Positions 1-64,000 of a stretch of DNA of 64,000 bases are shown piece by piece (position 1 is the first letter of the stretch; each line of letters starts with the position of its first letter). The notes beneath the pieces were generated by a model. It ran no database searches, was not told the origin of the DNA, and saw nothing but the letters and a program-made list of their open reading frames with translations. A program made the position numbers and the translations under genes. The DNA is taken from positions 39,844 through 103,843 of the forward strand of contig CAMPKC010000007.1 of the NCBI GenBank assembly GCA_946887045.1, in the 5' to 3' direction. Source of the stretch: an uncultured Sphingobacteriaceae bacterium. Its GTDB lineage: Bacteria > Bacteroidota > Bacteroidia > Sphingobacteriales > Sphingobacteriaceae.

Positions 1-160
<160 letters not shown>

Positions 161-220
161 CTATGGCACAAATATGGAGCTCAGAGAACGGGCTCGCAAA
201 TCACTATTGGTGATGCATTA

Positions 221-1117
221 TTACTTTAAGTTATGGGCCTTGCAAAATCGTTTGAACAGATCAATTAAATTGGACGAGTTGCCATGTAACTGAATGAATT
301 GAAAAGTTCGGAAAATATCAAGCTCCTGTATTTCTATTATACTAAGTTCGTTGTATTTTAATTCTTTCAGGATAGATTGAATAGATAAAAAAGCTGCAGT
401 CTCGGAATGAGCCAGGTATTGTTTAATGCTGCTGCTGTTTTGAAAGTGAGCTTCTACCTTCAAGTCTTTAGGGTTGATTTTAACCTGGTTTAATGCCTTA
501 AACACCACGTCAAGTGTTCCTGAGCCTTGTTCTCGAAGCACCAGGGGTATTTCGAAGAGTTCTTGCGGGGTGATCTCAGGCTGTTTTGACAAGCTACTTA
601 AAGATCTTGTGACCAAGACGATTTCATCTTTAGCAAAAGGTTCGTATGCCAGCTGAGGGAAATGGGAATTGCCTTCCACAAGCGCAATGTCGATTTTTTC
701 CGCAATCACCTGTAGAGAAATTGAATCTGTATTGCCCTCTACGAAACTAAAAGAGATGTTTGGATATGCCTTTTTGAATAATGCCAGAATCCTCGGAAGG
801 ATGTTTTGTGCAATTGTAGTACTGGCGCCAATACGTAAATTGCCGCCGGAAACATCATTCAGCTGCGACATTTCAGCCTCCAGAGCTGCATAGGTTTCAA
901 ATATTTTTTCGGAGTACTGGAGTAAAATTTCTCCTGCCGAAGTAAGTACAATGGAGTTTCCGTTCCGTTTAAATAGTGCTGTGCCGAGTTGTTGTTCAAT
1001 TTCATGAATATGTTTAGTGACAGCTGGCTGGGATATGAATAATTCTGTCGCAGCTTTTGTGAAACTTAACTTATGAGCAACGGTGTGAAATACTTTTAGG
1101 CGAAAGTCGAAAATCAT
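221..1117 (-). CDS. LysR family transcriptional regulator
   Basis: A 298-residue protein of standard LysR length. Residues 1-60 form the winged helix-turn-helix, with the typical TKAATELFISQPAVTKHI recognition region, followed by a linker helix. The rest is a periplasmic-binding-protein-like effector domain (strand LRIGASTTIAQNILP near residues 93-107). LysR proteins usually control a divergently transcribed neighbour in response to a small ligand. Here the divergent neighbour is the aldo/keto reductase starting at 1277, and the 159-bp gap holds a perfect 21-bp palindrome (1194-1214) that fits an operator. The effector cannot be told from the sequence; the overall look is closest to the CysL/YwfK-like branch, which I state with low certainty. 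Confidence 0.9.
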   Translation of the reverse strand: MIFDFRLKVFHTVAHKLSFTKAATELFISQPAVTKHIHEIEQQLGTALFKRNGNSIVLTSAGEILLQYSEKIFETYAALEAEMSQLNDVSGGNLRIGASTTIAQNILPRILALFKKAYPNISFSFVEGNTDSISLQVIAEKIDIALVEGNSHFPQLAYEPFAKDEIVLVTRSLSSLSKQPEITPQELFEIPLVLREQGSGTLDVVFKALNQVKINPKDLKVEAHFQNSSSIKQYLAHSETAAFLSIQSILKELKYNELSIIEIQELDIFRTFQFIQLHGNSSNLIDLFKRFCKAHNLK

Positions 1118-1193
1118 CAGTGTCTTGAATACGTAAATATATTAGTTCTGATGTTAAGTTTATCAGGTCAATTCCGGAGTCTTTTTTTATGAA

Positions 1194-1214
1194 TCAAACA
1201 AAAATTTTGTTTGA
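1194..1214. promoter_or_regulatory. Perfect 21-bp palindrome, candidate LysR operator
   Basis: The arms TCAAACAAAA and TTTTGTTTGA are exact reverse complements around a single central A. The site lies between the divergent LysR gene (start 1117) and the aldo/keto reductase (start 1277), 63 bp ahead of the latter's start codon. LysR proteins bind interrupted palindromes of the T-N11-A kind in such gaps, so this is a reasonable operator, but no binding is shown. Confidence 0.6.
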
Positions 1215-1276
1215 AGCTTTTTCTTTTAATTTCAATGATGTTGCATTAAATGCGATATTGTGATTCAATAATCAAT

Positions 1277-2167
1277 ATGGAAAAGATTTATTTAAGCGAT
1301 TCAGGCCCCAAAGTCTCCCCGGCAGTATATGGATTTTACCGTTGGAATGAAGTAAAGAATGCATCTGCAACGATGGAAAGCATCATAAACCTATGTCTTG
1401 AATTAGGCATTAATACTTTTGATCATGCTGACGTTTACGGCGCCTATCAATGCGAAGAATTATTCGGCGAAGTAATTGCCAGGAAATCTTTTAAAAGGGA
1501 AGATATTGTTCTGTTTACAAAATGTGGTTTGCTGCTGCCTCATTCAGGCGATCCGAAGGTAAGAGTGAAACATTACAATACCTCAAGAGAGCATATATTA
1601 AAAAGTGTTGATTCGTCTTTACGAAAACTAAAGACAGATTACATCGATATTTTTTTACTGAATCAGCTTGATCCGATATCAGATCTGGAGGAGACCGCAT
1701 TAACACTTGATCAATTAAAAGAGTCGGGTAAGATCAGAAATATTGGTGTTGCCAACTTTTCGGTATTTCAGCATCAGCTGCTGGCATCGTACTTAAAAAA
1801 GCCAATCGTAACCAATCATATAGAACTGAACTTGTTAAATACTTCTGCTCTGCAAAATGGGCAAATGGATTATATTAAGCAACGGTATATGCATCCATTA
1901 GTCTCGGCACCGCTCGCCGAAGGCAGGATTGCCAGTGGTACAGATGGGCAGGCTTCAAAAGTTCGGAAAAAGCTGGAGGAAATCAGTCCTAAATATAATG
2001 CAGATATCGAATCTCTGGCGGTTGCGTGGTTAATCAAAGTAGGAGCTATTCCCCTAATTGGCACAACTGACGAGAAGAGAATCAGAAATATTGCGAATGC
2101 TTTTGATATAGATCTTGATCGAGAGGATTGGTATGAATTATATGCCGCTTCCCGGGAAGAGTTTTAG
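1277..2167 (+). CDS. Aldo/keto reductase, YdhF-like, with the catalytic His replaced by Asn
   Basis: A 296-residue NAD(P)H-dependent oxidoreductase of the aldo/keto reductase fold, most like the E. coli YdhF branch (FDHADVYGAYQCEELFG near residues 48-64). Three of the four catalytic positions can be seen: Asp49, Tyr54 and Lys82. The fourth, normally His in a LLxH strand, is Asn129 here (IFLLNQLDP). I chose the ATG at 1277 rather than the upstream ATG at 1250 because family homology begins at MEKIYLSDSG. It is divergent from the LysR regulator and probably under its control. The substrate is unknown. The His to Asn change may alter carbonyl polarisation or substrate range, as other substitutions of this residue are known to do in the superfamily. 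Confidence 0.85.
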   Translation: MEKIYLSDSGPKVSPAVYGFYRWNEVKNASATMESIINLCLELGINTFDHADVYGAYQCEELFGEVIARKSFKREDIVLFTKCGLLLPHSGDPKVRVKHYNTSREHILKSVDSSLRKLKTDYIDIFLLNQLDPISDLEETALTLDQLKESGKIRNIGVANFSVFQHQLLASYLKKPIVTNHIELNLLNTSALQNGQMDYIKQRYMHPLVSAPLAEGRIASGTDGQASKVRKKLEEISPKYNADIESLAVAWLIKVGAIPLIGTTDEKRIRNIANAFDIDLDREDWYELYAASREEF

Positions 2168-2195
2168 GTTTCCATCAGGAACCACGCTTTTTTAA

Positions 2196-2226
2196 ATACC
2201 ATAAGGTTTCCAAAACCTTATGGTAT
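2196..2226. terminator. 14-bp perfect inverted repeat between convergent genes
   Basis: Arms 2196-2209 and 2213-2226 pair perfectly around a 3-nt loop (ATACCATAAGGTTT and its complement). It sits 29 bp past the aldo/keto reductase stop and 60 bp past the ruvB stop on the other strand. It therefore probably serves both convergent transcripts, although neither side has a long T run. Confidence 0.6.
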
Positions 2227-2285
2227 TAATAGCGCTTTATCATTTCGATCTGAGGAAAAATCTGAGTTTAATATAAAAATGGAGT

Positions 2286-3311
2286 TTAAAATAAGGTCTG
2301 TGTACCTCCTGGCTTCAATTTCCCCAGATGTTTATACGCTAATTCAGTAACCTCTCTTCCTCTCGAAGTCCGCATCAAAAATCCTTCCTGAATCAGGAAT
2401 GGTTCATAAACTTCTTCAATAGTCCCTTCATCTTCACCCACCGAAGTAGCGATTGTTTTTAATCCAACTGGTCCTCCCTTAAACTTGTCGATGATAGCTA
2501 CAAGAATGCGGTTATCCATTTCGTCCAAACCATGCTCATCAACGTTAAGTGCATTCAACGCATATTTAGCAATTTCTGTGTCGATGCTCCCGTTTCCTTT
2601 TATCTGGGCGAAATCGCGTGTTCGGCGTAAAAGCGCGTTGGCGATACGGGGTGTGCCGCGACTTCTTCTGGCAATTTCATACGCTCCTTCGTCGCTGATG
2701 GGAGTATTAAGGATAGAGGAGGAGCGAAGGACAATGGTAGTTAAAAGCTTCGCATCGTAATATTGAAGCCTGGAATTTATTCCGAAACGGGCACGTAAAG
2801 GTGCGGTGAGCAGTCCCGAACGCGTCGTGGCTCCAATTAAGGTGAAAGGATTCAGCGAGATTTGTACCGAACGCGCATTTGGTCCGGTTTCGATCATAAT
2901 ATCGATTTTGAAATCCTCCATGGCAGAATATAAATATTCTTCTACCAGCGGACTTAGGCGATGGATTTCATCAATAAAGAGGATGTCGCCGGTTTCAAGA
3001 TTAGTTAAGAGTCCTGCTAAATCCCCCGGCTTATCCAAAACCGGCCCGGAAGTAATCTTAATTCCGACACCCATTTCATTAGCGATAATATTAGAGAGGG
3101 TAGTTTTTCCTAATCCCGGAGGGCCATGTAAGAGCACATGATCTAATGCTTCGCCCCGTAGCTTTGCCGCCTGAACGAAGATCTTTAAGTTCTCAAGGAT
3201 TTTATGCTGACCGGTAAAATCTTCAAATACCTGCGGGCGAAGTACTTTTTCTATTTCCCTTTCTGAGGAAGAAAGCCTTTCAGCGTTAGGGTCGAGATTC
3301 TCGTTAAGCAT
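2286..3311 (-). CDS. ruvB: Holliday junction branch migration ATPase RuvB
   Basis: A 341-residue AAA+ ATPase, the normal length for RuvB. It powers branch migration of Holliday junctions together with RuvA and feeds RuvC during recombinational repair. Visible motifs are Walker A ([10 protein letters not shown] near residues 63-72), Walker B (FIDEIHR), sensor 1 (GATTRSG) and the arginine-finger region (LRARFG). The C-terminal winged helix ends in a typical [15 protein letters not shown] segment. ruvA is not adjacent, which is common in Bacteroidota. Transcription converges with the aldo/keto reductase across a shared hairpin. Confidence 0.97.
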
Positions 3312-3474
3312 GTGGCTAAATTACGATTCTTGATTATATTATTATAGATTTCTCTATCGGATGATGATCATTTAAGAACAAAATAGAGATATGATCACTC
3401 ATTCAATAGCCACGAAATCAAACAAATCTCCAAAATATTATGTCAGCTGAATAAGAATTCATTAATTCGCAGAA

Positions 3475-4398
3475 ATGCTTAAGATTTTTCATCTATACAG
3501 CTCAGTAGCCATATTTTTTGTTGTATTGCTAAGCTGCTGCAATCAAACGCAACCTAAACTTCAGCGACAATCCTTTAAGCCGTTTGAAGGGATAAAATTT
3601 ATTGAAGTAAGACGGGAGTTTGATACCGGTTATAGTTTCAGTAAGCAAGGTTTTCAGCAAATACCGGAATGGACGCTTTCTTTTCTGCCTGGCGATTCCG
3701 TAAAAATTTATAGTCCCTTTGAAAAGAGATATATCTTCTATCCAATTTATTACGACCACGGGCAGGTAATGAACTTCGCACGCGAATGGTTAAGGCTGAT
3801 TCACATTGATAAAGATAGCCTGGTTTTGCAATTGCTCAGAGTGCAATCTAAGGTGGTGAACAAGGATTTGTCTACCGTATATATGCGGTTTTATTCCGAA
3901 AACTATATTAAAAATGTGTTGCACGCCGATCCTGACAGTATGCGAAAACCAAATAGAAGGGATACAATGTATATCCATCGGTTAATTAAGCGGGCAAATG
4001 CAATTCCTTTGGTTGCCGACAGCTTATTCGCGGCGAGAAATTCGGTTGAATTAAAAAGTCTGGTTAAAGAAGTAACTGCCGAGAGGAGTGTGTTAGATAA
4101 GGAGGATCTAAATTATAGTGTGTCGAACGAATATCTATATCCTGAGTTCGATATTCATATCAAAAAGGCCTATAAAGATTTTGCGCAGAGTTTCACTGTG
4201 CTGGTTGACGCCAACGGCGAAATGACCGTCGGCAGCTTTGCTGTCATGGAAAAGGAATTTGAAGCTCCGAGGAGAAAAGTCCTCCAGGGGATTTTAGATG
4301 TCTATCTTGAGCGTTACCTTCATATAACTCCCGGCAGGACATTAGGAATGCCCCATGCCACAGAAATAATGCTTCATGTTAGAGGCACCAGGGATTGA
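3475..4398 (+). CDS. Hypothetical lipoprotein
   Basis: A 307-residue protein that I do not recognise. It begins with a hydrophobic signal segment ending in LLSCC near residue 22, which fits a lipobox, so it is probably an outer-membrane-facing or periplasmic lipoprotein. The remainder is mixed alpha/beta and soluble. The last 80 residues (a stretch with SFTVLVDANGEMTVGSF) resemble in rhythm the C-terminal domains of TonB-like periplasmic proteins, but I would not assign that. It stands alone on the plus strand, with 68 bp before the MutS-like gene, so the two may be co-transcribed. Confidence 0.7.
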   Translation: MLKIFHLYSSVAIFFVVLLSCCNQTQPKLQRQSFKPFEGIKFIEVRREFDTGYSFSKQGFQQIPEWTLSFLPGDSVKIYSPFEKRYIFYPIYYDHGQVMNFAREWLRLIHIDKDSLVLQLLRVQSKVVNKDLSTVYMRFYSENYIKNVLHADPDSMRKPNRRDTMYIHRLIKRANAIPLVADSLFAARNSVELKSLVKEVTAERSVLDKEDLNYSVSNEYLYPEFDIHIKKAYKDFAQSFTVLVDANGEMTVGSFAVMEKEFEAPRRKVLQGILDVYLERYLHITPGRTLGMPHATEIMLHVRGTRD

Positions 4399-4466
4399 TG
4401 TTTCTATTTTTAGGTTTAAGGACAGCCTTCTTAACAAACAGCAAACCGAATAAATCGTATTAGATC

Positions 4467-6278
4467 ATGTCACAATCAATTATAAGTTATTATCAGCAAC
4501 AAATTTCGGATTCTGATGCTCAAATACAACGCTACGAAAAACTGGTAAACACCTTTTCCTTTTTACGTCTTTTTTCTATTTTGATAGGAGGGTATCTAAT
4601 TTATCAAAGTCTTCAGTTTGAAATAATCTGGCTTACAGAGCTAAACTTTTTACTTGTAGTGGTAGGTTTCGCTTTTTTAGTGAAACAACAAGGTTTGTAT
4701 GAAAAAAAGAAGACTTTCTATACAGCGCTGAAAACGGTTAACGAAAATGAGATCGCCAGTATAAACCGTCAGGGGAATATCTATTCGGACGGTTCTGACT
4801 ACATAAGTGACGCGCATAATTACACTTCCGACCTGGATATCTTTGGAAAAGCCTCTTTGTTTAATTTGGTTAACCGCTGTGCATCCCCGATGGGCAATGA
4901 AAAGCTTGCCTACTGGTTTAGCCGGGCAGGAAAAGAAAGTAATATCCTGCAAAGACAGCAAGCTGTGAAGGAATTGAGTGCAAAGCAAGATTGGGTACAA
5001 GAAATTAAAGCTTACTTGCTTTTTGCGAAAAACACCGGAATCTCTGACATCAATAATCTATTTGCCTTCTTTCAGCAGGAGAATGATTTTACAAAACCTT
5101 TGCTTAGAATCTATATTCGGATCGTCCCATTTATTTTTTTGATTTTAGCTGTAGCTGCCTGGTATGTTCCTTTGCTTCTTATTCCTCTGATTTTAATTGC
5201 ACTTACAAACGCGGCTCTTGTATTAAGTAATCAGTTAAAAGTGAATAGAACCGACCGCTTGCTAAGTATCGCGGGTAAAACATTGTCATCTTATTCAGAC
5301 GGCTTTAAAAAAGTTGAAGATGAAAAGTGGGAATCTGCGCTTCTCCAGTACTTGCACGATCAGCTGAAAAGCGATAAGTCTGTTACTTTCTCTGCAGAAT
5401 TAAAGGCATTATCTGTTTTAATGGGACGCCTTGAGTATCGTTTAAATATGTTTATCGGTCCGCTTTTAAACGGAGTAATGGCCTGGGACGTACGGCAGTT
5501 GATTGCTATCGAAGATTGGAAAATAAACAATAAGGACTTAATGCCGAAAGCTTTCGATGTTATGGCATCTTTTGAAGCCTTAATAAGTTTAAGCAGTTTG
5601 CATTCAAATTACCGGGACTGGTGTTTTCCTGAAATTGTGCTTGGTGAGAATTATACCTATACAGCGAAAGAGCTGGCCCATCCTTTAATTCCTATTTCAC
5701 AACGGGTCAATAATGAGTTTACTTTGCAGGAAACCAGGAAGATAGACATCATTACAGGGTCGAATATGGCAGGGAAAAGTACATTTCTAAGAACCGTCGG
5801 TATAAATGCAGTGCTGGCTTTTTCCGGTGCGCCGGTATGTGCAAGCAGCATGAAGGTAACGGTTATGAATCTATTTTCATATATGCGAATCAGGGATTCA
5901 CTAAATGAGAGTATTTCAACGTTTAAAGCCGAACTGAACCGTTTAGAATTACTGTTAGATGTGTTGAATAAAGATGAACGGGTTTATTTTCTGATTGATG
6001 AAATGCTTCGGGGTACAAACTCTGTTGATAAATATCGCGGATCTAAAGCTGTAATTGAGAAGCTGGTAGCTCAGAAGGCGGTGGGCATAGTTGCTACACA
6101 TGATTTACAACTCGCCGAACTTGAAGAAAAGTACCCGGATTATGTCCGAAATTTCTATTTTGATATTCAGATCGAGAATGGAGAAATGTTGTTTGATTAT
6201 AAGCTCAAACATGGTGAGTGTAAAACATTTAATGCTTCGCTGCTCTTAAAGCAGATCGGTATCGATGTTGAGGTGTAG
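4467..6278 (+). CDS. Membrane-anchored MutS-family ATPase
   Basis: A 603-residue MutS relative that keeps only the clamp/core and ATPase parts. The C-terminal third carries Walker A GSNMAGKSTFLRT, Walker B YFLIDEMLRGTN and the ATHDLQLAELE segment of MutS ATPases. The N-terminal mismatch-reading domain of true MutS is missing. In its place are two hydrophobic pairs, near residues 30-72 and 212-252, that look like transmembrane hairpins. Proteins of this design are widespread in Bacteroidota and usually annotated as MutS, but a mismatch repair role is unlikely without the mismatch-binding domain. It ends 58 bp before the convergent yceI gene, with a terminator hairpin between. Confidence 0.85.
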   Translation: MSQSIISYYQQQISDSDAQIQRYEKLVNTFSFLRLFSILIGGYLIYQSLQFEIIWLTELNFLLVVVGFAFLVKQQGLYEKKKTFYTALKTVNENEIASINRQGNIYSDGSDYISDAHNYTSDLDIFGKASLFNLVNRCASPMGNEKLAYWFSRAGKESNILQRQQAVKELSAKQDWVQEIKAYLLFAKNTGISDINNLFAFFQQENDFTKPLLRIYIRIVPFIFLILAVAAWYVPLLLIPLILIALTNAALVLSNQLKVNRTDRLLSIAGKTLSSYSDGFKKVEDEKWESALLQYLHDQLKSDKSVTFSAELKALSVLMGRLEYRLNMFIGPLLNGVMAWDVRQLIAIEDWKINNKDLMPKAFDVMASFEALISLSSLHSNYRDWCFPEIVLGENYTYTAKELAHPLIPISQRVNNEFTLQETRKIDIITGSNMAGKSTFLRTVGINAVLAFSGAPVCASSMKVTVMNLFSYMRIRDSLNESISTFKAELNRLELLLDVLNKDERVYFLIDEMLRGTNSVDKYRGSKAVIEKLVAQKAVGIVATHDLQLAELEEKYPDYVRNFYFDIQIENGEMLFDYKLKHGECKTFNASLLLKQIGIDVEV

Positions 6279-6292
6279 ATTTTCAAAAAAAA

Positions 6293-6324
6293 AACCTATA
6301 AGGTTTCTGAAGACCTTATAGGTT
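6293..6324 (-). terminator. Rho-independent terminator for the yceI gene
   Basis: Arms 6293-6304 and 6313-6324 (AACCTATAAGGT and its complement) give a 12-bp stem with an 8-nt loop. Read on the minus strand the stem runs into a long T tract (A run at 6286-6294 on the plus strand), which is the classic form for terminating the yceI transcript whose stop is at 6337. It may also act on the convergent MutS-like gene. Confidence 0.75.
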
Positions 6325-6336
6325 AAAGACTCTATC

Positions 6337-6921
6337 TTATTTCGCCTGTGCGAACTGTAATTTAAGGTCAATTTCAACATCTTTTCCTAAAGCTGCCCCA
6401 CCAGCTTCGGTCAAAGCATTATATTTTAAGCCGTAATCAAATCTGTTAATTACACCCTTACCTTTAAATCCAGCCTTCGTATTTCCGTAGCCATCTTTTG
6501 CGGTACCGCCGTAAGACACATCAAACTTCGCAGGCTTAGTTATCCCATGGATTGTTAAGTTTCCGTTTAATACATATTTATTACCCGATAGTTTCTTTAA
6601 GGATGTGCTTTTGAAAGTCATTTTAGGATACTTTTCTGCATCAAAAAAATCTGCAGAAGTTAAGTGTTTGTCGCGCATTTCGTTGTCTGTATCAATGCTG
6701 TTTACATCAACGGTAAAGTCAATTTTCGCATCTGTCAGATCAGGTTTCGCTGCGGCGATGGTGCCGTTATAGGTTTTAAATTTTCCCTCAACTTCAGAAA
6801 TTACCAGGTGTTCGATGGTAAAGTTTACCGATGAGTGTACTGGGTCGATAACCCACTTAGTTTGTGCTTTTAAGCTTAAAGATGAAGCTATGATTGCTAC
6901 TGCGATTAATGATGATTTCAT
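6337..6921 (-). CDS. YceI family periplasmic lipid-binding protein
   Basis: A 194-residue secreted protein with a cleavable signal peptide (about residues 1-19, ending SLSLKAQ) and a single YceI domain. YceI proteins form a small lipocalin-like barrel that binds isoprenoid-type lipids; their precise role is often unknown. Family hallmarks are WVIDPVHSSVNFTIEHL at the mature N-terminus, the DKHLTSADFFDAEKYPKMTFKS segment in the middle, and a LTIHGITKPAKFDV strand. It lies 32 bp downstream of the nitroreductase gene on the same strand, so the two are probably one operon facing the HxlR regulator. Two further YceI proteins occur at 55833 and 57866. Confidence 0.93.
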   Translation of the reverse strand: MKSSLIAVAIIASSLSLKAQTKWVIDPVHSSVNFTIEHLVISEVEGKFKTYNGTIAAAKPDLTDAKIDFTVDVNSIDTDNEMRDKHLTSADFFDAEKYPKMTFKSTSLKKLSGNKYVLNGNLTIHGITKPAKFDVSYGGTAKDGYGNTKAGFKGKGVINRFDYGLKYNALTEAGGAALGKDVEIDLKLQFAQAK

Positions 6922-6953
6922 TTTATTGTTGTTTAATTTGTTTTGAATGGTTG

Positions 6954-7580
6954 TTATGCTGTTAAGAAAAATTTTTGTTTAGGAGTGCGAACTTTTGGTA
7001 AGCTCACCAGCCAGTCCTGAGAAACGTCTCTGTATCCTAAAGGTAAAATGCTTACGCTTTTCAATCCTTTTTCAGGAAGTCCTAATAAATTATCCAGGGC
7101 AGCAGAGTCAAAGCCCTCCATAGGTGTGGCATCCACTTCTTGCGAAGCAGCAGCAATTAAGGCAGTTCCTAAAGCGATGTATGCCTGACGTGCCGCCCAG
7201 TTGAAGTTTTGTTCTGGAGTGTTTTTAGTTAAGCCAGCCATAAAACCTCTCATAGCCGACAACGATTCTAAACTTACCTGGCGTTCCGACGCAATCAGGT
7301 TCAAATATTCTTCGATTGATTCTTCCGAAACATCTGACCAGGCGGCGAATACTAATAAGTGAGATGCTTCTGTTATCTGAGCCTGGTTATTGGCTATCGG
7401 CTTAATTTGTTTCAAAGTTTCGGGATTCTCTATTACGATAACCCGGTAAGGTTGTAATCCGATAGAAGAAGCTGAAAGTCTGACGCTTTCAAGAATTATA
7501 TCTATTTTTTCTTGTGGTATTTTATTTCCGTTCATGCGCTTTGCCGCATATCTCCAGTTTAATAATGATAGTATGTCCAT
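6954..7580 (-). CDS. Nitroreductase family NAD(P)H-dependent oxidoreductase
   Basis: A 208-residue FMN flavoprotein of the NfsB/YfkO type, which reduces quinones, nitro compounds or similar electrophiles using NAD(P)H. Seen are the N-terminal WRYAAKRMNG segment, the SIGLQPYRVIVIEN strand, the NWAARQAYIALGTALIAAASQEVDATPMEGF helix-loop that lines the FMN site, and a LPLGYRD C-terminal motif. Length is typical. It is divergent from the HxlR regulator at 7667, an arrangement common for HxlR-controlled nitroreductase or quinone-detoxifying genes. That points to induction by electrophiles such as quinones or aldehydes. Confidence 0.93.
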   Translation of the reverse strand: MDILSLLNWRYAAKRMNGNKIPQEKIDIILESVRLSASSIGLQPYRVIVIENPETLKQIKPIANNQAQITEASHLLVFAAWSDVSEESIEEYLNLIASERQVSLESLSAMRGFMAGLTKNTPEQNFNWAARQAYIALGTALIAAASQEVDATPMEGFDSAALDNLLGLPEKGLKSVSILPLGYRDVSQDWLVSLPKVRTPKQKFFLTA

Positions 7581-7591
7581 AATTTTACAAT

Positions 7592-7626
7592 AGTTACTTT
7601 TGATAACTCAAAGCTATTAAGTAACT
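7592..7626. promoter_or_regulatory. Inverted repeat in the nitroreductase/HxlR divergent gap, candidate operator
   Basis: AGTTACTT at 7592-7599 and AAGTAACT at 7619-7626 are exact reverse complements separated by 19 bp. They lie within the 86-bp gap between the divergent nitroreductase and HxlR genes. A second overlapping dyad (AGTTA at 7592, TAACT at 7604) is also present. HxlR-type dimers bind such dyads near the promoters they repress, so autoregulation plus control of the nitroreductase is expected. Confidence 0.5.
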
Positions 7627-7666
7627 TAGTACCGAACAATATGGCACAAATTAATTACTCAGTTAT

Positions 7667-8092
7667 ATGAAAGTAACCATTGGGAATTCAGCTCATAAAG
7701 GCACACAAGAGAATGTTAAGGATCATTTTTCTGACAATCATTCGACAAATCACTACTGCCCGGTAACAGATGTTATAGACAGAATCAGCGATAAATGGTC
7801 CGTTCACACGATTATAATGTTGGGAAAATCGGATAAGTTACGTTTTGGAGAACTAAAAAAAGGTATTCATGGCATTTCTCAGCGAATGCTGACGGTTACG
7901 TTAAAGCATTTGGAACGCGATGGCTTATTAACTCGTACAGTATATCCCCAAATACCACCGAAAGTAGAATACAAGCTCACGGATCTGGGAAGAAGTTTGC
8001 TCGGGCAATTAGTTTCTTTATCTGAATGGGCTGCCGAGAATATGAATCAGGTTTTGCGTGCCCGAGAGGATTATATTTTGAAAAATGAATAA
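7667..8092 (+). CDS. HxlR family transcriptional regulator
   Basis: A 141-residue MarR-like winged-helix regulator. The HxlR core runs from about residue 30 to 130: a YCPVTDVIDRISDKWSVHTIIML opening with the conserved Cys, then LRFGELKKGIHGISQRMLTVTLKHLERDGLLTR as helix-turn-helix, and the wing at VYPQIPPKVEYKLT. Many members sense electrophiles or diamide through that N-terminal cysteine (here Cys31), as YodB and HypR do. Divergent orientation to a nitroreductase supports such a role. The N-terminal 25 residues are longer than in many relatives and contain no other ATG, so I kept the ATG at 7667. Confidence 0.92.
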   Translation: MKVTIGNSAHKGTQENVKDHFSDNHSTNHYCPVTDVIDRISDKWSVHTIIMLGKSDKLRFGELKKGIHGISQRMLTVTLKHLERDGLLTRTVYPQIPPKVEYKLTDLGRSLLGQLVSLSEWAAENMNQVLRAREDYILKNE

Positions 8093-8145
8093 GCTTTCAG
8101 CCGAAGTCTGTCACTTATTCAAAAAATAATCATTTATTTTATTGG

Positions 8146-8505
8146 ATGAAAAGAACCACACTTATCCTTTTGTTCTTATGTTCTGCCATGTTTTCTATTG
8201 GCCAGACCAAAGATAATCCTGTAAAACAGCAGCCTGATCCTGCTAAGAAACTAGAAATAGTGGAGGCTGCGTGTGGACAATGTAAATTTGGTTTAAAAGG
8301 GAAAGGTTGTGACCTTGCAATCCGGATAAATAGTAAAGCTTATTTTGTAGATGGCACTAACATTGATTCGCATGGTGATGCACATGATGAACACGGATTC
8401 TGTAATGCAATACGCAAAGCAACAGTTCAGGGAGAGCTGAAGCGAGATCGTTTTGTGGTGAGTTATTTTAAATTGATGCCTGGTACTGATAAGACAAAGA
8501 AGTAG
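8146..8505 (+). CDS. DUF6370 family secreted protein
   Basis: A 119-residue protein with a signal peptide (residues 1-19, ending FSIGQ) and a compact cysteine-containing domain. The conserved pattern is EAACGQCKFGLKGKGCDLAI, followed by a YFVDGTNIDSHGDAHDEHGFCNAIRKA segment. This matches what I know as DUF6370, a Bacteroidota family of unknown function. Three closely spaced cysteines, a later Cys and a His-rich DSHGDAHDEHG loop suggest metal binding or disulfides in the periplasm. No operon partner is evident: 53 bp separate it from the HxlR gene upstream and 197 bp from nhaD downstream. Confidence 0.75.
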   Translation: MKRTTLILLFLCSAMFSIGQTKDNPVKQQPDPAKKLEIVEAACGQCKFGLKGKGCDLAIRINSKAYFVDGTNIDSHGDAHDEHGFCNAIRKATVQGELKRDRFVVSYFKLMPGTDKTKK

Positions 8506-8702
8506 TTTCCTGTCGTATTTTTTCGCCTGGCCGCGCGTCTGTTCCGATAAGCATATTACGTCGACATCTTGCAAGCCAAACTTAAATCTGCGTCCATTCT
8601 GGCTAAAAACAATGGTAATCATATGTTTCTCGGCCAATACCTTAGATATTTGCACATACTTTTTCATTACGGCTTTAAGCCCCCGAAATCACATAAGCGC
8701 AC

Positions 8703-9980
8703 ATGGGTGTATTGATTATAGCAATTTTCATATTGGGATATGTTGCCATAGCATTTGAACATACCATTAAAATAAATAAGGCTGCCTCAGCCTTAATAAC
8801 CGGGGTTCTTTGCTGGACCGTTTATATTCTCTTTTCCCCGGATAAAGACCGTGTGACCGAAGAATTGAGTCATCACTTAGGTGAACTTTCCAGTATTTTA
8901 TTTTTTCTGTTGGGCGCCATGACCATTGTCACTCTGATTGATGCACACGATGGATTTGACATTATTACCAGGCGAATCAATCAGACAGATTTAAGAAAGC
9001 TACTTTGGATTATCGCTTTTATTACTTTTTTCCTTTCATCTATTTTAGATAATCTTACAACTACCATTGTAATGATTTCACTCCTGCGAAAACTTGTAGG
9101 TAACGAAAAAGACAGGTTATTTTTTGCCGGTATTGTGATTGTGGCTGCGAATGCAGGGGGCGCATGGACACCCATTGGAGATGTAACCACAACGATGCTC
9201 TGGATAGGCGGTCAGATCACCACATTCAGCATTATCACTAAACTTTTTATTCCGAGTTTAATGTGTATTATTATTCCTTTGGTTTTTCTTTCTTTTAAAC
9301 TTAAAGGAAGTATTCAGCGTCCGGTGTCCGAACCAAAGACGAACCGTAAGCCCATCTCTGAAAAACACCAATCGATTGTTTTCTTTTCCGGAGTTTTGGC
9401 TCTTGTTTTTGTTCCCGTTTTTAAATCAATAACTCATCTCCCTCCATATATGGGAATACTTATCGGTTTGGGTGTGCTCTGGGTAGTTACCGAAATAATG
9501 CATGGAGAGACAGATGAAAACGACAAGCGCAGTTTGTCTGTTGTACATGCTCTGACCAGAATTGACACTCCAACCATTTTATTTTTTCTCGGTATCCTTA
9601 TGAGTATTACAGCACTCGAATCTATTGGTTCTTTATCACAATTTGCACAATGGATGTCTGCCACTCTTGATAGCGACAACATAATTGTAATTTCTATTGG
9701 TTTACTTTCATCCATTATAGATAATGTTCCATTAGTTGCCGCCGTGCAAGGGATGTACAGCTTAGATCAATATCCTACAGATCATTACTTTTGGGAGTTT
9801 CTTGCTTATTGCGCCGGTACGGGGGGGAGTGTGCTAGTCATTGGTTCGGCGGCTGGTGTGGCTGCAATGGGTCTTGAGAAAATCAGTTTCTTTTGGTATC
9901 TGAAAAAGGTTAGTCTACTTGCTTTGCTGGGGTATTTTGCAGGAGCGATCACTTATATTTTACAGCATCAGCTATTTTGA
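8703..9980 (+). CDS. nhaD: NhaD-type Na+/H+ antiporter
   Basis: A 425-residue polytopic inner-membrane protein with about 12 hydrophobic segments. It belongs to the ion transporter superfamily and is closest to NhaD antiporters, which expel Na+ or Li+ in exchange for protons. Signature stretches include FLLGAMTIVTLIDAH, SSILDNLTTTIVMISLL, GGAWTPIGDVTTTMLWIGG and IIDNVPLVAA. The two DN motifs (first and second repeat) are the expected ion-binding positions. The 197 bp upstream hold no recognised gene. Length fits the family. Confidence 0.93.
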   Translation: MGVLIIAIFILGYVAIAFEHTIKINKAASALITGVLCWTVYILFSPDKDRVTEELSHHLGELSSILFFLLGAMTIVTLIDAHDGFDIITRRINQTDLRKLLWIIAFITFFLSSILDNLTTTIVMISLLRKLVGNEKDRLFFAGIVIVAANAGGAWTPIGDVTTTMLWIGGQITTFSIITKLFIPSLMCIIIPLVFLSFKLKGSIQRPVSEPKTNRKPISEKHQSIVFFSGVLALVFVPVFKSITHLPPYMGILIGLGVLWVVTEIMHGETDENDKRSLSVVHALTRIDTPTILFFLGILMSITALESIGSLSQFAQWMSATLDSDNIIVISIGLLSSIIDNVPLVAAVQGMYSLDQYPTDHYFWEFLAYCAGTGGSVLVIGSAAGVAAMGLEKISFFWYLKKVSLLALLGYFAGAITYILQHQLF

Positions 9981-10116
9981 TTTAAAATTAGAAATCGCAA
10001 GAGATCAACGCATTTAATGTTGGATGACTGTGCTTAATACCTGCTTCCTGTCGTCTAAATCAAACAATTTAAGCCTCATAGATCTTAATATTATTTGTTT
10101 ACTAAATAAATGTGAT

Positions 10117-10962
10117 ATGAAGATTAAATTAATGGTGCTTATTATTCCAGTATTATTTCTGGGTTCGTGTGGAAAAAAGTTACGTGAAGCGGAGATGCGA
10201 TACGCGACTTTAAACTCTTCGTATCTTGATTTGCAAAGGAAGTTTTCGTCATGTCAGGATTCTTCTGCAAGATATGTTGAACGAATAAAATTTCTTAATG
10301 ACCAGCTAAGTAATCAGCAAACTACAAATAATCAAATGCTGAATCAGTTGAAGGATCTTTCGGTTATTTCCGGTTCTCAGGCCGAGAGTATTAAAAAGTC
10401 TTTAGAGAATATCGGGGCGAAAGATGCTTATATTAAGGATTTGCAATCTGCCATTGCGCGAAAAGATTCTCTGAATATGGCTTTGGTGATGAATTTGAAA
10501 GGCGCAATCGGTAACCTTAATGATCAGGATATCAATATAAAAGTTGATAAAGGTGTTGTTTACATCGATATCTCGGACAAACTTTTATTTAAAAGCGGAA
10601 ATTACGAAGTGAACGAAAGGGCCCAGGAAGTGTTGGGTAAAGTAGCAAAGGTGCTCAATAATCAACCCGATATCGAATTTATGGTAGAAGGACATACCGA
10701 CAATGTACCATATAAAAGCGGTCAGCTTTTGGATAACTGGGACTTGAGTGTGAAGCGAGCTACATCAGTCGTTCGTATCTTACAAAATCAATATGGAGTG
10801 CCTGCATCCCGGATGACGGCTGCCGGACGAGGTGAGTACATTCCTCTTTCTTCAAACGATAGCACAGAAGGAAAGGCTGTTAACAGAAGAACACGAATAG
10901 TTATTTTGCCTCAGCTAGACCAGTTCTTCAAATTGCTTGAAAGGCCGGCTACATCCTCCTAA
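10117..10962 (+). CDS. OmpA-family lipoprotein with N-terminal coiled coil
   Basis: A 281-residue envelope protein. The ATG at 10117 is preferred over an upstream in-frame start (10024) because it is followed directly by a lipoprotein signal, with lipobox VLFLGSC near residue 18. Residues about 25-130 are predicted coiled coil, rich in Q, K and S. Residues 150-275 form an OmpA-like peptidoglycan-binding domain, with VEGHTDNVPYKSG and NWDLSVKRATSVVRIL supplying the Asp and Arg that hold diaminopimelate. It probably tethers the outer membrane to the cell wall. A stable hairpin follows the stop codon. Confidence 0.92.
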   Translation: MKIKLMVLIIPVLFLGSCGKKLREAEMRYATLNSSYLDLQRKFSSCQDSSARYVERIKFLNDQLSNQQTTNNQMLNQLKDLSVISGSQAESIKKSLENIGAKDAYIKDLQSAIARKDSLNMALVMNLKGAIGNLNDQDINIKVDKGVVYIDISDKLLFKSGNYEVNERAQEVLGKVAKVLNNQPDIEFMVEGHTDNVPYKSGQLLDNWDLSVKRATSVVRILQNQYGVPASRMTAAGRGEYIPLSSNDSTEGKAVNRRTRIVILPQLDQFFKLLERPATSS

Positions 10963-10998
10963 ACCCAATAAGGAAATTATAAAATTTCTGAACTTTAA

Positions 10999-11040
10999 TC
11001 CCTCTTCGCCGAGCTGTCTCAGTCCGGCGGGGAGGGGATT
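10999..11040. terminator. GC-rich hairpin downstream of the OmpA-family gene
   Basis: AATCCCTCTTCGCCG and CGGCGGGGAGGGGATT pair over about 15 bp, with two G-U pairs and one bulge, around a 12-nt loop. No T run follows, so it may be a processing or stability element rather than a simple terminator. It is 35 bp past the OmpA-family stop codon. Confidence 0.5.
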
Positions 11041-11136
11041 TACAACCTTCGGTGGCGAGGTCCGGTTTCCAGTATGAAACTACAATCCGTGGAAACAAGC
11101 AAAAATATCAGATGTTCTTTTTAGAAACGTAAGAAG

Positions 11137-11364
11137 ATGAACAAGGCCTCGGTTTCCATTCTATTCGCGAGTGTTTACCTTTTGGTATTTTTGCTAATGC
11201 TGCACACTGAGTTTAATACGGTAGTGTGGACCTTATTTCTTTTATCCCCTTTTGTTGTGCTTTATATGGTGTATATGGTAATCCGTTACGGTGTGTATTC
11301 AGGCAGAGAATTGGATGAAGATGAAGAATGGGGATATGAAGACGTGGATAAGAAATCTATTTAA
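11137..11364 (+). CDS. Small two-helix membrane protein
   Basis: A 75-residue hypothetical protein. Residues 6-24 and 29-50 are hydrophobic and look like two transmembrane helices. The tail after residue 58 is strongly acidic (ELDEDEEWGYEDVD). I know of no function. Its size, hydrophobic pattern and acidic tail resemble small envelope proteins common in Sphingobacteriaceae genomes. Gaps of 174 bp upstream and 184 bp downstream suggest its own transcript. Confidence 0.6.
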   Translation: MNKASVSILFASVYLLVFLLMLHTEFNTVVWTLFLLSPFVVLYMVYMVIRYGVYSGRELDEDEEWGYEDVDKKSI

Positions 11365-11548
11365 ATAAGCGCCCTTTTTTGGGGAGAGCAGCGTTCTTTT
11401 AACTGCTCGAAGGGGAGTAATGTCTTAAGACGAGCCTATTGTCACTGAAGTGTAAACGCTTGATATTGATAGTTTTGCAGGCAATAAGTTCGTAGGTGTT
11501 GGGGTTTTAGAAGTATAATATTTAGTGAAAACCTTATTATTTTGAAGC

Positions 11549-12271
11549 ATGAAAACATTATTGAAAACCACCCTGTTATTAACCTTCGCACTGCCTGGTT
11601 TTACCTTTTTTGCTAAGTCCCAATCCCTGGATAATTTAGTTACTTCAGAAAGTCCATCTGTTACTGCTGCTGTTTCAAGCGATGTTACTGTAACCGCTGA
11701 GAAGAGTACCGAGATGGCGGGTGCAAAGACTCTAATTACCAAAGCGGAGCGTCAAACCATCGGACGTTTAAAAAACGTTTTCAAAATCGATGAGGGGATT
11801 TATCGCTCAGAACAACCGGATCAGAATGATTTTATTTCATTGGAAAAAACAGGTTTAAGAGAGGTGTTGAATGTACGCCGTTTCTGGAGCGACAACAAAA
11901 AAGCAAAGCATACCAAGCTAAAACTTCATCATATCTCTATGAAAGCCGGAGATATCAAAGAGCGTGAAGTGGTTAGAGCCCTAAAGCTGATCAATGATCG
12001 GAAAGGACCTATGTTAATTCATTGCTGGCATGGATCAGATCGTACCGGAATGCTTATTGCCATGTATCGTTTAGTTTTCCAAAACTGGACTAAGGATGAT
12101 GCTATTAAAGAAATGACTGAAGGCGGCTTCGGATTCCATACAGTTTACAGCAATATAATTGATTTTGTTAACGATGCTGACATTGATAAAATAAGAGAGA
12201 AAGTAGTTGGTAAAAAGGAAGCTGAAAAAATGGAAGAAGATCTTTCAATAGTTGCAGTGGATGCCAAATAA
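11549..12271 (+). CDS. Secreted dual-specificity-type protein phosphatase
   Basis: A 240-residue protein with a signal peptide (residues 1-24, FTFFAKSQS at the end), a low-complexity Ser/Thr/Val linker to about residue 65, and a cysteine phosphatase domain. The active-site loop HCWHGSDRTGM near residues 155-165 matches the HCxxGxxRTG P-loop of DSP/PTP enzymes, and an upstream YRSEQPDQNDFISLEKTGLREVLNVR segment is typical of bacterial DSP-like phosphatases. The general acid Asp probably comes from the short MKAGDIKEREV loop. Export is unusual for such enzymes and suggests phospho-substrates outside the cytoplasm, perhaps phospholipids or inositol phosphates. Confidence 0.88.
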   Translation: MKTLLKTTLLLTFALPGFTFFAKSQSLDNLVTSESPSVTAAVSSDVTVTAEKSTEMAGAKTLITKAERQTIGRLKNVFKIDEGIYRSEQPDQNDFISLEKTGLREVLNVRRFWSDNKKAKHTKLKLHHISMKAGDIKEREVVRALKLINDRKGPMLIHCWHGSDRTGMLIAMYRLVFQNWTKDDAIKEMTEGGFGFHTVYSNIIDFVNDADIDKIREKVVGKKEAEKMEEDLSIVAVDAK

Positions 12272-12348
12272 TGAAAATTAAACTAAGGTGGTTTTCGATT
12301 TGTGATCTTAGATCATTCTAAGACAAAATAACAAGATTGAAAATCTTC

Positions 12349-12397
12349 AAAATCGGTTGCTTTTGCTCAAATTCAGAGCTGAGGCAACCGATTTTTA
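12349..12397 (+). terminator. Terminator after the secreted phosphatase gene
   Basis: AAAATCGGTTGC at 12349-12360 pairs with GCAACCGATTTT at 12384-12395, giving a 12-bp stem whose 23-nt loop can form a small inner stem. The T run continues into the next bases. It lies 78 bp past the stop codon. Confidence 0.65.
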
Positions 12398-12497
12398 GTA
12401 TATTCTTATGTCAAATATGTTTATCTCCACGCCCGGTAAACAATCGCATAGGGCTTTGATCTTACACTCATTCTGATTTTACTTTTTTAATGTCGAT

Positions 12498-14240
12498 TTA
12501 TCCCTTTGAAATAGAATCGTCTAATTTAGGATTGACAGGTATATGCATGGTGAAGATCGATCCCTTATCCAGTACACTACTCACGGTGATTTTTCCCTTA
12601 TGTCTTCTTACAATTTCATTTGAGATATAAAGTCCCATTCCCAAACCAGACAAAGATTGAGAGAGGCCTTCAGCACGATAAAATTTTTCAAAAATTCTTT
12701 TCTGACTTTCTGTTGATATGCCAATTCCTTCATCCCTAACTTCAATTTCAACATGATCGTTAATTTGCTTGCCGTTTATATAAATAGTATTTGACCCGGG
12801 CGAATATTTGATCGCATTATTAAGCAGATTATTAAGTGCCTGTTCAAGCCTGAATTTGTCACCGCTCATTTGCACATGGGGCAGTTCAGAATCGATAACA
12901 ATCTGATGGTTTGTGTATATGTGATTAACAGTTTCGATGCTTTCAGAAATTAAGTCTGCCAGCAGAAAGGTTTGTACGTGAAGTTGTAAACTTCCTGCCT
13001 GAATTTTTGAAACGTCGAGTAAATCTGCAATCAGAGTACTTAATTTCTTGATTTGTGAAATGGCTTTACGCACAAACATTCGTTCGGTTTCTTTCAGGTC
13101 AGATCTTTCTAATAATTGAATATAAGCTTTGATACTTGTTAAAGGAGTTTTCAGTTCATGACTTGCAATACCTATAAATTCGTCTTTTTTCTTCTCAACC
13201 TCCCTGCTCAATAATAATTCTTTTACCACTGTTGCTTTGTTTCTGATAATATTTATGGAAATCAAGAGGATCAGAAATGTAACGGCTAAGCCCAGTATCA
13301 ACACTAAGGCGGGGTGACGCTGTTCAATGTTAGAGCCGAATGCGTCGGTTGTCGATAGGATAATTTTCCATTGAGTGCCAGCAGGATAGATTGAAGTATC
13401 GGACACAAAATCTTTTTTTGAACTGGTTTGATGAAGGATTGAGCCAGAGTTGAACAAAATATTTTCTTTTGATGGCTTGTTGCCATCATAAATTTGAATT
13501 TGCAAGTCTGAAAAGTTTTTCAAAATAGCCTGCATTACATCATGCGCACGAAAGGGAGTATAAACAAACCCAACGATGTTTCTTTTCCGATCTTCTACGG
13601 TCTTTGTCGCATCCGGACTGCGATATACAGGAATATATAACAGAAATCCGGGTTGGATGCTTTTGCTGGTTTCTTGCATTAACGTGACTTTTTTTGACAT
13701 CGCAGGCTGCCCAGTTTCCAACGCCCTGTTCATTGCCTCTCTGCGAATAGACTCGCTATACATATCAAAACCAAATGCTCTAAGATTCCGACCCGAAAAT
13801 GGTTCAATAAAAATGATAGGGGTTAAATAGTCATTCCTAAAATTGGAATTTATCTTGAAATAGGGATATCCGCTTCTTCTTAACTGGTTTTCAACTCCTG
13901 ATATTTCGTTCTTATTAATGTAAACAGCATACGCAAGTGCTTGAATTCCTGGATAGTTAACTGAAATATTGAGATTTTTGACATATTTTTCCCAGTTATC
14001 CCTGGTTACCGAGTCCGAAGCATAGAATAAAGCCTGGCATCCTCTCAATATTTGAATGTAATCAATAATCCTCGCTCTTAGTACTTCAATAGCTCTTGCA
14101 CCACGTTGTTCAAATAATTTTTCTCGTTTTGCTCTTACAGAAGTGGTTAATTCGTAATAACTATAGACAGTGAAGGCCGTTAAACAAAAAAATACAAGTA
14201 ATGCAGGATAATAATTTTTAAAAATTCGTCGAACGTTCAT
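12498..14240 (-). CDS. CHASE-domain sensor histidine kinase
   Basis: A 580-residue membrane kinase. A transmembrane helix near residues 10-30 leads into a CHASE sensor domain on the outside (NYPGIQALAYAVYI and FGFDMYSESIRREAM are characteristic). A second helix lies near residues 308-328. The cytoplasmic part carries a HisKA dimerisation helix with the phospho-accepting His in IGIASHELKTPLTSIKAY (about residue 362), then a HATPase domain with N box LNNLLNNAIKYSPG and G boxes EVRDEGIGI and GLGMGLYISNEIVRRHKG. CHASE domains sense small extracellular molecules. No receiver is encoded next to it, so its partner is elsewhere. Confidence 0.94.
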   Translation of the reverse strand: MNVRRIFKNYYPALLVFFCLTAFTVYSYYELTTSVRAKREKLFEQRGARAIEVLRARIIDYIQILRGCQALFYASDSVTRDNWEKYVKNLNISVNYPGIQALAYAVYINKNEISGVENQLRRSGYPYFKINSNFRNDYLTPIIFIEPFSGRNLRAFGFDMYSESIRREAMNRALETGQPAMSKKVTLMQETSKSIQPGFLLYIPVYRSPDATKTVEDRKRNIVGFVYTPFRAHDVMQAILKNFSDLQIQIYDGNKPSKENILFNSGSILHQTSSKKDFVSDTSIYPAGTQWKIILSTTDAFGSNIEQRHPALVLILGLAVTFLILLISINIIRNKATVVKELLLSREVEKKKDEFIGIASHELKTPLTSIKAYIQLLERSDLKETERMFVRKAISQIKKLSTLIADLLDVSKIQAGSLQLHVQTFLLADLISESIETVNHIYTNHQIVIDSELPHVQMSGDKFRLEQALNNLLNNAIKYSPGSNTIYINGKQINDHVEIEVRDEGIGISTESQKRIFEKFYRAEGLSQSLSGLGMGLYISNEIVRRHKGKITVSSVLDKGSIFTMHIPVNPKLDDSISKG

Positions 14241-14410
14241 ATGTTTTTGGTATCCAATTATGATCGCAAGAACCGCTCATAAATTGGGATAGATATAATC
14301 GATCTATCAATACTTATGCCTGTTATTTGTATTAATTAATTTATAAGCCAATATGGTCGTTTATCGTCTCTATCTTACCATTTTATTGATTTTCAAGATG
14401 ACCAAACTTT

Positions 14411-14839
14411 TTAAGCCTCTAACAGTTGAGCAATTTCCGGAGTTAGTTGTCCTTTAACATGTTCTATTTCGCCTGCCGATATGCAACTTTTTATTACTCT
14501 GAAAACGGCTCTTACTTCTTCTTCAGGATTACTTCCAAAATCTGCATCGGCGGTTTTAGTTTCGTTCCAAATATCGCTTAAAAAATCATCAAGAGTAGAT
14601 GAGCTGTTCCGTTCCTTCGAAATGTTCCATCCATTTACATACATCGCCTTCAGAACCATCGGAAGTTCAGAAATCAAATGCATTGATTCTTCAATCATTA
14701 TTCGGTCGCGCAGGGCGTGCAAAACGGCTTGGGTAACTCTGAAAGCACGGGCTTTATCTCCCGGAGCGCCGAGTTGTCCAGCAACTTTATTGATAAATTC
14801 ATTGCCCTCTTTTGCATAGTTTTCGAAATGTGATTCCAT
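14411..14839 (-). CDS. DUF2267 domain-containing protein
   Basis: A 142-residue all-helical protein of the DUF2267 family, which covers nearly its whole length. The FINKVAGQLGAPGDKARAFRVTQAVLHALRDRI and LPMVLKAMYVNGW segments are characteristic. The function of the family is not established, although it often sits with stress genes. Here it is divergent from hsp20. Unusually for this genome it has a full Shine-Dalgarno AAGGAGG (14847-14853, minus strand) 7 nt from the ATG, the same arrangement as hsp20 opposite. Confidence 0.88.
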   Translation of the reverse strand: MESHFENYAKEGNEFINKVAGQLGAPGDKARAFRVTQAVLHALRDRIMIEESMHLISELPMVLKAMYVNGWNISKERNSSSTLDDFLSDIWNETKTADADFGSNPEEEVRAVFRVIKSCISAGEIEHVKGQLTPEIAQLLEA

Positions 14840-14846
14840 GATTTTT

Positions 14847-14853
14847 CCTCCTT
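14847..14853 (-). promoter_or_regulatory. Strong Shine-Dalgarno AAGGAGG for the DUF2267 gene
   Basis: The minus-strand sequence AAGGAGG ends 7 nt before the ATG at 14839. Full Shine-Dalgarno elements are rare in Bacteroidota, where the anti-SD of the ribosome is largely masked, so this is notable and fixes the start codon. Confidence 0.75.
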
Positions 14854-15068
14854 ATTGATTATTATGGCACCCCTCGGATTTGTTTTGAACCGATGCTGTG
14901 CAATAAAGTTTGAGGTTTTTTTAGTTCCAGTATAAACCTGCTTTTTTAGAAAGATATATGTTGTTTTTACCCGGTAAAAAACCGGAAGAAATAAAAAATA
15001 ATTGAAATTTTCTGGAACCACTCTGGCAGACGAATTGTTTTCATATCAGGTTACAAGCCTGTAAAAAC

Positions 15069-15075
15069 AAGGAGG
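15069..15075 (+). promoter_or_regulatory. Strong Shine-Dalgarno AAGGAGG for hsp20
   Basis: AAGGAGG lies 7 nt ahead of the ATG at 15083, matching the DUF2267 site in sequence and spacing. Most other genes in the window have no such element. Confidence 0.8.
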
Positions 15076-15082
15076 ATATGAT

Positions 15083-15520
15083 ATGGCACTGGTAAAATTT
15101 AATGAGGGTAGCAATCGTAACGTATTGAACCCGTTTAGCGATCTTTTCGAATCCTATTTTAATGATTCCTTTATTTCTGACCGGATGGTATCAAGGGTTC
15201 CCGCAGTAAACATCTCCGAAACGGAAGAAAACTACGAAATTGAAGTAGGAGCTCCGGGTTTAAAGAAAGAAGATTTTAAAATAAATCTTGATAAAAACAT
15301 GCTAAATATTTCGGTCGAAAAGCCTTTCGAAAGCACCGAACAGAATAAAACCTACAGTAAAAGAGAATATAATTACTCTTCATTTGTGCGCTCATTTGCA
15401 TTGCCCGAATCTGCAGATAATGCAAATATTGCTGCCGAATACATGGATGGTGTATTAAAAATATCTGTTCCGAAGAAGGAGGAGGCGAAAATGCAGCCAC
15501 GAGAAATTTCAATCAAGTAA
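15083..15520 (+). CDS. Small heat shock protein, Hsp20/alpha-crystallin family
   Basis: A 145-residue chaperone of normal Hsp20 length. The alpha-crystallin domain runs from about residue 38 to 135: PAVNISETEENYEIEVGAPGLKKEDFKINLD at its start, then SKREYNYSSFVRSFALPE, and the closing AEYMDGVLKISVPKKEE. Members hold unfolding proteins in oligomeric shells in an ATP-independent way. A short tail ends in PREISIK, with the I-x-I motif used for oligomer contacts. The start is fixed by a strong Shine-Dalgarno. No CIRCE-like operator was seen upstream. A 24-bp hairpin terminator follows. Confidence 0.96.
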   Translation: MALVKFNEGSNRNVLNPFSDLFESYFNDSFISDRMVSRVPAVNISETEENYEIEVGAPGLKKEDFKINLDKNMLNISVEKPFESTEQNKTYSKREYNYSSFVRSFALPESADNANIAAEYMDGVLKISVPKKEEAKMQPREISIK

Positions 15521-15535
15521 TCTGGTTTTGATGAA

Positions 15536-15586
15536 GTAATTTTTATTCAGGGCATAAGCTGTGCTTATGTCCTGAATAAAAATTAC
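15536..15586. terminator. 24-bp hairpin after hsp20
   Basis: Arms 15536-15559 and 15563-15586 pair along 24 positions with a single G-T (G-U in RNA) pair and a 3-nt TGT loop. It is 16 bp past the hsp20 stop codon and 29 bp past the stop of the convergent DUF6799-like gene, so it can terminate both. The stem is unusually long for a terminator. Confidence 0.75.
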
Positions 15587-15614
15587 AGATTTAAATCTCC
15601 AGGTTATTTATCGT

Positions 15615-16013
15615 CTATGAGAGGTGTTTTGTGATATTAAAGTTTCGGATTGTTTCTGTCTTATCTATCATTCGTCCCCGATTAAACATTTCCTGGTTCT
15701 GATACAGATTTCCGTTCAAATCGAAGCATTCGCCATCTTTTAACCGGTACTTTTTATGGACTTTTAAATGATACCAGCCATTAGGATTAATCACTATGCC
15801 ATTATTTAGCATTATCTGGTTTTTAATCTCGGCCAGCATTCCGTTTCGCACCCAGTACAGCTTGCCGCCCTGATATATTAAATGTTCTTCCAGATGTATT
15901 CTGTCGGGTTTTTGAATACTCTGCTGTTTTTCTTGTTTAGAAGTTGTGTCTTGCGCGTGCACCATGCCTACGAACAGAAATACCGAACTAAGCATTAAAA
16001 AGAACTTTTTCAT
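15615..16013 (-). CDS. DUF6799-like secreted protein
   Basis: A 132-residue protein with a signal peptide (residues 1-20, ending GMVHAQ). The mature part has two copies of a beta-rich unit of roughly 30 residues, with phrases of the type YQGGKLYWVRNGMLAEI and NNGIVINPNGWYHLKV followed by YRLKDGECFDLNGNL. This layout, with its rising LKDGECFDLNG motif, is what I know from DUF6799 proteins of Bacteroidota, whose function is unknown. It is convergent with hsp20 across the long hairpin. Confidence 0.65.
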   Translation of the reverse strand: MKKFFLMLSSVFLFVGMVHAQDTTSKQEKQQSIQKPDRIHLEEHLIYQGGKLYWVRNGMLAEIKNQIMLNNGIVINPNGWYHLKVHKKYRLKDGECFDLNGNLYQNQEMFNRGRMIDKTETIRNFNITKHLS

Positions 16014-16142
16014 AAAAAAGCTTCTTAATTACCTTGTAAAGATAGCTTTTACGCGTTTTTAAAGAGGTGATTTTTATCAGATCTGCTGCTGATTGTGGGC
16101 ATTTAACACTGTTATCCGCAGAGATTTTAAAAAAGAGCAGGC

Positions 16143-16174
16143 AAAAAAAATCCCGCAATGGGTCTGCAGGATTT
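16143..16174 (-). terminator. Rho-independent terminator for the DUF3606 gene
   Basis: On the minus strand AAATCCTGCA pairs with TGCGGGATTT (one mismatch) and is followed by eight T residues (A run 16143-16150 on the plus strand). It lies 18 bp past the stop codon of the gene ending at 16192. Confidence 0.75.
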
Positions 16175-16191
16175 CGAAATAATTTAATCCT

Positions 16192-16389
16192 CTAACTGAG
16201 TTGTAACTTGTTTGCATTCACCAGATAGGTGTAGACCTTAGATACTGAATTGCATCCCGATGCTTTAATGGCACTTTTTATTGTTTCTTTCGAAACGCCC
16301 CATTTAAGTGACCAATAATTAAGTTCATCATCGGAAAAAGCGCTGATTAAATCCCTGTCAGTTTTCTCGAATAGTTTTGACCTGTTCAT
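16192..16389 (-). CDS. DUF3606 domain-containing small protein
   Basis: A 65-residue protein matching DUF3606 along its whole length, with DRDLISAFSDDELNYWSLKWGVSKETIKSAIKASG as the conserved helical core. Family members are short and their function is unknown; the helix-turn-helix-like pattern (WGVSKETIKSAI) suggests nucleic acid or protein contact. It has its own terminator and a 243-bp gap to lysC. Confidence 0.8.
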   Translation of the reverse strand: MNRSKLFEKTDRDLISAFSDDELNYWSLKWGVSKETIKSAIKASGCNSVSKVYTYLVNANKLQLS

Positions 16390-16514
16390 TTCAAATTGGC
16401 ATTTAATAAATTACAAATCATTCCAAATTTGGTTTCAATTTTTGTGCGATTTTTTTTGCGACATTAAATAATAAAGAATTTTCTTCTTGGCCTTATTATA
16501 TCAAGCATTTGACT

Positions 16515-16522
16515 AATTTTGC
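16515..16522 (+). promoter_or_regulatory. Candidate -7 promoter element TAATTTTG ahead of lysC
   Basis: The octamer TAATTTTG fits the Bacteroidota TAnnTTTG element exactly and lies 111 bp before the lysC start codon. A matching TTTG at the -33 distance is only approximate. The implied leader of about 105 nt contains a small CCTGC/GCAGG hairpin near 16580-16600 but I see no known lysine riboswitch. Confidence 0.4.
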
Positions 16523-16632
16523 GCCCTAATAATCAGATGCAATTCTGACTTAATGAGTTTTAACCATTAAATTGAATTTTCCTGCATTTTAAGGTCGCAG
16601 GCTCTTTCATACACAAAGAAATATTAGTTCAA

Positions 16633-17943
16633 ATGAAGATTTTAAAATTTGGAGGTACGTCAGTAGGAAGTCCGGAAAGGATGAAAAGTTTATTAAACAT
16701 CATCGATCCAAAGCAAAAGCAAATTGTTGTTCTTTCGGCGGTGTCTGGAACTACAAATAGCCTTGTAGAAATTTCTCAGGCTTTTTTAGACGGCGATAAA
16801 CGTAGAGCGAAAGAGCTTACTGATGCACTTTACGAAAAATATCAAGTTTTCGTAAATGAGCTTTTTTCGACCGAAGATGGCATCAAAAACGGGAAAGAGC
16901 TGATTGATTATCATTTTACCTTGATAGGCTCTTATGCATCCGAACTTTTTACACCGGTAGAAGAGAAAATTATACTTGCTCAAGGCGAATTACTTTCTAC
17001 CACTTTATATCATTTTTATCTTTCTGAAATAGGCGTGAAGTCAGTATTGCTTCCTGCTTTAGATTTCATGAAAATTGATGAAGATAACGAACCTCTGGTG
17101 GATTATATCGGATCTCATCTTCAGCATTTACTGGATGCACATCCCGATAATACACTTTTTATAACGCAAGGCTATATCTGTAGAAATTCGTTCGGCGAAA
17201 TCGACAATCTTCGCAGAGGGGGGAGTGACTATACAGCCTCGTTAATTGGTGCTGCAATCAAAGCAGATGAAGTTCAAATCTGGACGGATATTGATGGAAT
17301 GCACAATAATGATCCTCGTATCGTTAAGGGCACAAAACCTATCGCGCAGTTATCCTTCGAAGAAGCTGCCGAGCTTGCCTATTTTGGAGCCAAAATTTTA
17401 CATCCTCAAAGCGTTTTCCCGGCACAGAAATATAAAATTCCGGTAAGATTGTTAAATACTATGGAGCCTTCCGCTCCGGGAACTTTGATAACAAACGAGA
17501 GCGCAAAAAATCAAATAAAATCAATTGCTGCGAAAGACGGAATTACTTCGATAAGAATTCAATCAAGCCGTATGCTTTTGGCTTATGGCTTTTTAAGGAA
17601 GGTGTTCGAGATTTTCGAGCGTTATAAAACGCCGATAGATATGATCACAACTTCGGAAGTTGCTGTTGCGGTTACAATTGACGACACTCGTTATCTTGAC
17701 GATATTGTAAAAGCATTGGAAGATTTTGGAAGTGTTGAGGTAGGCAAAGATCAAAGTATTATATGTGTTGTGGGCGATTTTTCCTACGAATCTCATGGAT
17801 ACGCAGCAAGAGTTTTTGAATCTATAAAGCATATCTCAATCCGCATGATCTCTTATGGTGCAAGTCACTATAACATCTCGGTGCTGGTTGATACTTCGGA
17901 CAAAACCGAAGCTTTAAGAAGTTTACACAGCAGGTTGTTTTAA
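16633..17943 (+). CDS. lysC: Aspartate kinase
   Basis: A 436-residue monofunctional aspartokinase that makes aspartyl phosphate, the first step toward lysine, diaminopimelate, threonine and methionine. The kinase domain starts MKILKFGGTSVGSPERM, with the KFGGTS phosphate-binding motif, and includes LRRGGSDYTASLIGAAIKADEVQIWTDIDG. The last 140 residues hold two ACT domains for feedback by amino acids. It is followed 120 bp later by lysA on the same strand, an evident lysine and cell-wall precursor unit. No homoserine dehydrogenase is fused, unlike ThrA. Confidence 0.95.
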   Translation: MKILKFGGTSVGSPERMKSLLNIIDPKQKQIVVLSAVSGTTNSLVEISQAFLDGDKRRAKELTDALYEKYQVFVNELFSTEDGIKNGKELIDYHFTLIGSYASELFTPVEEKIILAQGELLSTTLYHFYLSEIGVKSVLLPALDFMKIDEDNEPLVDYIGSHLQHLLDAHPDNTLFITQGYICRNSFGEIDNLRRGGSDYTASLIGAAIKADEVQIWTDIDGMHNNDPRIVKGTKPIAQLSFEEAAELAYFGAKILHPQSVFPAQKYKIPVRLLNTMEPSAPGTLITNESAKNQIKSIAAKDGITSIRIQSSRMLLAYGFLRKVFEIFERYKTPIDMITTSEVAVAVTIDDTRYLDDIVKALEDFGSVEVGKDQSIICVVGDFSYESHGYAARVFESIKHISIRMISYGASHYNISVLVDTSDKTEALRSLHSRLF

Positions 17944-18063
17944 TTTAAACCCGTTGATGTCCCGGGCTTTTCCCCGGAATTTGGATGAAAGAAGCTCTTC
18001 CTGATTCATGGAAGCTTCTCTCGATTACATTTTTACAAACCCGACAGGGATTTACATTTAGTG

Positions 18064-19227
18064 ATGTTCAATTCAGATACATTAAACCGTTTCCGATCAG
18101 TAGAAACACCTTTTTATTATTACGATCTCAACCTTTTGCAACGGACCCTGTCTGAGTGCAAGGCTGCAGCCGATAAATACGATTTTCATGTGCATTATGC
18201 CATGAAAGCGAATTTTAATGAGAAGGTGATAAGAATGATCAGGGAAGCAGGTTTTGGTGCTGATTGTGTAAGCGGCAACGAGGTAAAAAAAGCAATAGAA
18301 GTCGGCTTTTCGCCAGATAAGGTTGTTTTTGCGGGCGTGGGTAAATCAGACCGGGAGATTATTGAAGCGCTTGAACAAGATATTTTCTGCTTCAATATCG
18401 AATCTATTCAAGAGTTAGAGGTTATAAATGAGCTCGCGGCAAAGGTTGGTAAAACAGCAAGAGTTGCTATTCGTATCAATCCGAATGTTGATGCGTATAC
18501 GCACCATAACATTACAACCGGACTAGAGGAAAATAAATTTGGCGTAAATCAGTGGGATCTTCCTGCATGCGCCGAAGTATTAAAGCGTTCTCAGAATCTT
18601 AACCTCACGGGAATTCACTTTCATATAGGTTCTCAGATTACCAATCTGAATGTATTTAAAAGCCTGTGCATAAAGGTAAACGAAATTAAACAGTGGTTTG
18701 AGGAGCGTGGCTTCATCCTTCATATACTAAATGTTGGAGGTGGTTTAGGAATAGATTACCATAATCCCGACGAAAAGCCAATCGCCGATTTTGAAGAATA
18801 TTTTAAAATATTTAACGAGTTTTTAGAGCGTAAGGCAGGGCAGGAGATTCACTTTGAATTAGGAAGAGCGCTGGTTGCTCATTGCGGTAGTTTGATAAGT
18901 CGGGTTTTATATGTGAAAAATGGCATAAAAAAGCATTTTCTTGTTTTGGATGCGGGTATGACTGAACTTATGCGTCCGGCACTTTATCAGGCTTACCATA
19001 AAATTGAAAACATATCAAGGCCACAAGATCAAAAATCAGAGGATTTAAAATACGACATCGTTGGTCCGATCTGCGAATCGACTGATTGCTTCGGGAAGGA
19101 AGTAGAGATGCCGGAATCTTTCCGCGGGGATTTTATTGCAATCAGAACGGCCGGAGCTTACGGCGAAGTAATGGCTTCAAAATATAATCTGCGCGAACAA
19201 GTGAATAGTCTTTATTCAGAAAGTTGA
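18064..19227 (+). CDS. lysA: Diaminopimelate decarboxylase
   Basis: A 387-residue fold-type III PLP enzyme that makes lysine from meso-diaminopimelate. The PLP lysine is in VHYAMKANFN near residue 46, GIHFHIGSQI carries the His that stacks on the cofactor, LNVGGGLGIDY binds its phosphate, and the C-terminal CESTDCFG and RTAGAYGEVMASKYN segments hold substrate residues. I start it at the ATG at 18064; a GTG directly before it (18061) would add one residue. It is downstream of lysC. Its 3' end overlaps by 16 bp the 3' end of the convergent cheB gene. Confidence 0.95.
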   Translation: MFNSDTLNRFRSVETPFYYYDLNLLQRTLSECKAAADKYDFHVHYAMKANFNEKVIRMIREAGFGADCVSGNEVKKAIEVGFSPDKVVFAGVGKSDREIIEALEQDIFCFNIESIQELEVINELAAKVGKTARVAIRINPNVDAYTHHNITTGLEENKFGVNQWDLPACAEVLKRSQNLNLTGIHFHIGSQITNLNVFKSLCIKVNEIKQWFEERGFILHILNVGGGLGIDYHNPDEKPIADFEEYFKIFNEFLERKAGQEIHFELGRALVAHCGSLISRVLYVKNGIKKHFLVLDAGMTELMRPALYQAYHKIENISRPQDQKSEDLKYDIVGPICESTDCFGKEVEMPESFRGDFIAIRTAGAYGEVMASKYNLREQVNSLYSES

Positions 19228-19820
19228 GCTGCCGAAAGCTTATTTATGAAGTCTGGTAAATCATCTGCGTCAACAATATAATCGACAACAGTTTTAAAGA
19301 TTGCAGCTTTCGGCATAAAGCCAACTTCGGCAGATTCGGGATTTTGTACAATAGTTAAGCCGCCGGCGTTGGCAATTGTTAAAAGACCTTCCGATCCATC
19401 CGAGTTCGCTCCTGATAGTAATAATGCAGCCAGCGATTCACCGTAAACGTCTGCAGCCGACTGGAATGTTACGTCGATACTTGGCCTTGAATATTCTACC
19501 TTTTCTGAAGCATCAAGTGAAAATGTATGGTCTGTCTCAATTAACAAATGATAGTTAGCAGGAGCAAGGTAGATCCTGCCGGGTAAAATTACTTCTTTTT
19601 CATCGGCTTCTGTTACTTCAATAATAGATCTATTGTTGAAAAGATTAGTCAGGCTGGCATCTGACGAGCTTTTTCTATGAACTATGATGATAATTGCAAT
19701 TGACAAATTCTTTTCCAGCTTTCGCAGGATCTTCACTATAACTTCAATACTTCCCGCGGATCCTCCTATAACAAGTGCTTTTATGCCTTTTAAATCTCCG
19801 GTTTCGCGTATATATCTCAT
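19212..19820 (-). CDS. CheB-type methylesterase domain protein without receiver
   Basis: A 202-residue protein consisting only of the CheB catalytic domain. The Ser-His-Asp triad is recognisable: GGSAGS near residue 21, IIVHRK near residue 48 and LLSGANSDGSEG near residue 155. In chemotaxis CheB removes methyl groups from glutamates of receptors. Here the regulatory receiver domain is absent and no methyl-accepting protein, CheA or CheW is nearby. With CheR upstream (164-bp gap) and hybrid kinases behind it, it belongs to the CheB/CheR-with-histidine-kinase clusters seen in non-motile bacteria. The methylated target is unknown; the coiled-coil part of the hybrid kinase is a candidate. Confidence 0.9.
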   Translation of the reverse strand: MRYIRETGDLKGIKALVIGGSAGSIEVIVKILRKLEKNLSIAIIIIVHRKSSSDASLTNLFNNRSIIEVTEADEKEVILPGRIYLAPANYHLLIETDHTFSLDASEKVEYSRPSIDVTFQSAADVYGESLAALLLSGANSDGSEGLLTIANAGGLTIVQNPESAEVGFMPKAAIFKTVVDYIVDADDLPDFINKLSAAQLSE

Positions 19821-19984
19821 TAGTGATTCTTAAATGGAAATTTTTGCTGTCAATCGGTATTCTTTTTAAAATTATGCCTACTTCTTAAATATAGGTATCA
19901 GTATTCAAAAATAAATGCTTTAATAGTCTTACTTATCGCTAAGCCACAAACTGATTCTTTCGCCTAAAATAACCCGGTTATGAG

Positions 19985-20809
19985 TTAAGCCATTTTTCGC
20001 CATATTTTTTCTTTGGCATCTATTGGTTTAAACTTATGTGCCACCTCAGAAAATCGGAGAGTTTCTTTAGCTCCCAAGGCGAGATATCCCAAATTTTCAA
20101 GACTCTCTTCGAATAATTTGAAAACTTTGATCTGCAGGTTTTTATCAAAGTAGATCAAAACATTCCGACAAAGAATCAATTGAAATTCGTTAAATGAGCG
20201 GTCGGAAACCAGATTATGCATTGAAAATATCATTTTGCGATTTAAGTCTTCATCGAATTTAACCTTGTCATACATTGCTGTGTAATACTTCGAAAAATCT
20301 TGTTTACCCCCCGACAATATATAGTTTTCCGAATATTGCTTCATGTTGACCAGCGCAAAAATACCTTTGCTTGCTTTTTCTAATGCAGCCTGGTTAATAT
20401 CAGTTGCATAGATTAACGATTTTTCGAATAAATTGGCCTCTTTTAGTAAAATCGCCATTGAGTATACTTCTTCGCCGGTAGAGCAGCCTGCATGCCATAT
20501 CCGTATGTGAGGATAGGTTCCTAACACAGGTAAAACCTGTTCTCTCAAAACTTTATAGAATGATGGGTCACGAAACATTTCCGTAACAGTAACGGTAATC
20601 TGGTCTATAAATCGTTGAAAGTAAGATTCATCAGATTTAAGATGATACCGGAACTCAGCGAAACTGGGAAATCTGTCTAGTGAAAACAATCGGTTTATTC
20701 GGCGTTTTATTGAAGCTTTTGAGTAATCTGTAAAATCATATCCATATTTCTCAAATAAATCGTTCAGCAAAACTTCTACATCGTTGTCTTGTATGGGGCC
20801 GTATTCCAA
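19985..20809 (-). CDS. CheR-type S-adenosylmethionine-dependent methyltransferase
   Basis: A 274-residue protein with the small all-helical CheR N-terminal domain (residues 1-75; SIKRRINRLFSLD) and the methyltransferase domain. The SAM site is IRIWHAGCSTGEEVYSMAILL near residues 103-123, and ATDINQAALEKA and LILCRNVLIYFD are later family motifs. The usual C-terminal receptor-binding pentapeptide contact region is kept, but no chemoreceptor is encoded nearby. Only 1 nt separates it from the receiver gene upstream, so it is co-transcribed with the signalling genes. Confidence 0.94.
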   Translation of the reverse strand: MEYGPIQDNDVEVLLNDLFEKYGYDFTDYSKASIKRRINRLFSLDRFPSFAEFRYHLKSDESYFQRFIDQITVTVTEMFRDPSFYKVLREQVLPVLGTYPHIRIWHAGCSTGEEVYSMAILLKEANLFEKSLIYATDINQAALEKASKGIFALVNMKQYSENYILSGGKQDFSKYYTAMYDKVKFDEDLNRKMIFSMHNLVSDRSFNEFQLILCRNVLIYFDKNLQIKVFKLFEESLENLGYLALGAKETLRFSEVAHKFKPIDAKEKIWRKMA

Positions 20810-20810
20810 C

Positions 20811-21185
20811 TTATTCTTCTTTTAGATGCTCATTAATTAAAATTAATAACTGATCAATGTTTACTGGTTTGGATATATATCCGTTTGCACCTGCTCTTAA
20901 GCATTTATCCTTATCGCCGGCCATAGCCTGAGCGGTTACTGCTATGATTGGGACTGAGGAGAATTTATTATTCGACCTTATCGCGGATATCGCTTCATAT
21001 CCGTCCATGTCCGGCATCATGATATCCATAAGAATTATGCCAACTGGTTCGCCTGATCTTAATAATGATAAGCCTTGCGCGGCGCTGGTAGAGCAGAGGC
21101 AAGAAAATTTTTTGGCTTTCAGCACTGCCTGTAACGCAAAGATATTTCTTGAATCGTCGTCAATAATCAAAATATGCTTACTCAT
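20811..21185 (-). CDS. Stand-alone response regulator receiver
   Basis: A 124-residue single-domain receiver. The acidic pocket IIDDD near residues 7-11, the phospho-acceptor Asp in IILMDIMMPDMDGYE near residue 55, the Thr in IIAVTAQAM and the Lys in GYISKPVNID are all present, so it should be phosphorylated. It has no output domain and could shuttle phosphate or act on CheB or CheR. It lies 1 nt from both neighbours in the same transcription unit. Its sequence is close to the third receiver of the hybrid kinase upstream, which suggests duplication. Confidence 0.94.
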   Translation of the reverse strand: MSKHILIIDDDSRNIFALQAVLKAKKFSCLCSTSAAQGLSLLRSGEPVGIILMDIMMPDMDGYEAISAIRSNNKFSSVPIIAVTAQAMAGDKDKCLRAGANGYISKPVNIDQLLILINEHLKEE

Positions 21186-21186
21186 C

Positions 21187-24100
21187 TCAAACTGCTTTAT
21201 AGTACAACCAAACCCTTAATAGGGAGATCAGCTGGTCAATATCTACCGGCTTTGAAATATAGTCGGATGCACCTGCTTTGATGCATTTTTCTCTGTCGCC
21301 TACCATTGCTTTCGCAGTGACAGCCAGAATTGGCAGATTTTTGAATTTCGGGTTACTTCTAATCTTTGTAGTGCTTTCATAACCGTCCATTTCCGGCATC
21401 ATCATGTCCATTAATACAACATCAGTTTGCGGATTTTCTTCCAGGGCTTTCAAGGCTTCCCGTCCATCCGTGGCAGATATTACCTTCATCTTCAGTTGTT
21501 CAAGGGCTTTGGTCAGCGAAAATATATTCCTCACATCATCATCCGCTATCAAAACAGTTTTCCCACTTAATACCTCGCTTAGCTCCAATCCATTTCGTGC
21601 CGGATTAATAGTGGAATCTGTTTTCTTTTCTTCCACCAGGTGAAGGAAAAGGGCAACTTCATCGAGTATACGCTGGTACGAGTGCGCCGTTTTCATAACA
21701 ATACTGTCGGCGTAATATTTTAATCGTTTTTCTTCCGCCTTTGATAGGTTCTTTCCAGTGAAAATGATAATAGGAAGATTCTCAAGTCCGGGGTTCTTTT
21801 TGATGCTATCTAACGTTTCATAAGCATTCTGGTCGGGAATACCCATGTCCAGAATAACGCATTCGGCATTATTTTTTAAGAGGGTAGCTATTCCTTCAGT
21901 CACTGAGCCTTTTATTTCAGAATTCACATTAAATGTTTCCAGGAAATAAGCCAGAGCCTTGGCATGTTGAGGGTTTTCTTCAATGATCAGAACTTTTTTC
22001 GGATGTCTGTTTAACGCGTCTTCTAATTTTAAAAACATTTGCTGCATCTGTTCGATGGCAACCGGCTTATTTATAAAATCTACCGCTCCTCTAATCAGGC
22101 TTTCTTTCTTAGCCTCTAAAGACGACATTATGTGAACGGGGATATGTCTTGTTGAAGCATTAGATTTTAATTCTTCCATTACTTCCCACCCGTCTTTTAC
22201 AGGCAACTGAATGTCGAGTAAAATGGCAAGCGGATTATATTGGGTGGCCATTTCAATTCCCTCGTCGCCACGCACAGCAACCAGCCCTTTATACCCAGTT
22301 TTCCGGGTATAATTTAATAAGGCTTTAGCGAAGTTTGTATCATCTTCAATTATCAGAATTGTCTTATCATGTTCTGTTATGCTTTCGCGATCGTCAGGTA
22401 TTTCCTGAGGGATAGAATTAACGATATATTTTATCTTGTTCTTTTCCGTTGCGCTTTGTTCTGTTCTTGAGATCGGGAGGGTTGCTGGACTAGCGAGTGT
22501 CACCGTTTCCTTTTTTTCTGTCCTGATAACCGGGATAATTAGTGTAAACTCGCTGCCTTTGCCTTCTTCACTCTCAACGTTCAGCTCTCCGCCTAATAAC
22601 TTTGTAAGTTCTTTGCTGATGGATAGTCCGAGGCCGGTGCCTCCGAACTTTCTCCGCGTAGAACCGTCTGCTTGTTGAAATGCTCCAAATATATGCTGCT
22701 GTTTATTCTCGGGAATTCCAATACCGGTATCTTTTACCGAAAATTTTATCATTATCGGATTGTCAGTTGGAGATACTGATAAGATAACCTCGCCCTTTGA
22801 CGTGAATTTTAGTGCGTTTGAAAGTAGATTTTTTATGATTTGCTCCAAACGCATTTTATCTGTACTGATTTTCTTCGGTAAGTCAGAATCCAAATTGATT
22901 TTAAGATCCAGATTTTTTTCCCTGGCAATAGGAGCGAATAGGGATTTCATATCAGCAGCGATTTCTTTAACTGATACCTCGGCATACTCCAGATCCATTT
23001 TGCCAGATTCAATTTTAGACAGGTCTAATATTTCGTCAATGAGAGCGAGTAATCCATTTCCCGAAGATTGAATTACTTTAGCATATTCAATTTGTTCATT
23101 CGAAAGGTTTTTTTCCGGATTTTCGTGCATCAACCTTGAAAGAAGAAGGATTGAGTTAAGTGGTGTTCTCAATTCGTGCGACATATTCGCCAGAAATTCT
23201 GACTTGTATTTTGTGCTGAGTTCCAGTTCTTCAGCTTTTTTCTGGATGTCCAGATTCCTTTCAACAATAAGCTGGTTTTTCTCTTCCAGACTCTTACTTC
23301 TTTCCTCAAGCTCGTGATTGGCTTGTAAAAGTTCTTCCTGCTGTACTTTTAGTTCTTCTTCAGATGCCTGTAGTTTTTGTGTTTGCGCCTCTAACTCGGT
23401 GTTTAAACTCTCTAATTCTGAATGCTGTGCCTGAAGCTCTTCAGCTTGAGCTTGAGTTTCTTCCAAAAGCTCCTGCATTTTCGTTCTGTTTTTCGAGGCA
23501 TGAATAGCTATGGCAATGCTATGCGAAGCTTGCTGTAATAGGTTGGTTGAAGCCGGCGAAAACGGGTGCAGAGATCCAATTTCTATAATTCCTTCAATTA
23601 TGTTATTATGAGTTAAAGGGATGATTAAAATGTATTTTGGCGTAGTTTCGCCACTTGCCGAACTGATTTTTAGATAATCTTCAGGAACGTCCTGGAGGTG
23701 TAAAACCTTTTTTTGTTTGGCGGCTTCACCTATTAAAGTTTCCCCAAAACTTAGTGTTTCCGGTGCTTTATAACTTTTTGAAAGGGCGAAACCTGCAGAA
23801 AAATGCAGAATTTCATGATCACTGGTGTAAAGAAGTCCTACACGGGCATCAACATAGTCAGCTATACAATTAAGCACATCCGAGCTTAAAACCTTGATTG
23901 TTTTTTCTCCTCTTATCTCATTGTTGATTAAAGTTAGCCCACTTTGAACCCAAATTTTCTCGGCATTTTCTTTTGAGAATTTTTGTAGCTCGTCTTTCAT
24001 CTTTACCACAGCGCTTCCCAAAATGTCACCTTTGCTTCTGGGGGTTATGGTAATATCAAAATTTCCTTTGCCTATCGAGTCAGCAGCGCTTGCAAGAAGG

Positions 24101-25212
24101 TTATTATTTATATCAATTACTTTAATAGACTTTGAAAGACTGCCTATTACATCGTTAGTAATGACTTTAAATTCTGTTCCGCTTTCACCCAGGGCAATCT
24201 TTTCAGCAGCTAACCTCAGATCATTTAATATATTAGTGATGTTTCTTATCGTATAGAGAATTATTGTAATCACTAAAATTATAATTGCTACCAGCAGAAA
24301 AATAGTCAGGAAGAGATTGTTGGTTTCTTCTTCCAGTATGGCTTCAGCTTTTGCTTTTGTTGCGTCAATCTGCGCAGTTTGTATCTTTAAAATATCGTCT
24401 ATTACAGATCCCGTCGTCATCCACCAGTTTTCAGCATTGAAATTATCCGGTAGCTTTGTATTAGTGCGTATTTCCAGAAGTATTTTGTTGATGTACTTTG
24501 ACTCCTCCGATTTTCGGATCTTTTCAAAACTTGCTATCCCGGATTTGCTGGCACGAGCATTAAATTCATCGCTATATGAAAAAGTAAGCGCCAAAGACTT
24601 ATGTATATCATGAAACGCCTGGTCTGTAAAGTTTCTGGTAATTGCGTTGTAATACACCTTGCTTCGTAATACCCCAAAATGATTTAACAAATTGAATATC
24701 AATCGTTGTCCGGCGAGGTCGTTATTTATTGGACTGAGGTAAGGAATGTTTTCTACAGAAACGTTGTACGAAGAATGTATCCTGTCGAGAACATTGCTGT
24801 AGTAATCTAAAACTTGCTGAACTGATTGTTGCTTTCTGAGGATTAAAGTTCTTTGATGACCAAGCTCATTAAGCATGCTGTATTTAGAAAAAGATTCAAA
24901 TAACTCATCTGAGCTTTTTTTCAAATCATTTAAAGCCGCGTCTGTTTTACTGCGCTGAAGTACAAGTTCTGCAGAGGTATTTATATCTAAAATGTAACCG
25001 AAGCTGAGCCTGCGTTCCCAGTGTAAGTTTGATGCTGCTTTGCTGACCAGTATGGAATTGTTAATACTCGAGATAACACTCTTTGCTATTTTAACACGCT
25101 CTTGTTTTTCATGGATGATTTGAATGGCAAAATAAATCAGAAAGATCAACGGGAAAATCCCCAGTAGCATAAGTTTACCAGGGAATGAAAGTTTGTTAAA
25201 CAGTTTATTCAT
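21187..25212 (-). CDS. NIT-HAMP-GAF hybrid histidine kinase with three receivers
   Basis: A 1341-residue membrane hybrid kinase. A transmembrane helix (about 13-32) is followed by a NIT-type sensor domain outside (ERRLSFGYILDI and LQRSKTDAAL are typical), a second helix (about 300-322), HAMP, GAF (about 430-570) and a long Glu/Gln-rich coiled coil (575-660). Then come HisKA with MSHELRTPLNS, HATPase with NLLSNALKFTSKG and GTGLGLSISKELTKLLGG, and three receivers. Receivers one (LLDIQLP) and three (LMDMMMP) look complete. The second (ILDMGIP) has an altered acidic pocket and a KTA site in place of KP. NIT domains are known from nitrate and nitrite sensing, but the ligand here is unknown. Confidence 0.94.
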   Translation of the reverse strand: MNKLFNKLSFPGKLMLLGIFPLIFLIYFAIQIIHEKQERVKIAKSVISSINNSILVSKAASNLHWERRLSFGYILDINTSAELVLQRSKTDAALNDLKKSSDELFESFSKYSMLNELGHQRTLILRKQQSVQQVLDYYSNVLDRIHSSYNVSVENIPYLSPINNDLAGQRLIFNLLNHFGVLRSKVYYNAITRNFTDQAFHDIHKSLALTFSYSDEFNARASKSGIASFEKIRKSEESKYINKILLEIRTNTKLPDNFNAENWWMTTGSVIDDILKIQTAQIDATKAKAEAILEEETNNLFLTIFLLVAIIILVITIILYTIRNITNILNDLRLAAEKIALGESGTEFKVITNDVIGSLSKSIKVIDINNNLLASAADSIGKGNFDITITPRSKGDILGSAVVKMKDELQKFSKENAEKIWVQSGLTLINNEIRGEKTIKVLSSDVLNCIADYVDARVGLLYTSDHEILHFSAGFALSKSYKAPETLSFGETLIGEAAKQKKVLHLQDVPEDYLKISSASGETTPKYILIIPLTHNNIIEGIIEIGSLHPFSPASTNLLQQASHSIAIAIHASKNRTKMQELLEETQAQAEELQAQHSELESLNTELEAQTQKLQASEEELKVQQEELLQANHELEERSKSLEEKNQLIVERNLDIQKKAEELELSTKYKSEFLANMSHELRTPLNSILLLSRLMHENPEKNLSNEQIEYAKVIQSSGNGLLALIDEILDLSKIESGKMDLEYAEVSVKEIAADMKSLFAPIAREKNLDLKINLDSDLPKKISTDKMRLEQIIKNLLSNALKFTSKGEVILSVSPTDNPIMIKFSVKDTGIGIPENKQQHIFGAFQQADGSTRRKFGGTGLGLSISKELTKLLGGELNVESEEGKGSEFTLIIPVIRTEKKETVTLASPATLPISRTEQSATEKNKIKYIVNSIPQEIPDDRESITEHDKTILIIEDDTNFAKALLNYTRKTGYKGLVAVRGDEGIEMATQYNPLAILLDIQLPVKDGWEVMEELKSNASTRHIPVHIMSSLEAKKESLIRGAVDFINKPVAIEQMQQMFLKLEDALNRHPKKVLIIEENPQHAKALAYFLETFNVNSEIKGSVTEGIATLLKNNAECVILDMGIPDQNAYETLDSIKKNPGLENLPIIIFTGKNLSKAEEKRLKYYADSIVMKTAHSYQRILDEVALFLHLVEEKKTDSTINPARNGLELSEVLSGKTVLIADDDVRNIFSLTKALEQLKMKVISATDGREALKALEENPQTDVVLMDMMMPEMDGYESTTKIRSNPKFKNLPILAVTAKAMVGDREKCIKAGASDYISKPVDIDQLISLLRVWLYYKAV

Positions 25213-25228
25213 GAAATTAAAGAAATGT

Positions 25229-26698
25229 TTAATTGCTAAGCGGCAAGGTAAAATAGAACTTTGAACCTTTGTTTAATACGCTGTCCACGCCTACAGTACC
25301 TTTATGTCTTCGTATTATTTCAGAGCATATGTACAACCCGATTCCTAATCCTTGAAAGCGGTGCGAGTTTTCCTCAACCCTATAGAACTTTTGAAATATT
25401 TGGCTCTGCTTGTGCTTGGGGATTCCTACCCCGGTATCCTTAACCGTAAAAACTAAATCGTTTTCATCGTTAATCACCGTCGATACCTCAATTTTTTTCG
25501 AGTCAGGCGAATATTTAATAGCATTCGTCAGGTAATTTAAAATCACCTGTTCAATACGCATATCGTCGCCATAAATACTGGCCTTACTTATATTAGTCTT
25601 AATGATATTGTACTCAGGGTTAGTTTGCCTTATGATATCCAAAGCATTCTCAAGTAAAGCGTCAAAGTCGAAAATCTTTTTGTCAAATTGCAGCTTCCCG
25701 CTTTCTATTTTGGAAATATCCAGTAAGTCAGCAATAAGACTTTGAAGCTTTTGTAGTTGAAACTGGGTTCTGTCAAGGTATTTCCTTGGCTCATAGGACG
25801 GGTCTTTATTCTCTAATGCCCGATCCAGCAATTGCATATAAGCTTTAATGCTGGTTAAAGGTGTTTTAAGCTCATGACTGGCAATACTCAGAAATTCATC
25901 CTTTCGTTTCTCGCCTTGTTTTTGCTCTTCTATATTGGTAAAAGTGCCTACCCATTTTTTTACACGATCTTCTTCGATTACCGGCCTGGCACGTAATAAA
26001 TGATAATGATAAGATTCTGAATTAAGTTTTTTTAATCTTACTTCCATCTCAAGAGGCGTACCCGACGCTACCGCTTTCATCCATTTTTTTTGAATGGATT
26101 CATTTTCCAGATGGTTTTCGGGAAATTCGTCTTCATTATCAGAATATTCAAACCAGTGCTGATTTACAAATTCGAGAACGCCATTGCCCTTCGCTGTAAA
26201 AGCAATTTGTGGGATAGATTCCAGAATAGAGCGCAGTTCCTGGTTCCGTTCTCTTAACTCTGATTGTGCCTGTTTTCTGAACTCAATTTCGTCTCGCAGG
26301 GTTTTCTGAACTTCATTCAGTTCACGGTTTTGTTCATACAGCCGGTAAAATGTCTTTACTTTTAAAAGCAGAATGTCAGGATCCACAGGTTTTGTGACGT
26401 AATCCATTCCGCCAGAGTCATATCCTTTTTTAATAAACTGTTTCTCCGTATTAACTGCCGAAAGGAAGATAATAGGGATGTCTTTTGATTTGCTGTAGCC
26501 GGAAATTGTTTCCGCAACCTCGAACCCGTCCATTCCAGGCATCTGGACGTCCAGAATTATCAGAGCATATGTGTTTTTTAAAATTTTTTTTAATGCTTCC
26601 TCGCCTGATAGCGCCGAATCCACTTCGAATTTATGTAGTTCAAGTACTTTTTTTAAGGAAAAAATGTTCTCTGGCTTGTCATCAACAATAAGAATCAT
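25229..26698 (-). CDS. REC-PAS histidine kinase
   Basis: A 489-residue cytoplasmic kinase with its receiver at the N-terminus. The receiver (1-120) has ILIVDDK, the phospho-acceptor Asp in LIILDVQMPGMDGFE and the KPVDPD site. A coiled linker, a PAS domain (about 145-265) and the kinase core follow: HisKA with IASHELKTPLTSIKAYMQLL and HATPase with LNYLTNAIKYSPDS, VKDTGVGIPKHK and GLGIGLYICSEIIRRHKG. There is no membrane segment. It is the first gene of the minus-strand unit (17 bp before the hybrid kinase) and is divergent from the REC-PP2C gene at 26960, which could receive its phosphate. Confidence 0.93.
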   Translation of the reverse strand: MILIVDDKPENIFSLKKVLELHKFEVDSALSGEEALKKILKNTYALIILDVQMPGMDGFEVAETISGYSKSKDIPIIFLSAVNTEKQFIKKGYDSGGMDYVTKPVDPDILLLKVKTFYRLYEQNRELNEVQKTLRDEIEFRKQAQSELRERNQELRSILESIPQIAFTAKGNGVLEFVNQHWFEYSDNEDEFPENHLENESIQKKWMKAVASGTPLEMEVRLKKLNSESYHYHLLRARPVIEEDRVKKWVGTFTNIEEQKQGEKRKDEFLSIASHELKTPLTSIKAYMQLLDRALENKDPSYEPRKYLDRTQFQLQKLQSLIADLLDISKIESGKLQFDKKIFDFDALLENALDIIRQTNPEYNIIKTNISKASIYGDDMRIEQVILNYLTNAIKYSPDSKKIEVSTVINDENDLVFTVKDTGVGIPKHKQSQIFQKFYRVEENSHRFQGLGIGLYICSEIIRRHKGTVGVDSVLNKGSKFYFTLPLSN

Positions 26699-26959
26699 TT
26701 AGGATTATTAGGTTAACTATTCAAAAAATATGCTTTTTAAACTGTGTGTTGTATAAGGAGTGCTAGAAATACATAAACAGTATAAGATTCCTAAATCAGG
26801 ATGATAACAGACAACAAATAGTTTTTGTTTAATGGTTTTAAAAAAAAATATTCTGTTGTGTTTCTCCCGGACAATGTAGTATTTCTTTAACCTGTAGTGC
26901 AGTAAGAATAGTTACCGAGTATATTTGTTCATTACCGGTTTTTATTTAACATTTTGAGC

Positions 26960-28099
26960 ATGTCAGATAAGTTCAAGAAAATCCTGCTGCTGGACGATGA
27001 AGGATTTATTCTTCAGGTGATTTCCAAGGCTCTAGGCCGTGAAGGCTTCGACTGCATGGTCGCCAGTTCGGTTGTACAGGCGATAGACATCCTTCAACAG
27101 GAGACTCCTGATATTATTCTTTCAGATTATCAAATGCCTATTATCAATGGTTTTGACTTCAGGAAAATAGTTTTGCGCGATAAGCGATGGCGAACTATCC
27201 CATTTGTTTTCTTTACCTCTGTTAACGACCCCGAACACATGCAGACGGGCCTCGATATGCAGGTTGTTGATTACATCCATAAGGATACTCCCATTCCGAT
27301 GGTTGTCTCCAAAATCAATAATATCATTGGCACTATCAAACGGCAGCACGAGAAATCCATTCAGGAGATTCGCACTGCCGCCGAAGCATTAAATCTAAGG
27401 TCAGTACCCGCTCAAATCCCTGCGATAGAAGGATATAATTTGAGGTTTCTGTATCAATCGTTTGAGGATTGTCCAGGTGGAGATTTTATTGATTTTATTC
27501 AAATAGACGGAAAATATACATTCGCTGTGTTGGGAGACGTAATGGGGAAGAAATGGGGAGCTTGGTTTTTTTCCTTCAATTTTCTTAGTTATATCCGCTC
27601 TGCTATACGCTTATGCGTTTTTGATGATGATTTTTCTACTGCCAGTATTCTTCAGAAGATAAATCGGGTAATTGTTCCCGATCCCGTTCTTGGCGATGTT
27701 TTGTCGACTTTATCCTTGCTTATGATAGAGCACGAAACAGGTAAAGTGCATTACTCGGGAGCCGGCGACCTGCCTCTGATATGGTATAAATCTGTTCAAA
27801 ATGAATGTTTTTCTGTCGAATCGTCAGGATTACTGCTTGGTGTTTTACCCGATGGGCTGTACGATGAAAAAATTATCGATCTGCAAACAGGAGATCAACT
27901 TATAGTTGTCTCTGACGGATTGATTGATTCTGAAACACCCGACGGGAAAAAGAGTGACTATGACTTGTTTTTCAAGAAAATGAAGATGGTGCTGGGGAAG
28001 AAAGAAAGCTTTGATTTAATAAAAAATGTAACTTTTTCTACCGAAAACAGTAAAGGGTTTATAGACGATTGCAGCTTAATTTTTATTGAAAGGAAGTAA
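26960..28099 (+). CDS. REC-SpoIIE/PP2C phosphatase (response-regulated RsbU-like)
   Basis: A 379-residue fusion of a receiver (about 1-120, phospho-acceptor Asp in IILSDYQMPIINGFD) and a PP2C phosphatase of the SpoIIE/RsbU type. Metal-binding positions are present in PGGDFIDF, VLGDVMG, VSDGLID and FIDDCSLIF. Such enzymes dephosphorylate a STAS-domain antagonist in partner-switching pathways. The STAS gene follows directly, 10 bp on, and a kinase-like gene comes next. I start at the ATG at 26960; a TTG two codons earlier is unlikely. A TATATTTG octamer near 26921-26928 may be its -7 element. Phosphorylation by the divergent kinases is probable but inferred. Confidence 0.93.
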   Translation: MSDKFKKILLLDDEGFILQVISKALGREGFDCMVASSVVQAIDILQQETPDIILSDYQMPIINGFDFRKIVLRDKRWRTIPFVFFTSVNDPEHMQTGLDMQVVDYIHKDTPIPMVVSKINNIIGTIKRQHEKSIQEIRTAAEALNLRSVPAQIPAIEGYNLRFLYQSFEDCPGGDFIDFIQIDGKYTFAVLGDVMGKKWGAWFFSFNFLSYIRSAIRLCVFDDDFSTASILQKINRVIVPDPVLGDVLSTLSLLMIEHETGKVHYSGAGDLPLIWYKSVQNECFSVESSGLLLGVLPDGLYDEKIIDLQTGDQLIVVSDGLIDSETPDGKKSDYDLFFKKMKMVLGKKESFDLIKNVTFSTENSKGFIDDCSLIFIERK

Positions 28100-28109
28100 A
28101 ACACACACT

Positions 28110-28436
28110 ATGATTGAAACACTCTCCAGAAGCGGTTATCTATTAGTAAAAATCAAAATAAGGGAGGCCAACCTTGATGTATCTGATCAGTTTAAGGCAG
28201 AACTAATTAATCTGATTGATCAGGGGGAAACAAATTTAATGGTAAGCTTTAGTGACGTAGCATACGTAGACAGCTCTTTTTTGGGGGCTCTGGTATCAGT
28301 TTTAAAGTATGCAATGGCAAAGCAGGGCGGTGTTTCTGTAGTTGACCTGAATAAGGATATTAAAAATCTTTTTACCCTTATTAGAATGAACAAAGTGTTT
28401 AAAGTTTATAATACAGAACAGGATGTTTTTGCATAA
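28110..28436 (+). CDS. STAS domain anti-anti-sigma-like protein (RsbV type)
   Basis: A 108-residue single STAS domain. The conserved phosphorylatable Ser region is YVDSSFLGALVSVLKYA near residues 49-65. In RsbV and SpoIIAA this serine is phosphorylated by the partner kinase and released by the PP2C enzyme. I use the ATG at 28110, since the longer frame begins at a TTG inside the preceding gene. It overlaps the next gene by 14 bp if that gene starts at 28423. Bacteroidota lack sigma B, so the final target is not the textbook one. Confidence 0.9.
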   Translation: MIETLSRSGYLLVKIKIREANLDVSDQFKAELINLIDQGETNLMVSFSDVAYVDSSFLGALVSVLKYAMAKQGGVSVVDLNKDIKNLFTLIRMNKVFKVYNTEQDVFA

Positions 28437-29004
28437 AGATACTCTTTCCACGATGACTGAAATAAAAAGGGACTTTACATTCAGTAACGATTCATTATCA
28501 ATGTACCCATTGTTAAATGAAATTATCTCATGTCTGAAGATTCACCTTCCTTCAGAGCATTATGATTTTAAAATCAGTAATTGCAAGCAAATCTTAATCG
28601 AACTTTTAACAAATGCAATTAAGCACTCAAATACAGATATAACCATTATATCAATATGTATCAATGACGCATCAATTGAAATAACTAAGAGCGATAAAGG
28701 ACGTAAGTTTTATCTGAACAACTATACGGGCTGGCCTCCGTTATCCTGGCCCTTAGATAAAAAACACATCGGAGAGAAGATAAAGATATACGACGATGAT
28801 ATTTCGAATCTTTATGCAATTATAAAAAGCGAGAACCGCATAGTGTTCGAAATTGACGAATACCCCATCACAAAAGTAACCAGTAACTCTAATTTACTTG
28901 AGCATTATGGTTTGCTTATCATGACTAAATTTTCAAGTCGTTTTTATTATTTATATAATGAAGAAACAAATGTGAATCAGTTTACTGCGATAATAAATGT
29001 CTGA
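28423..29004 (+). CDS. Divergent HATPase-like protein (RsbW-like partner)
   Basis: A 193-residue protein that fits a GHKL ATPase of the anti-sigma kinase kind. The N box is clear (LIELLTNAIKHSNTD near residues 63-77), but the glycine-rich lid motifs are badly worn: the position of DxGxG reads TKSDKGRKF, and the GxGLxL turn appears as EHYGLLIMTKF. Kinase activity is therefore doubtful and it may act by binding alone. Its position behind the REC-PP2C and STAS genes supports a partner-switching role. The start could be 28423 or the in-frame ATG at 28453; the second avoids overlap with the STAS gene. Confidence 0.8.
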   Translation: MFLHKDTLSTMTEIKRDFTFSNDSLSMYPLLNEIISCLKIHLPSEHYDFKISNCKQILIELLTNAIKHSNTDITIISICINDASIEITKSDKGRKFYLNNYTGWPPLSWPLDKKHIGEKIKIYDDDISNLYAIIKSENRIVFEIDEYPITKVTSNSNLLEHYGLLIMTKFSSRFYYLYNEETNVNQFTAIINV

Positions 29005-29074
29005 CACCGGTGATTGTTTATAATCGGTTGATTTTTTTAAAATCCAAAATTAAAATCCTCTTTTTGTTTTAAAA

Positions 29075-29094
29075 TGTTTATTTTAGTATAAACA
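29075..29094. promoter_or_regulatory. Dyad TGTTTAT-N6-ATAAACA upstream of a small HTH gene
   Basis: TGTTTAT at 29075-29081 and ATAAACA at 29088-29094 are exact complements. The dyad is 80 bp ahead of the gene at 29174 and could be an operator, possibly for that gene's own HTH-like product. No promoter octamer is clearly placed relative to it. Confidence 0.35.
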
Positions 29095-29173
29095 CTAAAG
29101 GGGATTTTTAACAAGCGGTTCTGCACGTTGAAAATAAGTGTGAATTATTTTATGAGTTTTTAAAGTTTACAAA

Positions 29174-29521
29174 ATGCATTTTGGGAAAATTGTGAAGAGG
29201 GTTGCGTATGACCAAGGTTTATCTGCAGATGATTTTGCGTCATTGGTGGGCCGCACAGAGAAGGAGATTTTAGAACTTTATGAGCAGGAGGAGTGGACAT
29301 CGGGAACCATTAAGGCCGCTTCAGTTGCCCTTGAGCATAATTTCGGTAAGTATTTAGACAATACACTTCCGTTTGATTTTTTAACCTCCTCTTCGTCTGT
29401 TGACAAGAGCGAATATTTGATTACAGTTAAGTATCCCAAAGGGAAAGAGCAGTTGTTGAAAACATGGCTGAGCAAAATGGCTATGATCGCAAAGGCTATC
29501 GGATTGGAAATAGGTCGCTAA
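29174..29521 (+). CDS. Small HTH-like protein
   Basis: A 115-residue protein. Its first 65 residues resemble a Cro/C1-type helix-turn-helix (GKIVKRVAYDQGLSADDFASLVGRTEKEILELYE). The recognition helix is weak and the rest is of unknown nature, ending in a short amphipathic helix with KTWLSKMAMIAKAIGLEIGR. It may bind DNA or only protein partners. It follows the partner-switching genes on the same strand after 169 bp and ends in a clear terminator, so it is likely a separate transcript. Confidence 0.6.
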   Translation: MHFGKIVKRVAYDQGLSADDFASLVGRTEKEILELYEQEEWTSGTIKAASVALEHNFGKYLDNTLPFDFLTSSSSVDKSEYLITVKYPKGKEQLLKTWLSKMAMIAKAIGLEIGR

Positions 29522-29529
29522 CAAAGCTG

Positions 29530-29569
29530 AATAATCCTATTAAGTTCCAAACTTTATAGGATTATTTTT
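29530..29569 (+). terminator. Terminator after the small HTH-like gene
   Basis: AATAATCCTAT and ATAGGATTATT pair over 11 bp, extended inside by AAG/CTT, and a T run follows (29564-29569). It begins 8 bp after the stop codon at 29521. Confidence 0.8.
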
Positions 29570-29638
29570 ATCAGCAAATCTTATCCTTCCTCCGCAAAGC
29601 GGAATATTTCTATTATCTTCAAACTTCAATTTTATTAA

Positions 29639-30886
29639 ATGTCTACAGAAGTAAAATGTCCGGGATGCGGTCATACTTTTCCTATTGAAGAGGCTATGAC
29701 TGAGGAGTATAAGAAAGAGCTGCGTGAAAAGATGGTTTCCTTTACGAAGCAGAAGGAAGAAGAATACCAAAAGAAATTAGAAGAGTTCAGCAACCGCGAG
29801 CAATTACAACTACAAGAGTTTGATAAAAAGCTGCAACACGAAAAGCAATCTTTGAAGGCTGTGCTCGAAGAGAACCTTCGCAAAACCATTTCTCAGGATT
29901 TCCAAAATAAAGTACAGCTTTTAGAGGCGGCAAATAAGGATACTGAAGAAAAGCTGAAGCTGGCTCGTCAGCAGGAGCTTGAGTTTTTGAAAAAAGAACA
30001 ACTTCTTAAAACACGCGAAGAGGAGCTCGAAATTCAGCTTCAGCGTAAACTGCAGGAACAGCGCAACGAACTGTCTGAGCAGATTAGAAAGCAGGAACAA
30101 GAGAAAAATACGCTCAAAGAAACCGAGTTCCAGCTAAAAGTTCGCGAATTAGAAAAGCAGCTGGATGATCAAAAAAAATTAGCTGAGGAAATGAAGCGCA
30201 AAGCCGAACAAGGTTCAATGCAGCTACAGGGAGAAGTTCAGGAGTTGATTCTGGAGGAGCTATTGAGAAGCAATTTTCCTTTTGATGTAATTTCTGAGGT
30301 TGGTAAGGGCGTGAGAGGCGCAGACTGCATTCAGACGGTCCGTAATCAATACGGACAGGAGTGTGGCCGCATTATTTTCGAAAGTAAGCGAACAAAGGAT
30401 TTTTCAAATGATTGGATAGAAAAGCTAAAAAAAGATATGCGCGGCATCGGTGTTGATGTAGCTGTAATTGTCACTCAATGTTATCCGAAAGGAATGGATT
30501 GCTTCGGCGAGAAAGATGGTGTTTGGATTTGTTCTTTTGATGAAGTAAAGGCGGTTGCGTATGTGCTTCGCGATAGTATCGTTAAATTATTTAACGCATC
30601 CAAATCCCAGGATAATAAGGGCGACAAAATGCATATGATGTACGACTATCTTACCAGTACAGAGTTTAACGAACAATGGAAAGCCATACGCGAAGGTTTT
30701 ATGAGTATGCGTCTATCTATTCAAAAAGAACGTGAAGCAATGGAACGATTATGGAAATCACGTGAAAAGCAGTTGGACAAAGTTTTGTTGAATGCAGCTC
30801 ATATCCGTGGTTCTGTTGAAGGAATTGCAGGTAGTGATACGATACAAATGAATTTGTTGGACGAAACGGATTTGTTGCTGGATTGA
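29639..30886 (+). CDS. DUF2130 domain-containing coiled-coil protein
   Basis: A 415-residue protein. It opens with a short zinc-ribbon-like knuckle (VKCPGCGHTFPIEEAM), followed by a very charged coiled coil from about residue 25 to 195. The DUF2130 domain, roughly residues 200-400, includes EELLRSNFPFDVISEVGKG, GADCIQTV, IFESKRTKDFSNDWIEKLKKDM and AVIVTQCYP. The alternation of charged residues and a D...E-K pattern (IIFESKRT) recalls restriction-endonuclease-like folds, which has been suggested for this family. No function is established. It is a stand-alone gene. Confidence 0.9.
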   Translation: MSTEVKCPGCGHTFPIEEAMTEEYKKELREKMVSFTKQKEEEYQKKLEEFSNREQLQLQEFDKKLQHEKQSLKAVLEENLRKTISQDFQNKVQLLEAANKDTEEKLKLARQQELEFLKKEQLLKTREEELEIQLQRKLQEQRNELSEQIRKQEQEKNTLKETEFQLKVRELEKQLDDQKKLAEEMKRKAEQGSMQLQGEVQELILEELLRSNFPFDVISEVGKGVRGADCIQTVRNQYGQECGRIIFESKRTKDFSNDWIEKLKKDMRGIGVDVAVIVTQCYPKGMDCFGEKDGVWICSFDEVKAVAYVLRDSIVKLFNASKSQDNKGDKMHMMYDYLTSTEFNEQWKAIREGFMSMRLSIQKEREAMERLWKSREKQLDKVLLNAAHIRGSVEGIAGSDTIQMNLLDETDLLLD

Positions 30887-31043
30887 TAATTCGCTGAAGA
30901 GCAGGCAGATTAAAGTCGATTGTCAATTTTATTGCTGGCAGCATATTTTTAAGGGGAATGGGTCATGAATTGTTTTTTGAAGCTGTAGGCCGCAAAACAA
31001 GACTCATTATATAGAGTTGTATATTTAGAGATATCACCTCATT

Positions 31044-32177
31044 ATGCGTATTGGGATTCCTGCCGAAGTTAAAAATAACGAGAATCGAGTTGCTATGACA
31101 CCCGCTGGAGTTGTGCATCTTGTTCATTCCGGACATGAAGTTTTTATTCAGAAAGGAGCCGGACTTGGTTCTGGGTTTACAGATGCAACTTACATGCAGG
31201 CTGGTGCTTTTATTGTCGAAAACGCACACGAGGCATGGGACACGGAAATGGTGATGAAGGTGAAAGAGCCAATTGAATCCGAATATCAATTTTTCCACGA
31301 GGGACTTATTCTTTTTACCTACCTGCATTTAGCGGCCGAGCCGGAATTAACCAGAAGTCTCGTCGATAAGAAGGTCGTCGGTATCGCCTACGAAACCGTC
31401 CAGCTGGCCAACGGTTCGTTACCCTTACTAACGCCCATGAGCGAAGTAGCCGGACGAATGTCTGCCCAGGTTGGTGCTCAATTTCTGGAAAAGACAGATG
31501 GAGGAAAAGGAATTCTTTTATCCGGAGTTCCGGGAGTGCGAAGAGGTAAAGTTGCTATTATTGGAGGTGGTGTTGCCGGAACCAATGCCGCAAAAATTGC
31601 TCTTGGCTTAGGCGCCGAAGTAACCATATTGGATTCAAATCCTGATCGTTTGCGTCAAATAGATGATATTTTTGGTTATCAGATCTCAACATTAATGTCG
31701 AATCCGCTTAATATTGCTGAAGCCGTCAAAGAATCTGATCTGGTTATTGGAGCCGTTTTAATTCCTGGTGCAAAGGCTCCCAAACTAATTACAGAGGAGA
31801 TGGTAAAAGAAATGGAACCCGGCTCTGTCATAGTCGACATAGCTATCGATCAGGGCGGAAGTGTTGAAACTATTGACAGAGCAACTACGCACGATAATCC
31901 CACTTATATCAAACATAATGTGGTGCATTATGCTGTGGCAAACATGCCGGGCGCAGTGCCCCGAACTTCAACCATCGCCTTGACAAACGTAACTGTCCCG
32001 TATACGCTGCAAATTGCCAACAAGGGATATAAACAAGCCTGCTTAGATAGTGAAGGTCTTTGCAAAGGAATCAACACCTTGGATGGTTACGTTACATATA
32101 AAGCTGTCGCGGTAGCCCATGGACTTAAATACACTGAAACTAAAACCTTACTGAACAAAGATTTTATGGAGATATAG
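31044..32177 (+). CDS. ald: Alanine dehydrogenase
   Basis: A 377-residue NAD-dependent enzyme that interconverts L-alanine with pyruvate and ammonia. The N-terminus [23 protein letters not shown] carries the substrate Arg, [11 protein letters not shown] contains a catalytic Lys, and [29 protein letters not shown] is the Rossmann NAD site. [18 protein letters not shown] is the highly conserved C-terminal motif. Length is normal. It is followed by proB 75 bp later, so amino-acid interconversion genes are grouped here. Confidence 0.97.
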
Positions 32178-32252
32178 CTTTCAGTACTATTTACCTCAGC
32201 TTTCCTTTCGTCTTTCGCCCATATCTTCTTAATTTCACCCTTTCTTTTTATT

Positions 32253-33341
32253 ATGGCTTTATCTTACAAACGCGTAATCATAAAAATTGGTTCTAATGTG
32301 CTTACCAAAGAAAATGGCTTGCCAGATTTTGAACGAATGGCGGAGTTGGTGGAGCAAATATCTGAAATTAAAAGGCAGGGGAAAGAAGTAATCCTGGTTT
32401 CATCCGGCGCAGTTGCTTCAGGCCGGAGCCTTTTAAGTGTGTCGGATAAATACGATGCAGTGGCAACACGTCAGCTCTTCGCATCGATAGGTCAGGTTAA
32501 ACTCATTAATAAGTATTCAGAGCTTTTCGAAAAGCAGGATTTAGTATGTGCACAGGTGTTGGTCACGAAAGAGGATTTTCGCGACAGACTTCATTATTTG
32601 AACATGAAAAACTGTTTTAATATTTTGCTGCAGCATAATGTCATTCCTGTGGTAAATGAAAATGACGTTATTTCGGTCACCGAGCTGATGTTCACAGATA
32701 ATGATGAACTTGCGGGCTTAATAGCCTCAATGCTTAATGCTGATGCATTGATTATCTTAAGCAATGTAGATGGTATTTATAATGGTGATCCAAAAGATAG
32801 TAAATCAGAGGTTATCAGAGAGGTTAGTCCGGCGACCACCGGTTTTTCCTCTTTCATAACTACACATAAATCACAGTTTGGTAGGGGAGGAATGGTAACT
32901 AAATCTAATATGGCCCATAAAGTTGCTCAATTAGGAATAGCGGTTCACATTGCCAACGGAAAAAGAGCAAATATTATCCCTGATGTTCTGAAAGGGAAAG
33001 TAGTAAATACCCGCTTTGTTCCCCAAAAAACAGCTTCGGGGAAAAAGAAATGGCTCGCCCACTCTGAAAATTATGCCAAAGGCGTTGTTTTGATCAACGA
33101 AGGCGCAAAAGTGGCTTTAACCTCATCCAAGGCAAGCAGTTTGCTTCCTGTGGGAGTGATAAAAATTAAGGAGGATTTCCAAAAAGGGGATATTATTAAA
33201 CTTGTTGATGAAAGCGGTAAGCAAGTGGGCTTAGGAATTGCTGAGTACGGTTCTGATAAAGCCGCTGAACGCATTGGTCAAAAAAAACAGAAAGCATTAG
33301 TTCATTACGATTATTTATTTTTAAACTCCGATATTGCTTAA
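32253..33341 (+). CDS. proB: Glutamate 5-kinase
   Basis: A 362-residue kinase that makes gamma-glutamyl phosphate, the first step of proline synthesis. The amino-acid kinase domain (about 1-255) shows [47 protein letters not shown] and [21 protein letters not shown] domain occupies the C-terminus, as in E. coli ProB. It ends at 33341 and proA starts 2 bases later, so the two are translationally coupled and make the proline branch as one unit. Confidence 0.97.
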
Positions 33342-33342
33342 A

Positions 33343-34590
33343 ATGGAACTACAGGATATATTTAAAAATGTTCAGAGAGCGAGTCGTTCATTAGGGCTTC
33401 TTGATAAAGAGAAAGTCAATGCAATTCTTATTGATGTTGCTGATGAAGCCATTAATCAAATTCCAGCAATACTTGCCGAAAATCAGAAAGATCTGGATAG
33501 AATGGATGTTGATGATCCCAAGTATGATCGGTTAAAACTTACTGAAAAACGGATTCATGACATTGCTGCGGATATAAAAAATGTTGCAAATCTTCCATCA
33601 CCGTTAGGAAAGATTCTTTTAGAAAAGAATCTTGAGAATGGTTTGAGGTTGAAAAAAGTAAGCGTTCCAATGGGAGTTATCGGTGTAATATACGAGGCTC
33701 GCCCAAATGTTAGTTTTGACGTTTTCTCTCTATGCTTTAAAACGGGCAATGCCTGTATATTAAAGGGTGGAAGCGATGCTTCCTTTTCTAACGAGGCTAT
33801 TATTTCTGTAATTCACAAAGTATTAAAAAAACACGGTGTGGATACCGGGGTTGCAGCACTTCTTCCGCCGGACAGAGCGGCTACAGAAGCTCTGCTGAAT
33901 GCTGTTGACTATGTGGATGTAATCATTCCTCGTGGAAGCCAGGGGTTAATAGATTTTGTACGGAAAAATGCCAAAGTTCCCGTTATCGAAACAGGCGCAG
34001 GAATTGTGCATACCTATTTTGATGAAAGCGGCGACCTTGGGAAAGGAAAGGCTATTGTAAATAATAGTAAAACCCGTCGGGTAAGTGTTTGTAATTCCCT
34101 CGACTGTCTTATTATACATGAAAGCCGGTTAAATGATTTGCCGGCAATTACAGAACTATTGATTAAGTCGGATGTTGAAATTTTTGCCGATGCGCAGGCA
34201 TACGAAGCGTTGAAGCAAAGCTATCCTCAGAATTTATTGCAACAAGCCAGTGAAGAGCATTTTGGTACAGAGTTTCTAGCATATAAAATGTCTGTTAAAA
34301 CGGTTAAAAGTCTTGATGAAGCTTTAGATCACATCTCTAATTTTAGTTCTAAGCATAGTGAAGCTATTATTTCTGAAGATGCGGATTCGATCGAAAAATT
34401 CTTGAATGCCGTTGATGCTGCCGCAGTTTATGCGAATGCGTCGACAGCTTTTACTGACGGTGCTCAGTTCGGGCTTGGCGCTGAAATTGGGATAAGTACA
34501 CAAAAGCTTCATGCCCGCGGGCCCATGGGCTTAGAAGAACTTACCAGTTATAAATGGGTGGTACAGGGAGACGGACAAATAAGAGCTTAA
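33343..34590 (+). CDS. proA: Gamma-glutamyl phosphate reductase
   Basis: A 415-residue aldehyde-dehydrogenase-fold enzyme that turns glutamyl phosphate into glutamate semialdehyde with NADPH. Visible are [61 protein letters not shown] and the catalytic Cys in [16 protein letters not shown]. The C-terminal [36 protein letters not shown] motif is intact. The ATG at 33343 directly follows the proB stop; an in-frame TTG at 33334 inside proB is less likely. A strong terminator follows the gene. Confidence 0.97.
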
Positions 34591-34620
34591 TTTCCCCAAT
34601 TGTCAGGTTACCATACTTCA

Positions 34621-34660
34621 ACTCAAGGCGGCTTGTTTAGCGCTGCTTTGAGTTTTTTTA
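34621..34660 (+). terminator. Strong rho-independent terminator after proA
   Basis: ACTCAAGGCGGC pairs with GCTGCTTTGAGT along 12 bases (two G-U pairs), loop of about 9-10 nt, followed by seven T residues. It sits 30 bp past the proA stop and closes the proBA unit. Confidence 0.88.
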
Positions 34661-34787
34661 TTTATGTTGGTAATTCTCGTCTGTACGAGCAGTTAAAATC
34701 AGCTCCTGGAAAACTTTTTTTCTCGCATTGACTTTTATCATCAAAAGAAGGGAAAAACCCCTAAATTGTGTCTTCAAAACTATTCAT

Positions 34788-35930
34788 ATGAGAGAAATGC
34801 CCGTAACCGTTCGGCGGTCTATCGAACTATTGGGAATTGTACTACTTGGTTATTTGATTGTAATCGGAAGAGATATCATCATGCCGGTGCTCATGGCATT
34901 TTTCATAAGCATTATGTTGCTGCCTGTATATAATTTTTTAAAACGGCGGAAAATTCCCGAGGCACTTTCAATTTTTCTTTCAATACTTCTAATCGCAGTT
35001 GCCGTGGCCGGCGTAGTTTGGTTTTTCTCTTCGCAAGTGTCATCGTTAGTCGCAGATTTTCCTGAAATAAGGAAAAATGTAGCGAAACATTTGACCTCAA
35101 TAAGTGGCTGGATTAATGACATAAGTGGTTTTTCGACCCAGGAACAAGCTAAATTGTTGGATGAACAAGCCAACAAGCTATTGAATTTTGGCGGTAACCT
35201 GCTCACCGGCGCGGCGGGTTCTGTAACATCTACAATTATCTTTGTTGGATTACTTCCGATTTATATATATCTGTTTCTTTTTTATAAGAATCTCTTGGTG
35301 CGTTTTGTCTTTTTATGGTTTCCCGAAGAAAATCATCCCAAAGTTCGTGAGGCAATGCTTGAAACCAAAGTGATCATTAAGAGCTATTTATTGGGTCTGC
35401 TAATACAGATAACATATATTACTGTTTTACTAGGAGGTATTTTATTGCTTATCGGTATTAAACACGCGCTATTAATTGCGGTGATTTTTGCCTTTCTAAA
35501 TCTTATTCCTTATGTGGGTGCGTTGATAGGAAATGTAATTGGTGTATTGCTAACGCTAACTTCATCCGAGGAACTGTGGCCAATTCTTGCTGTACTGGGA
35601 ACCATCGCATTTGTTCAGTTTCTGGATAATAATATCCTGATGCCTCGAATAGTTGGCGCAAAAGTTAAAATAAATGCGTTGGCGGCTATATTGGGGGTGT
35701 TTATAGGCGGTAGTATTGCGGGCATCTCTGGTATGTTCTTATCATTACCGTTGATTGCAATTGTGAAAGTTACTTTCGACAGATCTACTATATTTAAACA
35801 TTGGGGAGTGCTCTTAGGTGATGAATTACCTCCTGAGAACCCAATGAATGTTCCCGAGTTTCGTGTCCAAACCGAAGAAGTAAAAGAGAAGCTGGAAATA
35901 GACAATGATATAGAACCTACTAAAGAATAG
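34788..35930 (+). CDS. AI-2E family transporter
   Basis: A 380-residue polytopic protein of the AI-2 exporter-like (AI-2E) superfamily, with about eight transmembrane helices. The first pair (GIVLLGYLIVIGRDIIMPVLMAF) and the conserved IPYVGALIGNVIGVLLTL and QFLDNNILMPRIVGAKVKINALAAILGVFIGG segments mark the family. Members have been linked to autoinducer-2 export, Na+/H+ exchange or general permease roles, so the cargo is not known. The ATG at 34788 is preferred over the in-frame TTG at 34728, since family similarity begins near the MREMPVTVRR segment. It ends in an acidic cytosolic tail. Confidence 0.9.
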   Translation: MREMPVTVRRSIELLGIVLLGYLIVIGRDIIMPVLMAFFISIMLLPVYNFLKRRKIPEALSIFLSILLIAVAVAGVVWFFSSQVSSLVADFPEIRKNVAKHLTSISGWINDISGFSTQEQAKLLDEQANKLLNFGGNLLTGAAGSVTSTIIFVGLLPIYIYLFLFYKNLLVRFVFLWFPEENHPKVREAMLETKVIIKSYLLGLLIQITYITVLLGGILLLIGIKHALLIAVIFAFLNLIPYVGALIGNVIGVLLTLTSSEELWPILAVLGTIAFVQFLDNNILMPRIVGAKVKINALAAILGVFIGGSIAGISGMFLSLPLIAIVKVTFDRSTIFKHWGVLLGDELPPENPMNVPEFRVQTEEVKEKLEIDNDIEPTKE

Positions 35931-36066
35931 TTTTTTGGGGATGATTTGCTATATCTTTTTTCTAATATAAGTTTATAGTAACTGTTCTTTATCTCTTAAG
36001 AAAGAAATGCCCGGACATCCTAAAAGAATGCCGTTAAAATGATATGAAAGTAAGATCTGGGAATAT

Positions 36067-36094
36067 AACAAAGCGGCGATATGCCGCTTTTGTT
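36067..36094. terminator. Hairpin between convergent AI-2E and small-protein genes
   Basis: AACAAAGCGGC at 36067-36077 pairs with GCCGCTTTTGTT at 36083-36094 (one bulged base) around a GATAT loop. It lies close to the stop of the minus-strand gene at 36100 and 137 bp past the AI-2E stop. Confidence 0.6.
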
Positions 36095-36099
36095 AATAT

Positions 36100-36300
36100 T
36101 TAAATCATGACTTGTTGAATTTCCGGTTGTTGGAAGTGCAGGGCATCTAAAAGTGCCAGACAGGCAATGTAATCCTCTTTTTCTTCCAGAGATTTTAGTG
36201 CTTTTTCAACCATTTTAATTCTTCCGTTTTTTATGTCAGTATCAGCACCAATCCTAAATACAACATAGTGGTTTGTTTCTCTAATATCTTTTATGTTCAT
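36100..36300 (-). CDS. Small hypothetical protein with strong Shine-Dalgarno
   Basis: A 66-residue protein of unknown function, predicted alpha/beta with a charged helix (VEKALKSLEEKEDYIACLALLDAL). It has no signal peptide or membrane helix. A full GGAGG lies 6 nt ahead of the ATG on the minus strand (36307-36311), which is rare here and supports a real gene and its start. It is isolated, convergent with the AI-2E gene and divergent from the receiver gene at 36482. Confidence 0.6.
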   Translation of the reverse strand: MNIKDIRETNHYVVFRIGADTDIKNGRIKMVEKALKSLEEKEDYIACLALLDALHFQQPEIQQVMI

Positions 36301-36306
36301 CGTAAA

Positions 36307-36311
36307 CCTCC
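36307..36311 (-). promoter_or_regulatory. Strong Shine-Dalgarno GGAGG for the 66-residue gene
   Basis: Minus-strand GGAGG ends 6 nt before the ATG at 36300, with a C ahead of it (CGGAGG). It is one of three full Shine-Dalgarno sites found in this window. Confidence 0.65.
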
Positions 36312-36481
36312 GTATGCTATTTTCTACGGAAACTCATTTAGGAATGTTGCCAAAAAAAAATAATATTATCAGGCTTAAGGAAATGCTTTTTAGGAGATTA
36401 TATAAACAATAGGTACGGTTTTTGCTTCTCATGAAAACAAAAACTAACTGTATTAATGTCAACTGCTCTTATAAAACTCTA

Positions 36482-36853
36482 ATGAAGCGAATTCTTGTGT
36501 GTGATGATGATTTAGATATACTGGATATACTGGAATACGCCTTAACGGATTCCGGTTGGGACGTAGTCAAAAGCTATAATGTGGATGATATCATCAATAA
36601 GGTTGAAAAGGCAAACCCATCGGTAATAATTATGGACAATTGGATTCCTGGAGTGGGAGGGATTGAAGCGACACAAACGATAAAAAGACATCCTGAATAT
36701 CATAAAATTCCAGTGATATACTTAACTGCAAATAATGATATTGAAACTCTTGCCGGAAAAGCAGGGGCTGATCTGTCTTTGCCTAAACCTTTTGATCTTG
36801 ATAATTTAACAAAACTGGTCGAACAGGCCTATAGTTTACAGTTAGTTGAATAG
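36482..36853 (+). CDS. Response regulator receiver protein
   Basis: A 123-residue single receiver domain beginning MKRILVCDDDLDILDIL. The acidic pocket, the phospho-acceptor Asp in VIIMDNWIPGVGG near residue 53, Thr in VIYLTANND and Lys in SLPKPFD are visible. No output domain is present. Upstream in-frame starts at 36431 (ATG) and 36422 (TTG) would add 17 to 20 residues with no family similarity, so I prefer 36482. No kinase is encoded beside it. Confidence 0.85.
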   Translation: MKRILVCDDDLDILDILEYALTDSGWDVVKSYNVDDIINKVEKANPSVIIMDNWIPGVGGIEATQTIKRHPEYHKIPVIYLTANNDIETLAGKAGADLSLPKPFDLDNLTKLVEQAYSLQLVE

Positions 36854-37192
36854 CAAAGGCTACAGCCTGTCTATGATTTGGATCAGATTACATCGAAATC
36901 TACATAATTGTAAATCTCAATATTTCTCACACGAAAATGAGATCTTAAAGCAGTTTATACGAACTTCTCATTACAATGCTCATGCTCCCCCCAGCATAGA
37001 AACCTGAATATTCACCGAAAATTTTTTGAATCCACCAATCTTGAATCTTTTTTTATTACTTTTCGTAATAAGCGAAGCTTGATTGTCGCATTTTGAGCAT
37101 ATAAAGTCGCCGTTCATTATCGAAGTTGTGTGCGCGTTTTGAGGGGTTAGCTCTAACTCCAGGATACAGAACCTTAGCTTTATAGACCTTTT
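36854..37192. other. 339-bp intergenic region without recognised gene
   Basis: The stretch between the receiver and the ROK gene is AT-rich with stops in all frames. I see only a small hairpin (TTATTAC, TTTTC, GTAATAA at 37054-37072), which may be part of the promoter region of the ROK gene. No tRNA or known riboswitch was recognised. Confidence 0.5.
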
Positions 37193-38056
37193 ATGAATAG
37201 AAACGTTTTAGCAGCTGAAATAAGCGTGGCAGGTATTAATGTCGGAATGGTTGATCGTGAAACTCATTTTGTGATACCTGGAAGCTGTTTATTCGAAGCC
37301 GTGGACACACTTGATACTGCCCGGAATATTATTAGCGGCTGGGCCACCACTATCCGGAAATGCGCAAATCTAAACGATGCATCCGTCTCTAAAGTCGGGA
37401 TAGCGATGACCGGCCCGTGCGATTATGAACAGGGGGTAGCTTTAATGAAAAATCAAAACAAGTTCAATGCACTTTACGGACTCAATGTTAAAGATTTATT
37501 AGCTGCTGAATTGGGTATTTCCTCAAATAATATTCTGATGAAAAATAATAGCGCATGTTTTCTGCAGGGCGAAGTTTATTCGGGCTGCGCACAAGGTGGT
37601 TTTACACGTATACTCGGATACACATTAAATATTGGTTTCGGAACTGCATGGTATCACGATGGAGAAGTCGAAGATATGAAACTTTGGAACGTTCCGTTTA
37701 AAGATAGTATTGCGGAAGACTATTTAGGAGTAGGGTGGATCACACGACGTTATGAGGAATTTAAAGGGATAAAAGTCGACAATATTCAAGATGTGGCATA
37801 TATGGCGAAGCAGGATGACGGAATCGGTCAATTGGTGTTTAATGAATATGGAGAGAATTTTGTTAAGTTTTTAATACAACAAATAAATATGCATAAGCCG
37901 CAGCTAATTGTTATCGGCGGCAAAAACCACGCATGGGATTTGTTTATACCACACGTCAAAGACCGCCTTAGTGACAAAAATATCAGCATTCCGATTAGAC
38001 AAGCAATTTTAGGGTCGGATGCAACCCTGATAGGGGCAGCAGATTTATTGGCTTAA
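37193..38056 (+). CDS. ROK family protein lacking the catalytic aspartate
   Basis: A 287-residue ASKHA-fold protein of the ROK (repressor, ORF, kinase) family, without the DNA-binding domain of ROK repressors. The phosphate-binding motif, usually DxGGTK, is reduced to EISVAGINVGMVD (residues 9-21). At the catalytic site the normal ND pair reads KNNSACFLQGE, so the base Asp is Asn119. The Cys-rich zinc motif of sugar-kinase ROKs is also missing. It keeps GIAMTGPCDYEQG and the later VIGGKNHAWD segment. I infer a non-kinase sugar-binding or regulatory role. It stands alone with a terminator behind it. Confidence 0.82.
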   Translation: MNRNVLAAEISVAGINVGMVDRETHFVIPGSCLFEAVDTLDTARNIISGWATTIRKCANLNDASVSKVGIAMTGPCDYEQGVALMKNQNKFNALYGLNVKDLLAAELGISSNNILMKNNSACFLQGEVYSGCAQGGFTRILGYTLNIGFGTAWYHDGEVEDMKLWNVPFKDSIAEDYLGVGWITRRYEEFKGIKVDNIQDVAYMAKQDDGIGQLVFNEYGENFVKFLIQQINMHKPQLIVIGGKNHAWDLFIPHVKDRLSDKNISIPIRQAILGSDATLIGAADLLA

Positions 38057-38068
38057 ATAGAGGGTATA

Positions 38069-38103
38069 AAAAAAGACCGTCACAAAATGTAGCGGTCTTT
38101 TTA
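38069..38103. terminator. Terminator between convergent ROK and small basic protein genes
   Basis: AAAAAGACCG at 38070-38079 pairs with CGGTCTTTTT at 38093-38102, with a 13-nt loop. A and T runs on both sides make it suitable for both directions. Confidence 0.82.
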
Positions 38104-38119
38104 ATTAAGCTCTATTAGC

Positions 38120-38305
38120 TTATTTCTTTTCAGGAGGCGTAGACGTTATTTCTCCGAATTCATTAACATAAGCCATCATGTTTTCCAAATCACCACCTGT
38201 TGAATTCTGTTGGCGATCTAATTTGCGCTGTTCTTTATCCTCTTTCTTTTTCTGCCTGTTTTTTTCGAGTTGCTTCTTCATGAAAGTCGCCTGGGATTTC
38301 GCCAT
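38120..38305 (-). CDS. Small basic protein resembling the N-terminal arm of Bacteroidota cold-shock proteins
   Basis: A 61-residue protein, very rich in Lys, Gln and Glu (KKQLEKNRQKKKEDKEQRKLDR). It ends with the stretch MMAYVNEFGEITSTPPEKK. From memory, this matches the N-terminal segment of longer Bacteroidota cold-shock proteins, where the same MxAYVDExGxIxxTPPD phrase precedes an OB-fold cold-shock domain. Here a stop follows and no cold-shock domain is encoded downstream, so it is a free-standing arm. It probably binds RNA or ribosomes through its basic helix. The stop is shared with no frameshifted continuation that I could see. Confidence 0.7.
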   Translation of the reverse strand: MAKSQATFMKKQLEKNRQKKKEDKEQRKLDRQQNSTGGDLENMMAYVNEFGEITSTPPEKK

Positions 38306-38824
38306 GATATTTGATTTTTATTATTCTTCTTCCACTGATTTCTGAGTTCAGATATTTCCCGTTTAAAAGAGAAGATGAGCTGGATTTTGAAATAATTCCC
38401 GAGCGGCAACGGATTAGCGACGTGGTGAATTTTTAATCAAATTTGATTAGCAGCCAGAAGAATAGTGTTTATATTCCGTTATTACAAAGGTAAAAGAATT
38501 ACTTAGCATAAACGAAGAGTGTCCCTTATTTTTTTGTATATGAGCTTTGTTTTTCACGAATTTGAGTTGCATATAGGGAGGTTAATTGTCGAAAAAATGC
38601 CTAATGTGACAGACTGTATGATGTTCGATTAGTACACTTATGCTAGAACCAGCACACTCATTTTTGAAAAGAAAACGGCTCAGGCAACCTGCTTTAAACA
38701 GAGATGAGGTTTTGGTTCAATTTTTGAACAATTTTTTATACACACGCGAGCATGTTGAGGTTGAATAATAAGCCTTAATTATGAACGTTATTTAATACAC
38801 ACACAGAATAATAATTAGTTAACT
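38306..38824. other. 519-bp intergenic region
   Basis: The gap lies between two divergent genes. It contains a perfect 16-bp palindrome TAATCAAATTTGATTA at 38434-38449, 129 bp upstream of the minus-strand basic-protein gene, which may be an operator. A possible small plus-strand frame of 42 residues (38640-38768, starting MLEPAHSFLKRKRLRQ) has no homology I recognise and no clear ribosome-binding signal, so I do not call it. The remainder appears to be promoter and leader sequence. Confidence 0.4.
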
Positions 38825-39316
38825 ATGAAAAGAATCGTAATGCTTATTGCAATTGCTGCAACGTTTGCAGCCTGCAATAACGACTCAAAAACGAGTTCGC
38901 AATTAAGACAAGAGGCTTTCAGACAAATTCGCGATAGCTTGAAACTTGACAGTTTTCAGCGCGCAGAGGCTAAGGAGTTAGAGATAGCTGAAGAAAGAGA
39001 GCGCATATTGGCCCTTCAACGAGAGCAGCCAGTACGGGAGAGAGTTATTTATGCATCCAATTCCGCTCCAAGAAGGCGGACTTATGTTAAAGGAGTATCC
39101 GAAACCTATACTTACTCTCAACCACAAGCTACCAGGAAAAAAGGCTGGAGTCATGCTGCAAAAGGAGCTGCCATTGGTGCGGGTGCCGGTGCAGTAACTG
39201 GAATTCTGATTGATAAGAAGGATGCCAGGGGAGCGATAATCGGTGGTGTAATAGGCGCCGGAACCGGTTATGTAATCGGTCGGGATAAAGACAGAAGAAC
39301 AGGACGCATACAGTAA
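38825..39316 (+). CDS. Glycine-zipper lipoprotein (YMGG-like)
   Basis: A 163-residue lipoprotein. The signal MKRIVMLIAIAATFAAC ends in a lipobox near residue 17. Residues 30-75 are charged and helical, followed by an RRR-rich linker. The C-terminal 50 residues form a glycine zipper (AAKGAAIGAGAGAVTGILID and GAIIGGVIGAGTGYVIG) of the kind that inserts in or packs against membranes. Such proteins are common in Bacteroidota envelopes but function is unknown. A strong terminator follows the stop. Confidence 0.85.
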   Translation: MKRIVMLIAIAATFAACNNDSKTSSQLRQEAFRQIRDSLKLDSFQRAEAKELEIAEERERILALQREQPVRERVIYASNSAPRRRTYVKGVSETYTYSQPQATRKKGWSHAAKGAAIGAGAGAVTGILIDKKDARGAIIGGVIGAGTGYVIGRDKDRRTGRIQ

Positions 39317-39342
39317 GTAAATCGTTCATAAGCATCAAGGTA

Positions 39343-39379
39343 AAAAGATCCCTTTTCATCCGCGAAAAGGGATCTTTTC
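39343..39379 (+). terminator. Terminator after the glycine-zipper gene
   Basis: AAAAGATCCCTTTTC and GAAAAGGGATCTTTT form a perfect 15-bp stem around a 6-nt loop. It lies 27 bp past the stop codon. Confidence 0.88.
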
Positions 39380-39519
39380 GTTTATTCAGGCTTACTTTTA
39401 TCATGGGGAGAGGCCTGAATGGTTATTTATCATTATTTTGAATCGTCTGATTGGTTTTGTAGGAAAAATGTAACATTAGCTTTACATGGTTAAAAACTTG
39501 ATGATATTCTTTAATATTC

Positions 39520-39549
39520 TTTGAGATTATGATAAAGTTCGTATATTTG
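39520..39549 (+). promoter_or_regulatory. Bacteroidota-type promoter of sRNA candidate 1
   Basis: TTTG at 39520-39523 and TATATTTG at 39542-39549, 18 nt apart, match the TTTG/TAnnTTTG consensus. Transcription should start near 39554 and meets a terminator within 60 nt, with no gene in between. Confidence 0.7.
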
Positions 39550-39553
39550 TGAC

Positions 39554-39609
39554 AGGTTTATAATTGGTTAGTTAAAAAGTCTTCATTCTCCCCGTTTGAA
39601 GACTTTTTT
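39554..39609 (+). ncRNA. Candidate small RNA 1, nearly identical to candidate 3
   Basis: A unit of about 56 nt bounded by a consensus promoter and a rho-independent terminator. The terminator stem is AAAAAGTCTTCA (39574-39585) with TGAAGACTTTTT (39597-39608), and its 11-nt loop TTCTCCCCGTT is C-rich. The whole block from TATATTTG to the T run (39542-39609) recurs at 39943-40010 with one base missing and two substitutions. The unit has no reading frame. C-rich terminator loops are used by several bacterial sRNAs to contact G-rich ribosome-binding sites. Transcription is inferred, not shown. Confidence 0.6.
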
Positions 39610-39697
39610 CGTTAAGAATATCCGTCCACCTTTCCACCCGATTTACCAGTTATTTTTTTTAAGAGATTGCTAATTTTTAGCGGTTTTTTATTAAAAT

Positions 39698-39728
39698 TTT
39701 GTGAGTTTCACAATAAGATGTATATTTA
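39698..39728 (+). promoter_or_regulatory. Bacteroidota-type promoter of sRNA candidate 2
   Basis: TTTG at 39698-39701 and TATATTTA at 39721-39728, with 19 nt between, match the consensus with one deviation in the last base. Confidence 0.6.
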
Positions 39729-39732
39729 GACA

Positions 39733-39786
39733 CCAAACTATCCAAATATGACCTTAACCTTTGCTGTGAATCAGCAAAGGTTTTTT
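39733..39786 (+). ncRNA. Candidate small RNA 2, unrelated body in the same layout
   Basis: This promoter-terminator unit has the same architecture as its two neighbours but a different body. The terminator stem AACCTTTGCTG (39756-39766) pairs perfectly with CAGCAAAGGTT (39772-39782) around a TGAAT loop, followed by a T run. The predicted transcript is about 54 nt. No reading frame of any use fits before the stem. It may be a separate RNA or a diverged member of the same set. Confidence 0.5.
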
Positions 39787-39920
39787 CGTTTTACGTTCCG
39801 ATATATTAATATTTTAAGTTTCTCTTCCAACTTTTCCTGACCATCAAACAAGATATTTTTTATTTATCAGGCAATAAAGTATCTAATTTGTTGATAGTTA
39901 TTTATTTTTTTCGAATTGTT

Positions 39921-39950
39921 TTTGAAATAATAGCAATGTTTGTATATTTG
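39921..39950 (+). promoter_or_regulatory. Bacteroidota-type promoter of sRNA candidate 3
   Basis: TTTG at 39921-39924 and TATATTTG at 39943-39950, 18 nt apart, are the same as for candidate 1. The bases upstream of the -7 octamer differ from candidate 1, so the two promoters are conserved only in their elements. Confidence 0.7.
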
Positions 39951-39954
39951 TGAC

Positions 39955-40010
39955 AGGTTTATAATTGGTTAGTTAAAAGTCTTCATCCTCCCCGTTTGAA
40001 GGCTTTTTTT
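39955..40010 (+). ncRNA. Candidate small RNA 3, second copy of candidate 1
   Basis: The block 39943-40010 repeats 39542-39609, 401 bp further on. The terminator stem AAAAGTCTTCA/TGAAGGCTTTT keeps pairing, since one substitution only turns an A-U pair into a G-U pair. The loop reads TCCTCCCCGTT, containing CCTCC, the core of the anti-Shine-Dalgarno sequence. Conservation covers the transcribed part and the octamer but not the flanks, which argues for selection on an RNA rather than a recent duplication of a long segment. Confidence 0.6.
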
Positions 40011-40065
40011 ATGCTTTTTTTGTCAAAATTCGCACATCTCTGATCTCCTAAAGTATTTTGAAAAA

Positions 40066-40100
40066 TAAAAGAGCATAGCTTTTCAAACTATGCTCTTTTA
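40066..40100 (-). terminator. Terminator for the PA2169-family gene
   Basis: TAAAAGAGCATAG at 40066-40078 pairs perfectly with CTATGCTCTTTTA at 40088-40100, with a 9-nt loop. It lies 28 bp past the stop codon of the minus-strand gene at 40128 and also ends the sRNA region. Confidence 0.82.
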
Positions 40101-40127
40101 TTAATTTCCCAGAATTTTTTTTATGAT

Positions 40128-40571
40128 TTAATCCTGGAAATCGCGTAACATTTTAATCCGATCGTGAGACGCTTTGAGGCTTTGTTTTTGTTGAGAAAGC
40201 AGCGACCTCACATCCGAAGGAAGGTTATCTTCATCCAGGGCAGAATTATATGCCTTCTGGGCTGCATCCTCGCCAAATTCACAATTTGATAAAACAGTTT
40301 TACGGTCGTGCCCTGTAAATACTGCTTTTACATCCATCCATGCACGATAAATTTTACCGCTATTCGTTGTGTCATTATCGGGTTCGGCACCTGCCGAAAC
40401 CAATTGCGATTTGTACTGGGTACTTTCGGAGATCATACTGGAAAATAATTCTTTTAAATCCGAATCTTCGTCTTTTAACTCCTTAATGGCACGTTCATAG
40501 CCTTTAATCCGGTCGTTGTTGATCTGAACCAGATCGTTCAGTACTTCTCTTCTTACTTCAGTAGTTTCCAT
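40128..40571 (-). CDS. PA2169 family four-helix-bundle protein
   Basis: A 147-residue protein, almost fully helical, matching the PA2169/DUF2383 family. Typical stretches are LNDLVQINNDRIKGYERAI at the start and YRAWMDVKAVFTGHDRKTVLSNCEFGEDAAQKAYNSAL in the middle. The fold is a ferritin-like bundle but metal-binding Glu/His pairs are not obvious, and the role is generally annotated as stress-associated and unknown. It stands alone between the sRNA region and the pectate lyase-like gene. Confidence 0.9.
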   Translation of the reverse strand: METTEVRREVLNDLVQINNDRIKGYERAIKELKDEDSDLKELFSSMISESTQYKSQLVSAGAEPDNDTTNSGKIYRAWMDVKAVFTGHDRKTVLSNCEFGEDAAQKAYNSALDEDNLPSDVRSLLSQQKQSLKASHDRIKMLRDFQD

Positions 40572-40695
40572 AATTGATAGATTTTAATTTGGTTTCTTTG
40601 TCAACACAATTACTGTTCCAAATAAGTCTACCTGTTCAACTTTACGCAATTGTGTTTAAAACCCTGAAATCTGATCGTTGTGACGAGTCGCTTTC

Positions 40696-42021
40696 TCATT
40701 TATGGTCACTTTCCTGGTAGCCTAAATCGGGTTTATTGCCTTTATATGGAAAACCCAACGAAATTCCGGCCTCAATCAGGTCGCTATTATTGATTAACCG
40801 CAGGAAGTTTACGTCAGGTAAGCTCCCGTCTGCTTTGCGTGGCTTAATAAGTTCTGCTTCGTCACTACTCAAAAAGTCTTTCGCATCAACTGTCACCGGC
40901 AAGGTGAAATAGTTGGATTTAACGTCAGATTCATCAAAATTTAGTTTATCAACTTCTTTGTTTCTGGCCATAAATCCCAGATTATTTCTAAGTATATGTC
41001 CTGATCCCGGAACATCGGTTTTGTTATCCATCAATCTGTTCAGCATGTTGTAGTTCACTGAATTATACGCTGCCGTATTATTATACCAGTCGCTGCCTGA
41101 TAAGTGATGGTTCGAGTAAAATCCATTTGCTTTGTTTCGAACCGCAAGGCAAAAGCGGATTGAATTTCGTGGTATCGGATTGGGGAGATCTTTAACTGCT
41201 CTGGCGCCATAGCCTCCGGCTTTAAAGCCGTTTCCATCTGCCAGACTTTTAAATGCTGGCGAGTATCCATTGTACATTGCCCAGCAGTTTTCAAATACAA
41301 CAGGTTCAAAAGAGCTGATACAATCATACCCGTCGTCGCTATTAAACCATGCACGACACCCTCTGAAGACATTGTTCACATCGCCTTTCTTCCCATGGCA
41401 GCCAAATCCATCACTATTACCACCTTTTCCCCCTTCTGAAGTGTAATCGTAATTATTATAGGCATCGCAATTTAAAATCAGGTTGTTTGATCCCGATATC
41501 AGATAAAATCCGATCGCCTGCCCATCATGCATGCTTAGTTGCTCATAAATATTATTGCTCCCACGGTTTTCAAAGCACTCCGATTGTGTATGATTAAGGA
41601 GCGTTACTTGCACGCCAACAACTTCAAACCCTTTTAAATGAATGTATGAACCAGATACATGAAAAGCAACTACCCTTGTAGATGGCTTTACATTGGAGTA
41701 ATTAAATACCGGCTTCTCTCCTGGGTATGCCCAGTAGTTAATCCTGGCATTTTCGCTACCGCTTTTGGTTAAATCTGTAACATACGAATAAATGCCCTGC
41801 CTCCTTGCGATCTGCGATTCGTTTAATACATAATTACCTCCGCGTATGTATACGGTGTCACCTGCATTTACATGCTGTTGAGCTTTTTGAATAGTGGCAA
41901 AGGGCTGTTTAAAAGTTCCCGGATTTTGATCTGTTCCATTAACTGCGACATAATATGTTGATGGAAGGGCCGAAGCGGACATGGATAAGCCGAGCAGCAA
42001 CAGGGTGATTTTTCTAATCAT
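40696..42021 (-). CDS. Secreted right-handed beta-helix protein, PL9-like pectate lyase
   Basis: A 441-residue protein with a signal peptide (residues 1-20, ending ASALPS) and a right-handed parallel beta-helix. It starts with YYVAVNGTDQNPGTFKQPFATIQKAQQHVNAGDTVYIRGG, usual for such secreted enzymes. NCDAYNNYDYTSEGGKGGNSDGFGCH, FNSDDGYDCI and ADGNGFKAGG resemble the calcium and catalytic region of polysaccharide lyase family 9 (pectate or exopolygalacturonate lyases). The Lys in GNGFKAGG would be the base. No SusC/SusD pair or other pectin gene is adjacent, so it is an isolated depolymerase. Confidence 0.88.
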   Translation of the reverse strand: MIRKITLLLLGLSMSASALPSTYYVAVNGTDQNPGTFKQPFATIQKAQQHVNAGDTVYIRGGNYVLNESQIARRQGIYSYVTDLTKSGSENARINYWAYPGEKPVFNYSNVKPSTRVVAFHVSGSYIHLKGFEVVGVQVTLLNHTQSECFENRGSNNIYEQLSMHDGQAIGFYLISGSNNLILNCDAYNNYDYTSEGGKGGNSDGFGCHGKKGDVNNVFRGCRAWFNSDDGYDCISSFEPVVFENCWAMYNGYSPAFKSLADGNGFKAGGYGARAVKDLPNPIPRNSIRFCLAVRNKANGFYSNHHLSGSDWYNNTAAYNSVNYNMLNRLMDNKTDVPGSGHILRNNLGFMARNKEVDKLNFDESDVKSNYFTLPVTVDAKDFLSSDEAELIKPRKADGSLPDVNFLRLINNSDLIEAGISLGFPYKGNKPDLGYQESDHK

Positions 42022-42095
42022 AATTGGATATTCTCAGGCAAATATCCCTTTACCAAAACAGATATTTTGTAACAATTTTGGTGAGCAAAGATCTC

Positions 42096-42308
42096 TTATT
42101 TCAGAGACTTTATATAAAGATCTTCAATTTTTTGTCGGGCCCAGGGTGTTTTTCGAAGAAAAGTTAAACTTGATTTTATGCTCGGATTACTAATAAAACA
42201 ATTAATACGAACTTGCCGGGCCAGTTCTTTCCATCCGTATTGTTCTACCAGATAATTCAAAATCATTTCCAGCGTTTTGCCATGCAGCGGATTATTGGTT
42301 TGTTCCAT
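42096..42308 (-). CDS. VF530 family DNA-binding-like small protein
   Basis: A 70-residue protein of the VF530/DUF2132 family. The conserved run [20 protein letters not shown] and the ending [26 protein letters not shown] are diagnostic. The family fold resembles small DNA-binding domains but a role is not proven. The ATG at 42308 is chosen; the longer frame would begin at a TTG at 42329 with residues that do not match the family. Confidence 0.9.
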
Positions 42309-42428
42309 ATTGTGGTGTATCCTTATCAAGCAAACAAAGAAACATAATCCTAAGATATTATGGTGTTTAATTCGTCATTAACATTATAGTCGCCTTCGGC
42401 TATCAATCAAATCTATATAATTGCTTAT

Positions 42429-43649
42429 ATGCGTAGAGTAAGTTTTTTGCCTGTTATATTTATCTTATTTATTTCGTTTTTACTGGATTGGTATGCTTTT
42501 CAGGGCGTAAGTGTCCTTGCCTCTTCTCTTTCTGATGACAGCAGAGCAGCGGTCTACTTCACTTTTTGGCTTGTTAATATTGGAGTTCTTTGCTCATTTA
42601 TTTTCAATTTTTATAAGGTTATTCCGATCGGAAAATTCACGCTTTCGTTTAATGCCATTTTCAACGCCTTCCTGACACTTTTCGTAACTAAGATTGTGTT
42701 CGTGATGATTCTTTTGGCAGAGGATATTTTCCGCATGTTTTTGAGTATAATATCTTCTTACCCATCACGGTCCTTAATTTTTAGTCGGATCGGATTATTA
42801 CTGGCGGCAATTCCGTTTTTCTCATTTATGTTTGGTGTAACCCGGGGGAAGTATCACTATAAAGTGAGGAAAACAAAGTTGTTTTTCAAGGATCTTCCTG
42901 AAAGTTTTGAGGGATTCACTATTACTCAGATTTCAGATATACATGCCGGGAGTCTGGACAATAGGAAAGGTGTGCAGCGAGGTATCGATTTAATCAATGC
43001 TCAGAAATCAGATCTGTTTGTATTTACCGGTGATCTTGTGAATAACCATGCCTCTGAAATTGAGCCCTGGATCTCAGCTTTTAAGAAGATTGAAGCGAAG
43101 CACGGGAAATTTTCAGTTCTTGGGAATCATGATTATGGTGATTATGTGCGCTGGAACAGCATTGAGCAAAAAAATGATAATCTTAATTCGTTAAAAGAAA
43201 GCCATGCGAAACTTGGTTTCAGGCTATTGTTGGATGATCATGTTGAAATCGAAAAAGGAGGGCAGCGAATCGCTTTATTGGGAATTGAAAATTGGGGTGT
43301 GGGTTTCGGGCAACGCGGTAACTTAAGCAAGGCATTAAAAAGTTTGGAGCCCGAAACATTCAAAATTTTGCTTTCTCACGATCCCTCACATTGGGATGCA
43401 GAAGTAAAGAATCATCCTCAGAATATTCATCTGACTTTATCAGGTCACACACATGGCATGCAGTTTGGAATCGAAATCTTTGGTTTTAAATGGAGTCCCG
43501 TAAAGTACAGATATCCAAACTGGGCAGGGCTGGCTCAGTATAACAGCAGATATTTATATGTAAACCGTGGATTCGGGTTTCTGGGATTTGCAGGACGGGT
43601 GGGGATATGGCCGGAAATTACTGTTATTGAACTTAGAAAAGCTTTGTAA
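42429..43649 (+). CDS. Membrane-anchored metallophosphoesterase
   Basis: A 406-residue protein. The first 140 residues hold four or five transmembrane helices. The rest is a calcineurin-like phosphoesterase of the YkuE/YaeI type, with the metal-binding series TQISDIHAGS, VFTGDLVNN, VLGNHDYGDY, LLSHDPSHWD and LSGHTHGMQFG. Such enzymes act on membrane-associated phosphodiesters, including UDP-diacylglucosamine in YaeI-like relatives. The substrate here is not known. A rho-independent terminator follows 84 bp behind the stop. Confidence 0.93.
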   Translation: MRRVSFLPVIFILFISFLLDWYAFQGVSVLASSLSDDSRAAVYFTFWLVNIGVLCSFIFNFYKVIPIGKFTLSFNAIFNAFLTLFVTKIVFVMILLAEDIFRMFLSIISSYPSRSLIFSRIGLLLAAIPFFSFMFGVTRGKYHYKVRKTKLFFKDLPESFEGFTITQISDIHAGSLDNRKGVQRGIDLINAQKSDLFVFTGDLVNNHASEIEPWISAFKKIEAKHGKFSVLGNHDYGDYVRWNSIEQKNDNLNSLKESHAKLGFRLLLDDHVEIEKGGQRIALLGIENWGVGFGQRGNLSKALKSLEPETFKILLSHDPSHWDAEVKNHPQNIHLTLSGHTHGMQFGIEIFGFKWSPVKYRYPNWAGLAQYNSRYLYVNRGFGFLGFAGRVGIWPEITVIELRKAL

Positions 43650-43733
43650 ATTTCATCGTCAATCTGGTCATAAATTGCGAACCTGAGCGTTATATTTTTA
43701 GGTGTCCATACTGGGCATGTTTTCATAGGTAGG

Positions 43734-43770
43734 TTAAAGCCAGATCCCAGTTCTGGCTTTAATCTTTTTA
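43734..43770 (+). terminator. Terminator after the metallophosphoesterase gene
   Basis: TTAAAGCCAGA pairs with TCTGGCTTTAA (11 bp, 7-nt loop) and is followed by TCTTTTT. Confidence 0.85.
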
Positions 43771-43892
43771 GGACGGAATTTAACTTCTTAATGTGTTTCT
43801 GACGTATTTCTCTCTCGAAAAAGACATTACTGTTAATTTATCACGGCATAAATTTTGAGCGATCTTGGCAGAGTAAAACAAAATTTAACGCC

Positions 43893-44558
43893 ATGAAAAC
43901 TTTAAAAAACATTAATCTACTACTGGTATTTCTGTTAGTAGGAACGACATCATTCGCACAGAAGCAACAGACGGAAAAGATCCGGAAGTCAGCTGCTTTA
44001 CTAAGATCTTTTACAGGGATGGAAGGGGATGTTTCTTCACAGCTTATGCAAAATGCGCAAGGTGTTGTTATTATTCCAAACCTTGTTAAGGCAGGACTGG
44101 GGATTGGCGGACAAAGAGGTAAAGGTGTTGCCATGATCAAGAAATCTGATGGAAGCTGGAGTAATCCGGTTTTCGTTACCTTAACAGGAGGAAGTATCGG
44201 TTTCCAAGCCGGCGTTCAGGCGATAGATCTGGTATTGGTGTTTACAAAAAGTGCTGCATTAGCTAACCTGGCAAAAGGAGAATTCACAATAGGTGGAGAC
44301 GTTAGTGTAGCTGCAGGTCCTGTTGGCCGGAGTTCATCGGCAAACACAGATGTTAAATTTGATGCTGAAGTGTATTCTTACTCCAGAAGCAAAGGCCTCT
44401 TCGCCGGACTCACATTAAACGGATCGCGACTTTCTGCCGATGACAGTGCCAATAAGGATTTTTATAAAGTAAGTTATACCCCATCATCTATTTTCAACGC
44501 CAAAAAATCAACAAAAGCAGAAGTCGTTGAACTTAAAAAAGCTTTAAGGAATTTCTAG
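43893..44558 (+). CDS. SYLF (Ysc84) domain lipid-binding protein
   Basis: A 221-residue secreted protein with a signal peptide (residues 1-22, ending TTSFAQ) and a SYLF domain. Typical family stretches are LLRSFTGMEGDVSSQLMQNAQGVVIIPNLVKAGLGIGGQRGKGV, GSIGFQAGVQAIDLVLVF and FDAEVYSYSRSKGLFAGLTLNGS. SYLF proteins bind phosphoinositides or membranes in eukaryotes; in bacteria they are periplasmic and of unknown task. It is a single-gene unit with a palindromic terminator. Confidence 0.93.
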   Translation: MKTLKNINLLLVFLLVGTTSFAQKQQTEKIRKSAALLRSFTGMEGDVSSQLMQNAQGVVIIPNLVKAGLGIGGQRGKGVAMIKKSDGSWSNPVFVTLTGGSIGFQAGVQAIDLVLVFTKSAALANLAKGEFTIGGDVSVAAGPVGRSSSANTDVKFDAEVYSYSRSKGLFAGLTLNGSRLSADDSANKDFYKVSYTPSSIFNAKKSTKAEVVELKKALRNF

Positions 44559-44580
44559 CGATTTTTCAAAATATAGAATT

Positions 44581-44614
44581 ACCTACAAGCCGGCATGAAA
44601 GCCGGCTTGTAGGT
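44581..44614 (+). terminator. 14-bp perfect hairpin after the SYLF gene
   Basis: ACCTACAAGCCGGC and GCCGGCTTGTAGGT pair along 14 bp around an ATGAAA loop, 22 bp past the stop codon. There is only a short T run after it. Confidence 0.72.
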
Positions 44615-44833
44615 TTATGTCTGTTGCCCCCATGTTTTAAGGAAATAGAAAATTAATTCGATTTTCGCCGGGCTTTTAATTGAGAATGAGAACTCTTGTA
44701 ATTTGTTAATTTGCACCTTGATTGTTTGATGCAATTTGGATCAGTGTCAAATCTTTTTAGAAGAATGACGGCTCTCGGTTCATTATGATATCATTTCTTC
44801 ATATACTTATATTATTGATTTCAGATTTATAAA

Positions 44834-46114
44834 ATGAACAGTGCCCAAGCAGGTGATGACGGTGGATTTTCAAAATATCAACTATTCGTAATAGCTATAC
44901 TGGCGATATTGCAGTTTACTATTGTTCTCGACTTTATGGTGCTATCCCCTTTGGGCGAGCGACTTCTTGAAGAATTGCATATTACCACTTCCCAGTTCGG
45001 ACTTGTTGTTTCGGCTTACGCTTTCAGTGCAGGCGCCTCGGGCGTATTAGCTGCAGGCTTTGCCGATAAATTCGATCGGAAGGCCTTTTTACTATTCTTT
45101 TACACTGGGTTTATAATAGGTACGATACTCTGCGCCATTGCTCCGACATACCAACTTTTACTTATAGCACGTGTAGTGACAGGTGTTTTTGGTGGAGTCA
45201 TTAGTTCGGTAAGTTTTGCTATCATCAGCGATTTATTCCGCCTTGATCAGCGTGGCAGGGTGATGGGTTTTGTTCAATCCGCCTTTGCTGCCAGTCAGGT
45301 TTTTGGCTTACCCGTCGGATTAATGCTGTCAAATAGTTTTGGCTGGCATGCGCCCTTTTGGATGATTGCTGGCTTCGGTATCATTTTAGGAATTTTTATT
45401 TTGCTCTATTTGAAGCCTGTTACAGGGCATCTTACATATAAATCTGATCGTCATCCTTTTCAGCATATGTTTAAAACGATCGCCAACTCCAATTACCTAA
45501 AAGCATTTCTCGGAACCACCTGTCTGGCCACCGGAGGTTTTATGCTGATGCCTTTCGGAACCGCATTTGGAATAAATAACATGGGGCTAACTCGAGACCA
45601 ATTGCCAGTGCTGTATGGAGTAACTGGAATATTCTCGATAATTTTCGGTCCCTTAATAGGAAAGCTGAGTGATAAAATAGGAAAGTTTAAGGTCTTTTTT
45701 GCCGGCTCTGTTATCAGTATGGTAATGGTTGCCATTTATACCAGTTTAGGAATTACACCTCTGTGGATGGTGATCTCTATAAACGTAGTGCTTTTTGTTG
45801 GTATTGCATCCCGGATGATTTCCGCTTCGGCGCTCATGACAGCCATTCCCGAACCCCAGGACAGGGGAGCATTTATGAGCATTAATTCATCAGTACAGCA
45901 ATTTTCCGGGGGTATTGCTTCAGCTATTGCCGGGTTGATAGTTGTGCAAAGACCTGGTGGTAAAATAGATCATTACGATACCTTAGGTTTGGTGGTGATC
46001 ATTTCCATGATTGTTGCAATTGTGCTGGTTTACGTAATCAACAGCTACGTGCATCAGAAGATTAAAAGAAGCAACGCGGCTATTCCAGCCTTAGATACAG
46101 TAGTTGAAGGTTAA
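44834..46114 (+). CDS. MFS transporter
   Basis: A 426-residue major facilitator superfamily permease with 12 predicted helices. The loop between helices 2 and 3 is AAGFADKFDRKAFLLFFYTGF, matching the GxxxDRxGRR motif of the DHA1 drug/sugar efflux group, and the motif after helix 8 is IGKLSDKIGKFKVFF. Helix 4 includes RVVTGVFGGVISSVSFAIISDLF. The cargo is not deducible; relatives are annotated as arabinose or drug efflux. It is convergent with the lipoprotein gene 19 bp away. Confidence 0.92.
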   Translation: MNSAQAGDDGGFSKYQLFVIAILAILQFTIVLDFMVLSPLGERLLEELHITTSQFGLVVSAYAFSAGASGVLAAGFADKFDRKAFLLFFYTGFIIGTILCAIAPTYQLLLIARVVTGVFGGVISSVSFAIISDLFRLDQRGRVMGFVQSAFAASQVFGLPVGLMLSNSFGWHAPFWMIAGFGIILGIFILLYLKPVTGHLTYKSDRHPFQHMFKTIANSNYLKAFLGTTCLATGGFMLMPFGTAFGINNMGLTRDQLPVLYGVTGIFSIIFGPLIGKLSDKIGKFKVFFAGSVISMVMVAIYTSLGITPLWMVISINVVLFVGIASRMISASALMTAIPEPQDRGAFMSINSSVQQFSGGIASAIAGLIVVQRPGGKIDHYDTLGLVVIISMIVAIVLVYVINSYVHQKIKRSNAAIPALDTVVEG

Positions 46115-46133
46115 GTATTCTTTCGGAATTATC

Positions 46134-46709
46134 TCATTCGTTTTCCAATTGCATGTTTTCGAAGCTGCCAGAAATAGAAATTGTGGTTTCTCTAAAATCT
46201 GTGTATATAGATGAAGCTGGATCATTAACACTGTTGATCGTAAGATTGTAGTTTCCGGTTAATGTTTTAAACTGGCTATCGTACTTGTTAATTGTTAATG
46301 CTCCTGTTGAGTTTTCTGGTAAAAATCTGCTTGACGAGGATGGTGTTAAGCGGTATAAATAAAATGCTGCAACATCGCCGGCTTTCGAAGGTTTAATTTC
46401 ATATACCCCGCTAAAACCTAATTTAAGTTTATCCTTTTGAATTATAAAAGTCACTTCATCTCGTCCATTTTTAAATGGGATATCGAATTTTAAAACCAAA
46501 TCTCCATCTTCATCAAGCTTGCATACATGGTTTATATGCTGTACATAGGTTTGTGCTATGGTTAGGTTTTCTTCAGGGTAATAAAAACTGCGGCTCATTC
46601 GTGTAGAAGCGGCAGGCGCATCGATATCTTCAAAATAAGCGCCTTCATTTTTCTTACAGGCAGTTAAGGTCAATAATATGCAGATTAGTATTTGAAATAT
46701 CTTTCTCAT
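46134..46709 (-). CDS. Hypothetical lipoprotein
   Basis: A 191-residue protein that starts with a lipoprotein signal, lipobox LTLTAC near residue 17. The mature part is rich in beta strands (VTFIIQKDKLKLGFSGVYEIK, SFENMQL) and resembles the small lipocalin-like lipoproteins of Bacteroidota, but I do not recognise a named family. It probably faces the periplasm or the cell surface. It is convergent with the MFS gene. Confidence 0.7.
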   Translation of the reverse strand: MRKIFQILICILLTLTACKKNEGAYFEDIDAPAASTRMSRSFYYPEENLTIAQTYVQHINHVCKLDEDGDLVLKFDIPFKNGRDEVTFIIQKDKLKLGFSGVYEIKPSKAGDVAAFYLYRLTPSSSSRFLPENSTGALTINKYDSQFKTLTGNYNLTINSVNDPASSIYTDFRETTISISGSFENMQLENE

Positions 46710-46880
46710 GAAAGTGTGTTTTGGTTAAGACGTGTAAAAGACACTAATCGTTACAAAGCTGTATTGAGAAATTATATGAGCCAGTATTAAGGCTCACAGC
46801 GAACTAATCAAATTATAAAAGAAGAAATCGGCTCGGCCACGATAATTAGTCTATTTTTGGCCTAGCAGAATTAATTTCAT

Positions 46881-47432
46881 ATGCCAGTAATTTTAAATAA
46901 GTTCAGAGAATATCAGGTGAGTCCTAACACAGAAGTTTTAATTCTGGGTAATTTCAGTGCTGATAGTTCCGATGCACCTGATTTTTTTTATGGAAGAGCG
47001 AAAAGTTTCCTTTGGCATTTATTACCGCAATGCTGGGGACTGGATTCTCTTAAGGAAGCTACCCTCAAGGAGAAAAACGATTTTATGTCAAAATATAAAA
47101 TCGATTTTGCCGATTTAATTGATGCTCTGGATGTCCCTGACGGCGAAGAAGCTAATGTCGATGATTCTTTTATAGATAGTCATGTGCAGAAATGGAAAGA
47201 TATCATATCCTTAATTGATCAGTTACCCAACTTAAAGGCAGTGTATTTTACCCGGAAGACGTTTAACGGTGCTCCGAATATCAAAGCTGAGAGCAGCTTA
47301 ATTGCGGACCATTGCAAAAGAAGAAATCTCCGAGTTTGCAAACTGGAGACTCCTTCACGTTTTTTTAGTCCTGAAAAGCAACAACAATGGATTGATACAA
47401 TTGTGCTGCAAACTTCTTGTTTAAGGGTGTAG
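46881..47432 (+). CDS. Uracil-DNA glycosylase superfamily-like protein
   Basis: A 183-residue protein with the layout of the mismatch-specific uracil/hypoxanthine DNA glycosylase group. The first strand and loop read VLILGNFSADSSDAPDFFYGRAKSFLWHLLPQ, comparable to ILGSxPG...YYxxxxNxFW in that family. Late residues LETPSRFFSP take the place of the LPSTSPA loop. Because both loops deviate from the consensus, base excision activity is uncertain. It stands between two convergent genes with a 13-bp gap to the downstream one. Confidence 0.6.
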   Translation: MPVILNKFREYQVSPNTEVLILGNFSADSSDAPDFFYGRAKSFLWHLLPQCWGLDSLKEATLKEKNDFMSKYKIDFADLIDALDVPDGEEANVDDSFIDSHVQKWKDIISLIDQLPNLKAVYFTRKTFNGAPNIKAESSLIADHCKRRNLRVCKLETPSRFFSPEKQQQWIDTIVLQTSCLRV

Positions 47433-47445
47433 CATCAGATGCTTA

Positions 47446-49236
47446 TTACACCAATTCAATTTGAAGTTGTTTAATTTGAGCATCTAAATTCTTAAGCTCC
47501 TGTTGAAACGTTTTGCTGCAAGAATCGCAGAACTTTTGGATAGAAGGGAAGATTTGGTTGTAATATTCTACTCCATTAAGCAATTGTTCTTTGAAACGTT
47601 CAAGTTGTTTGATTTTCTTATCGGACATTTCCTGAGCGCTGTTCTCGATGTCTTTTTTAAGGTAATCTACATAAAGCTTTAATTCATTGATGAAAATGTT
47701 AGGCCGGTTGACGTTTTTAAGTAGGTTAAGCTTTCCATATATGTGCTTAACCATTTCATCAAGCGAGTAAATACCAGAAAAGTATGCTGTATTTGGCCCG
47801 GGACAAATAGCGACCGCGGTATTTTCACGTGCTTTTAGCATGTTGTTTTTAATATATGCGGAAGTGCATAATCCTTCGCACAAACATAGTTTTTCGGTTA
47901 TCTGCCTAAATTTGAAATCGTATTGCTCCGCCGAAAGATCTGCCGCCTGAAGCTGTTTTATCTTTAAATTCTGATACTCGCGCGATGCCGTACAAATGGC
48001 TTCTGAAGTAAATTCAGTATTCGAAACCAAAAACTTTTTATTGCAGGGGCTTCCGGGTCTTCCTTTAGCTATCCGCTCAAGCCTTTGGATTTCGGCAGTA
48101 CTTTTTCGGAAATTGTTAAACGGAATACCTAAAGGTGAGGCGCCACTGATATAGAAGTCTTTTGAAGTGGCATCTTTTAATAGGTTAAGCGTGTCTTTGT
48201 CGACGTTTGTGGCTTCTGGAACTAGTAAAAACGGACTTCCCCAACCAGTTCCATCGAGATTGTAATATCTTTGCAGGAAAGTGTTCTCTTCCGCAGTTCC
48301 TATTCCCCCCTGTACAGTTATCCTGGTAACAGGTTGGTCAACTTCAATGCCATCTGCAGTTTTATAAAAGGCCTTATAGATTTCATAAAGCTCATTCGTC
48401 ATCTCCGTACGTTTGTCTTTAAACTCCTGCAGAATAGGCCCAAGCAAATAGCCCTCGGTAGCAAAAGCATGGCCGCCGCAGTTTAATCCAGATTCAATTC
48501 TGAACTCATGTACCCAAAGTCCTTTTTTTGCCAGGAACTTAGCCTGTATCAATGCAGACCTGAAGTCACTTACTTTTAACACAATCCTTTTCTTTAACGA
48601 CGAAGAAGTTTTTGCGTTAAAGCAATCAAAGTCTGCCAGGTAACTGTAAAGCCGCGGATTCATTCCTGCCGAGAGAATAAGAGATGAGTTCAGATCACTT
48701 TCTGCAAAACCTCTCAATGATGCCAGAGCATCAGTAAATCTGTCGCCGAGCGACAAACCGTCTTTTCCAAAGTTCATTTTGTCGACTTTGGACATTATGT
48801 TCACTTCAATTGCACCTTTTTGAATGTTCGATCTGAGGTTCTCCTGGAGGATTTTTTTTCGCTCCAAGTCAGTCTCAAACAGCATTTCATTATATGCCAT
48901 TTTTTGTTTTGAATCATCCGGAAGCAAATCAAAGTACCGGGTAAGGTCTGATTCGGGTGTAAACTCTCGTTTCTGTAATTCTATAATTTGTAGATCTACA
49001 AGGGTGTTTAATAAATTAAGATAGGCGGTAATTCGTTTTGCCCTATGGTCTTCCTCCGTCTTTTTTATCGGTTGGAAAGGTAATTTGTGTTTCTCTGAAT
49101 GATGTTGACGCATCCGTTCTATAAGTTCATCATCTACAACCGAGACAACAGAGGAAATGCCATATCTGGCTACTTTAAGTGGGGTGTCAATCGAAAATCC
49201 AAGTCCTAAAACCGGGATGTGAAAACTGTGGCTCAT
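47446..49236 (-). CDS. Uncharacterised 596-residue Cys-rich protein, possibly an FMN TIM-barrel
   Basis: I do not recognise a named family. The N-terminus (IPVLGLGFSIDTPLKVARYGISSVVSV) and the segments SGLNCGGHAFATEG and TVQGGIGTAEENTF look like a flavin TIM barrel of the nitronate monooxygenase or IMP dehydrogenase kind. The C-terminal part adds a Cys cluster KLCLCEGLCTSAY (Cys 451, 453 and 457 from the ATG) and a CDSC pair near 570-573, which could bind iron-sulfur or zinc. A charged coiled coil ends the protein. The ATG at 49236 is used; the longer frame begins with TTG. It is the third gene of the ldhA-hemN operon, so it is expected to act when oxygen is low. Confidence 0.72.
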   Translation of the reverse strand: MSHSFHIPVLGLGFSIDTPLKVARYGISSVVSVVDDELIERMRQHHSEKHKLPFQPIKKTEEDHRAKRITAYLNLLNTLVDLQIIELQKREFTPESDLTRYFDLLPDDSKQKMAYNEMLFETDLERKKILQENLRSNIQKGAIEVNIMSKVDKMNFGKDGLSLGDRFTDALASLRGFAESDLNSSLILSAGMNPRLYSYLADFDCFNAKTSSSLKKRIVLKVSDFRSALIQAKFLAKKGLWVHEFRIESGLNCGGHAFATEGYLLGPILQEFKDKRTEMTNELYEIYKAFYKTADGIEVDQPVTRITVQGGIGTAEENTFLQRYYNLDGTGWGSPFLLVPEATNVDKDTLNLLKDATSKDFYISGASPLGIPFNNFRKSTAEIQRLERIAKGRPGSPCNKKFLVSNTEFTSEAICTASREYQNLKIKQLQAADLSAEQYDFKFRQITEKLCLCEGLCTSAYIKNNMLKARENTAVAICPGPNTAYFSGIYSLDEMVKHIYGKLNLLKNVNRPNIFINELKLYVDYLKKDIENSAQEMSDKKIKQLERFKEQLLNGVEYYNQIFPSIQKFCDSCSKTFQQELKNLDAQIKQLQIELV

Positions 49237-49259
49237 TGTTATATTCAATTAAAGTTTAA

Positions 49260-50600
49260 TTAAACTGCCTTACTAAATGTCTGATCATTGGCAGGGCTGT
49301 TCCATAGGCGTTCGTCAAAAGCCATACAGATATTTCTCAAAAAAGACTTACCAAGGGAAGTGACGTGAAGTCTCCTGTAACTAAATTTTATCAGATTGTC
49401 TTTTCGCAAGGGCAGTAAGCGTTTAACTAGTTGCGAATTGGTTCTCGTCATATCAGTATAGCCTTTACACATGATATTTAAAATCTCTCTTCTGAATTCC
49501 AGGTCGCTTTCGGTTAGAATATGTCCTTTCATCAGTGGAAATTCTCCGCGTTCTATCTTTTCGAGGTATAACTCAAGCTTCTTGATGTTTTGAGAAAAAG
49601 CATACCAGCTGTCGCTAATTGATGAAACTCCAATTCCCAATGACAGTTTAGTGTATTGATGGGTATATCCCATAAAGTTTCTGTGGAGTTTCCCATTTCG
49701 TGAGGCCTGGTATAAACTGTCTGTTGGTAATGAAAAATGGTCCATGCCGATATTTTCATACCCTGCGTTCGAAAGTAAGTCACAACCCTTTTCGTATAAT
49801 GCCCGTTTTTCGTCGTCAGCCGGTAAATCAGCTTCGGTGAATTTTCGTTGGCCGGGTTTAATCCAGGGTACGTGTGCGTAGCTGTAATAGGCAATACGGT
49901 CGGGCATTAGTTTTATAACTTCTTTTATTGTGTTTTCTACGCTGGAAAGTTTTTGCAATGGCAAGCCATAGATTAAATCGAAATTAATAGAGGTATAGCC
50001 AAGATGGCGGGCGTACTTAGTAATGTGCTCAACCTGTTCAATACTTTGTTTTCGGTTTATTATCGCTTGTACCTTAGGGTCAAAGTCTTGTATGCCTAAA
50101 CTTAACCTTCTGAAACCCAGGTTAAAAAGTGTCCTTAAATGTTCGTCGGTGGTATTAGCTGGATGGGCTTCAAATGAAAACTCTGCATCTGGAGTCAGTT
50201 TTGACGAGAACACAATCCCTTCTATGAGCTTTTTTAAGTGCTCAGGTTTAAAAAAAGTAGGTGTACCGCCTCCCAGATGTATCTCTTTAATTGCCGGCTG
50301 GCAGCCAAGTACATCGCAGTACATTTTCCATTCTTTAAGCACAGCATTTATGTAAGGCTCTTCTACGCTATGGTTTTTTGTTATCCTGGTGTTACAGCCA
50401 CAATACGTGCATAAACTTTCGCAAAAAGGTAAATGAATGTATAAACTGATACCTTCTGAAGAACTTTCCTGATAAGATTTCTTTATAGACTCAAACCATT
50501 GTTGGCTGCTCCAGCTTTCAGTATCCCAATAGGGGACTGTTGGATAGCTTGTATATCTCGGGGCAGCGACATTATACTTCCTGATTAAATCTGAGATCAT
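49260..50600 (-). CDS. hemN: Oxygen-independent coproporphyrinogen III oxidase
   Basis: A 446-residue radical SAM enzyme that oxidatively decarboxylates coproporphyrinogen III to protoporphyrinogen IX without O2, for haem synthesis under low oxygen. The CxxxCxxC cluster is in YIHLPFCESLCTYCGCN near residues 55-71, and the GGGTPTFF and FDLIYGLPLQ segments and the C-terminal HemN domain are present. Its ATG overlaps the stop of ldhA by 4 bp (50597-50600), so the two are translationally coupled. Expression under oxygen limitation is the norm for hemN and supports the regulon proposed here. Confidence 0.97.
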   Translation of the reverse strand: MISDLIRKYNVAAPRYTSYPTVPYWDTESWSSQQWFESIKKSYQESSSEGISLYIHLPFCESLCTYCGCNTRITKNHSVEEPYINAVLKEWKMYCDVLGCQPAIKEIHLGGGTPTFFKPEHLKKLIEGIVFSSKLTPDAEFSFEAHPANTTDEHLRTLFNLGFRRLSLGIQDFDPKVQAIINRKQSIEQVEHITKYARHLGYTSINFDLIYGLPLQKLSSVENTIKEVIKLMPDRIAYYSYAHVPWIKPGQRKFTEADLPADDEKRALYEKGCDLLSNAGYENIGMDHFSLPTDSLYQASRNGKLHRNFMGYTHQYTKLSLGIGVSSISDSWYAFSQNIKKLELYLEKIERGEFPLMKGHILTESDLEFRREILNIMCKGYTDMTRTNSQLVKRLLPLRKDNLIKFSYRRLHVTSLGKSFLRNICMAFDERLWNSPANDQTFSKAV

Positions 50601-51628
50601 GCTGAAAGCGCTTTTGAGGTGTCTTGAACAGCATCTTTATCGCAGCAGGCCGTGCCGAGGCTTTTATTTGCTTCCCATAAATCAAGATTAGCGATGGTTT
50701 TTTCGGCTATAACCTGCAATGCTTCTTCGGTAAGAAACGCTATATGCGGGGTCAGCAGTACTCTTGAATGCTGGATCAGAGCCTTGAGCAGTTGGTCGTT
50801 AATAGGATTTTTGCTATGATTGAAAAAGAAAATATTGTGCTCAAATTCATAAACATCCATCCCGAGCTTACTGATTTTCTCATTTTGAAGACTTTCAAAA
50901 ACGTCTTTGGTGTTAAACACCGCACCGCGGCTAACGTTAATCAATACAACTCCATCCTTCATTTTGCGGATGGTTTCGTTGTTTACCATATGCCGGGTCG
51001 ATTCGTTTAGGGGTACATGAAATGTTATAATATCCGATTCTCTAAGTAAATCATCAAAAGAAACCTGGCGGGCTCCGTAGCTCAGGCAAAACCCGCTTAC
51101 ATCCTCCGTATCGCTCACCAGAATTCTGGCTCCAAAGCCGTTCAATATTTTGGCGACTACTTGGCCGGTGCGGCCCAAACCAACAATACCTATCGTTTTA
51201 TTTCTTATGGTGTTTCCGACAAGATTATTCAAACTGAAATCGTACTCCAGCATTTGTTTATGGGCAGGAACGATGTTTCTAATCAGGGAAAGCATTAAGG
51301 CAATGGCATGCTCTGCGATAGATTCGGGAGAATAAGCAGGAACGTTCGCTACTTTTAAGCCTAATTTTCCAGCCTCCTGAATGTCAATGTGATCGGTACC
51401 TGCGGAACGGGTGGAGATATATTTAACGCCCATCTCCTTTAACTTTACCAGGATAGGGGCAGAGAGGTCGTCACACGCAAAAACCAAAACAGCATCTTTT
51501 CCTTTCGCGTAAGAAATTGTGTCGAGGGTGAGCCTGTTTGATATTAAAGTAATATCATGCTTCTTATTATTAGCCTTAATAAGTAATTCTTTTTCGCAAA
51601 TCTTACTGCTGTATGCAACCGCTTTCAT
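50597..51628 (-). CDS. ldhA: D-2-hydroxyacid dehydrogenase (D-lactate dehydrogenase type)
   Basis: A 343-residue NAD-dependent enzyme of the D-lactate dehydrogenase branch. It turns pyruvate into D-lactate to regenerate NAD during fermentation. TRSAGTDHIDIQEAGKLGLKVANVPAYSPESIAEHA, the NAD motif GIVGLGRTGQVVAKILNGFGARILVSD, the Arg in LINVSRGAVFN, the Glu in GMDVYEFE and the His in LTPHIAFLTEEA are all present. It is the first gene of an operon with hemN and the 596-residue protein. A perfect 22-bp dyad (51695-51716) and a TACTTTTG octamer (51647-51654) lie upstream. Confidence 0.94.
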   Translation of the reverse strand: MKAVAYSSKICEKELLIKANNKKHDITLISNRLTLDTISYAKGKDAVLVFACDDLSAPILVKLKEMGVKYISTRSAGTDHIDIQEAGKLGLKVANVPAYSPESIAEHAIALMLSLIRNIVPAHKQMLEYDFSLNNLVGNTIRNKTIGIVGLGRTGQVVAKILNGFGARILVSDTEDVSGFCLSYGARQVSFDDLLRESDIITFHVPLNESTRHMVNNETIRKMKDGVVLINVSRGAVFNTKDVFESLQNEKISKLGMDVYEFEHNIFFFNHSKNPINDQLLKALIQHSRVLLTPHIAFLTEEALQVIAEKTIANLDLWEANKSLGTACCDKDAVQDTSKALSA

Positions 51629-51646
51629 ACTTCATTAGTTTAATAA

Positions 51647-51654
51647 CAAAAGTA
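51647..51654 (-). promoter_or_regulatory. Candidate -7 element TACTTTTG of the ldhA operon
   Basis: On the minus strand this octamer is an exact TAnnTTTG match, 18 bp ahead of the ldhA ATG. Its final G (51647) is 58.5 bp from the centre of the 22-bp dyad at 51695-51716, the class I spacing for a CRP/FNR activator. Confidence 0.65.
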
Positions 51655-51694
51655 CTGCGGTTGCAGGGGGCGGGGTATGAGGCTAATCAACGGC

Positions 51695-51716
51695 AAAAGT
51701 GATCTTGATCACTTTT
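51695..51716. promoter_or_regulatory. Perfect 22-bp FNR-like dyad upstream of ldhA-hemN
   Basis: AAAAGTGATC and GATCACTTTT are exact complements around TT. The core TGATCTTGATCA fits TGAT-N4-ATCA, the FNR half-site pair. It lies 66 bp ahead of the ldhA ATG and overlaps the stop codon of the response-regulator gene. I infer that this regulator binds here. Confidence 0.7.
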
Positions 51717-52782
51717 ACTGTTTTATTCGTTTCAATCGTTCAAGTGATAGAATTTTGATGACGCTTCCTTCTTTTTCAATTAATCGTTCTTCTTTAAAAT
51801 CTGCCAGGGTGCGACTGATCGTTTCATTTGCCGTACCTACCATTGCGGCCAAATCATCACGGGAGACTTTAATTTCGCAGGTTTCTACAGTAGCTCCGGC
51901 AAACTTTCTTGCCAGATCTATCAGCGCATCGGCCACTCGTTTTCTCACGGAATTATAAGCCAATCTTAAAAGTTGCTCTTGCTTTTCGTGAAGGTTTCCG
52001 GAAAGTAGTTCGATGAATTTCTTGGCAATTCCCAGGTCTTTAAATAGCAAAGCATTAAAGTCATTTCTGGGGATTAAATGAAGTTCAGCAGAGTCAAGGG
52101 CTTCTGCATTTTCAGGGTACGGTTTATTTAAAAGTACAGCTTCATATCCCAAAAAGTCGCCCGTGGTAAACATGCCGGTTACAATTTCGCGGCCGTCCTG
52201 ATACACCATAAACGTTCTCACTTTTCCACTTTTCACAAGGTAAACGTTCAGTGCCTGGTCGCCATCCATGTAAATGTTTTGCTTTTTCTTATAAGCACGA
52301 ATGCGGCTGTTCACCGAAAGTTCATTCAATAATTTAGCAGAGCGGGCTTCATCAAGTAAGGTTTCTAAAGATGCCGCATTACCAGCGTTTTTAATGGCTC
52401 TTTCCTTTTTCTGCAGACGACTTTCTATGGCATTCAATAATTCCATATCGTCAAAAGGTTTGGTTAAATAATCGTCAGCTCCCATTTCCATTCCTTTCCG
52501 CACATCGGTACGTTCAGCTTTCGCAGTCAGAAATATAAAAGGAATATCTGCAGTGCCAGCATTTTTACTGAGCAGATAGAGTACTCCGTAGCCATCCAGC
52601 TCCGGCATCATAATGTCGCACAAAATAATGTCGGGTGTGTGCGACTGCGCTAGTTCGACACCTTTTTTTCCGTTTTCGGCTGTGTAGACTTTAAAGTCTG
52701 CTAATTCAAGTATCTCTGCTGTGCTTTCGCGTATGTCCTGATTGTCCTCAATTAATAGTACCGTTTTCTTTTGTGTACTCAT
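51715..52782 (-). CDS. Response regulator with CRP/FNR-type DNA-binding output
   Basis: A 355-residue fusion. Residues 1-125 are a receiver with LLIEDN, phospho-acceptor Asp in IILCDIMMPELDGYG and KPFDD. Residues about 145-270 form a cyclic-nucleotide-binding beta roll without the Arg needed for cAMP. Residues 275-350 are an HTH_Crp domain whose recognition helix reads NETISRTL, the same ETISR as FNR. No four-Cys cluster is present, so it does not sense O2 by itself. It combines the roles of FixJ and FixK. It overlaps the kinase gene by 4 bp, and likely targets are the TGAT-N4-RTCA sites described separately. Confidence 0.93.
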   Translation of the reverse strand: MSTQKKTVLLIEDNQDIRESTAEILELADFKVYTAENGKKGVELAQSHTPDIILCDIMMPELDGYGVLYLLSKNAGTADIPFIFLTAKAERTDVRKGMEMGADDYLTKPFDDMELLNAIESRLQKKERAIKNAGNAASLETLLDEARSAKLLNELSVNSRIRAYKKKQNIYMDGDQALNVYLVKSGKVRTFMVYQDGREIVTGMFTTGDFLGYEAVLLNKPYPENAEALDSAELHLIPRNDFNALLFKDLGIAKKFIELLSGNLHEKQEQLLRLAYNSVRKRVADALIDLARKFAGATVETCEIKVSRDDLAAMVGTANETISRTLADFKEERLIEKEGSVIKILSLERLKRIKQ

Positions 52783-53966
52783 TCTAATTTAAAAATTAAA
52801 GAAATTGTTGTCCCTTTGTTTTGAGCACTTTGGCAAATTACTTCTCCGCCCATCATTTCAACGTATCTTTTTACAATATTTAGACCTAAGCCTGTGCCCG
52901 GAATATTTCCGGTATTATGGGCTCTGAAAAAAGGTTCAAAAAGATTTTTCTGTTCCTCCAGCGGAATTCCAATTCCGTTATCCTTTACAGTAATATAAAT
53001 CTCAGTTTCGTTTACCTCCGAGTTAAATTCAATAAAAGTGTTTTCTCCCGAATATTTTATGGCGTTTGAAACAAGGTTTATAGCCGCACTTTTCAGTAAG
53101 GCCGGATCTAGAAAAACCTGGCTTGTAGCCCCGGTATGCTGATAAACAATATGCTGGTTTTGTTTAGAAATCAGCTGCATCTCTTCAACTATGTCTTCAG
53201 AAAATTTAACAAGATCAAACTCTTGAAATTGCACTTCAGTTTTTCCCGCTTCTAACTTTTCAAGAGATAAGAAGTCGTTTAAGATGCCTGTAAGGTGACC
53301 TACAGAGTTTTTTATTTTACCAGTATGTTTTAAAATGTTATCCGGATCCGCTTTTTGCAAATACTTTTCAATTAAAGAAGCAGACAGCTGAACTGAACTT
53401 AAGGGAGTTCTGAACTCGTGAGAGGCCATTGAAACAAATCTGGTTTTAAGCTGATTAAGTTCTTTCTCTTTTTCTAAAGAGTGACTGGCTTCATCTCTCG
53501 CATGCTCCAATTCAACAACAAGATGCTCCAGATTCTGAGTCCGGTTTTTTACTTTTTCCTCCAGCTCTTCGGTATACCTCTTTAAATTTTCTTCTGCTTC
53601 CTTTTCTTTAGAAAGATCGTGAACAAAGCCGGTAAATATTTTTCTGTCTTCGTACTCAACCTCACTTACGGCCAGCCGGAAAGGGAACGTGCTGCCATCT
53701 TTTCGCAAGCCCAAAACTTCCCTGCCTATACCGATAATACGTTTTTCTCCAGTACTTTGATACCTGTGTATATATCCATCGTGTGCACTTTTATAAGGCT
53801 CGGGCATTAGTACAGAGATATTCCGCCCTTTTACTTCATCTTCCAAATATCCGAACAATGTCAAAGCAGCAGGATTCATGGTTTCGATCATCCCACGAGA
53901 ATCGATAGTTATTATGCCATCAATTGCGGATTCGATTATTGCGTGCAGCAGTTTTAACTTATCCAT
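52779..53966 (-). CDS. FixL-like haem-PAS histidine kinase (predicted oxygen sensor)
   Basis: A 395-residue soluble kinase. Its N-terminal PAS domain (about 1-120) has the FixL haem-pocket signature PEPYKSAHDGYIHRY and IIGIGREVLGLRKDGSTFP. Aligned by these motifs to Bradyrhizobium FixL, His62 matches the haem ligand His200, Arg68 matches Arg206, Ile77 and Ile80 match 215 and 218, Arg82 matches Arg220, and Leu98 and Val100 match Leu236 and Ile238. A coiled coil, HisKA (SMASHEFRTPLSS) and HATPase (GTGLGLNIVKRYVEMMGG) follow. It has no membrane segment. The next gene is its response regulator, 4-bp overlap. Haem binding is inferred, not measured. Confidence 0.9.
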   Translation of the reverse strand: MDKLKLLHAIIESAIDGIITIDSRGMIETMNPAALTLFGYLEDEVKGRNISVLMPEPYKSAHDGYIHRYQSTGEKRIIGIGREVLGLRKDGSTFPFRLAVSEVEYEDRKIFTGFVHDLSKEKEAEENLKRYTEELEEKVKNRTQNLEHLVVELEHARDEASHSLEKEKELNQLKTRFVSMASHEFRTPLSSVQLSASLIEKYLQKADPDNILKHTGKIKNSVGHLTGILNDFLSLEKLEAGKTEVQFQEFDLVKFSEDIVEEMQLISKQNQHIVYQHTGATSQVFLDPALLKSAAINLVSNAIKYSGENTFIEFNSEVNETEIYITVKDNGIGIPLEEQKNLFEPFFRAHNTGNIPGTGLGLNIVKRYVEMMGGEVICQSAQNKGTTISLIFKLE

Positions 53967-54009
53967 TAACTTTTTACAAAAGTAAGTTTCATTTACAATG
54001 CGATAAAAG

Positions 54010-54017
54010 CAAATATA
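54010..54017 (-). promoter_or_regulatory. Candidate -7 element TATATTTG of the kinase-regulator operon
   Basis: On the minus strand TATATTTG is an exact match, 44 bp ahead of the kinase ATG. A second match, TACTTTTG at 53977-53984, is closer to the ATG. The FNR-like site at 54048-54059 lies upstream of both, with its centre 43.5 and 76.5 bp from their final G, which is not the spacing seen at the other targets. Confidence 0.4.
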
Positions 54018-54047
54018 AATTAAGATTGGTTTTAAATTGTCTTAAAC

Positions 54048-54059
54048 TGATAAAGATCA
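54048..54059. promoter_or_regulatory. FNR-like site between the kinase operon and the 143-residue gene
   Basis: TGATAAAGATCA fits TGAT-N4-ATCA perfectly. Towards the plus-strand gene at 54134 its centre is 58.5 bp from the G of GAATTTTG (54105-54112), which matches TAnnTTTG at five of six positions. Towards the kinase it may support autoregulation. Confidence 0.65.
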
Positions 54060-54133
54060 TAGAATAATTTGACAGGTATCATTACGGGCACAGTAATTAA
54101 GGATGAATTTTGATGATATAAATACTACGTGTC

Positions 54134-54565
54134 ATGACAACTGTAATCGAAGAAAATCAGCTGAGTGCTGAATTACAAGAGCTTTATCTTATTAGCAAAC
54201 ACTGGGTTTCTGATTTAGAGTTCTTTGCCCGGGATCTAAATTTTTTACAAAAGCTGGTAGAGCGAGGTTATTCTCAATTGAAAAAGCACGAAGTAAATGA
54301 AAACCTGCTCGAAATGAAGCTGAATGTCTTAAACCTTCAAACCCAAAATGTGGCTTTAAGACAAAATGTTACACAATATCTATCTCAGCTCGAGCGTCTT
54401 ATAGATAATACAAATGACAGTTATGAACTTGGTCTGATTGAAACTCACAGCGCTCTTGAACGTGAAATTGGCAATCTGTTCCGGACTTTTAAATCAGTTA
54501 AACAGCGTGTTTTCAAATTAACTTCCGAAAGAATAAAAGCCAGCAATTCTAAAAATCAAAAATAG
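54134..54565 (+). CDS. Uncharacterised coiled-coil protein of the predicted low-oxygen regulon
   Basis: A 143-residue protein, nearly all helical with heptad patterns (LEMKLNVLNLQTQNVALRQNVTQYLSQLERLIDNT). There is no signal peptide or membrane segment and I do not recognise a family. It may be a cytoplasmic stress or ribosome-associated factor, but this is a guess. The gene follows a TGAT-N4-ATCA site at class I spacing and precedes a universal stress protein gene after 108 bp. Confidence 0.7.
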   Translation: MTTVIEENQLSAELQELYLISKHWVSDLEFFARDLNFLQKLVERGYSQLKKHEVNENLLEMKLNVLNLQTQNVALRQNVTQYLSQLERLIDNTNDSYELGLIETHSALEREIGNLFRTFKSVKQRVFKLTSERIKASNSKNQK

Positions 54566-54609
54566 CCTGTGCAGATATTTGCGACGATTCATTTCAAATT
54601 TTGTTAATG

Positions 54610-54621
54610 TGATTTAAGTCA
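54610..54621. promoter_or_regulatory. FNR-like site upstream of the universal stress protein gene
   Basis: TGATTTAAGTCA fits TGAT-N4-GTCA. It is 53 bp ahead of the ATG at 54674. The octamer at the class II distance (CATTTTTA, 54645-54652) matches TAnnTTTG at only four of six positions, so this is the weakest of the six sites. Confidence 0.5.
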
Positions 54622-54673
54622 TTGTAGTTTAATGTATTATCAGTCATTTTTACTTGTATAAAAATACTGTGTT

Positions 54674-55594
54674 ATGAAAACTATCCTTTTATTAACCGAC
54701 TTTTCGACACGAGCTCAATTCGCGGCTCAGTACGCCATGCAAATGGCAATGAAGTTAGAAGCGAATATTTTGCTTTGCAATGCTATGGAAATTATCGAGA
54801 GTGCTCCCATGGCGGAGCAAATTGCCTGGCCAGTTGCAAATCATCTTGCTCTGAAACAAGAGGGGCTGGCTGATTTAAAAGAAATCGCCAGGCAGATGAA
54901 CGAAGATATTTCTGACGCGAAGTTTAAACCTACCATATCGTGCCTGTGCGACTTTGGAAAATTATCTGTTGTTGTTGCAAATATTATAAAAGACAAGGGC
55001 GTTGATCTTGTGGTGATGGGTGCTCATAAATCAAATGGTTTATCCCGCTTTCTTTTTGGCAGCCATACGCATGATGTGTTGGATAATATTCAATGTCCGG
55101 TTTTATTGGTGCCAGAAAACTTGAAATTTAAAGAAATTCGCCTGATCGCCTATGCCACAGATCTCACTTTTAGCGATTCTAAAGTTATAAAGTATTTGAG
55201 CGAAGTTGCGATTGCCTGTAAATCCGAAATCTTAGTTAGCCATATTTCAACTTATGGTTTACCTGATATTGACTCGGAAAAGGCCATTAAGCATTCTATT
55301 AGTGAGTTTTCGCCTCAGGGTCATCCGAGGATTTTATATGCAACAATTAAGGGTGGCAATATTCCCAGAAGATTAATTGAAATAACCGGCTCAGGTAAAG
55401 CAGATTTATTAGCTCTTGTTCATAAGCAATATGGCTTTTTTGAGGGATTATTCCATTCAAGTGTTAGCAAGCAAATGGCCAGTAGCTCTAAAATACCCTT
55501 GCTTGTGCTCCCGAACCATTTTAGTGTTGACGTGGCAGATCTCTCAAATGAACAGTTAGATCATTATTGCTATGAACCAGATGATTCACGATGA
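54674..55594 (+). CDS. Universal stress protein with two Usp domains
   Basis: A 306-residue protein with two UspA-like domains in tandem. The first (about 1-150) shows MKTILLLTDFSTRAQFAAQYAM and the ATP-site motif VVMGAHKSNGLSRFLFGSHTHDVL. The second (about 155-285) begins IRLIAYATDLTFSDSKVI and has a looser motif (LALVHKQYGFFEGLFHSSVSKQM). Usp proteins accumulate under starvation and low oxygen; in several bacteria they are part of FNR-type regulons, which suits the site upstream. A long-stem terminator follows. Confidence 0.93.
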   Translation: MKTILLLTDFSTRAQFAAQYAMQMAMKLEANILLCNAMEIIESAPMAEQIAWPVANHLALKQEGLADLKEIARQMNEDISDAKFKPTISCLCDFGKLSVVVANIIKDKGVDLVVMGAHKSNGLSRFLFGSHTHDVLDNIQCPVLLVPENLKFKEIRLIAYATDLTFSDSKVIKYLSEVAIACKSEILVSHISTYGLPDIDSEKAIKHSISEFSPQGHPRILYATIKGGNIPRRLIEITGSGKADLLALVHKQYGFFEGLFHSSVSKQMASSSKIPLLVLPNHFSVDVADLSNEQLDHYCYEPDDSR

Positions 55595-55632
55595 GAGGAG
55601 TATACATTATAAATTTAATACCAACCTAGTTA

Positions 55633-55678
55633 AAGAAGGAGAAAGGGTATCGCAACTCGTAATCTCCTTCTTTTTTTA
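55633..55678 (+). terminator. Terminator after the universal stress protein gene
   Basis: AAGAAGGAGA pairs with TCTCCTTCTT, loop of 20 nt, then a run of T. It begins 39 bp past the stop codon. The G-rich AGAAGGAGA arm is not a ribosome-binding site. Confidence 0.85.
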
Positions 55679-55733
55679 TTAAAAGCTATCTCTTTCGTTT
55701 TTGGCTTTCAACTACTTTCCGGAAATTGTTAAT

Positions 55734-55753
55734 AAAGTGTCTAAGATCACTTT
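55734..55753. promoter_or_regulatory. FNR-like dyad upstream of the yceI-barrel pair
   Basis: AAAGTG at 55734-55739 and CACTTT at 55748-55753 match the outer arms of the ldhA dyad. The right half ATCA is intact but the left reads TGTC. It shares 15 of 20 bases with the site at 51695. The centre is 58.5 bp from the G of TACATTTG (55795-55802), exactly as at ldhA. Confidence 0.65.
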
Positions 55754-55794
55754 TTTTTACACCTCACATCATTCACCAGCCTTATTTCCCGGGA

Positions 55795-55802
55795 TACATT
55801 TG
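55795..55802 (+). promoter_or_regulatory. Candidate -7 element TACATTTG of the yceI gene
   Basis: An exact TAnnTTTG match 31 bp ahead of the ATG at 55833. With the dyad centre 58.5 bp upstream of its G, it mirrors the ldhA promoter. Confidence 0.65.
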
Positions 55803-55832
55803 TGCTATAGAAATACACTAATTAAATTAAGT

Positions 55833-56441
55833 ATGAAAGTCTTAAACGTTAATGCCAGCAAATTCAAAAATCGTGTGGGTCAGCTTTTAACGCTGGTTCT
55901 TGCAATAAGCTTCACTGCCATCACTGCATCAGTACAGGCACAGACTCCTTTCAAGGCAGTTTCTGGTTCACTTATTAAAGTGATCGGAACTTCAAATATT
56001 CACGATTGGACAATGAGTGCAAGCACTTTCAGTTGCGATGGAAGTTTTACTGTAAAAGGAGATCAGTTAGTAGATATTACTTCTCTCAATTTCTCACTTC
56101 CGGTTGCTAACTTAAAGGGTAAAGAAGATTTACTCACTACAAGAGCCCACAAAGCACTAAAAGCAGAACAACATAACAAAATTACTTTTAAGCTAACAGA
56201 TGCCACTATTGTACAACAGCAAAAGGTAATTAAGGCGACCGGAAATTTGACTATAGCCGGAGTAACCAAGCCTGTTACGCTTCAAACAAATTATACTGTT
56301 GGAGATGATGAACTTATTTGTAAAGGTTCAAAAGCTATTAAAATGAGCGATTTCAACATTAAAGCTCCAACATTCATGATGGGGGCATTAAAAGTAGCTA
56401 ATGACGTTACCATCGACATCGTATTAAAATTAAAAAAATAA
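55833..56441 (+). CDS. YceI family protein, first copy in the yceI-barrel-yceI cluster
   Basis: A 202-residue exported protein. The ATG at 55833 is chosen because the frame's upstream part (from 55701) overlaps the promoter. The signal peptide ends near residue 32 (ASVQAQ). The YceI barrel shows FKAVSGSLIKVIGTSNIHDWTMSA, DLLTTRAHKALKAEQHNKITFKL and LTIAGVTKPVTLQTNY. YceI proteins bind isoprenoid lipids in the periplasm. It lies 40 bp before the beta-barrel gene and may be co-transcribed with it, under the FNR-like dyad. Confidence 0.92.
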   Translation: MKVLNVNASKFKNRVGQLLTLVLAISFTAITASVQAQTPFKAVSGSLIKVIGTSNIHDWTMSASTFSCDGSFTVKGDQLVDITSLNFSLPVANLKGKEDLLTTRAHKALKAEQHNKITFKLTDATIVQQQKVIKATGNLTIAGVTKPVTLQTNYTVGDDELICKGSKAIKMSDFNIKAPTFMMGALKVANDVTIDIVLKLKK

Positions 56442-56481
56442 GACCTTATCACTAAATATTCACTCGTAAATAATAAACAGC

Positions 56482-57798
56482 ATGAAAACTCAATTATCTA
56501 ACATTTTAAAAGTTGCAGCCGTTGCCTTAATACTGGCAAGTCCGGTTGCATTACAAGCACAAACTGAGGTCGCTAACCTTAGACCTTACGATAAAAGCGG
56601 TATTAACGTATTCGAAGCTCCAAAAGACTCAAATGCCGTATTTGATAAACTTAAAGTACAATTTGGCGCCGGATTTACTCAGTCATTCCAGGGTTTAAAG
56701 CATGAAAACGTTTCCGGAGGATTGTATAGAATGACCCCTGGATTTAATACAGCCAACGCTAACTTATATATGGATGTACAATTAGCAGAGGGAATTCGGT
56801 TGAATTTAACCAGCTATTTATCATCACGTCACCACAACGAAACATGGGTAAAAGGCGGATATATCCAATTTGATAAACTTCCGTTCAACGGTCAGATTTG
56901 GGATGATATCATGAAATTCACTACCATTAAAGTCGGACACATGGAAATCAATTACGGCGATCAACACTTCCGTAGATCAGATGGTGGTCACACGCTTTAC
57001 AACCCATTTGCTGAAAACTATATTCTTGACGCATTTACAACAGAGATAGGTGGCGAAGTGTTAGTAAGACATAGCGGGTTGTTCGGTCTTTTAGGTGTAA
57101 CAAACGGTATGGTGAAAGGTAATATCGATAGCCTTATTGCAACACCTCAGGATGATAATATCCACAAATCTCCGGCAATTATTTTAAAAGGAGGGTTCGA
57201 TAAACAACTTGCAAAACTTGTAAGAGTACGTGCTGCTGCATCTTACTATTACAACAAAAGTTCAGGTGGCAACACACTATATTCTGGCGATCGTACTGGA
57301 TCTAACTATTTTGGCGCACTTGAGAAAGTTGGAAGTACCGGTTTCACAACTGGCCGTGTAAATCCAGGGTTTAGCAAAAAGGTAGAAGCATTGCAACTTA
57401 ACGGTTTTGTAAAAGCTCAGGGCTTAGAGTTATTTGGTACTTATGAAGTTGCAAATGGCAGAACTAAAAATGAAGTTGATAGCAGAAAAGCAACTCAGTA
57501 TGCAATTGATGCTATCTACAGAATAGGTGCCGCTGAAAACTTCTTTGTAGGTGTACGGTACAATACCTTAGACTACAGACCTGCAAATGTTGCAGCTGCA
57601 GGAACAGTACCTGCTATTACTTATACAGAAGATGTTAAAGTAGATCGTTTAGCCTTCGGCGCAGGTTGGTTCTTAACAGATAATATTCTATTAAAAGGTG
57701 AATATGTAAAACAAGAGCACAAAAACTACCCTGCAGCAAACTATCTTAACGGTGGCGAGTTTAAAGGTTACGTTATACAGGCTGTAGTCGGCTTTTAA
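56482..57798 (+). CDS. Outer membrane beta-barrel protein, porin-like
   Basis: A 438-residue exported protein with a signal peptide (residues 1-26, SPVALQAQ). The rest is strongly amphipathic beta strand with aromatic girdles (WVKGGYIQFDKL, YYYNKSSGGN, FFVGVRYNTLDYRP) and ends in a C-terminal strand FKGYVIQAVVGF with a terminal Phe, as outer-membrane barrels do. It has no TonB plug, so it is more like a passive porin than a SusC-type transporter. Cargo is unknown. It sits between two yceI genes. Coupled YceI and barrel proteins may carry or protect a lipid or quinone-like compound. Confidence 0.85.
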   Translation: MKTQLSNILKVAAVALILASPVALQAQTEVANLRPYDKSGINVFEAPKDSNAVFDKLKVQFGAGFTQSFQGLKHENVSGGLYRMTPGFNTANANLYMDVQLAEGIRLNLTSYLSSRHHNETWVKGGYIQFDKLPFNGQIWDDIMKFTTIKVGHMEINYGDQHFRRSDGGHTLYNPFAENYILDAFTTEIGGEVLVRHSGLFGLLGVTNGMVKGNIDSLIATPQDDNIHKSPAIILKGGFDKQLAKLVRVRAAASYYYNKSSGGNTLYSGDRTGSNYFGALEKVGSTGFTTGRVNPGFSKKVEALQLNGFVKAQGLELFGTYEVANGRTKNEVDSRKATQYAIDAIYRIGAAENFFVGVRYNTLDYRPANVAAAGTVPAITYTEDVKVDRLAFGAGWFLTDNILLKGEYVKQEHKNYPAANYLNGGEFKGYVIQAVVGF

Positions 57799-57815
57799 TC
57801 AAATATTTCAAATTG

Positions 57816-57850
57816 AAAAGCAGGTTGATCTTGGTCAGCCTGCTTTTTTT
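57816..57850 (+). terminator. Terminator after the porin-like gene
   Basis: AAAAGCAGG at 57816-57824 pairs with CCTGCTTTT at 57839-57847, stem extended by TTGA/TCAG, followed by a T run to 57850. The loop sequence includes TGATCTTGGTCA, which also matches the FNR-like box, but its place relative to any promoter does not fit. Confidence 0.8.
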
Positions 57851-57865
57851 GTATAACTTAAGATA

Positions 57866-58477
57866 ATGGATATGCATCCACGGAAAACGCTTTTGCTTCT
57901 TATGCTTATTTTGTTTTCGGCTTTTAATAGTCAGATAAGTAAGCCTCAGATAACCAAGTGGGTTATTATGAAGGGAGGCTCATTGAAAGTGGATGGCAGT
58001 ACCAATATTAATAAGTTTAATTGTGTAATAGCAAACTATGCAAAGCCCGATACCTTATCTCTTTATAAGTACGCAAAGAAGGAGGTTTTGCCAATAAGCG
58101 GTTCTTTAAAACTGGATGTTCAGAAATTTGATTGCCATCATCCGATTATGACGAGCGATTTAAGAAAAACATTAAAGGCAAAGGAATTTCCCACGCTGAC
58201 GATCAGGTTCATAAATTTGAACAGATATCCTGATCCTGACATTAAACATGACCTGGTAAAGGGAATCGTTACCATAGAACTGGCTGGTGTAACGCGACGT
58301 TTAGAAGTAGATTACAAATTTATTTCTGGCGGAGAGAATGTAATTAACCTGATCGGAACCCGGCAAGTGAGTTTTTCCGACTTTAATATTATTCCTCCCA
58401 GGAAAATTGGCGGAATGATTCAAACTAATGACGAATTAACTGTAGTATTCAATTTGAGGATGAAAGTGATAGATTGA
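57866..58477 (+). CDS. YceI-like protein, second copy in the cluster
   Basis: A 203-residue exported protein, more diverged than the other two YceI proteins. The signal segment covers about residues 5-22. The domain starts WVIMKGGSLKVDGSTNINKFNCVI and holds TSDLRKTLKAKEFPTLTIRFINL and VTIELAGVTRRLEVDYKFI. The ending SFSDFNIIPPRKIGGMIQTNDELTVVFNLRM parallels the end of the first copy (SDFNIKAPTFMMGALKVANDVTIDIVLKL). A terminator separates it from the barrel gene, so it may be read through or use its own promoter. Confidence 0.88.
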   Translation: MDMHPRKTLLLLMLILFSAFNSQISKPQITKWVIMKGGSLKVDGSTNINKFNCVIANYAKPDTLSLYKYAKKEVLPISGSLKLDVQKFDCHHPIMTSDLRKTLKAKEFPTLTIRFINLNRYPDPDIKHDLVKGIVTIELAGVTRRLEVDYKFISGGENVINLIGTRQVSFSDFNIIPPRKIGGMIQTNDELTVVFNLRMKVID

Positions 58478-58616
58478 GCATGATAAGCAAACATTAGCTT
58501 TTTAATTAAACCTCTGCTCTTTATTTTGATAATTACATCTTCTAAACTCTCTGGTCAAATGCCAGTTCAAATTTCTTTGTAAGCCAAAATATCTTATTGG
58601 AGATGACATTAATGCA

Positions 58617-59024
58617 TCATGGGTTTATCTTCGCAAATAGAACTCCTGCAACCAGGGCCTGTAAAAAGCCATAAACAAACCAGCTTAAAACTATCGCGAT
58701 AGTTATATCTAAAGAACTAAAGGTAATCCACATTACGGGCAATAAGGCGACAATTGCGTACACAAGTCCGAATTCAATACCTCGCACGAAAAAAGGGCCT
58801 GAGAAAAGAGGCTTAAATCTTTCCCAAAACCACGACAAGGCAAAGCTTATAATAAATGCGTGCAGATAAAACAACACATCTCTGCTGCCATCAGAATTGA
58901 ATAGAGGATTGTTGTAAACTACAAAAAGCTCTGGAACAAACCGGATTGCAAGAAATAGCCCGCCGTAGCTGATAATAAACAAACTTATGCCTACAATTAA
59001 GCCGGAATAAAGAATTTTTTTCAT
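58617..59024 (-). CDS. Small four-helix membrane protein
   Basis: A 135-residue integral membrane protein with four hydrophobic stretches (about 6-28, 50-66, 84-103 and 107-131). It contains a conserved-looking FALSWFWERFKPLFSGPFFVRGIEFGLVYAI segment but I do not recognise a family with a known role. It is convergent with the yceI gene and divergent from the aldolase gene. No FNR-like site is placed at its promoter. Confidence 0.75.
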   Translation of the reverse strand: MKKILYSGLIVGISLFIISYGGLFLAIRFVPELFVVYNNPLFNSDGSRDVLFYLHAFIISFALSWFWERFKPLFSGPFFVRGIEFGLVYAIVALLPVMWITFSSLDITIAIVLSWFVYGFLQALVAGVLFAKINP

Positions 59025-59304
59025 GTTTAGTAATTAATCAGGTACGTCTATCCTGACCTCTTTTTTTTATTCTAATATAGTCTTAATTCGCTTTACTGCA
59101 AGCTTGCAAAAAGCGTGAAGGTGAATAGATTTTGTTCTTACCTTTTGTGTCAATAAAACGGTGAATTTATTTGAATACAGTCGCCACTGCGATGATACGA
59201 ATTACCAAAATAAATGATACTCATCACGCCTTCGATTAGATACTGCATTCTCCCATCAACGTTAACTTCAGCTTGTTTTTTCAGATATAAATCGTTTTAT
59301 AATG

Positions 59305-59316
59305 TGATATTGGTCA
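59305..59316. promoter_or_regulatory. FNR-like site upstream of the class II aldolase gene
   Basis: TGATATTGGTCA fits TGAT-N4-GTCA. Its centre is 36.5 bp from the G of ATCCTTTG (59340-59347), the class II spacing, although that octamer has TA reversed to AT. The remaining part of this 360-bp gap (59025-59384) holds no other feature I can see. Confidence 0.6.
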
Positions 59317-59384
59317 TTTGGAAGTCTCAGAATAATTGCATCCTTTGTTTGATTAACACACAAGAGGTTTTTATCGAATATAAC

Positions 59385-60686
59385 ATGAATGAGATTCTAA
59401 ATACACGTTTAATGCACCCAAGAGATCAAATCGCTCTGGTAATGAGCAGGATCTACCGACGAGGTTTAACAACAACATCCGGGGGTAATATTTCAATAAT
59501 GGACGATAATGGTGATATATGGATTTCACCTTCGGCAGTAGATAAAGGAATGCTTAAGCCATCAGATATTGTGTGCGTAAAAAGAGAAGGCGGTGTTGAG
59601 GGTTGTCATAAACCGTCCTCGGAATTTCCTTTTCATAAAGCTATTTATGAGATACGTCCCGATATAAAGGCCATTATTCATGCTCATCCGCCAGCCTTAG
59701 TTTCTTTTAGTATCGTTCGGGCAACACCAGATACTAATATAATTACCCAGGCCAGACGGATTTGCGGTCCTGTTGGATACGCAGAGTATGAGTTGCCGGG
59801 AAGCCAGGCGCTGGGTGCAAAAATTGCAATGGAGTTTACAAAGGGATTTAAGGCCGTGATTATGGAAAATCATGGAACCGTCGTCGGCGGTTCTGATTTG
59901 ACTGATACCTTCGAACGTTTTGAAACACTTGAGTTTTGTGCCCGGACAATTCTGTATGGCAATGCTGTCGGATCACCTCAATATCTTAGTGATCAGCAAA
60001 TTGATGCGTTTGAATCGCAGGTGCCAGAACCATTGCCAGAAATGGAAGAAGTAGCATATTCGTCTGACGAGCGCGAGAAGAGACTCGAGATCTGTAATAT
60101 TGTTCATCGCGCATGTACGCAGGGATTAATGATCAGTTCCTATGGTACAGTGTCAACCCGTTGGAAGGGAAATGATTTCTTGATTACCCCTACTGATGTA
60201 CCCCGCTGGGATTTAAAAATCGAAGACATAGTACAGATTAAAGATGGTAAACGTGAACCGGGTAAGATTCCGAGCCGGACTACATATCTGCATCAGGAGA
60301 TTTATAAAAAACATCCTGAAATTAACTCGATCATACTCACACAATCACCTTATCTAATGGCATTTGCCGTTACCGGAGCAGCCTTTAATGTTCGCACAAT
60401 CCCAGAAAGCTGGATATTTTTACAGGATGTAAGCTCTCTTGAATTTGGATCGCATTTTAAAGGTGAAACCATTATTCCGGATTTAGTGGCCAAACACAAT
60501 CCGGCGGTAATAGTTAAAAATGCCTGTGTAATGATAACCGGCGACCAGTTGTTACAAACCTTCGATTATCTGGAAGTGGCAGAATTTAGTGCGAAATCTT
60601 TAGTGCTTTGTGCCTCCATCGGGAATCTGGTTCCTATTAGCAACGAGCAGGTTGAGGAGTTACGTCACGCCTTTATAAAAGAGTAG
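59385..60686 (+). CDS. Tandem class II aldolase/adducin protein, second domain degenerate
   Basis: A 433-residue protein with two class II aldolase folds. In the first (about 10-215) the catalytic Glu (SSEFPFH, residue 80) and zinc ligands (HAH at 99-101 and ENHG near 166) are present, so it could cleave or epimerise a phosphorylated sugar such as fuculose or ribulose phosphate. In the second (about 225-430) the same places read RTTYLH, LTQSP and KNAC, so Glu and all His are lost. The ATG at 59385 is used instead of an upstream in-frame ATG (59214), because an FNR-like site and promoter lie between them. Confidence 0.88.
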   Translation: MNEILNTRLMHPRDQIALVMSRIYRRGLTTTSGGNISIMDDNGDIWISPSAVDKGMLKPSDIVCVKREGGVEGCHKPSSEFPFHKAIYEIRPDIKAIIHAHPPALVSFSIVRATPDTNIITQARRICGPVGYAEYELPGSQALGAKIAMEFTKGFKAVIMENHGTVVGGSDLTDTFERFETLEFCARTILYGNAVGSPQYLSDQQIDAFESQVPEPLPEMEEVAYSSDEREKRLEICNIVHRACTQGLMISSYGTVSTRWKGNDFLITPTDVPRWDLKIEDIVQIKDGKREPGKIPSRTTYLHQEIYKKHPEINSIILTQSPYLMAFAVTGAAFNVRTIPESWIFLQDVSSLEFGSHFKGETIIPDLVAKHNPAVIVKNACVMITGDQLLQTFDYLEVAEFSAKSLVLCASIGNLVPISNEQVEELRHAFIKE

Positions 60687-60707
60687 AAATTATTAAATAT
60701 ATACAGG

Positions 60708-60737
60708 AGGGCCGGTTGTCTTATCACACCCGGCCTT
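60708..60737. terminator. Hairpin between the aldolase and threonine/serine exporter genes
   Basis: AGGGCCGG pairs with CCGGCCTT (8 bp, one G-U pair, 14-nt loop), followed by TCTTATTT. The GGAGGG next to it is part of the stem, not a ribosome-binding site. Confidence 0.65.
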
Positions 60738-60748
60738 CTTATTTAAAA

Positions 60749-61243
60749 TCAAAGTCGTCTCTTTCTAAATCTGATATCCTTTGCCGAATCTTTTCTGGTA
60801 ATAAGCATTGGAATCCCTACACCCCCAGCAAGACTCATCAGAATAAGCATAACTTTGAGTCCATTGTTGACCGTTTCGGAAAGTATCTGAGTATAGCTTG
60901 CCGGATCAATGGTACCTGCGAGGCTTATAAGGCCAAGCATCATGCGGTAAGCAAAAATTCCCGGCACCATGGGTATAACTGCGGGAATTGCAAAGATCGG
61001 AGGAGGTGCGTGTTTCTTATGAGCAAATGGTATGCTTAAAAAGCCGATTAAAGTAGCGCCAGCCAGTGTTGACACAATTACATTCACTTCGAACAGTAGT
61101 AAAATGGTTTTACTGACTCCGCCTAAAGCGCCTAAAATAAAAACCGGGATAATTGCTCTTAAGGGTACATTAAACAAAATGGCGAAACCCACTGCGGCCA
61201 GCCCGAACCACATTCCTTTCTCTATTAATACTAGCCATTCCAT
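60749..61243 (-). CDS. Threonine/serine exporter family, ThrE_2 subunit (YjjB-like)
   Basis: A 164-residue membrane protein with about five helices. The LAAVGFAILFNVPLRAIIPVFILGALG start and the AIPAVIPMVPGIFAYRMMLGLISL motif are typical of the YjjB/ThrE_2 partner. In two-gene systems the small and large subunits act together; E. coli YjjPB exports succinate, and fused ThrE of Corynebacterium exports threonine and serine. It starts 1 nt after the YjjP-like gene ends. The real cargo is unknown. Confidence 0.92.
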   Translation of the reverse strand: MEWLVLIEKGMWFGLAAVGFAILFNVPLRAIIPVFILGALGGVSKTILLLFEVNVIVSTLAGATLIGFLSIPFAHKKHAPPPIFAIPAVIPMVPGIFAYRMMLGLISLAGTIDPASYTQILSETVNNGLKVMLILMSLAGGVGIPMLITRKDSAKDIRFRKRRL

Positions 61244-61244
61244 T

Positions 61245-62015
61245 TTAGAACTGATATATAATCATTGAAGTTAACAAACCTAAAGCTATCGAAAACGAAA
61301 TGATAAAGCCGTTGAGCCCGCGAATAAGGCCGTTTTGCAGGTTTCCATCAATTATGTCGGAACATGAATTTATCAGAGGGACGCCCGGGATCAGAAAAAG
61401 AACGGATGTTGCGAATGCGTGCTCATGAGTTAAGCCTGTTCCAAATTTTAAGGGGATACCAGCGATTAATGATGAAGTAAAAGCGGCGAAAAATACGCAC
61501 ATGTACGGATTGAATCGCATTTTTAGGGTTTCCTGCCTTATAAATAATCCCGTAAAGGAGCCGATAAAAACCATTAGCATATCTAAAGTTTCACCTCCTG
61601 CCAATCGGCAAAAGGCCGCACCGGCTACTCCAACAACTAAAAGGATTAACAGTCTGGGATAATGGGGCAATTCGGACAAACGTTTTAGTTCCTGATTGAT
61701 TTGATCCACCGTCCATTTTTGTTCGACAATCAGCCAGCTCATCCGGCTTATTCCAGACATTGTAGAAAAATTGATCCCATGGGCAGAGGTACGTTTAAGG
61801 CTGTTGTAGAAGTGATCGGTTTCATCATCGTAAATCTTCAGCATGAGCGTGCGTTGCGAGATTAACATTTCTGCACTATACCCGAAAGAATCTGCTATTC
61901 TATTTATTGTGTTTCGAATTCGTCCGGTGCTTGCGCCCGAGACCATTAGTAAGGAGCCAATTTCGAGTAGAGTAGAACCGAGCTCTTTTATTTCTTTGCT
62001 TTTTTCAGTAATCAT
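61245..62015 (-). CDS. Threonine/serine exporter family, ThrE subunit (YjjP-like)
   Basis: A 256-residue protein. The soluble N-terminal part carries ASTGRIRNTINRIADSFGYSAEMLISQRTLML, a family hallmark. The C-terminal half has five transmembrane segments, with FLIPGVPLINSCSDIIDGNLQNGLIRGLNGF near the end. It forms a pair with the ThrE_2-like gene 1 nt downstream. Succinate export by E. coli YjjPB under anaerobic conditions makes a link with the low-oxygen genes around it thinkable, but no FNR-like site was found at its promoter. Confidence 0.92.
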   Translation of the reverse strand: MITEKSKEIKELGSTLLEIGSLLMVSGASTGRIRNTINRIADSFGYSAEMLISQRTLMLKIYDDETDHFYNSLKRTSAHGINFSTMSGISRMSWLIVEQKWTVDQINQELKRLSELPHYPRLLILLVVGVAGAAFCRLAGGETLDMLMVFIGSFTGLFIRQETLKMRFNPYMCVFFAAFTSSLIAGIPLKFGTGLTHEHAFATSVLFLIPGVPLINSCSDIIDGNLQNGLIRGLNGFIISFSIALGLLTSMIIYQF

Positions 62016-62123
62016 CTGAATAATTCAGGTACAAATCTAAGTATCGATGAATCATTTTCTTGCTGACCTGCATCATTATTTTTCAAGTAAAAAAAGTAAA
62101 CTTTTGTGGGTAAAAGATAGAAG

Positions 62124-63362
62124 ATGGAACTGAAGAAAGTTGAACTGATGGCTCCCGCCGGGTCGTTCGAGTCGTTGCGTGCTGCAATCCAGGCAGGCGC
62201 AGATTCTATATATTTTGGTGTAGAGCAGCTCAATATGCGAGTAAGATCAAGCAGTAGTTTGATTATAAATGATATTCCGGAAATCGTTAAAATTTGCAGG
62301 GAAAGTGATGTTAAGTGTTATTTAACACTGAATACTGTGATATACAACCACGATATGCATATAATGAAGGCAATTGTGGATACCGCAAAAAAATCCGGAG
62401 TGAATGCTGTCATCGCCTCCGATCCTTCTGTGTTAAGATATGCGCGAATGGTTGATATGCCTGTTCATATCTCTACCCAGGCCAATGTTTCGAATATTCA
62501 AAGTGTCGATTTCTTTTCGGATTATGCTGATGTTATCGTGCTGGCCAGGGAGCTTAGCCTCAAACAAGTGGAATTCATCACCCGCGAAATAAAGAGAAAA
62601 TCCATTACAGGCGTTTCGGGTCAATTGATGCGCATTGAGATATTCGCTCACGGAGCTTTGTGCATGGCAATTTCTGGCAAATGCTATTTGAGTCTTCATT
62701 CAGATTTTGCATCAGCAAACAGAGGAGCTTGTATTCAAAATTGCCGGCATAGTTATTTGGTGGCTGATAAAGAAACAGGCGTGGAGTACGAGATCGATAA
62801 TGAATATATCATGTCGGCCAAAGATCTGTGCACCATAGACTTTTTAGACCAGTTAATAGATTCAGGTATATCCGTTATTAAAATAGAAGGAAGAGGCAGG
62901 AGTGCTGATTATGTTTACACAACAACGAAGTGTTACAGAGAAGCTGTGAACGCATATTACAATGGGAATTATAATTCTGAATTAATAAAAGCCTGGAAAG
63001 CTAGATTGGCAACAGTGTATAATCGGGGTTTTTGGGATGGTTATTACCTCGGTCGGAAAATGGGCGAATGGAGCAACGAGTATGGTTCTAAAGCTACAAA
63101 ACGAAAGATTTACATCGGTAAAGGATTGAACTATTTTAAAAATGCCGCTGCCGCAGAATTTCTGGTAGAAGCCCAGACCTTATCTAAAGGTAACGAAATT
63201 ATAATAACCGGCCCCATAACCGGACTGATTCAAACGATCGTTGATGAAATAAGGGTCGGAAACATATCGAAGGACATGGTCAAAAAAGGTGAGATTTTTT
63301 CAATCCCTTTAGACACCAAGATTCAGGCGTCAGACAGGCTGTATAAATTAGTTGATGTTTAA
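62124..63362 (+). CDS. Peptidase U32 family protein (TrhP/RlhA-like)
   Basis: A 412-residue protein of the so-called peptidase U32 family, most of whose studied members are iron-sulfur tRNA, rRNA or quinone hydroxylation enzymes rather than proteases. The signature RIEIFAHGALCMAISGKCYLS fits the family pattern, and four cysteines (GALC, GKC, RGAC, QNC) form the expected cluster-binding set. The N-terminus ELMAPAGSFESLRAAIQAGADSIYFG is a TIM-barrel start. Its stop overlaps the start of the ferredoxin gene by 1 bp, so electrons are probably supplied by that ferredoxin. It acts without O2 in known cases. Confidence 0.92.
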   Translation: MELKKVELMAPAGSFESLRAAIQAGADSIYFGVEQLNMRVRSSSSLIINDIPEIVKICRESDVKCYLTLNTVIYNHDMHIMKAIVDTAKKSGVNAVIASDPSVLRYARMVDMPVHISTQANVSNIQSVDFFSDYADVIVLARELSLKQVEFITREIKRKSITGVSGQLMRIEIFAHGALCMAISGKCYLSLHSDFASANRGACIQNCRHSYLVADKETGVEYEIDNEYIMSAKDLCTIDFLDQLIDSGISVIKIEGRGRSADYVYTTTKCYREAVNAYYNGNYNSELIKAWKARLATVYNRGFWDGYYLGRKMGEWSNEYGSKATKRKIYIGKGLNYFKNAAAAEFLVEAQTLSKGNEIIITGPITGLIQTIVDEIRVGNISKDMVKKGEIFSIPLDTKIQASDRLYKLVDV

Positions 63363-63592
63363 TGGCCCGCATTATATATTATCGATCTAAATGCATTGGT
63401 TGCAATGCCTGTGTTGAAGCCGCACCTTTTAGATGGCGCGTTTCGCACAAAGATGGAAGATGCACCCTAATAAACGGGATGGAAAAGAGGGGTGTTTATA
63501 GTGTTTTAGTTGGCGATGATGAAGTTCATAGTAATAAATTAGCTGCCAGTAATTGTCCGGTGAAATGCATTCAAGTATTAGAAAATCGCTAA
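63362..63592 (+). CDS. Single-cluster [4Fe-4S] ferredoxin
   Basis: A 76-residue ferredoxin. The first three ligands are in KCIGCNACVEAAP (Cys 11, 14 and 17 by the usual pattern) and the fourth is in SNCPVKC near the C-terminus, so one [4Fe-4S] cluster is expected. The residue after the third Cys group, often a further Cys in two-cluster ferredoxins, is Ala here. It is translationally coupled (TAATG, 1-bp overlap) to the U32 gene, so it likely feeds that enzyme. Confidence 0.93.
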   Translation: MARIIYYRSKCIGCNACVEAAPFRWRVSHKDGRCTLINGMEKRGVYSVLVGDDEVHSNKLAASNCPVKCIQVLENR

Positions 63593-63726
63593 TACCTTAG
63601 TTCGGCTTCCTTCAGAGATTCTTTTGCATTTTAACTATCTGAATCGATTATCGTGTTTATTGTGATTTTGTCAATCCTTCTCTTAATTATAGCAGATTTT
63701 TGTCAATTTGCTAATTTTTATCCCTT

Positions 63727-63738
63727 TGATTAAGGTCA
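63727..63738. promoter_or_regulatory. FNR-like site upstream of the DUF4914 gene
   Basis: TGATTAAGGTCA fits TGAT-N4-GTCA. Its centre is 36.5 bp from the G of TAAACTTG (63762-63769), which matches TAnnTTTG at five of six positions. The spacing equals that at the aldolase promoter. Confidence 0.6.
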
Positions 63739-63823
63739 TTTCGTGTGCCTTTCAAATTACCTAAACTTGAAATCTAAAAGGCTCAGGAACTATAACCAGC
63801 ATCTGGTAACAAAAAATCATAAC

Positions 63824-64000
63824 ATGGAAAAATCCCTCTTCAAAAAGTTCGTCCTACCTAAGGAATTAAAAAATATTGTCGAAACCAAAGAAGTTATTCT
63901 GGCCGAAAGTCGTGAAGATTTAATCGATCTGTCTTTTGGAAGAATGGTAGACAATGTATATGAAGTTTCTTATGATACGCCGGGTCATGGAAAAATTGTA
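63824..64000 (+). CDS. DUF4914 family protein (N-terminal fragment)
   Basis: Only the first 59 codons are in the window. The fragment starts MEKSLFKKFVLPKELKNIV and continues with ILAESREDLIDLSFG and YEVSYDTPGHGKIV. From memory this fits DUF4914, a family of about 620 residues with no known role. An FNR-like site lies 86 bp ahead of the ATG. The assignment depends on a short stretch. Confidence 0.65.
   Translation, partial: MEKSLFKKFVLPKELKNIVETKEVILAESREDLIDLSFGRMVDNVYEVSYDTPGHGKIV

Follow-up and report, generated by a model that had tools for sequence, protein, structure and literature searches.

The distances of 58.5 and 36.5 bp that separate TGAY-N4-RTCA boxes from -7 octamers in the 64-kb stretch of Sphingobacteriaceae DNA analysed here (the window) belong to two boxes, 22 bp apart, of a single tandem promoter. 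Judged from sequence, these promoters are probably governed by a two-protein oxygen switch, a kinase and a receiver-CRP fusion, that controls a mostly local regulon via the paired boxes.

Boxes and octamers in the window

The initial annotation listed six sites of this type, five of them with a distance from the box centre to the final G of a TAnnTTTG-like octamer. All five distances are exact, and an octamer-like sequence is present at each, though only two of the five match the octamer fully. The highest tandem matrix score in the window (43.4) is that of the promoter of an ldhA-like D-2-hydroxyacid dehydrogenase gene (50597–51628, minus strand; Pfam 2-Hacid_dh_C, 1.4e-49). Its upstream box (51700–51711, TGATCTTGATCA; centre 51705.5) lies 58.5 bp from the final G, at 51647, of the minus-strand octamer TACTTTTG (51647–51654), and its downstream box (51678–51689; minus-strand sequence TGATTAGCCTCA), offset by 22 bp, lies at 36.5 bp. 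A hemN-like radical SAM gene (49260–50600, minus; Radical_SAM, 7.9e-23), which overlaps the end of ldhA by 4 bases, and a gene for 600 aa with no NCBIfam match or family assignment (47446–49248, minus) follow in the same direction. The gene for 143 aa (54134–54565, plus), which matches nothing in Pfam or NCBIfam, has boxes at 58.5 bp (54048–54059, TGATAAAGATCA; centre 54053.5) and 36.5 bp (54070–54081, TGACAGGTATCA) from the final G, at 54112, of GAATTTTG (54105–54112, plus; one mismatch; score 33.0). For yceI (score 23.6), the box TGTCTAAGATCA (55738–55749; centre 55743.5), with one mismatch, is 58.5 bp from the final G, at 55802, of TACATTTG (55795–55802, plus), and the partner box CACCTCACATCA (55760–55771) retains the TCA half alone.

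The remaining two distances are 36.5 bp. The aldolase pair (59283–59316) consists of a degenerate box at 59283 (AGATATAAATCG) and a perfect one at 59305 (TGATATTGGTCA; centre 59310.5), with the final G of ATCCTTTG, which has two mismatches, at 59347; it scores 14.4, where 0.05 matches are expected per shuffled window. The gene named DUF4914 in the initial annotation has a single box (63727–63738; centre 63732.5) ahead of TAAACTTG (one mismatch; final G at 63769). This box has no partner, and the promoter is absent from the 16 top tandem matrix matches of the window. The sixth site (54610–54621, TGATTTAAGTCA) precedes a universal stress protein (Usp) gene (54674–55594, plus; Usp, 2e-28). No octamer lies at 58.5 or 36.5 bp from this site, and the initial annotation gave none, which rules out Usp as a direct tandem target within the window.

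Partner boxes at 51678, 54070, 59283 and 59193 had been overlooked, as had two minus-strand promoters found with the tandem matrix. The first of these (59193–59226, boxes at 59193 and 59215; TGATGAGTATCA / TAATTCGTATCA) has a weak octamer, TAAATTCA, with its final G at 59162 (score 21.7), and serves a gene for a membrane-protein-like product of 135 aa (58617–59024, minus), with genes 71–73 % identical in the loci L043, L047 and L056. The second (16068–16101, TGCCCACAATCA / TGATAAAAATCA; octamer TATCTTTA, final G at 16037; score 20.2), for the minus-strand gene at 15615–16013, is outside the range of the initial annotation. A minus-strand pair is also correctly placed for the kinase gene, but it lacks an octamer and scores 4.6, where 2.2 matches are expected, and was not accepted as a promoter.

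Exact sites number 13 in the window, and ten are within its final 12.4 kb (Poisson P 5e-9 versus the remainder, the region having been picked post hoc). By our reading, two of the ten are not promoter sites: 57826 falls within a terminator-like hairpin, and 58129 is coding. With one mismatch allowed, enrichment over the entire window is weak (162 versus 125 ± 15; reached by 2 of 100 shuffles).

Two boxes in one promoter

The window was compared with 80 related loci, the best 80 of 580 confirmed, and the counts that follow are for these 81 sequences unless whole genomes are named. Genes were called as longest ORFs without a ribosome-site model, and 'intergenic' is therefore approximate. The geometry would have been doubtful if sites were equally common in coding DNA or lay at random distances. 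However, TGAY-N4-RTCA is 15 to 51 times denser between genes: TGATN4ATCA 15-fold (103 intergenic, 62 coding), TGACN4GTCA 51-fold and the mixed form 24-fold, against 0.5 to 3.4-fold for twelve controls (eight other palindromes and four other spacings). Among 115 'coding' boxes, 20 have a partner at 22 bp, and some of these are probably real promoters within overcalled ORFs. Between a site and the gene that follows, exact TAnnTTTG octamers occur 58 times at 58.5 bp and 19 times at 36.5 bp, with 6 in the next highest bin. The octamer, at its constant distance from the box, agrees with the -7 box of Bacteroidota primary-sigma promoters, for which an extract of PMC12632263 gives the consensus TANNTTTG.

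Of 314 intergenic octamers, 72 carry both boxes, and these are spread over 53 of the 81 sequences; eight shifted spacings gave 0–1, and shuffling a mean of 0.05. A tandem promoter is lacking in 16 of 50 long sequences. The box-to-box offset of 22 bp is counted 155 times (4.6 ± 2.4 expected). Most of the pairs (52/72) lie elsewhere than at ldhA, and only three promoter pairs are at least 80 % identical. A third box at 80.5 bp was considered and discarded, as it is perfect in 1 of 72 and has two mismatches in 2 of 72.

The initial annotation had taken the two distances for alternative class I and class II promoters. Both peaks are real, an extract of PMC5957442 places the E. coli CRP site peaks at -41.5 and -61.5, and a few promoters do have one box only (seven of each kind, versus 72 pairs). 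This reading is nevertheless rejected as very improbable, because a 36.5 bp box with up to two mismatches accompanies the perfect 58.5 bp box in 62 of 69 promoters, and the logo of the 59 promoters shows the second box directly. Conversely, 35 of 42 promoters with a perfect 36.5 bp box contain a 58.5 bp box with up to two mismatches.

The proposed whole-genome scan for clustering was run on six other genomes that carry the fusion, hand-chosen among those with tandem matches, and both distances peak: among 69 box-octamer matches, 12 are at 36.5 bp and 10 at 58.5 bp, with at most 4 in any other bin. Eight hand-picked non-carriers gave 4 and 3, respectively, among 67 matches (largest bin, 5). Counting against the tandem model, the partner is present in the six carriers at only 3 of the 12 matches at 36.5 bp and absent at 3 of the 10 at 58.5 bp. 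The upstream-only matches are about as frequent as the bin background (0–4), which argues against class I promoters. The 36.5 bp site acts like a class II position and elsewhere in genomes is used alone. As had been claimed, FNR-type sites with fixed promoter geometry crowd around the regulator: strict tandem matches have a density of 61 per Mb across 49 loci of ~21 kb each versus 1.1 per Mb in 43 carrier genomes, although these sets differ.

The fusion and the reader of the tandem boxes

The regulator gene (51715–52782, minus) encodes 355 aa comprising a receiver, a cNMP-binding fold and a Crp-type HTH (Pfam Response_reg, 4e-29; cNMP_binding, 1.7e-17; HTH_Crp_2, 2.9e-17). Residues D13, D56, T86, K108, E320, S323 and R324 are invariant across 27 aligned relatives, and the E-T-I-S-R recognition helix recognized earlier is borne out, together with FNR-type sites. 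The output is not of the LuxR/FixJ type found in FixJ, and the N-terminal Cys cluster that would hold an FNR-type [4Fe-4S] is absent, there being two Cys in all. The regulator resembles FixK as a Crp/Fnr protein without Fe-S cysteines, but FixK has no receiver and its activity is set by FixJ at transcription. Among NCBIfam models, Caulobacter FixK fits the Crp portion best (95 bits, under the cut-off of 300), and in the ligand part, where CRP binds cAMP, Pfam recognizes the cNMP fold alone.

Strict tandems, counted on both strands where both boxes were strict, were surveyed in 296 Bacteroidota genomes (43 fusion carriers and 253 others; six candidates scored per genome). The mean is 5.16 in carriers versus 0.30 in others, and at least three matches occur in 26 of 43 versus 6 of 253, though 11 carriers have none and genome kinship confounds such correlations. 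When carriers were grouped post hoc by helix, none of 11 with ET[LAF]IR had at least three matches, compared with 26 of the other 32. The residue preceding the Arg (S, T, I or N) does not determine this, as I occurs both with many tandems and with none.

A different Crp/Fnr protein, such as an FNR-like Fe-S protein, might read the tandem boxes, alone or with the fusion, leaving the fusion a mere neighbour. We consider this rather unlikely. Receiver-less FNR-like proteins with N-terminal Cys clusters do adjoin tandem sites in the fusion-free genomes G275 and G152, which also weakens the idea that the tandem arrangement is due to the receiver alone. In G273, likewise fusion-free, 6 of 13 matches at 36.5 bp are tandem, and among non-carriers at least three tandems were found in 5 of the 45 that have an FNR-like match versus 1 of the 208 that do not. 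However, 36 of those 45 have no strict tandem, ten genomes (G004, G009, G066, G082, G124, G160, G164, G180, G188 and G251) combine tandems and the fusion with no FNR-like match at E ≤ 1e-33 (weaker matches being possible), and tandems concentrate at the fusion and track its helix type.

The kinase, the signal and the targets

The kinase gene (52779–53966, minus; 395 aa) overlaps the regulator gene by 4 bases, and a kinase gene is immediately upstream of the fusion in 63 of the 80 loci (best 80 of 580). The best solved-structure match of its PAS domain is the FixL heme domain 1d06 (7e-33). Among the noted residues H62, R68 and R82, we take H62 and R82 to be the proximal His and distal Arg, equivalent to H200 and R220 of BjFixL, which makes the domain FixL-like. 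Both are kept in the window and in 34 of 34 FixL-type relatives. The NCBIfam FixL model matches the kinase at 1.9e-50, yet with 172 of 850 bits, far under the whole-protein cut-off.

The targets found are cbb3 oxidase (CcoNO), ldhA, hemN, CcoS, a CcoI-like ATPase, Usp, Hsp20, the kinase itself and two of the ScdA/hemerythrin type (Pfam-checked for one). The ldhA family stands behind this promoter type in 21 of the 80 relatives' loci (best 80 of 580), with 20 counted as tandem including the window, and Usp genes are behind tandem promoters in five. Low-oxygen type targets had been proposed as ldhA, hemN and Usp; ldhA stands, while in the window hemN directly follows ldhA and is not a separate target, and neither distance yields a promoter for Usp. 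Relatives of the 600-aa gene are right behind 58.5/36.5 promoters in five loci, three of them tandem. Its structure model is poor (mean pLDDT 60.8), Foldseek on that model hints at PfaD/FabK-type reductases (TM 0.2–0.3), and a profile search of solved structures gave nothing better than E ≥ 0.12.

The tandem promoters before ldhA, the cbb3 oxidase, Usp, Hsp20 and the kinase in relatives make a low-oxygen switch most likely. The kinase would bind heme through its PAS domain and, as oxygen falls, phosphorylate the receiver of the adjoining fusion. The active fusion may then occupy, as two neighbouring dimers, tandem boxes whose offset is 22 bp (about two turns). The downstream dimer, whose distance of 36.5 bp from the -7 box G is like that of class II sites, is predicted to contact RNA polymerase and activate, and the upstream box (58.5 bp), usually the better of the two, would anchor it cooperatively.

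It is unlikely that this wiring is right and the signal is something other than oxygen, with the PAS domain binding another ligand or sensing NO or redox state. About half of the PAS relatives (37/71) are only 25–37 % identical, the first His being present in 36 of 37 and the second Arg in 11 (absent in 26), and the ScdA/hemerythrin-type targets would also fit. However, the window and the 34 FixL-like relatives always keep both residues, and cbb3 oxidase, hemN and ldhA belong to the classical low-oxygen genes.

A bolder extension of the oxygen switch, possible though doubtful, is that, by virtue of its receiver, a Crp/Fnr activator becomes a dimer of dimers gated by phosphorylation. Touching phospho-receivers of adjacent dimers would make binding and activation require boxes two helical turns apart. 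Pairs would then mark low-oxygen genes, and a single class II box other Crp/Fnr targets, as a grammar of many Bacteroidota. A perfect 36.5 bp box has its partner in 35 of 42 instances close to the fusion versus 6 of 13 in the fusion-free genome G273 (P 0.012), a hint only, as one whole genome is here set against local loci.

To our knowledge, little work has addressed how activators act at Bacteroidota promoters, with their unusual -7/-33 elements. Searches of an open-access library, judged by title and abstract opening, listed no paper on a paired-box regulon. The strict rule (boxes 22 bp apart, the nearer 36.5 bp from TAnnTTTG) allows candidate low-oxygen regulons to be called from sequence, and the 22-bp spacing offers a simple spacing-mutant test of cooperation between two Crp-type dimers.

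Like E. coli CRP at class I and II promoters, the fusion is a Crp-fold regulator whose downstream box has class II-like spacing. However, both positions are combined here in one promoter, 22 bp apart, whereas -41.5 and -61.5 are alternatives for CRP (extract of PMC5957442). FNR-type Fe-S activators (G273, G275, G152, G019 and G113) share the core box, the 36.5-bp position and, in part, tandem use, but they lack a receiver, have an N-terminal Cys cluster absent from the fusion with its two Cys, and more commonly use single boxes. The FixL-FixJ-FixK cascade of Alphaproteobacteria (compared from an extract of PMC4999443) likewise has a heme-PAS kinase (heme being predicted here), a response regulator, a Crp/Fnr protein without an Fe-S cluster, TGA-N6-TCA boxes, and cbb3 oxidase and hemN-type targets. 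In contrast, the outer T of TTGAT is not kept here (T in 11 % at that position), the boxes are paired 22 bp apart with the -7 box of Bacteroidota, and the FixJ-type receiver and the FixK-like part are joined directly in one protein, with one step fewer. The system would represent a FixLJ-FixK-like cascade that has been reduced, in a different phylum, to two proteins.

Box pairs in related loci

The sample comprised the best 80 of 580 confirmed loci around regulator homologues, all from one scan, and together with the window it amounted to 1.46 Mb, 0.146 Mb of it intergenic (simple ORF caller). Boxes of the form TGAY-N4-RTCA are not equally frequent in coding DNA. Intergenic density exceeded coding density 15-fold for TGATN4ATCA, 51-fold for TGACN4GTCA and 24-fold for the mixed form, versus 0.5- to 3.4-fold for twelve controls (eight different palindromes and the spacings N2, N3, N5 and N6); the sites are real. 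Where a gene is within reach of an intergenic site, an exact −7 octamer (TAnnTTTG) follows the site 58 times at 58.5 bp (box centre to final G of the octamer) and 19 times at 36.5 bp, and at most six times at every other distance. The sites and distances reported in the initial annotation are confirmed and strengthened.

The 22-bp difference had been attributed to class I (58.5) and class II (36.5) promoters. However, alignment of 59 promoters with a strict 58.5 box (44 sequences) revealed a second TGA-N6-TCA at 36.5, with base frequencies of T 83 %, G 69 % and A 86 %, then T 88 %, C 83 % and A 88 %. For 271 intergenic sites, neighbouring boxes (≤1 mismatch of 6) were counted by offset, giving 155 at 22 bp and 18 at 23 bp, a pair of two strict boxes being entered twice, against a background of 4.6 ± 2.4 (maximum 12) over offsets 30–110 (33 and 44 omitted). 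Box pairs (≤2 mismatches of 12) are carried by 72 of the 314 intergenic octamers, in 53 of the 81 sequences; eight shifted controls gave 0–1, and shuffled upstream DNA a mean of 0.05 and at most 1 (60 rounds). Removal of the ldhA promoters leaves 52 pairs. Because 62 of 69 perfect 58.5 boxes and 35 of 42 perfect 36.5 boxes have a partner, the 22 bp is the box spacing within a single promoter, and a tandem-box promoter takes the place of the two promoter classes first proposed. Of the two boxes, the upstream one fits better (perfect in 62 of the 72 pairs, versus 35 for the downstream box), and C replaces A or G before TCA in 28 downstream boxes.

Sites in the window

All five box–octamer distances listed initially were exact on recomputation. 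The octamers themselves, described as TAnnTTTG-like, are complete at ldhA and yceI, but have one mismatch at the 143-aa and DUF4914 genes and two at the aldolase gene. Ten of 13 exact sites lie within the last 12.4 kb. A tandem-promoter matrix built from 71 relatives' promoters, window excluded, scored the ldhA promoter at 43.4, and those of the 143-aa gene at 33.0, yceI at 23.6, the 135-aa gene 58617–59024 at 21.7, the 132-aa gene 15615–16013 at 20.2, the aldolase gene at 14.4 (0.05 expected per window) and a U32-peptidase-like gene at 9.4 (0.3 expected). When the window was shuffled 40 times (first-order), maximum scores averaged 8.0 and reached 19.7 at most. The DUF4914 and Usp promoters are outside the 16 best scores in the window.

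The tandem promoter at 16037 adjoins a second stress-type gene cluster (14411–16101), which includes Hsp20 (15083–15520) and a 142-aa gene (14411–14839). The site at 62064 (62032–62106) could be an element for either of two genes: on the minus strand (gene 61245–62015) it is 37.5 bp away from an exact TAGATTTG, and on the plus strand (gene 62124–63362) 36.5 bp away from AACTTTTG. A perfect TGATCTTGGTCA at 57826–57837 lies within an intergenic hairpin resembling a terminator, and is probably not a regulator site.

Regulators and tandem promoters across genomes

The regulator (51715–52782, minus strand) is a receiver-cNMP-Crp fusion, and all three domains are present in 119 of the 120 best listed relatives. 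The fusion (E ≤1e-55) was found in 43 of 296 Bacteroidota genomes. Strict tandem hits averaged 5.16 in these carriers (any in 32, at least three in 26) and 0.30 in the 253 non-carriers (any in 45, at least three in 6); over all 296 genomes, a backward control pattern matched 7 times versus 298 for the forward pattern. FNR-like hits (E ≤1e-33) were found in 75 genomes, 30 of them carriers, in some of which the fusion itself gives the hit. Among the 45 non-carriers with an FNR-like hit, 36 have no tandem hit and five (G019, G113, G152, G273 and G275) have at least three, as does one (G080) of the 208 without; in G275 and G152, a receiver-less gene adjoins a tandem. FNR-like hits at E ≤1e-33 are absent from ten tandem-bearing carriers. 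When carriers were grouped post hoc by helix, at least three tandem hits were present in none, and any in two, of 11 with ET[LAF]IR, and in 26 and 30, respectively, of 32 with other helices; like the correlations of tandems with the fusion and with FNR-like proteins, this one is confounded by common descent. Around the fusion, strict tandem hits reach a density (63 in 1.03 Mb, 49 loci) 55-fold that of carrier genomes as a whole (222 in ~199 Mb, rounded genome sizes summed), the 49 loci being from close relatives and the survey carriers including distant ones. Three loci labelled Alphaproteobacteria, Deltaproteobacteria and Azovibrio (L029, L051 and L067) have regulators of Bacteroidota type (50–51 % identity), and are probably misbinned metagenome contigs.

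Box-to-octamer distances were also scanned genome-wide, over gaps of 20–50 bases. For six carriers, picked among those with tandem hits, 36.5 (12) and 58.5 (10) were again the top bins among 69 matches, the others holding at most 4. Four fusion-free genomes with FNR-like proteins gave 17 at 36.5 and 5 at 58.5 of 62 (13 and 3 from G273 alone), and eight hand-picked other non-carriers, including three with FNR-like hits (G014, G078 and G196), gave 4 and 3 of 67, the largest bin being 5. A 22-bp partner is present in the flanks of 7 of the 10 carrier matches at 58.5 and only 3 of the 12 at 36.5; thus, 36.5 seems to be a class II-like position in general use, and 58.5 that of an upstream partner. 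In G273, 6 of 13 matches at 36.5 have a partner. The genome lacks the fusion and has 13 promoters with the 36.5-bp distance, along with 11 strict tandem hits located beside FNR-like proteins, which makes it a good system for the single-box versus paired-box question.

Target genes, sensor kinase and comparison with known systems

Genes downstream of tandem or single 58.5/36.5 promoters were grouped by BLAST clusters, and names were verified on a single member per named family, the window's own genes serving in the cases of Usp and hemN; 3 of 86 promoters have no assigned gene. The ldhA family accounts for 22 promoters, window included, followed by fused ccoNO (8), a 600-aa family, Usp and the kinase (5 each), Hsp20 (4, as tandem targets in four relatives' loci), a 127-aa family (4), and hemN, CcoS, zinc alcohol dehydrogenase, ScdA-type and PNPOx-like genes (2 each). 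Single cases include a CcoI-like ATPase and an acetyl-CoA hydrolase/transferase. These genes fit a putative FixK/FNR-type low-oxygen regulon, and sequence comparison supports both the regulon and its predicted low-oxygen role. The local low-oxygen regulon first proposed is supported in that the ldhA, hemN and Usp families are found behind such promoters, but the window's own Usp site has no octamer at 58.5 or 36.5 bp.

The 'ldhA' beside the regulator is short in 14 of 22 loci, at only 107–160 aa (for example L003 11909–12334, L004 11148–11576 and L026 11133–11597); that of the window (50597–51628) is full length. The eight short forms aligned retain the substrate-binding portion of D-2-hydroxyacid dehydrogenases but lack the NAD-binding insert; most carry a Cys motif resembling KCVGKACxCxxxC at the C-terminus, and hemN is directly behind the short gene in the loci checked. 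The conserved 600-aa family, with many invariant Cys, is represented in the ldhA-hemN row of the window at 47446–49248 (minus strand). It had no match in Pfam (one relative searched) or NCBIfam, and its predicted structure, a poor model, gave weak PfaD/FabK-like matches.

Relatives of the FixL-type PAS kinase (52779–53966, minus strand) occur in 71 of the 80 loci, and in 63 of these the gene lies immediately upstream in the same orientation. The PAS is FixL-like (≥55 % identity) in 34 loci, with H62 and R82 kept in all and R68 in 20, and distant (25–37 % identity) in 37, of which 36 keep the His and 11 the second Arg. Tandem promoters accompany the FixL-like PAS in 26 of 35 sequences and the distant PAS in 20 of 37.

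Most likely, oxygen would leave the heme PAS, the kinase would phosphorylate the receiver, and the fusion would bind two adjacent boxes, with the downstream dimer touching polymerase at the class II-like position and the upstream dimer stabilizing it. Little space for the polymerase alpha domain would remain between dimers spaced by 22 bp. A FixLJ-FixK cascade is described in PMC4999443, and the Bacteroidota −7 consensus is given as TANNTTTGY in PMC12632263. For Herbaspirillum, with three Fnr proteins, PMC5934665 describes co-activated promoters as lacking extra Fnr sites beside the motif. The positions quoted for E. coli CRP are −41.5 and −61.5 (PMC5957442).
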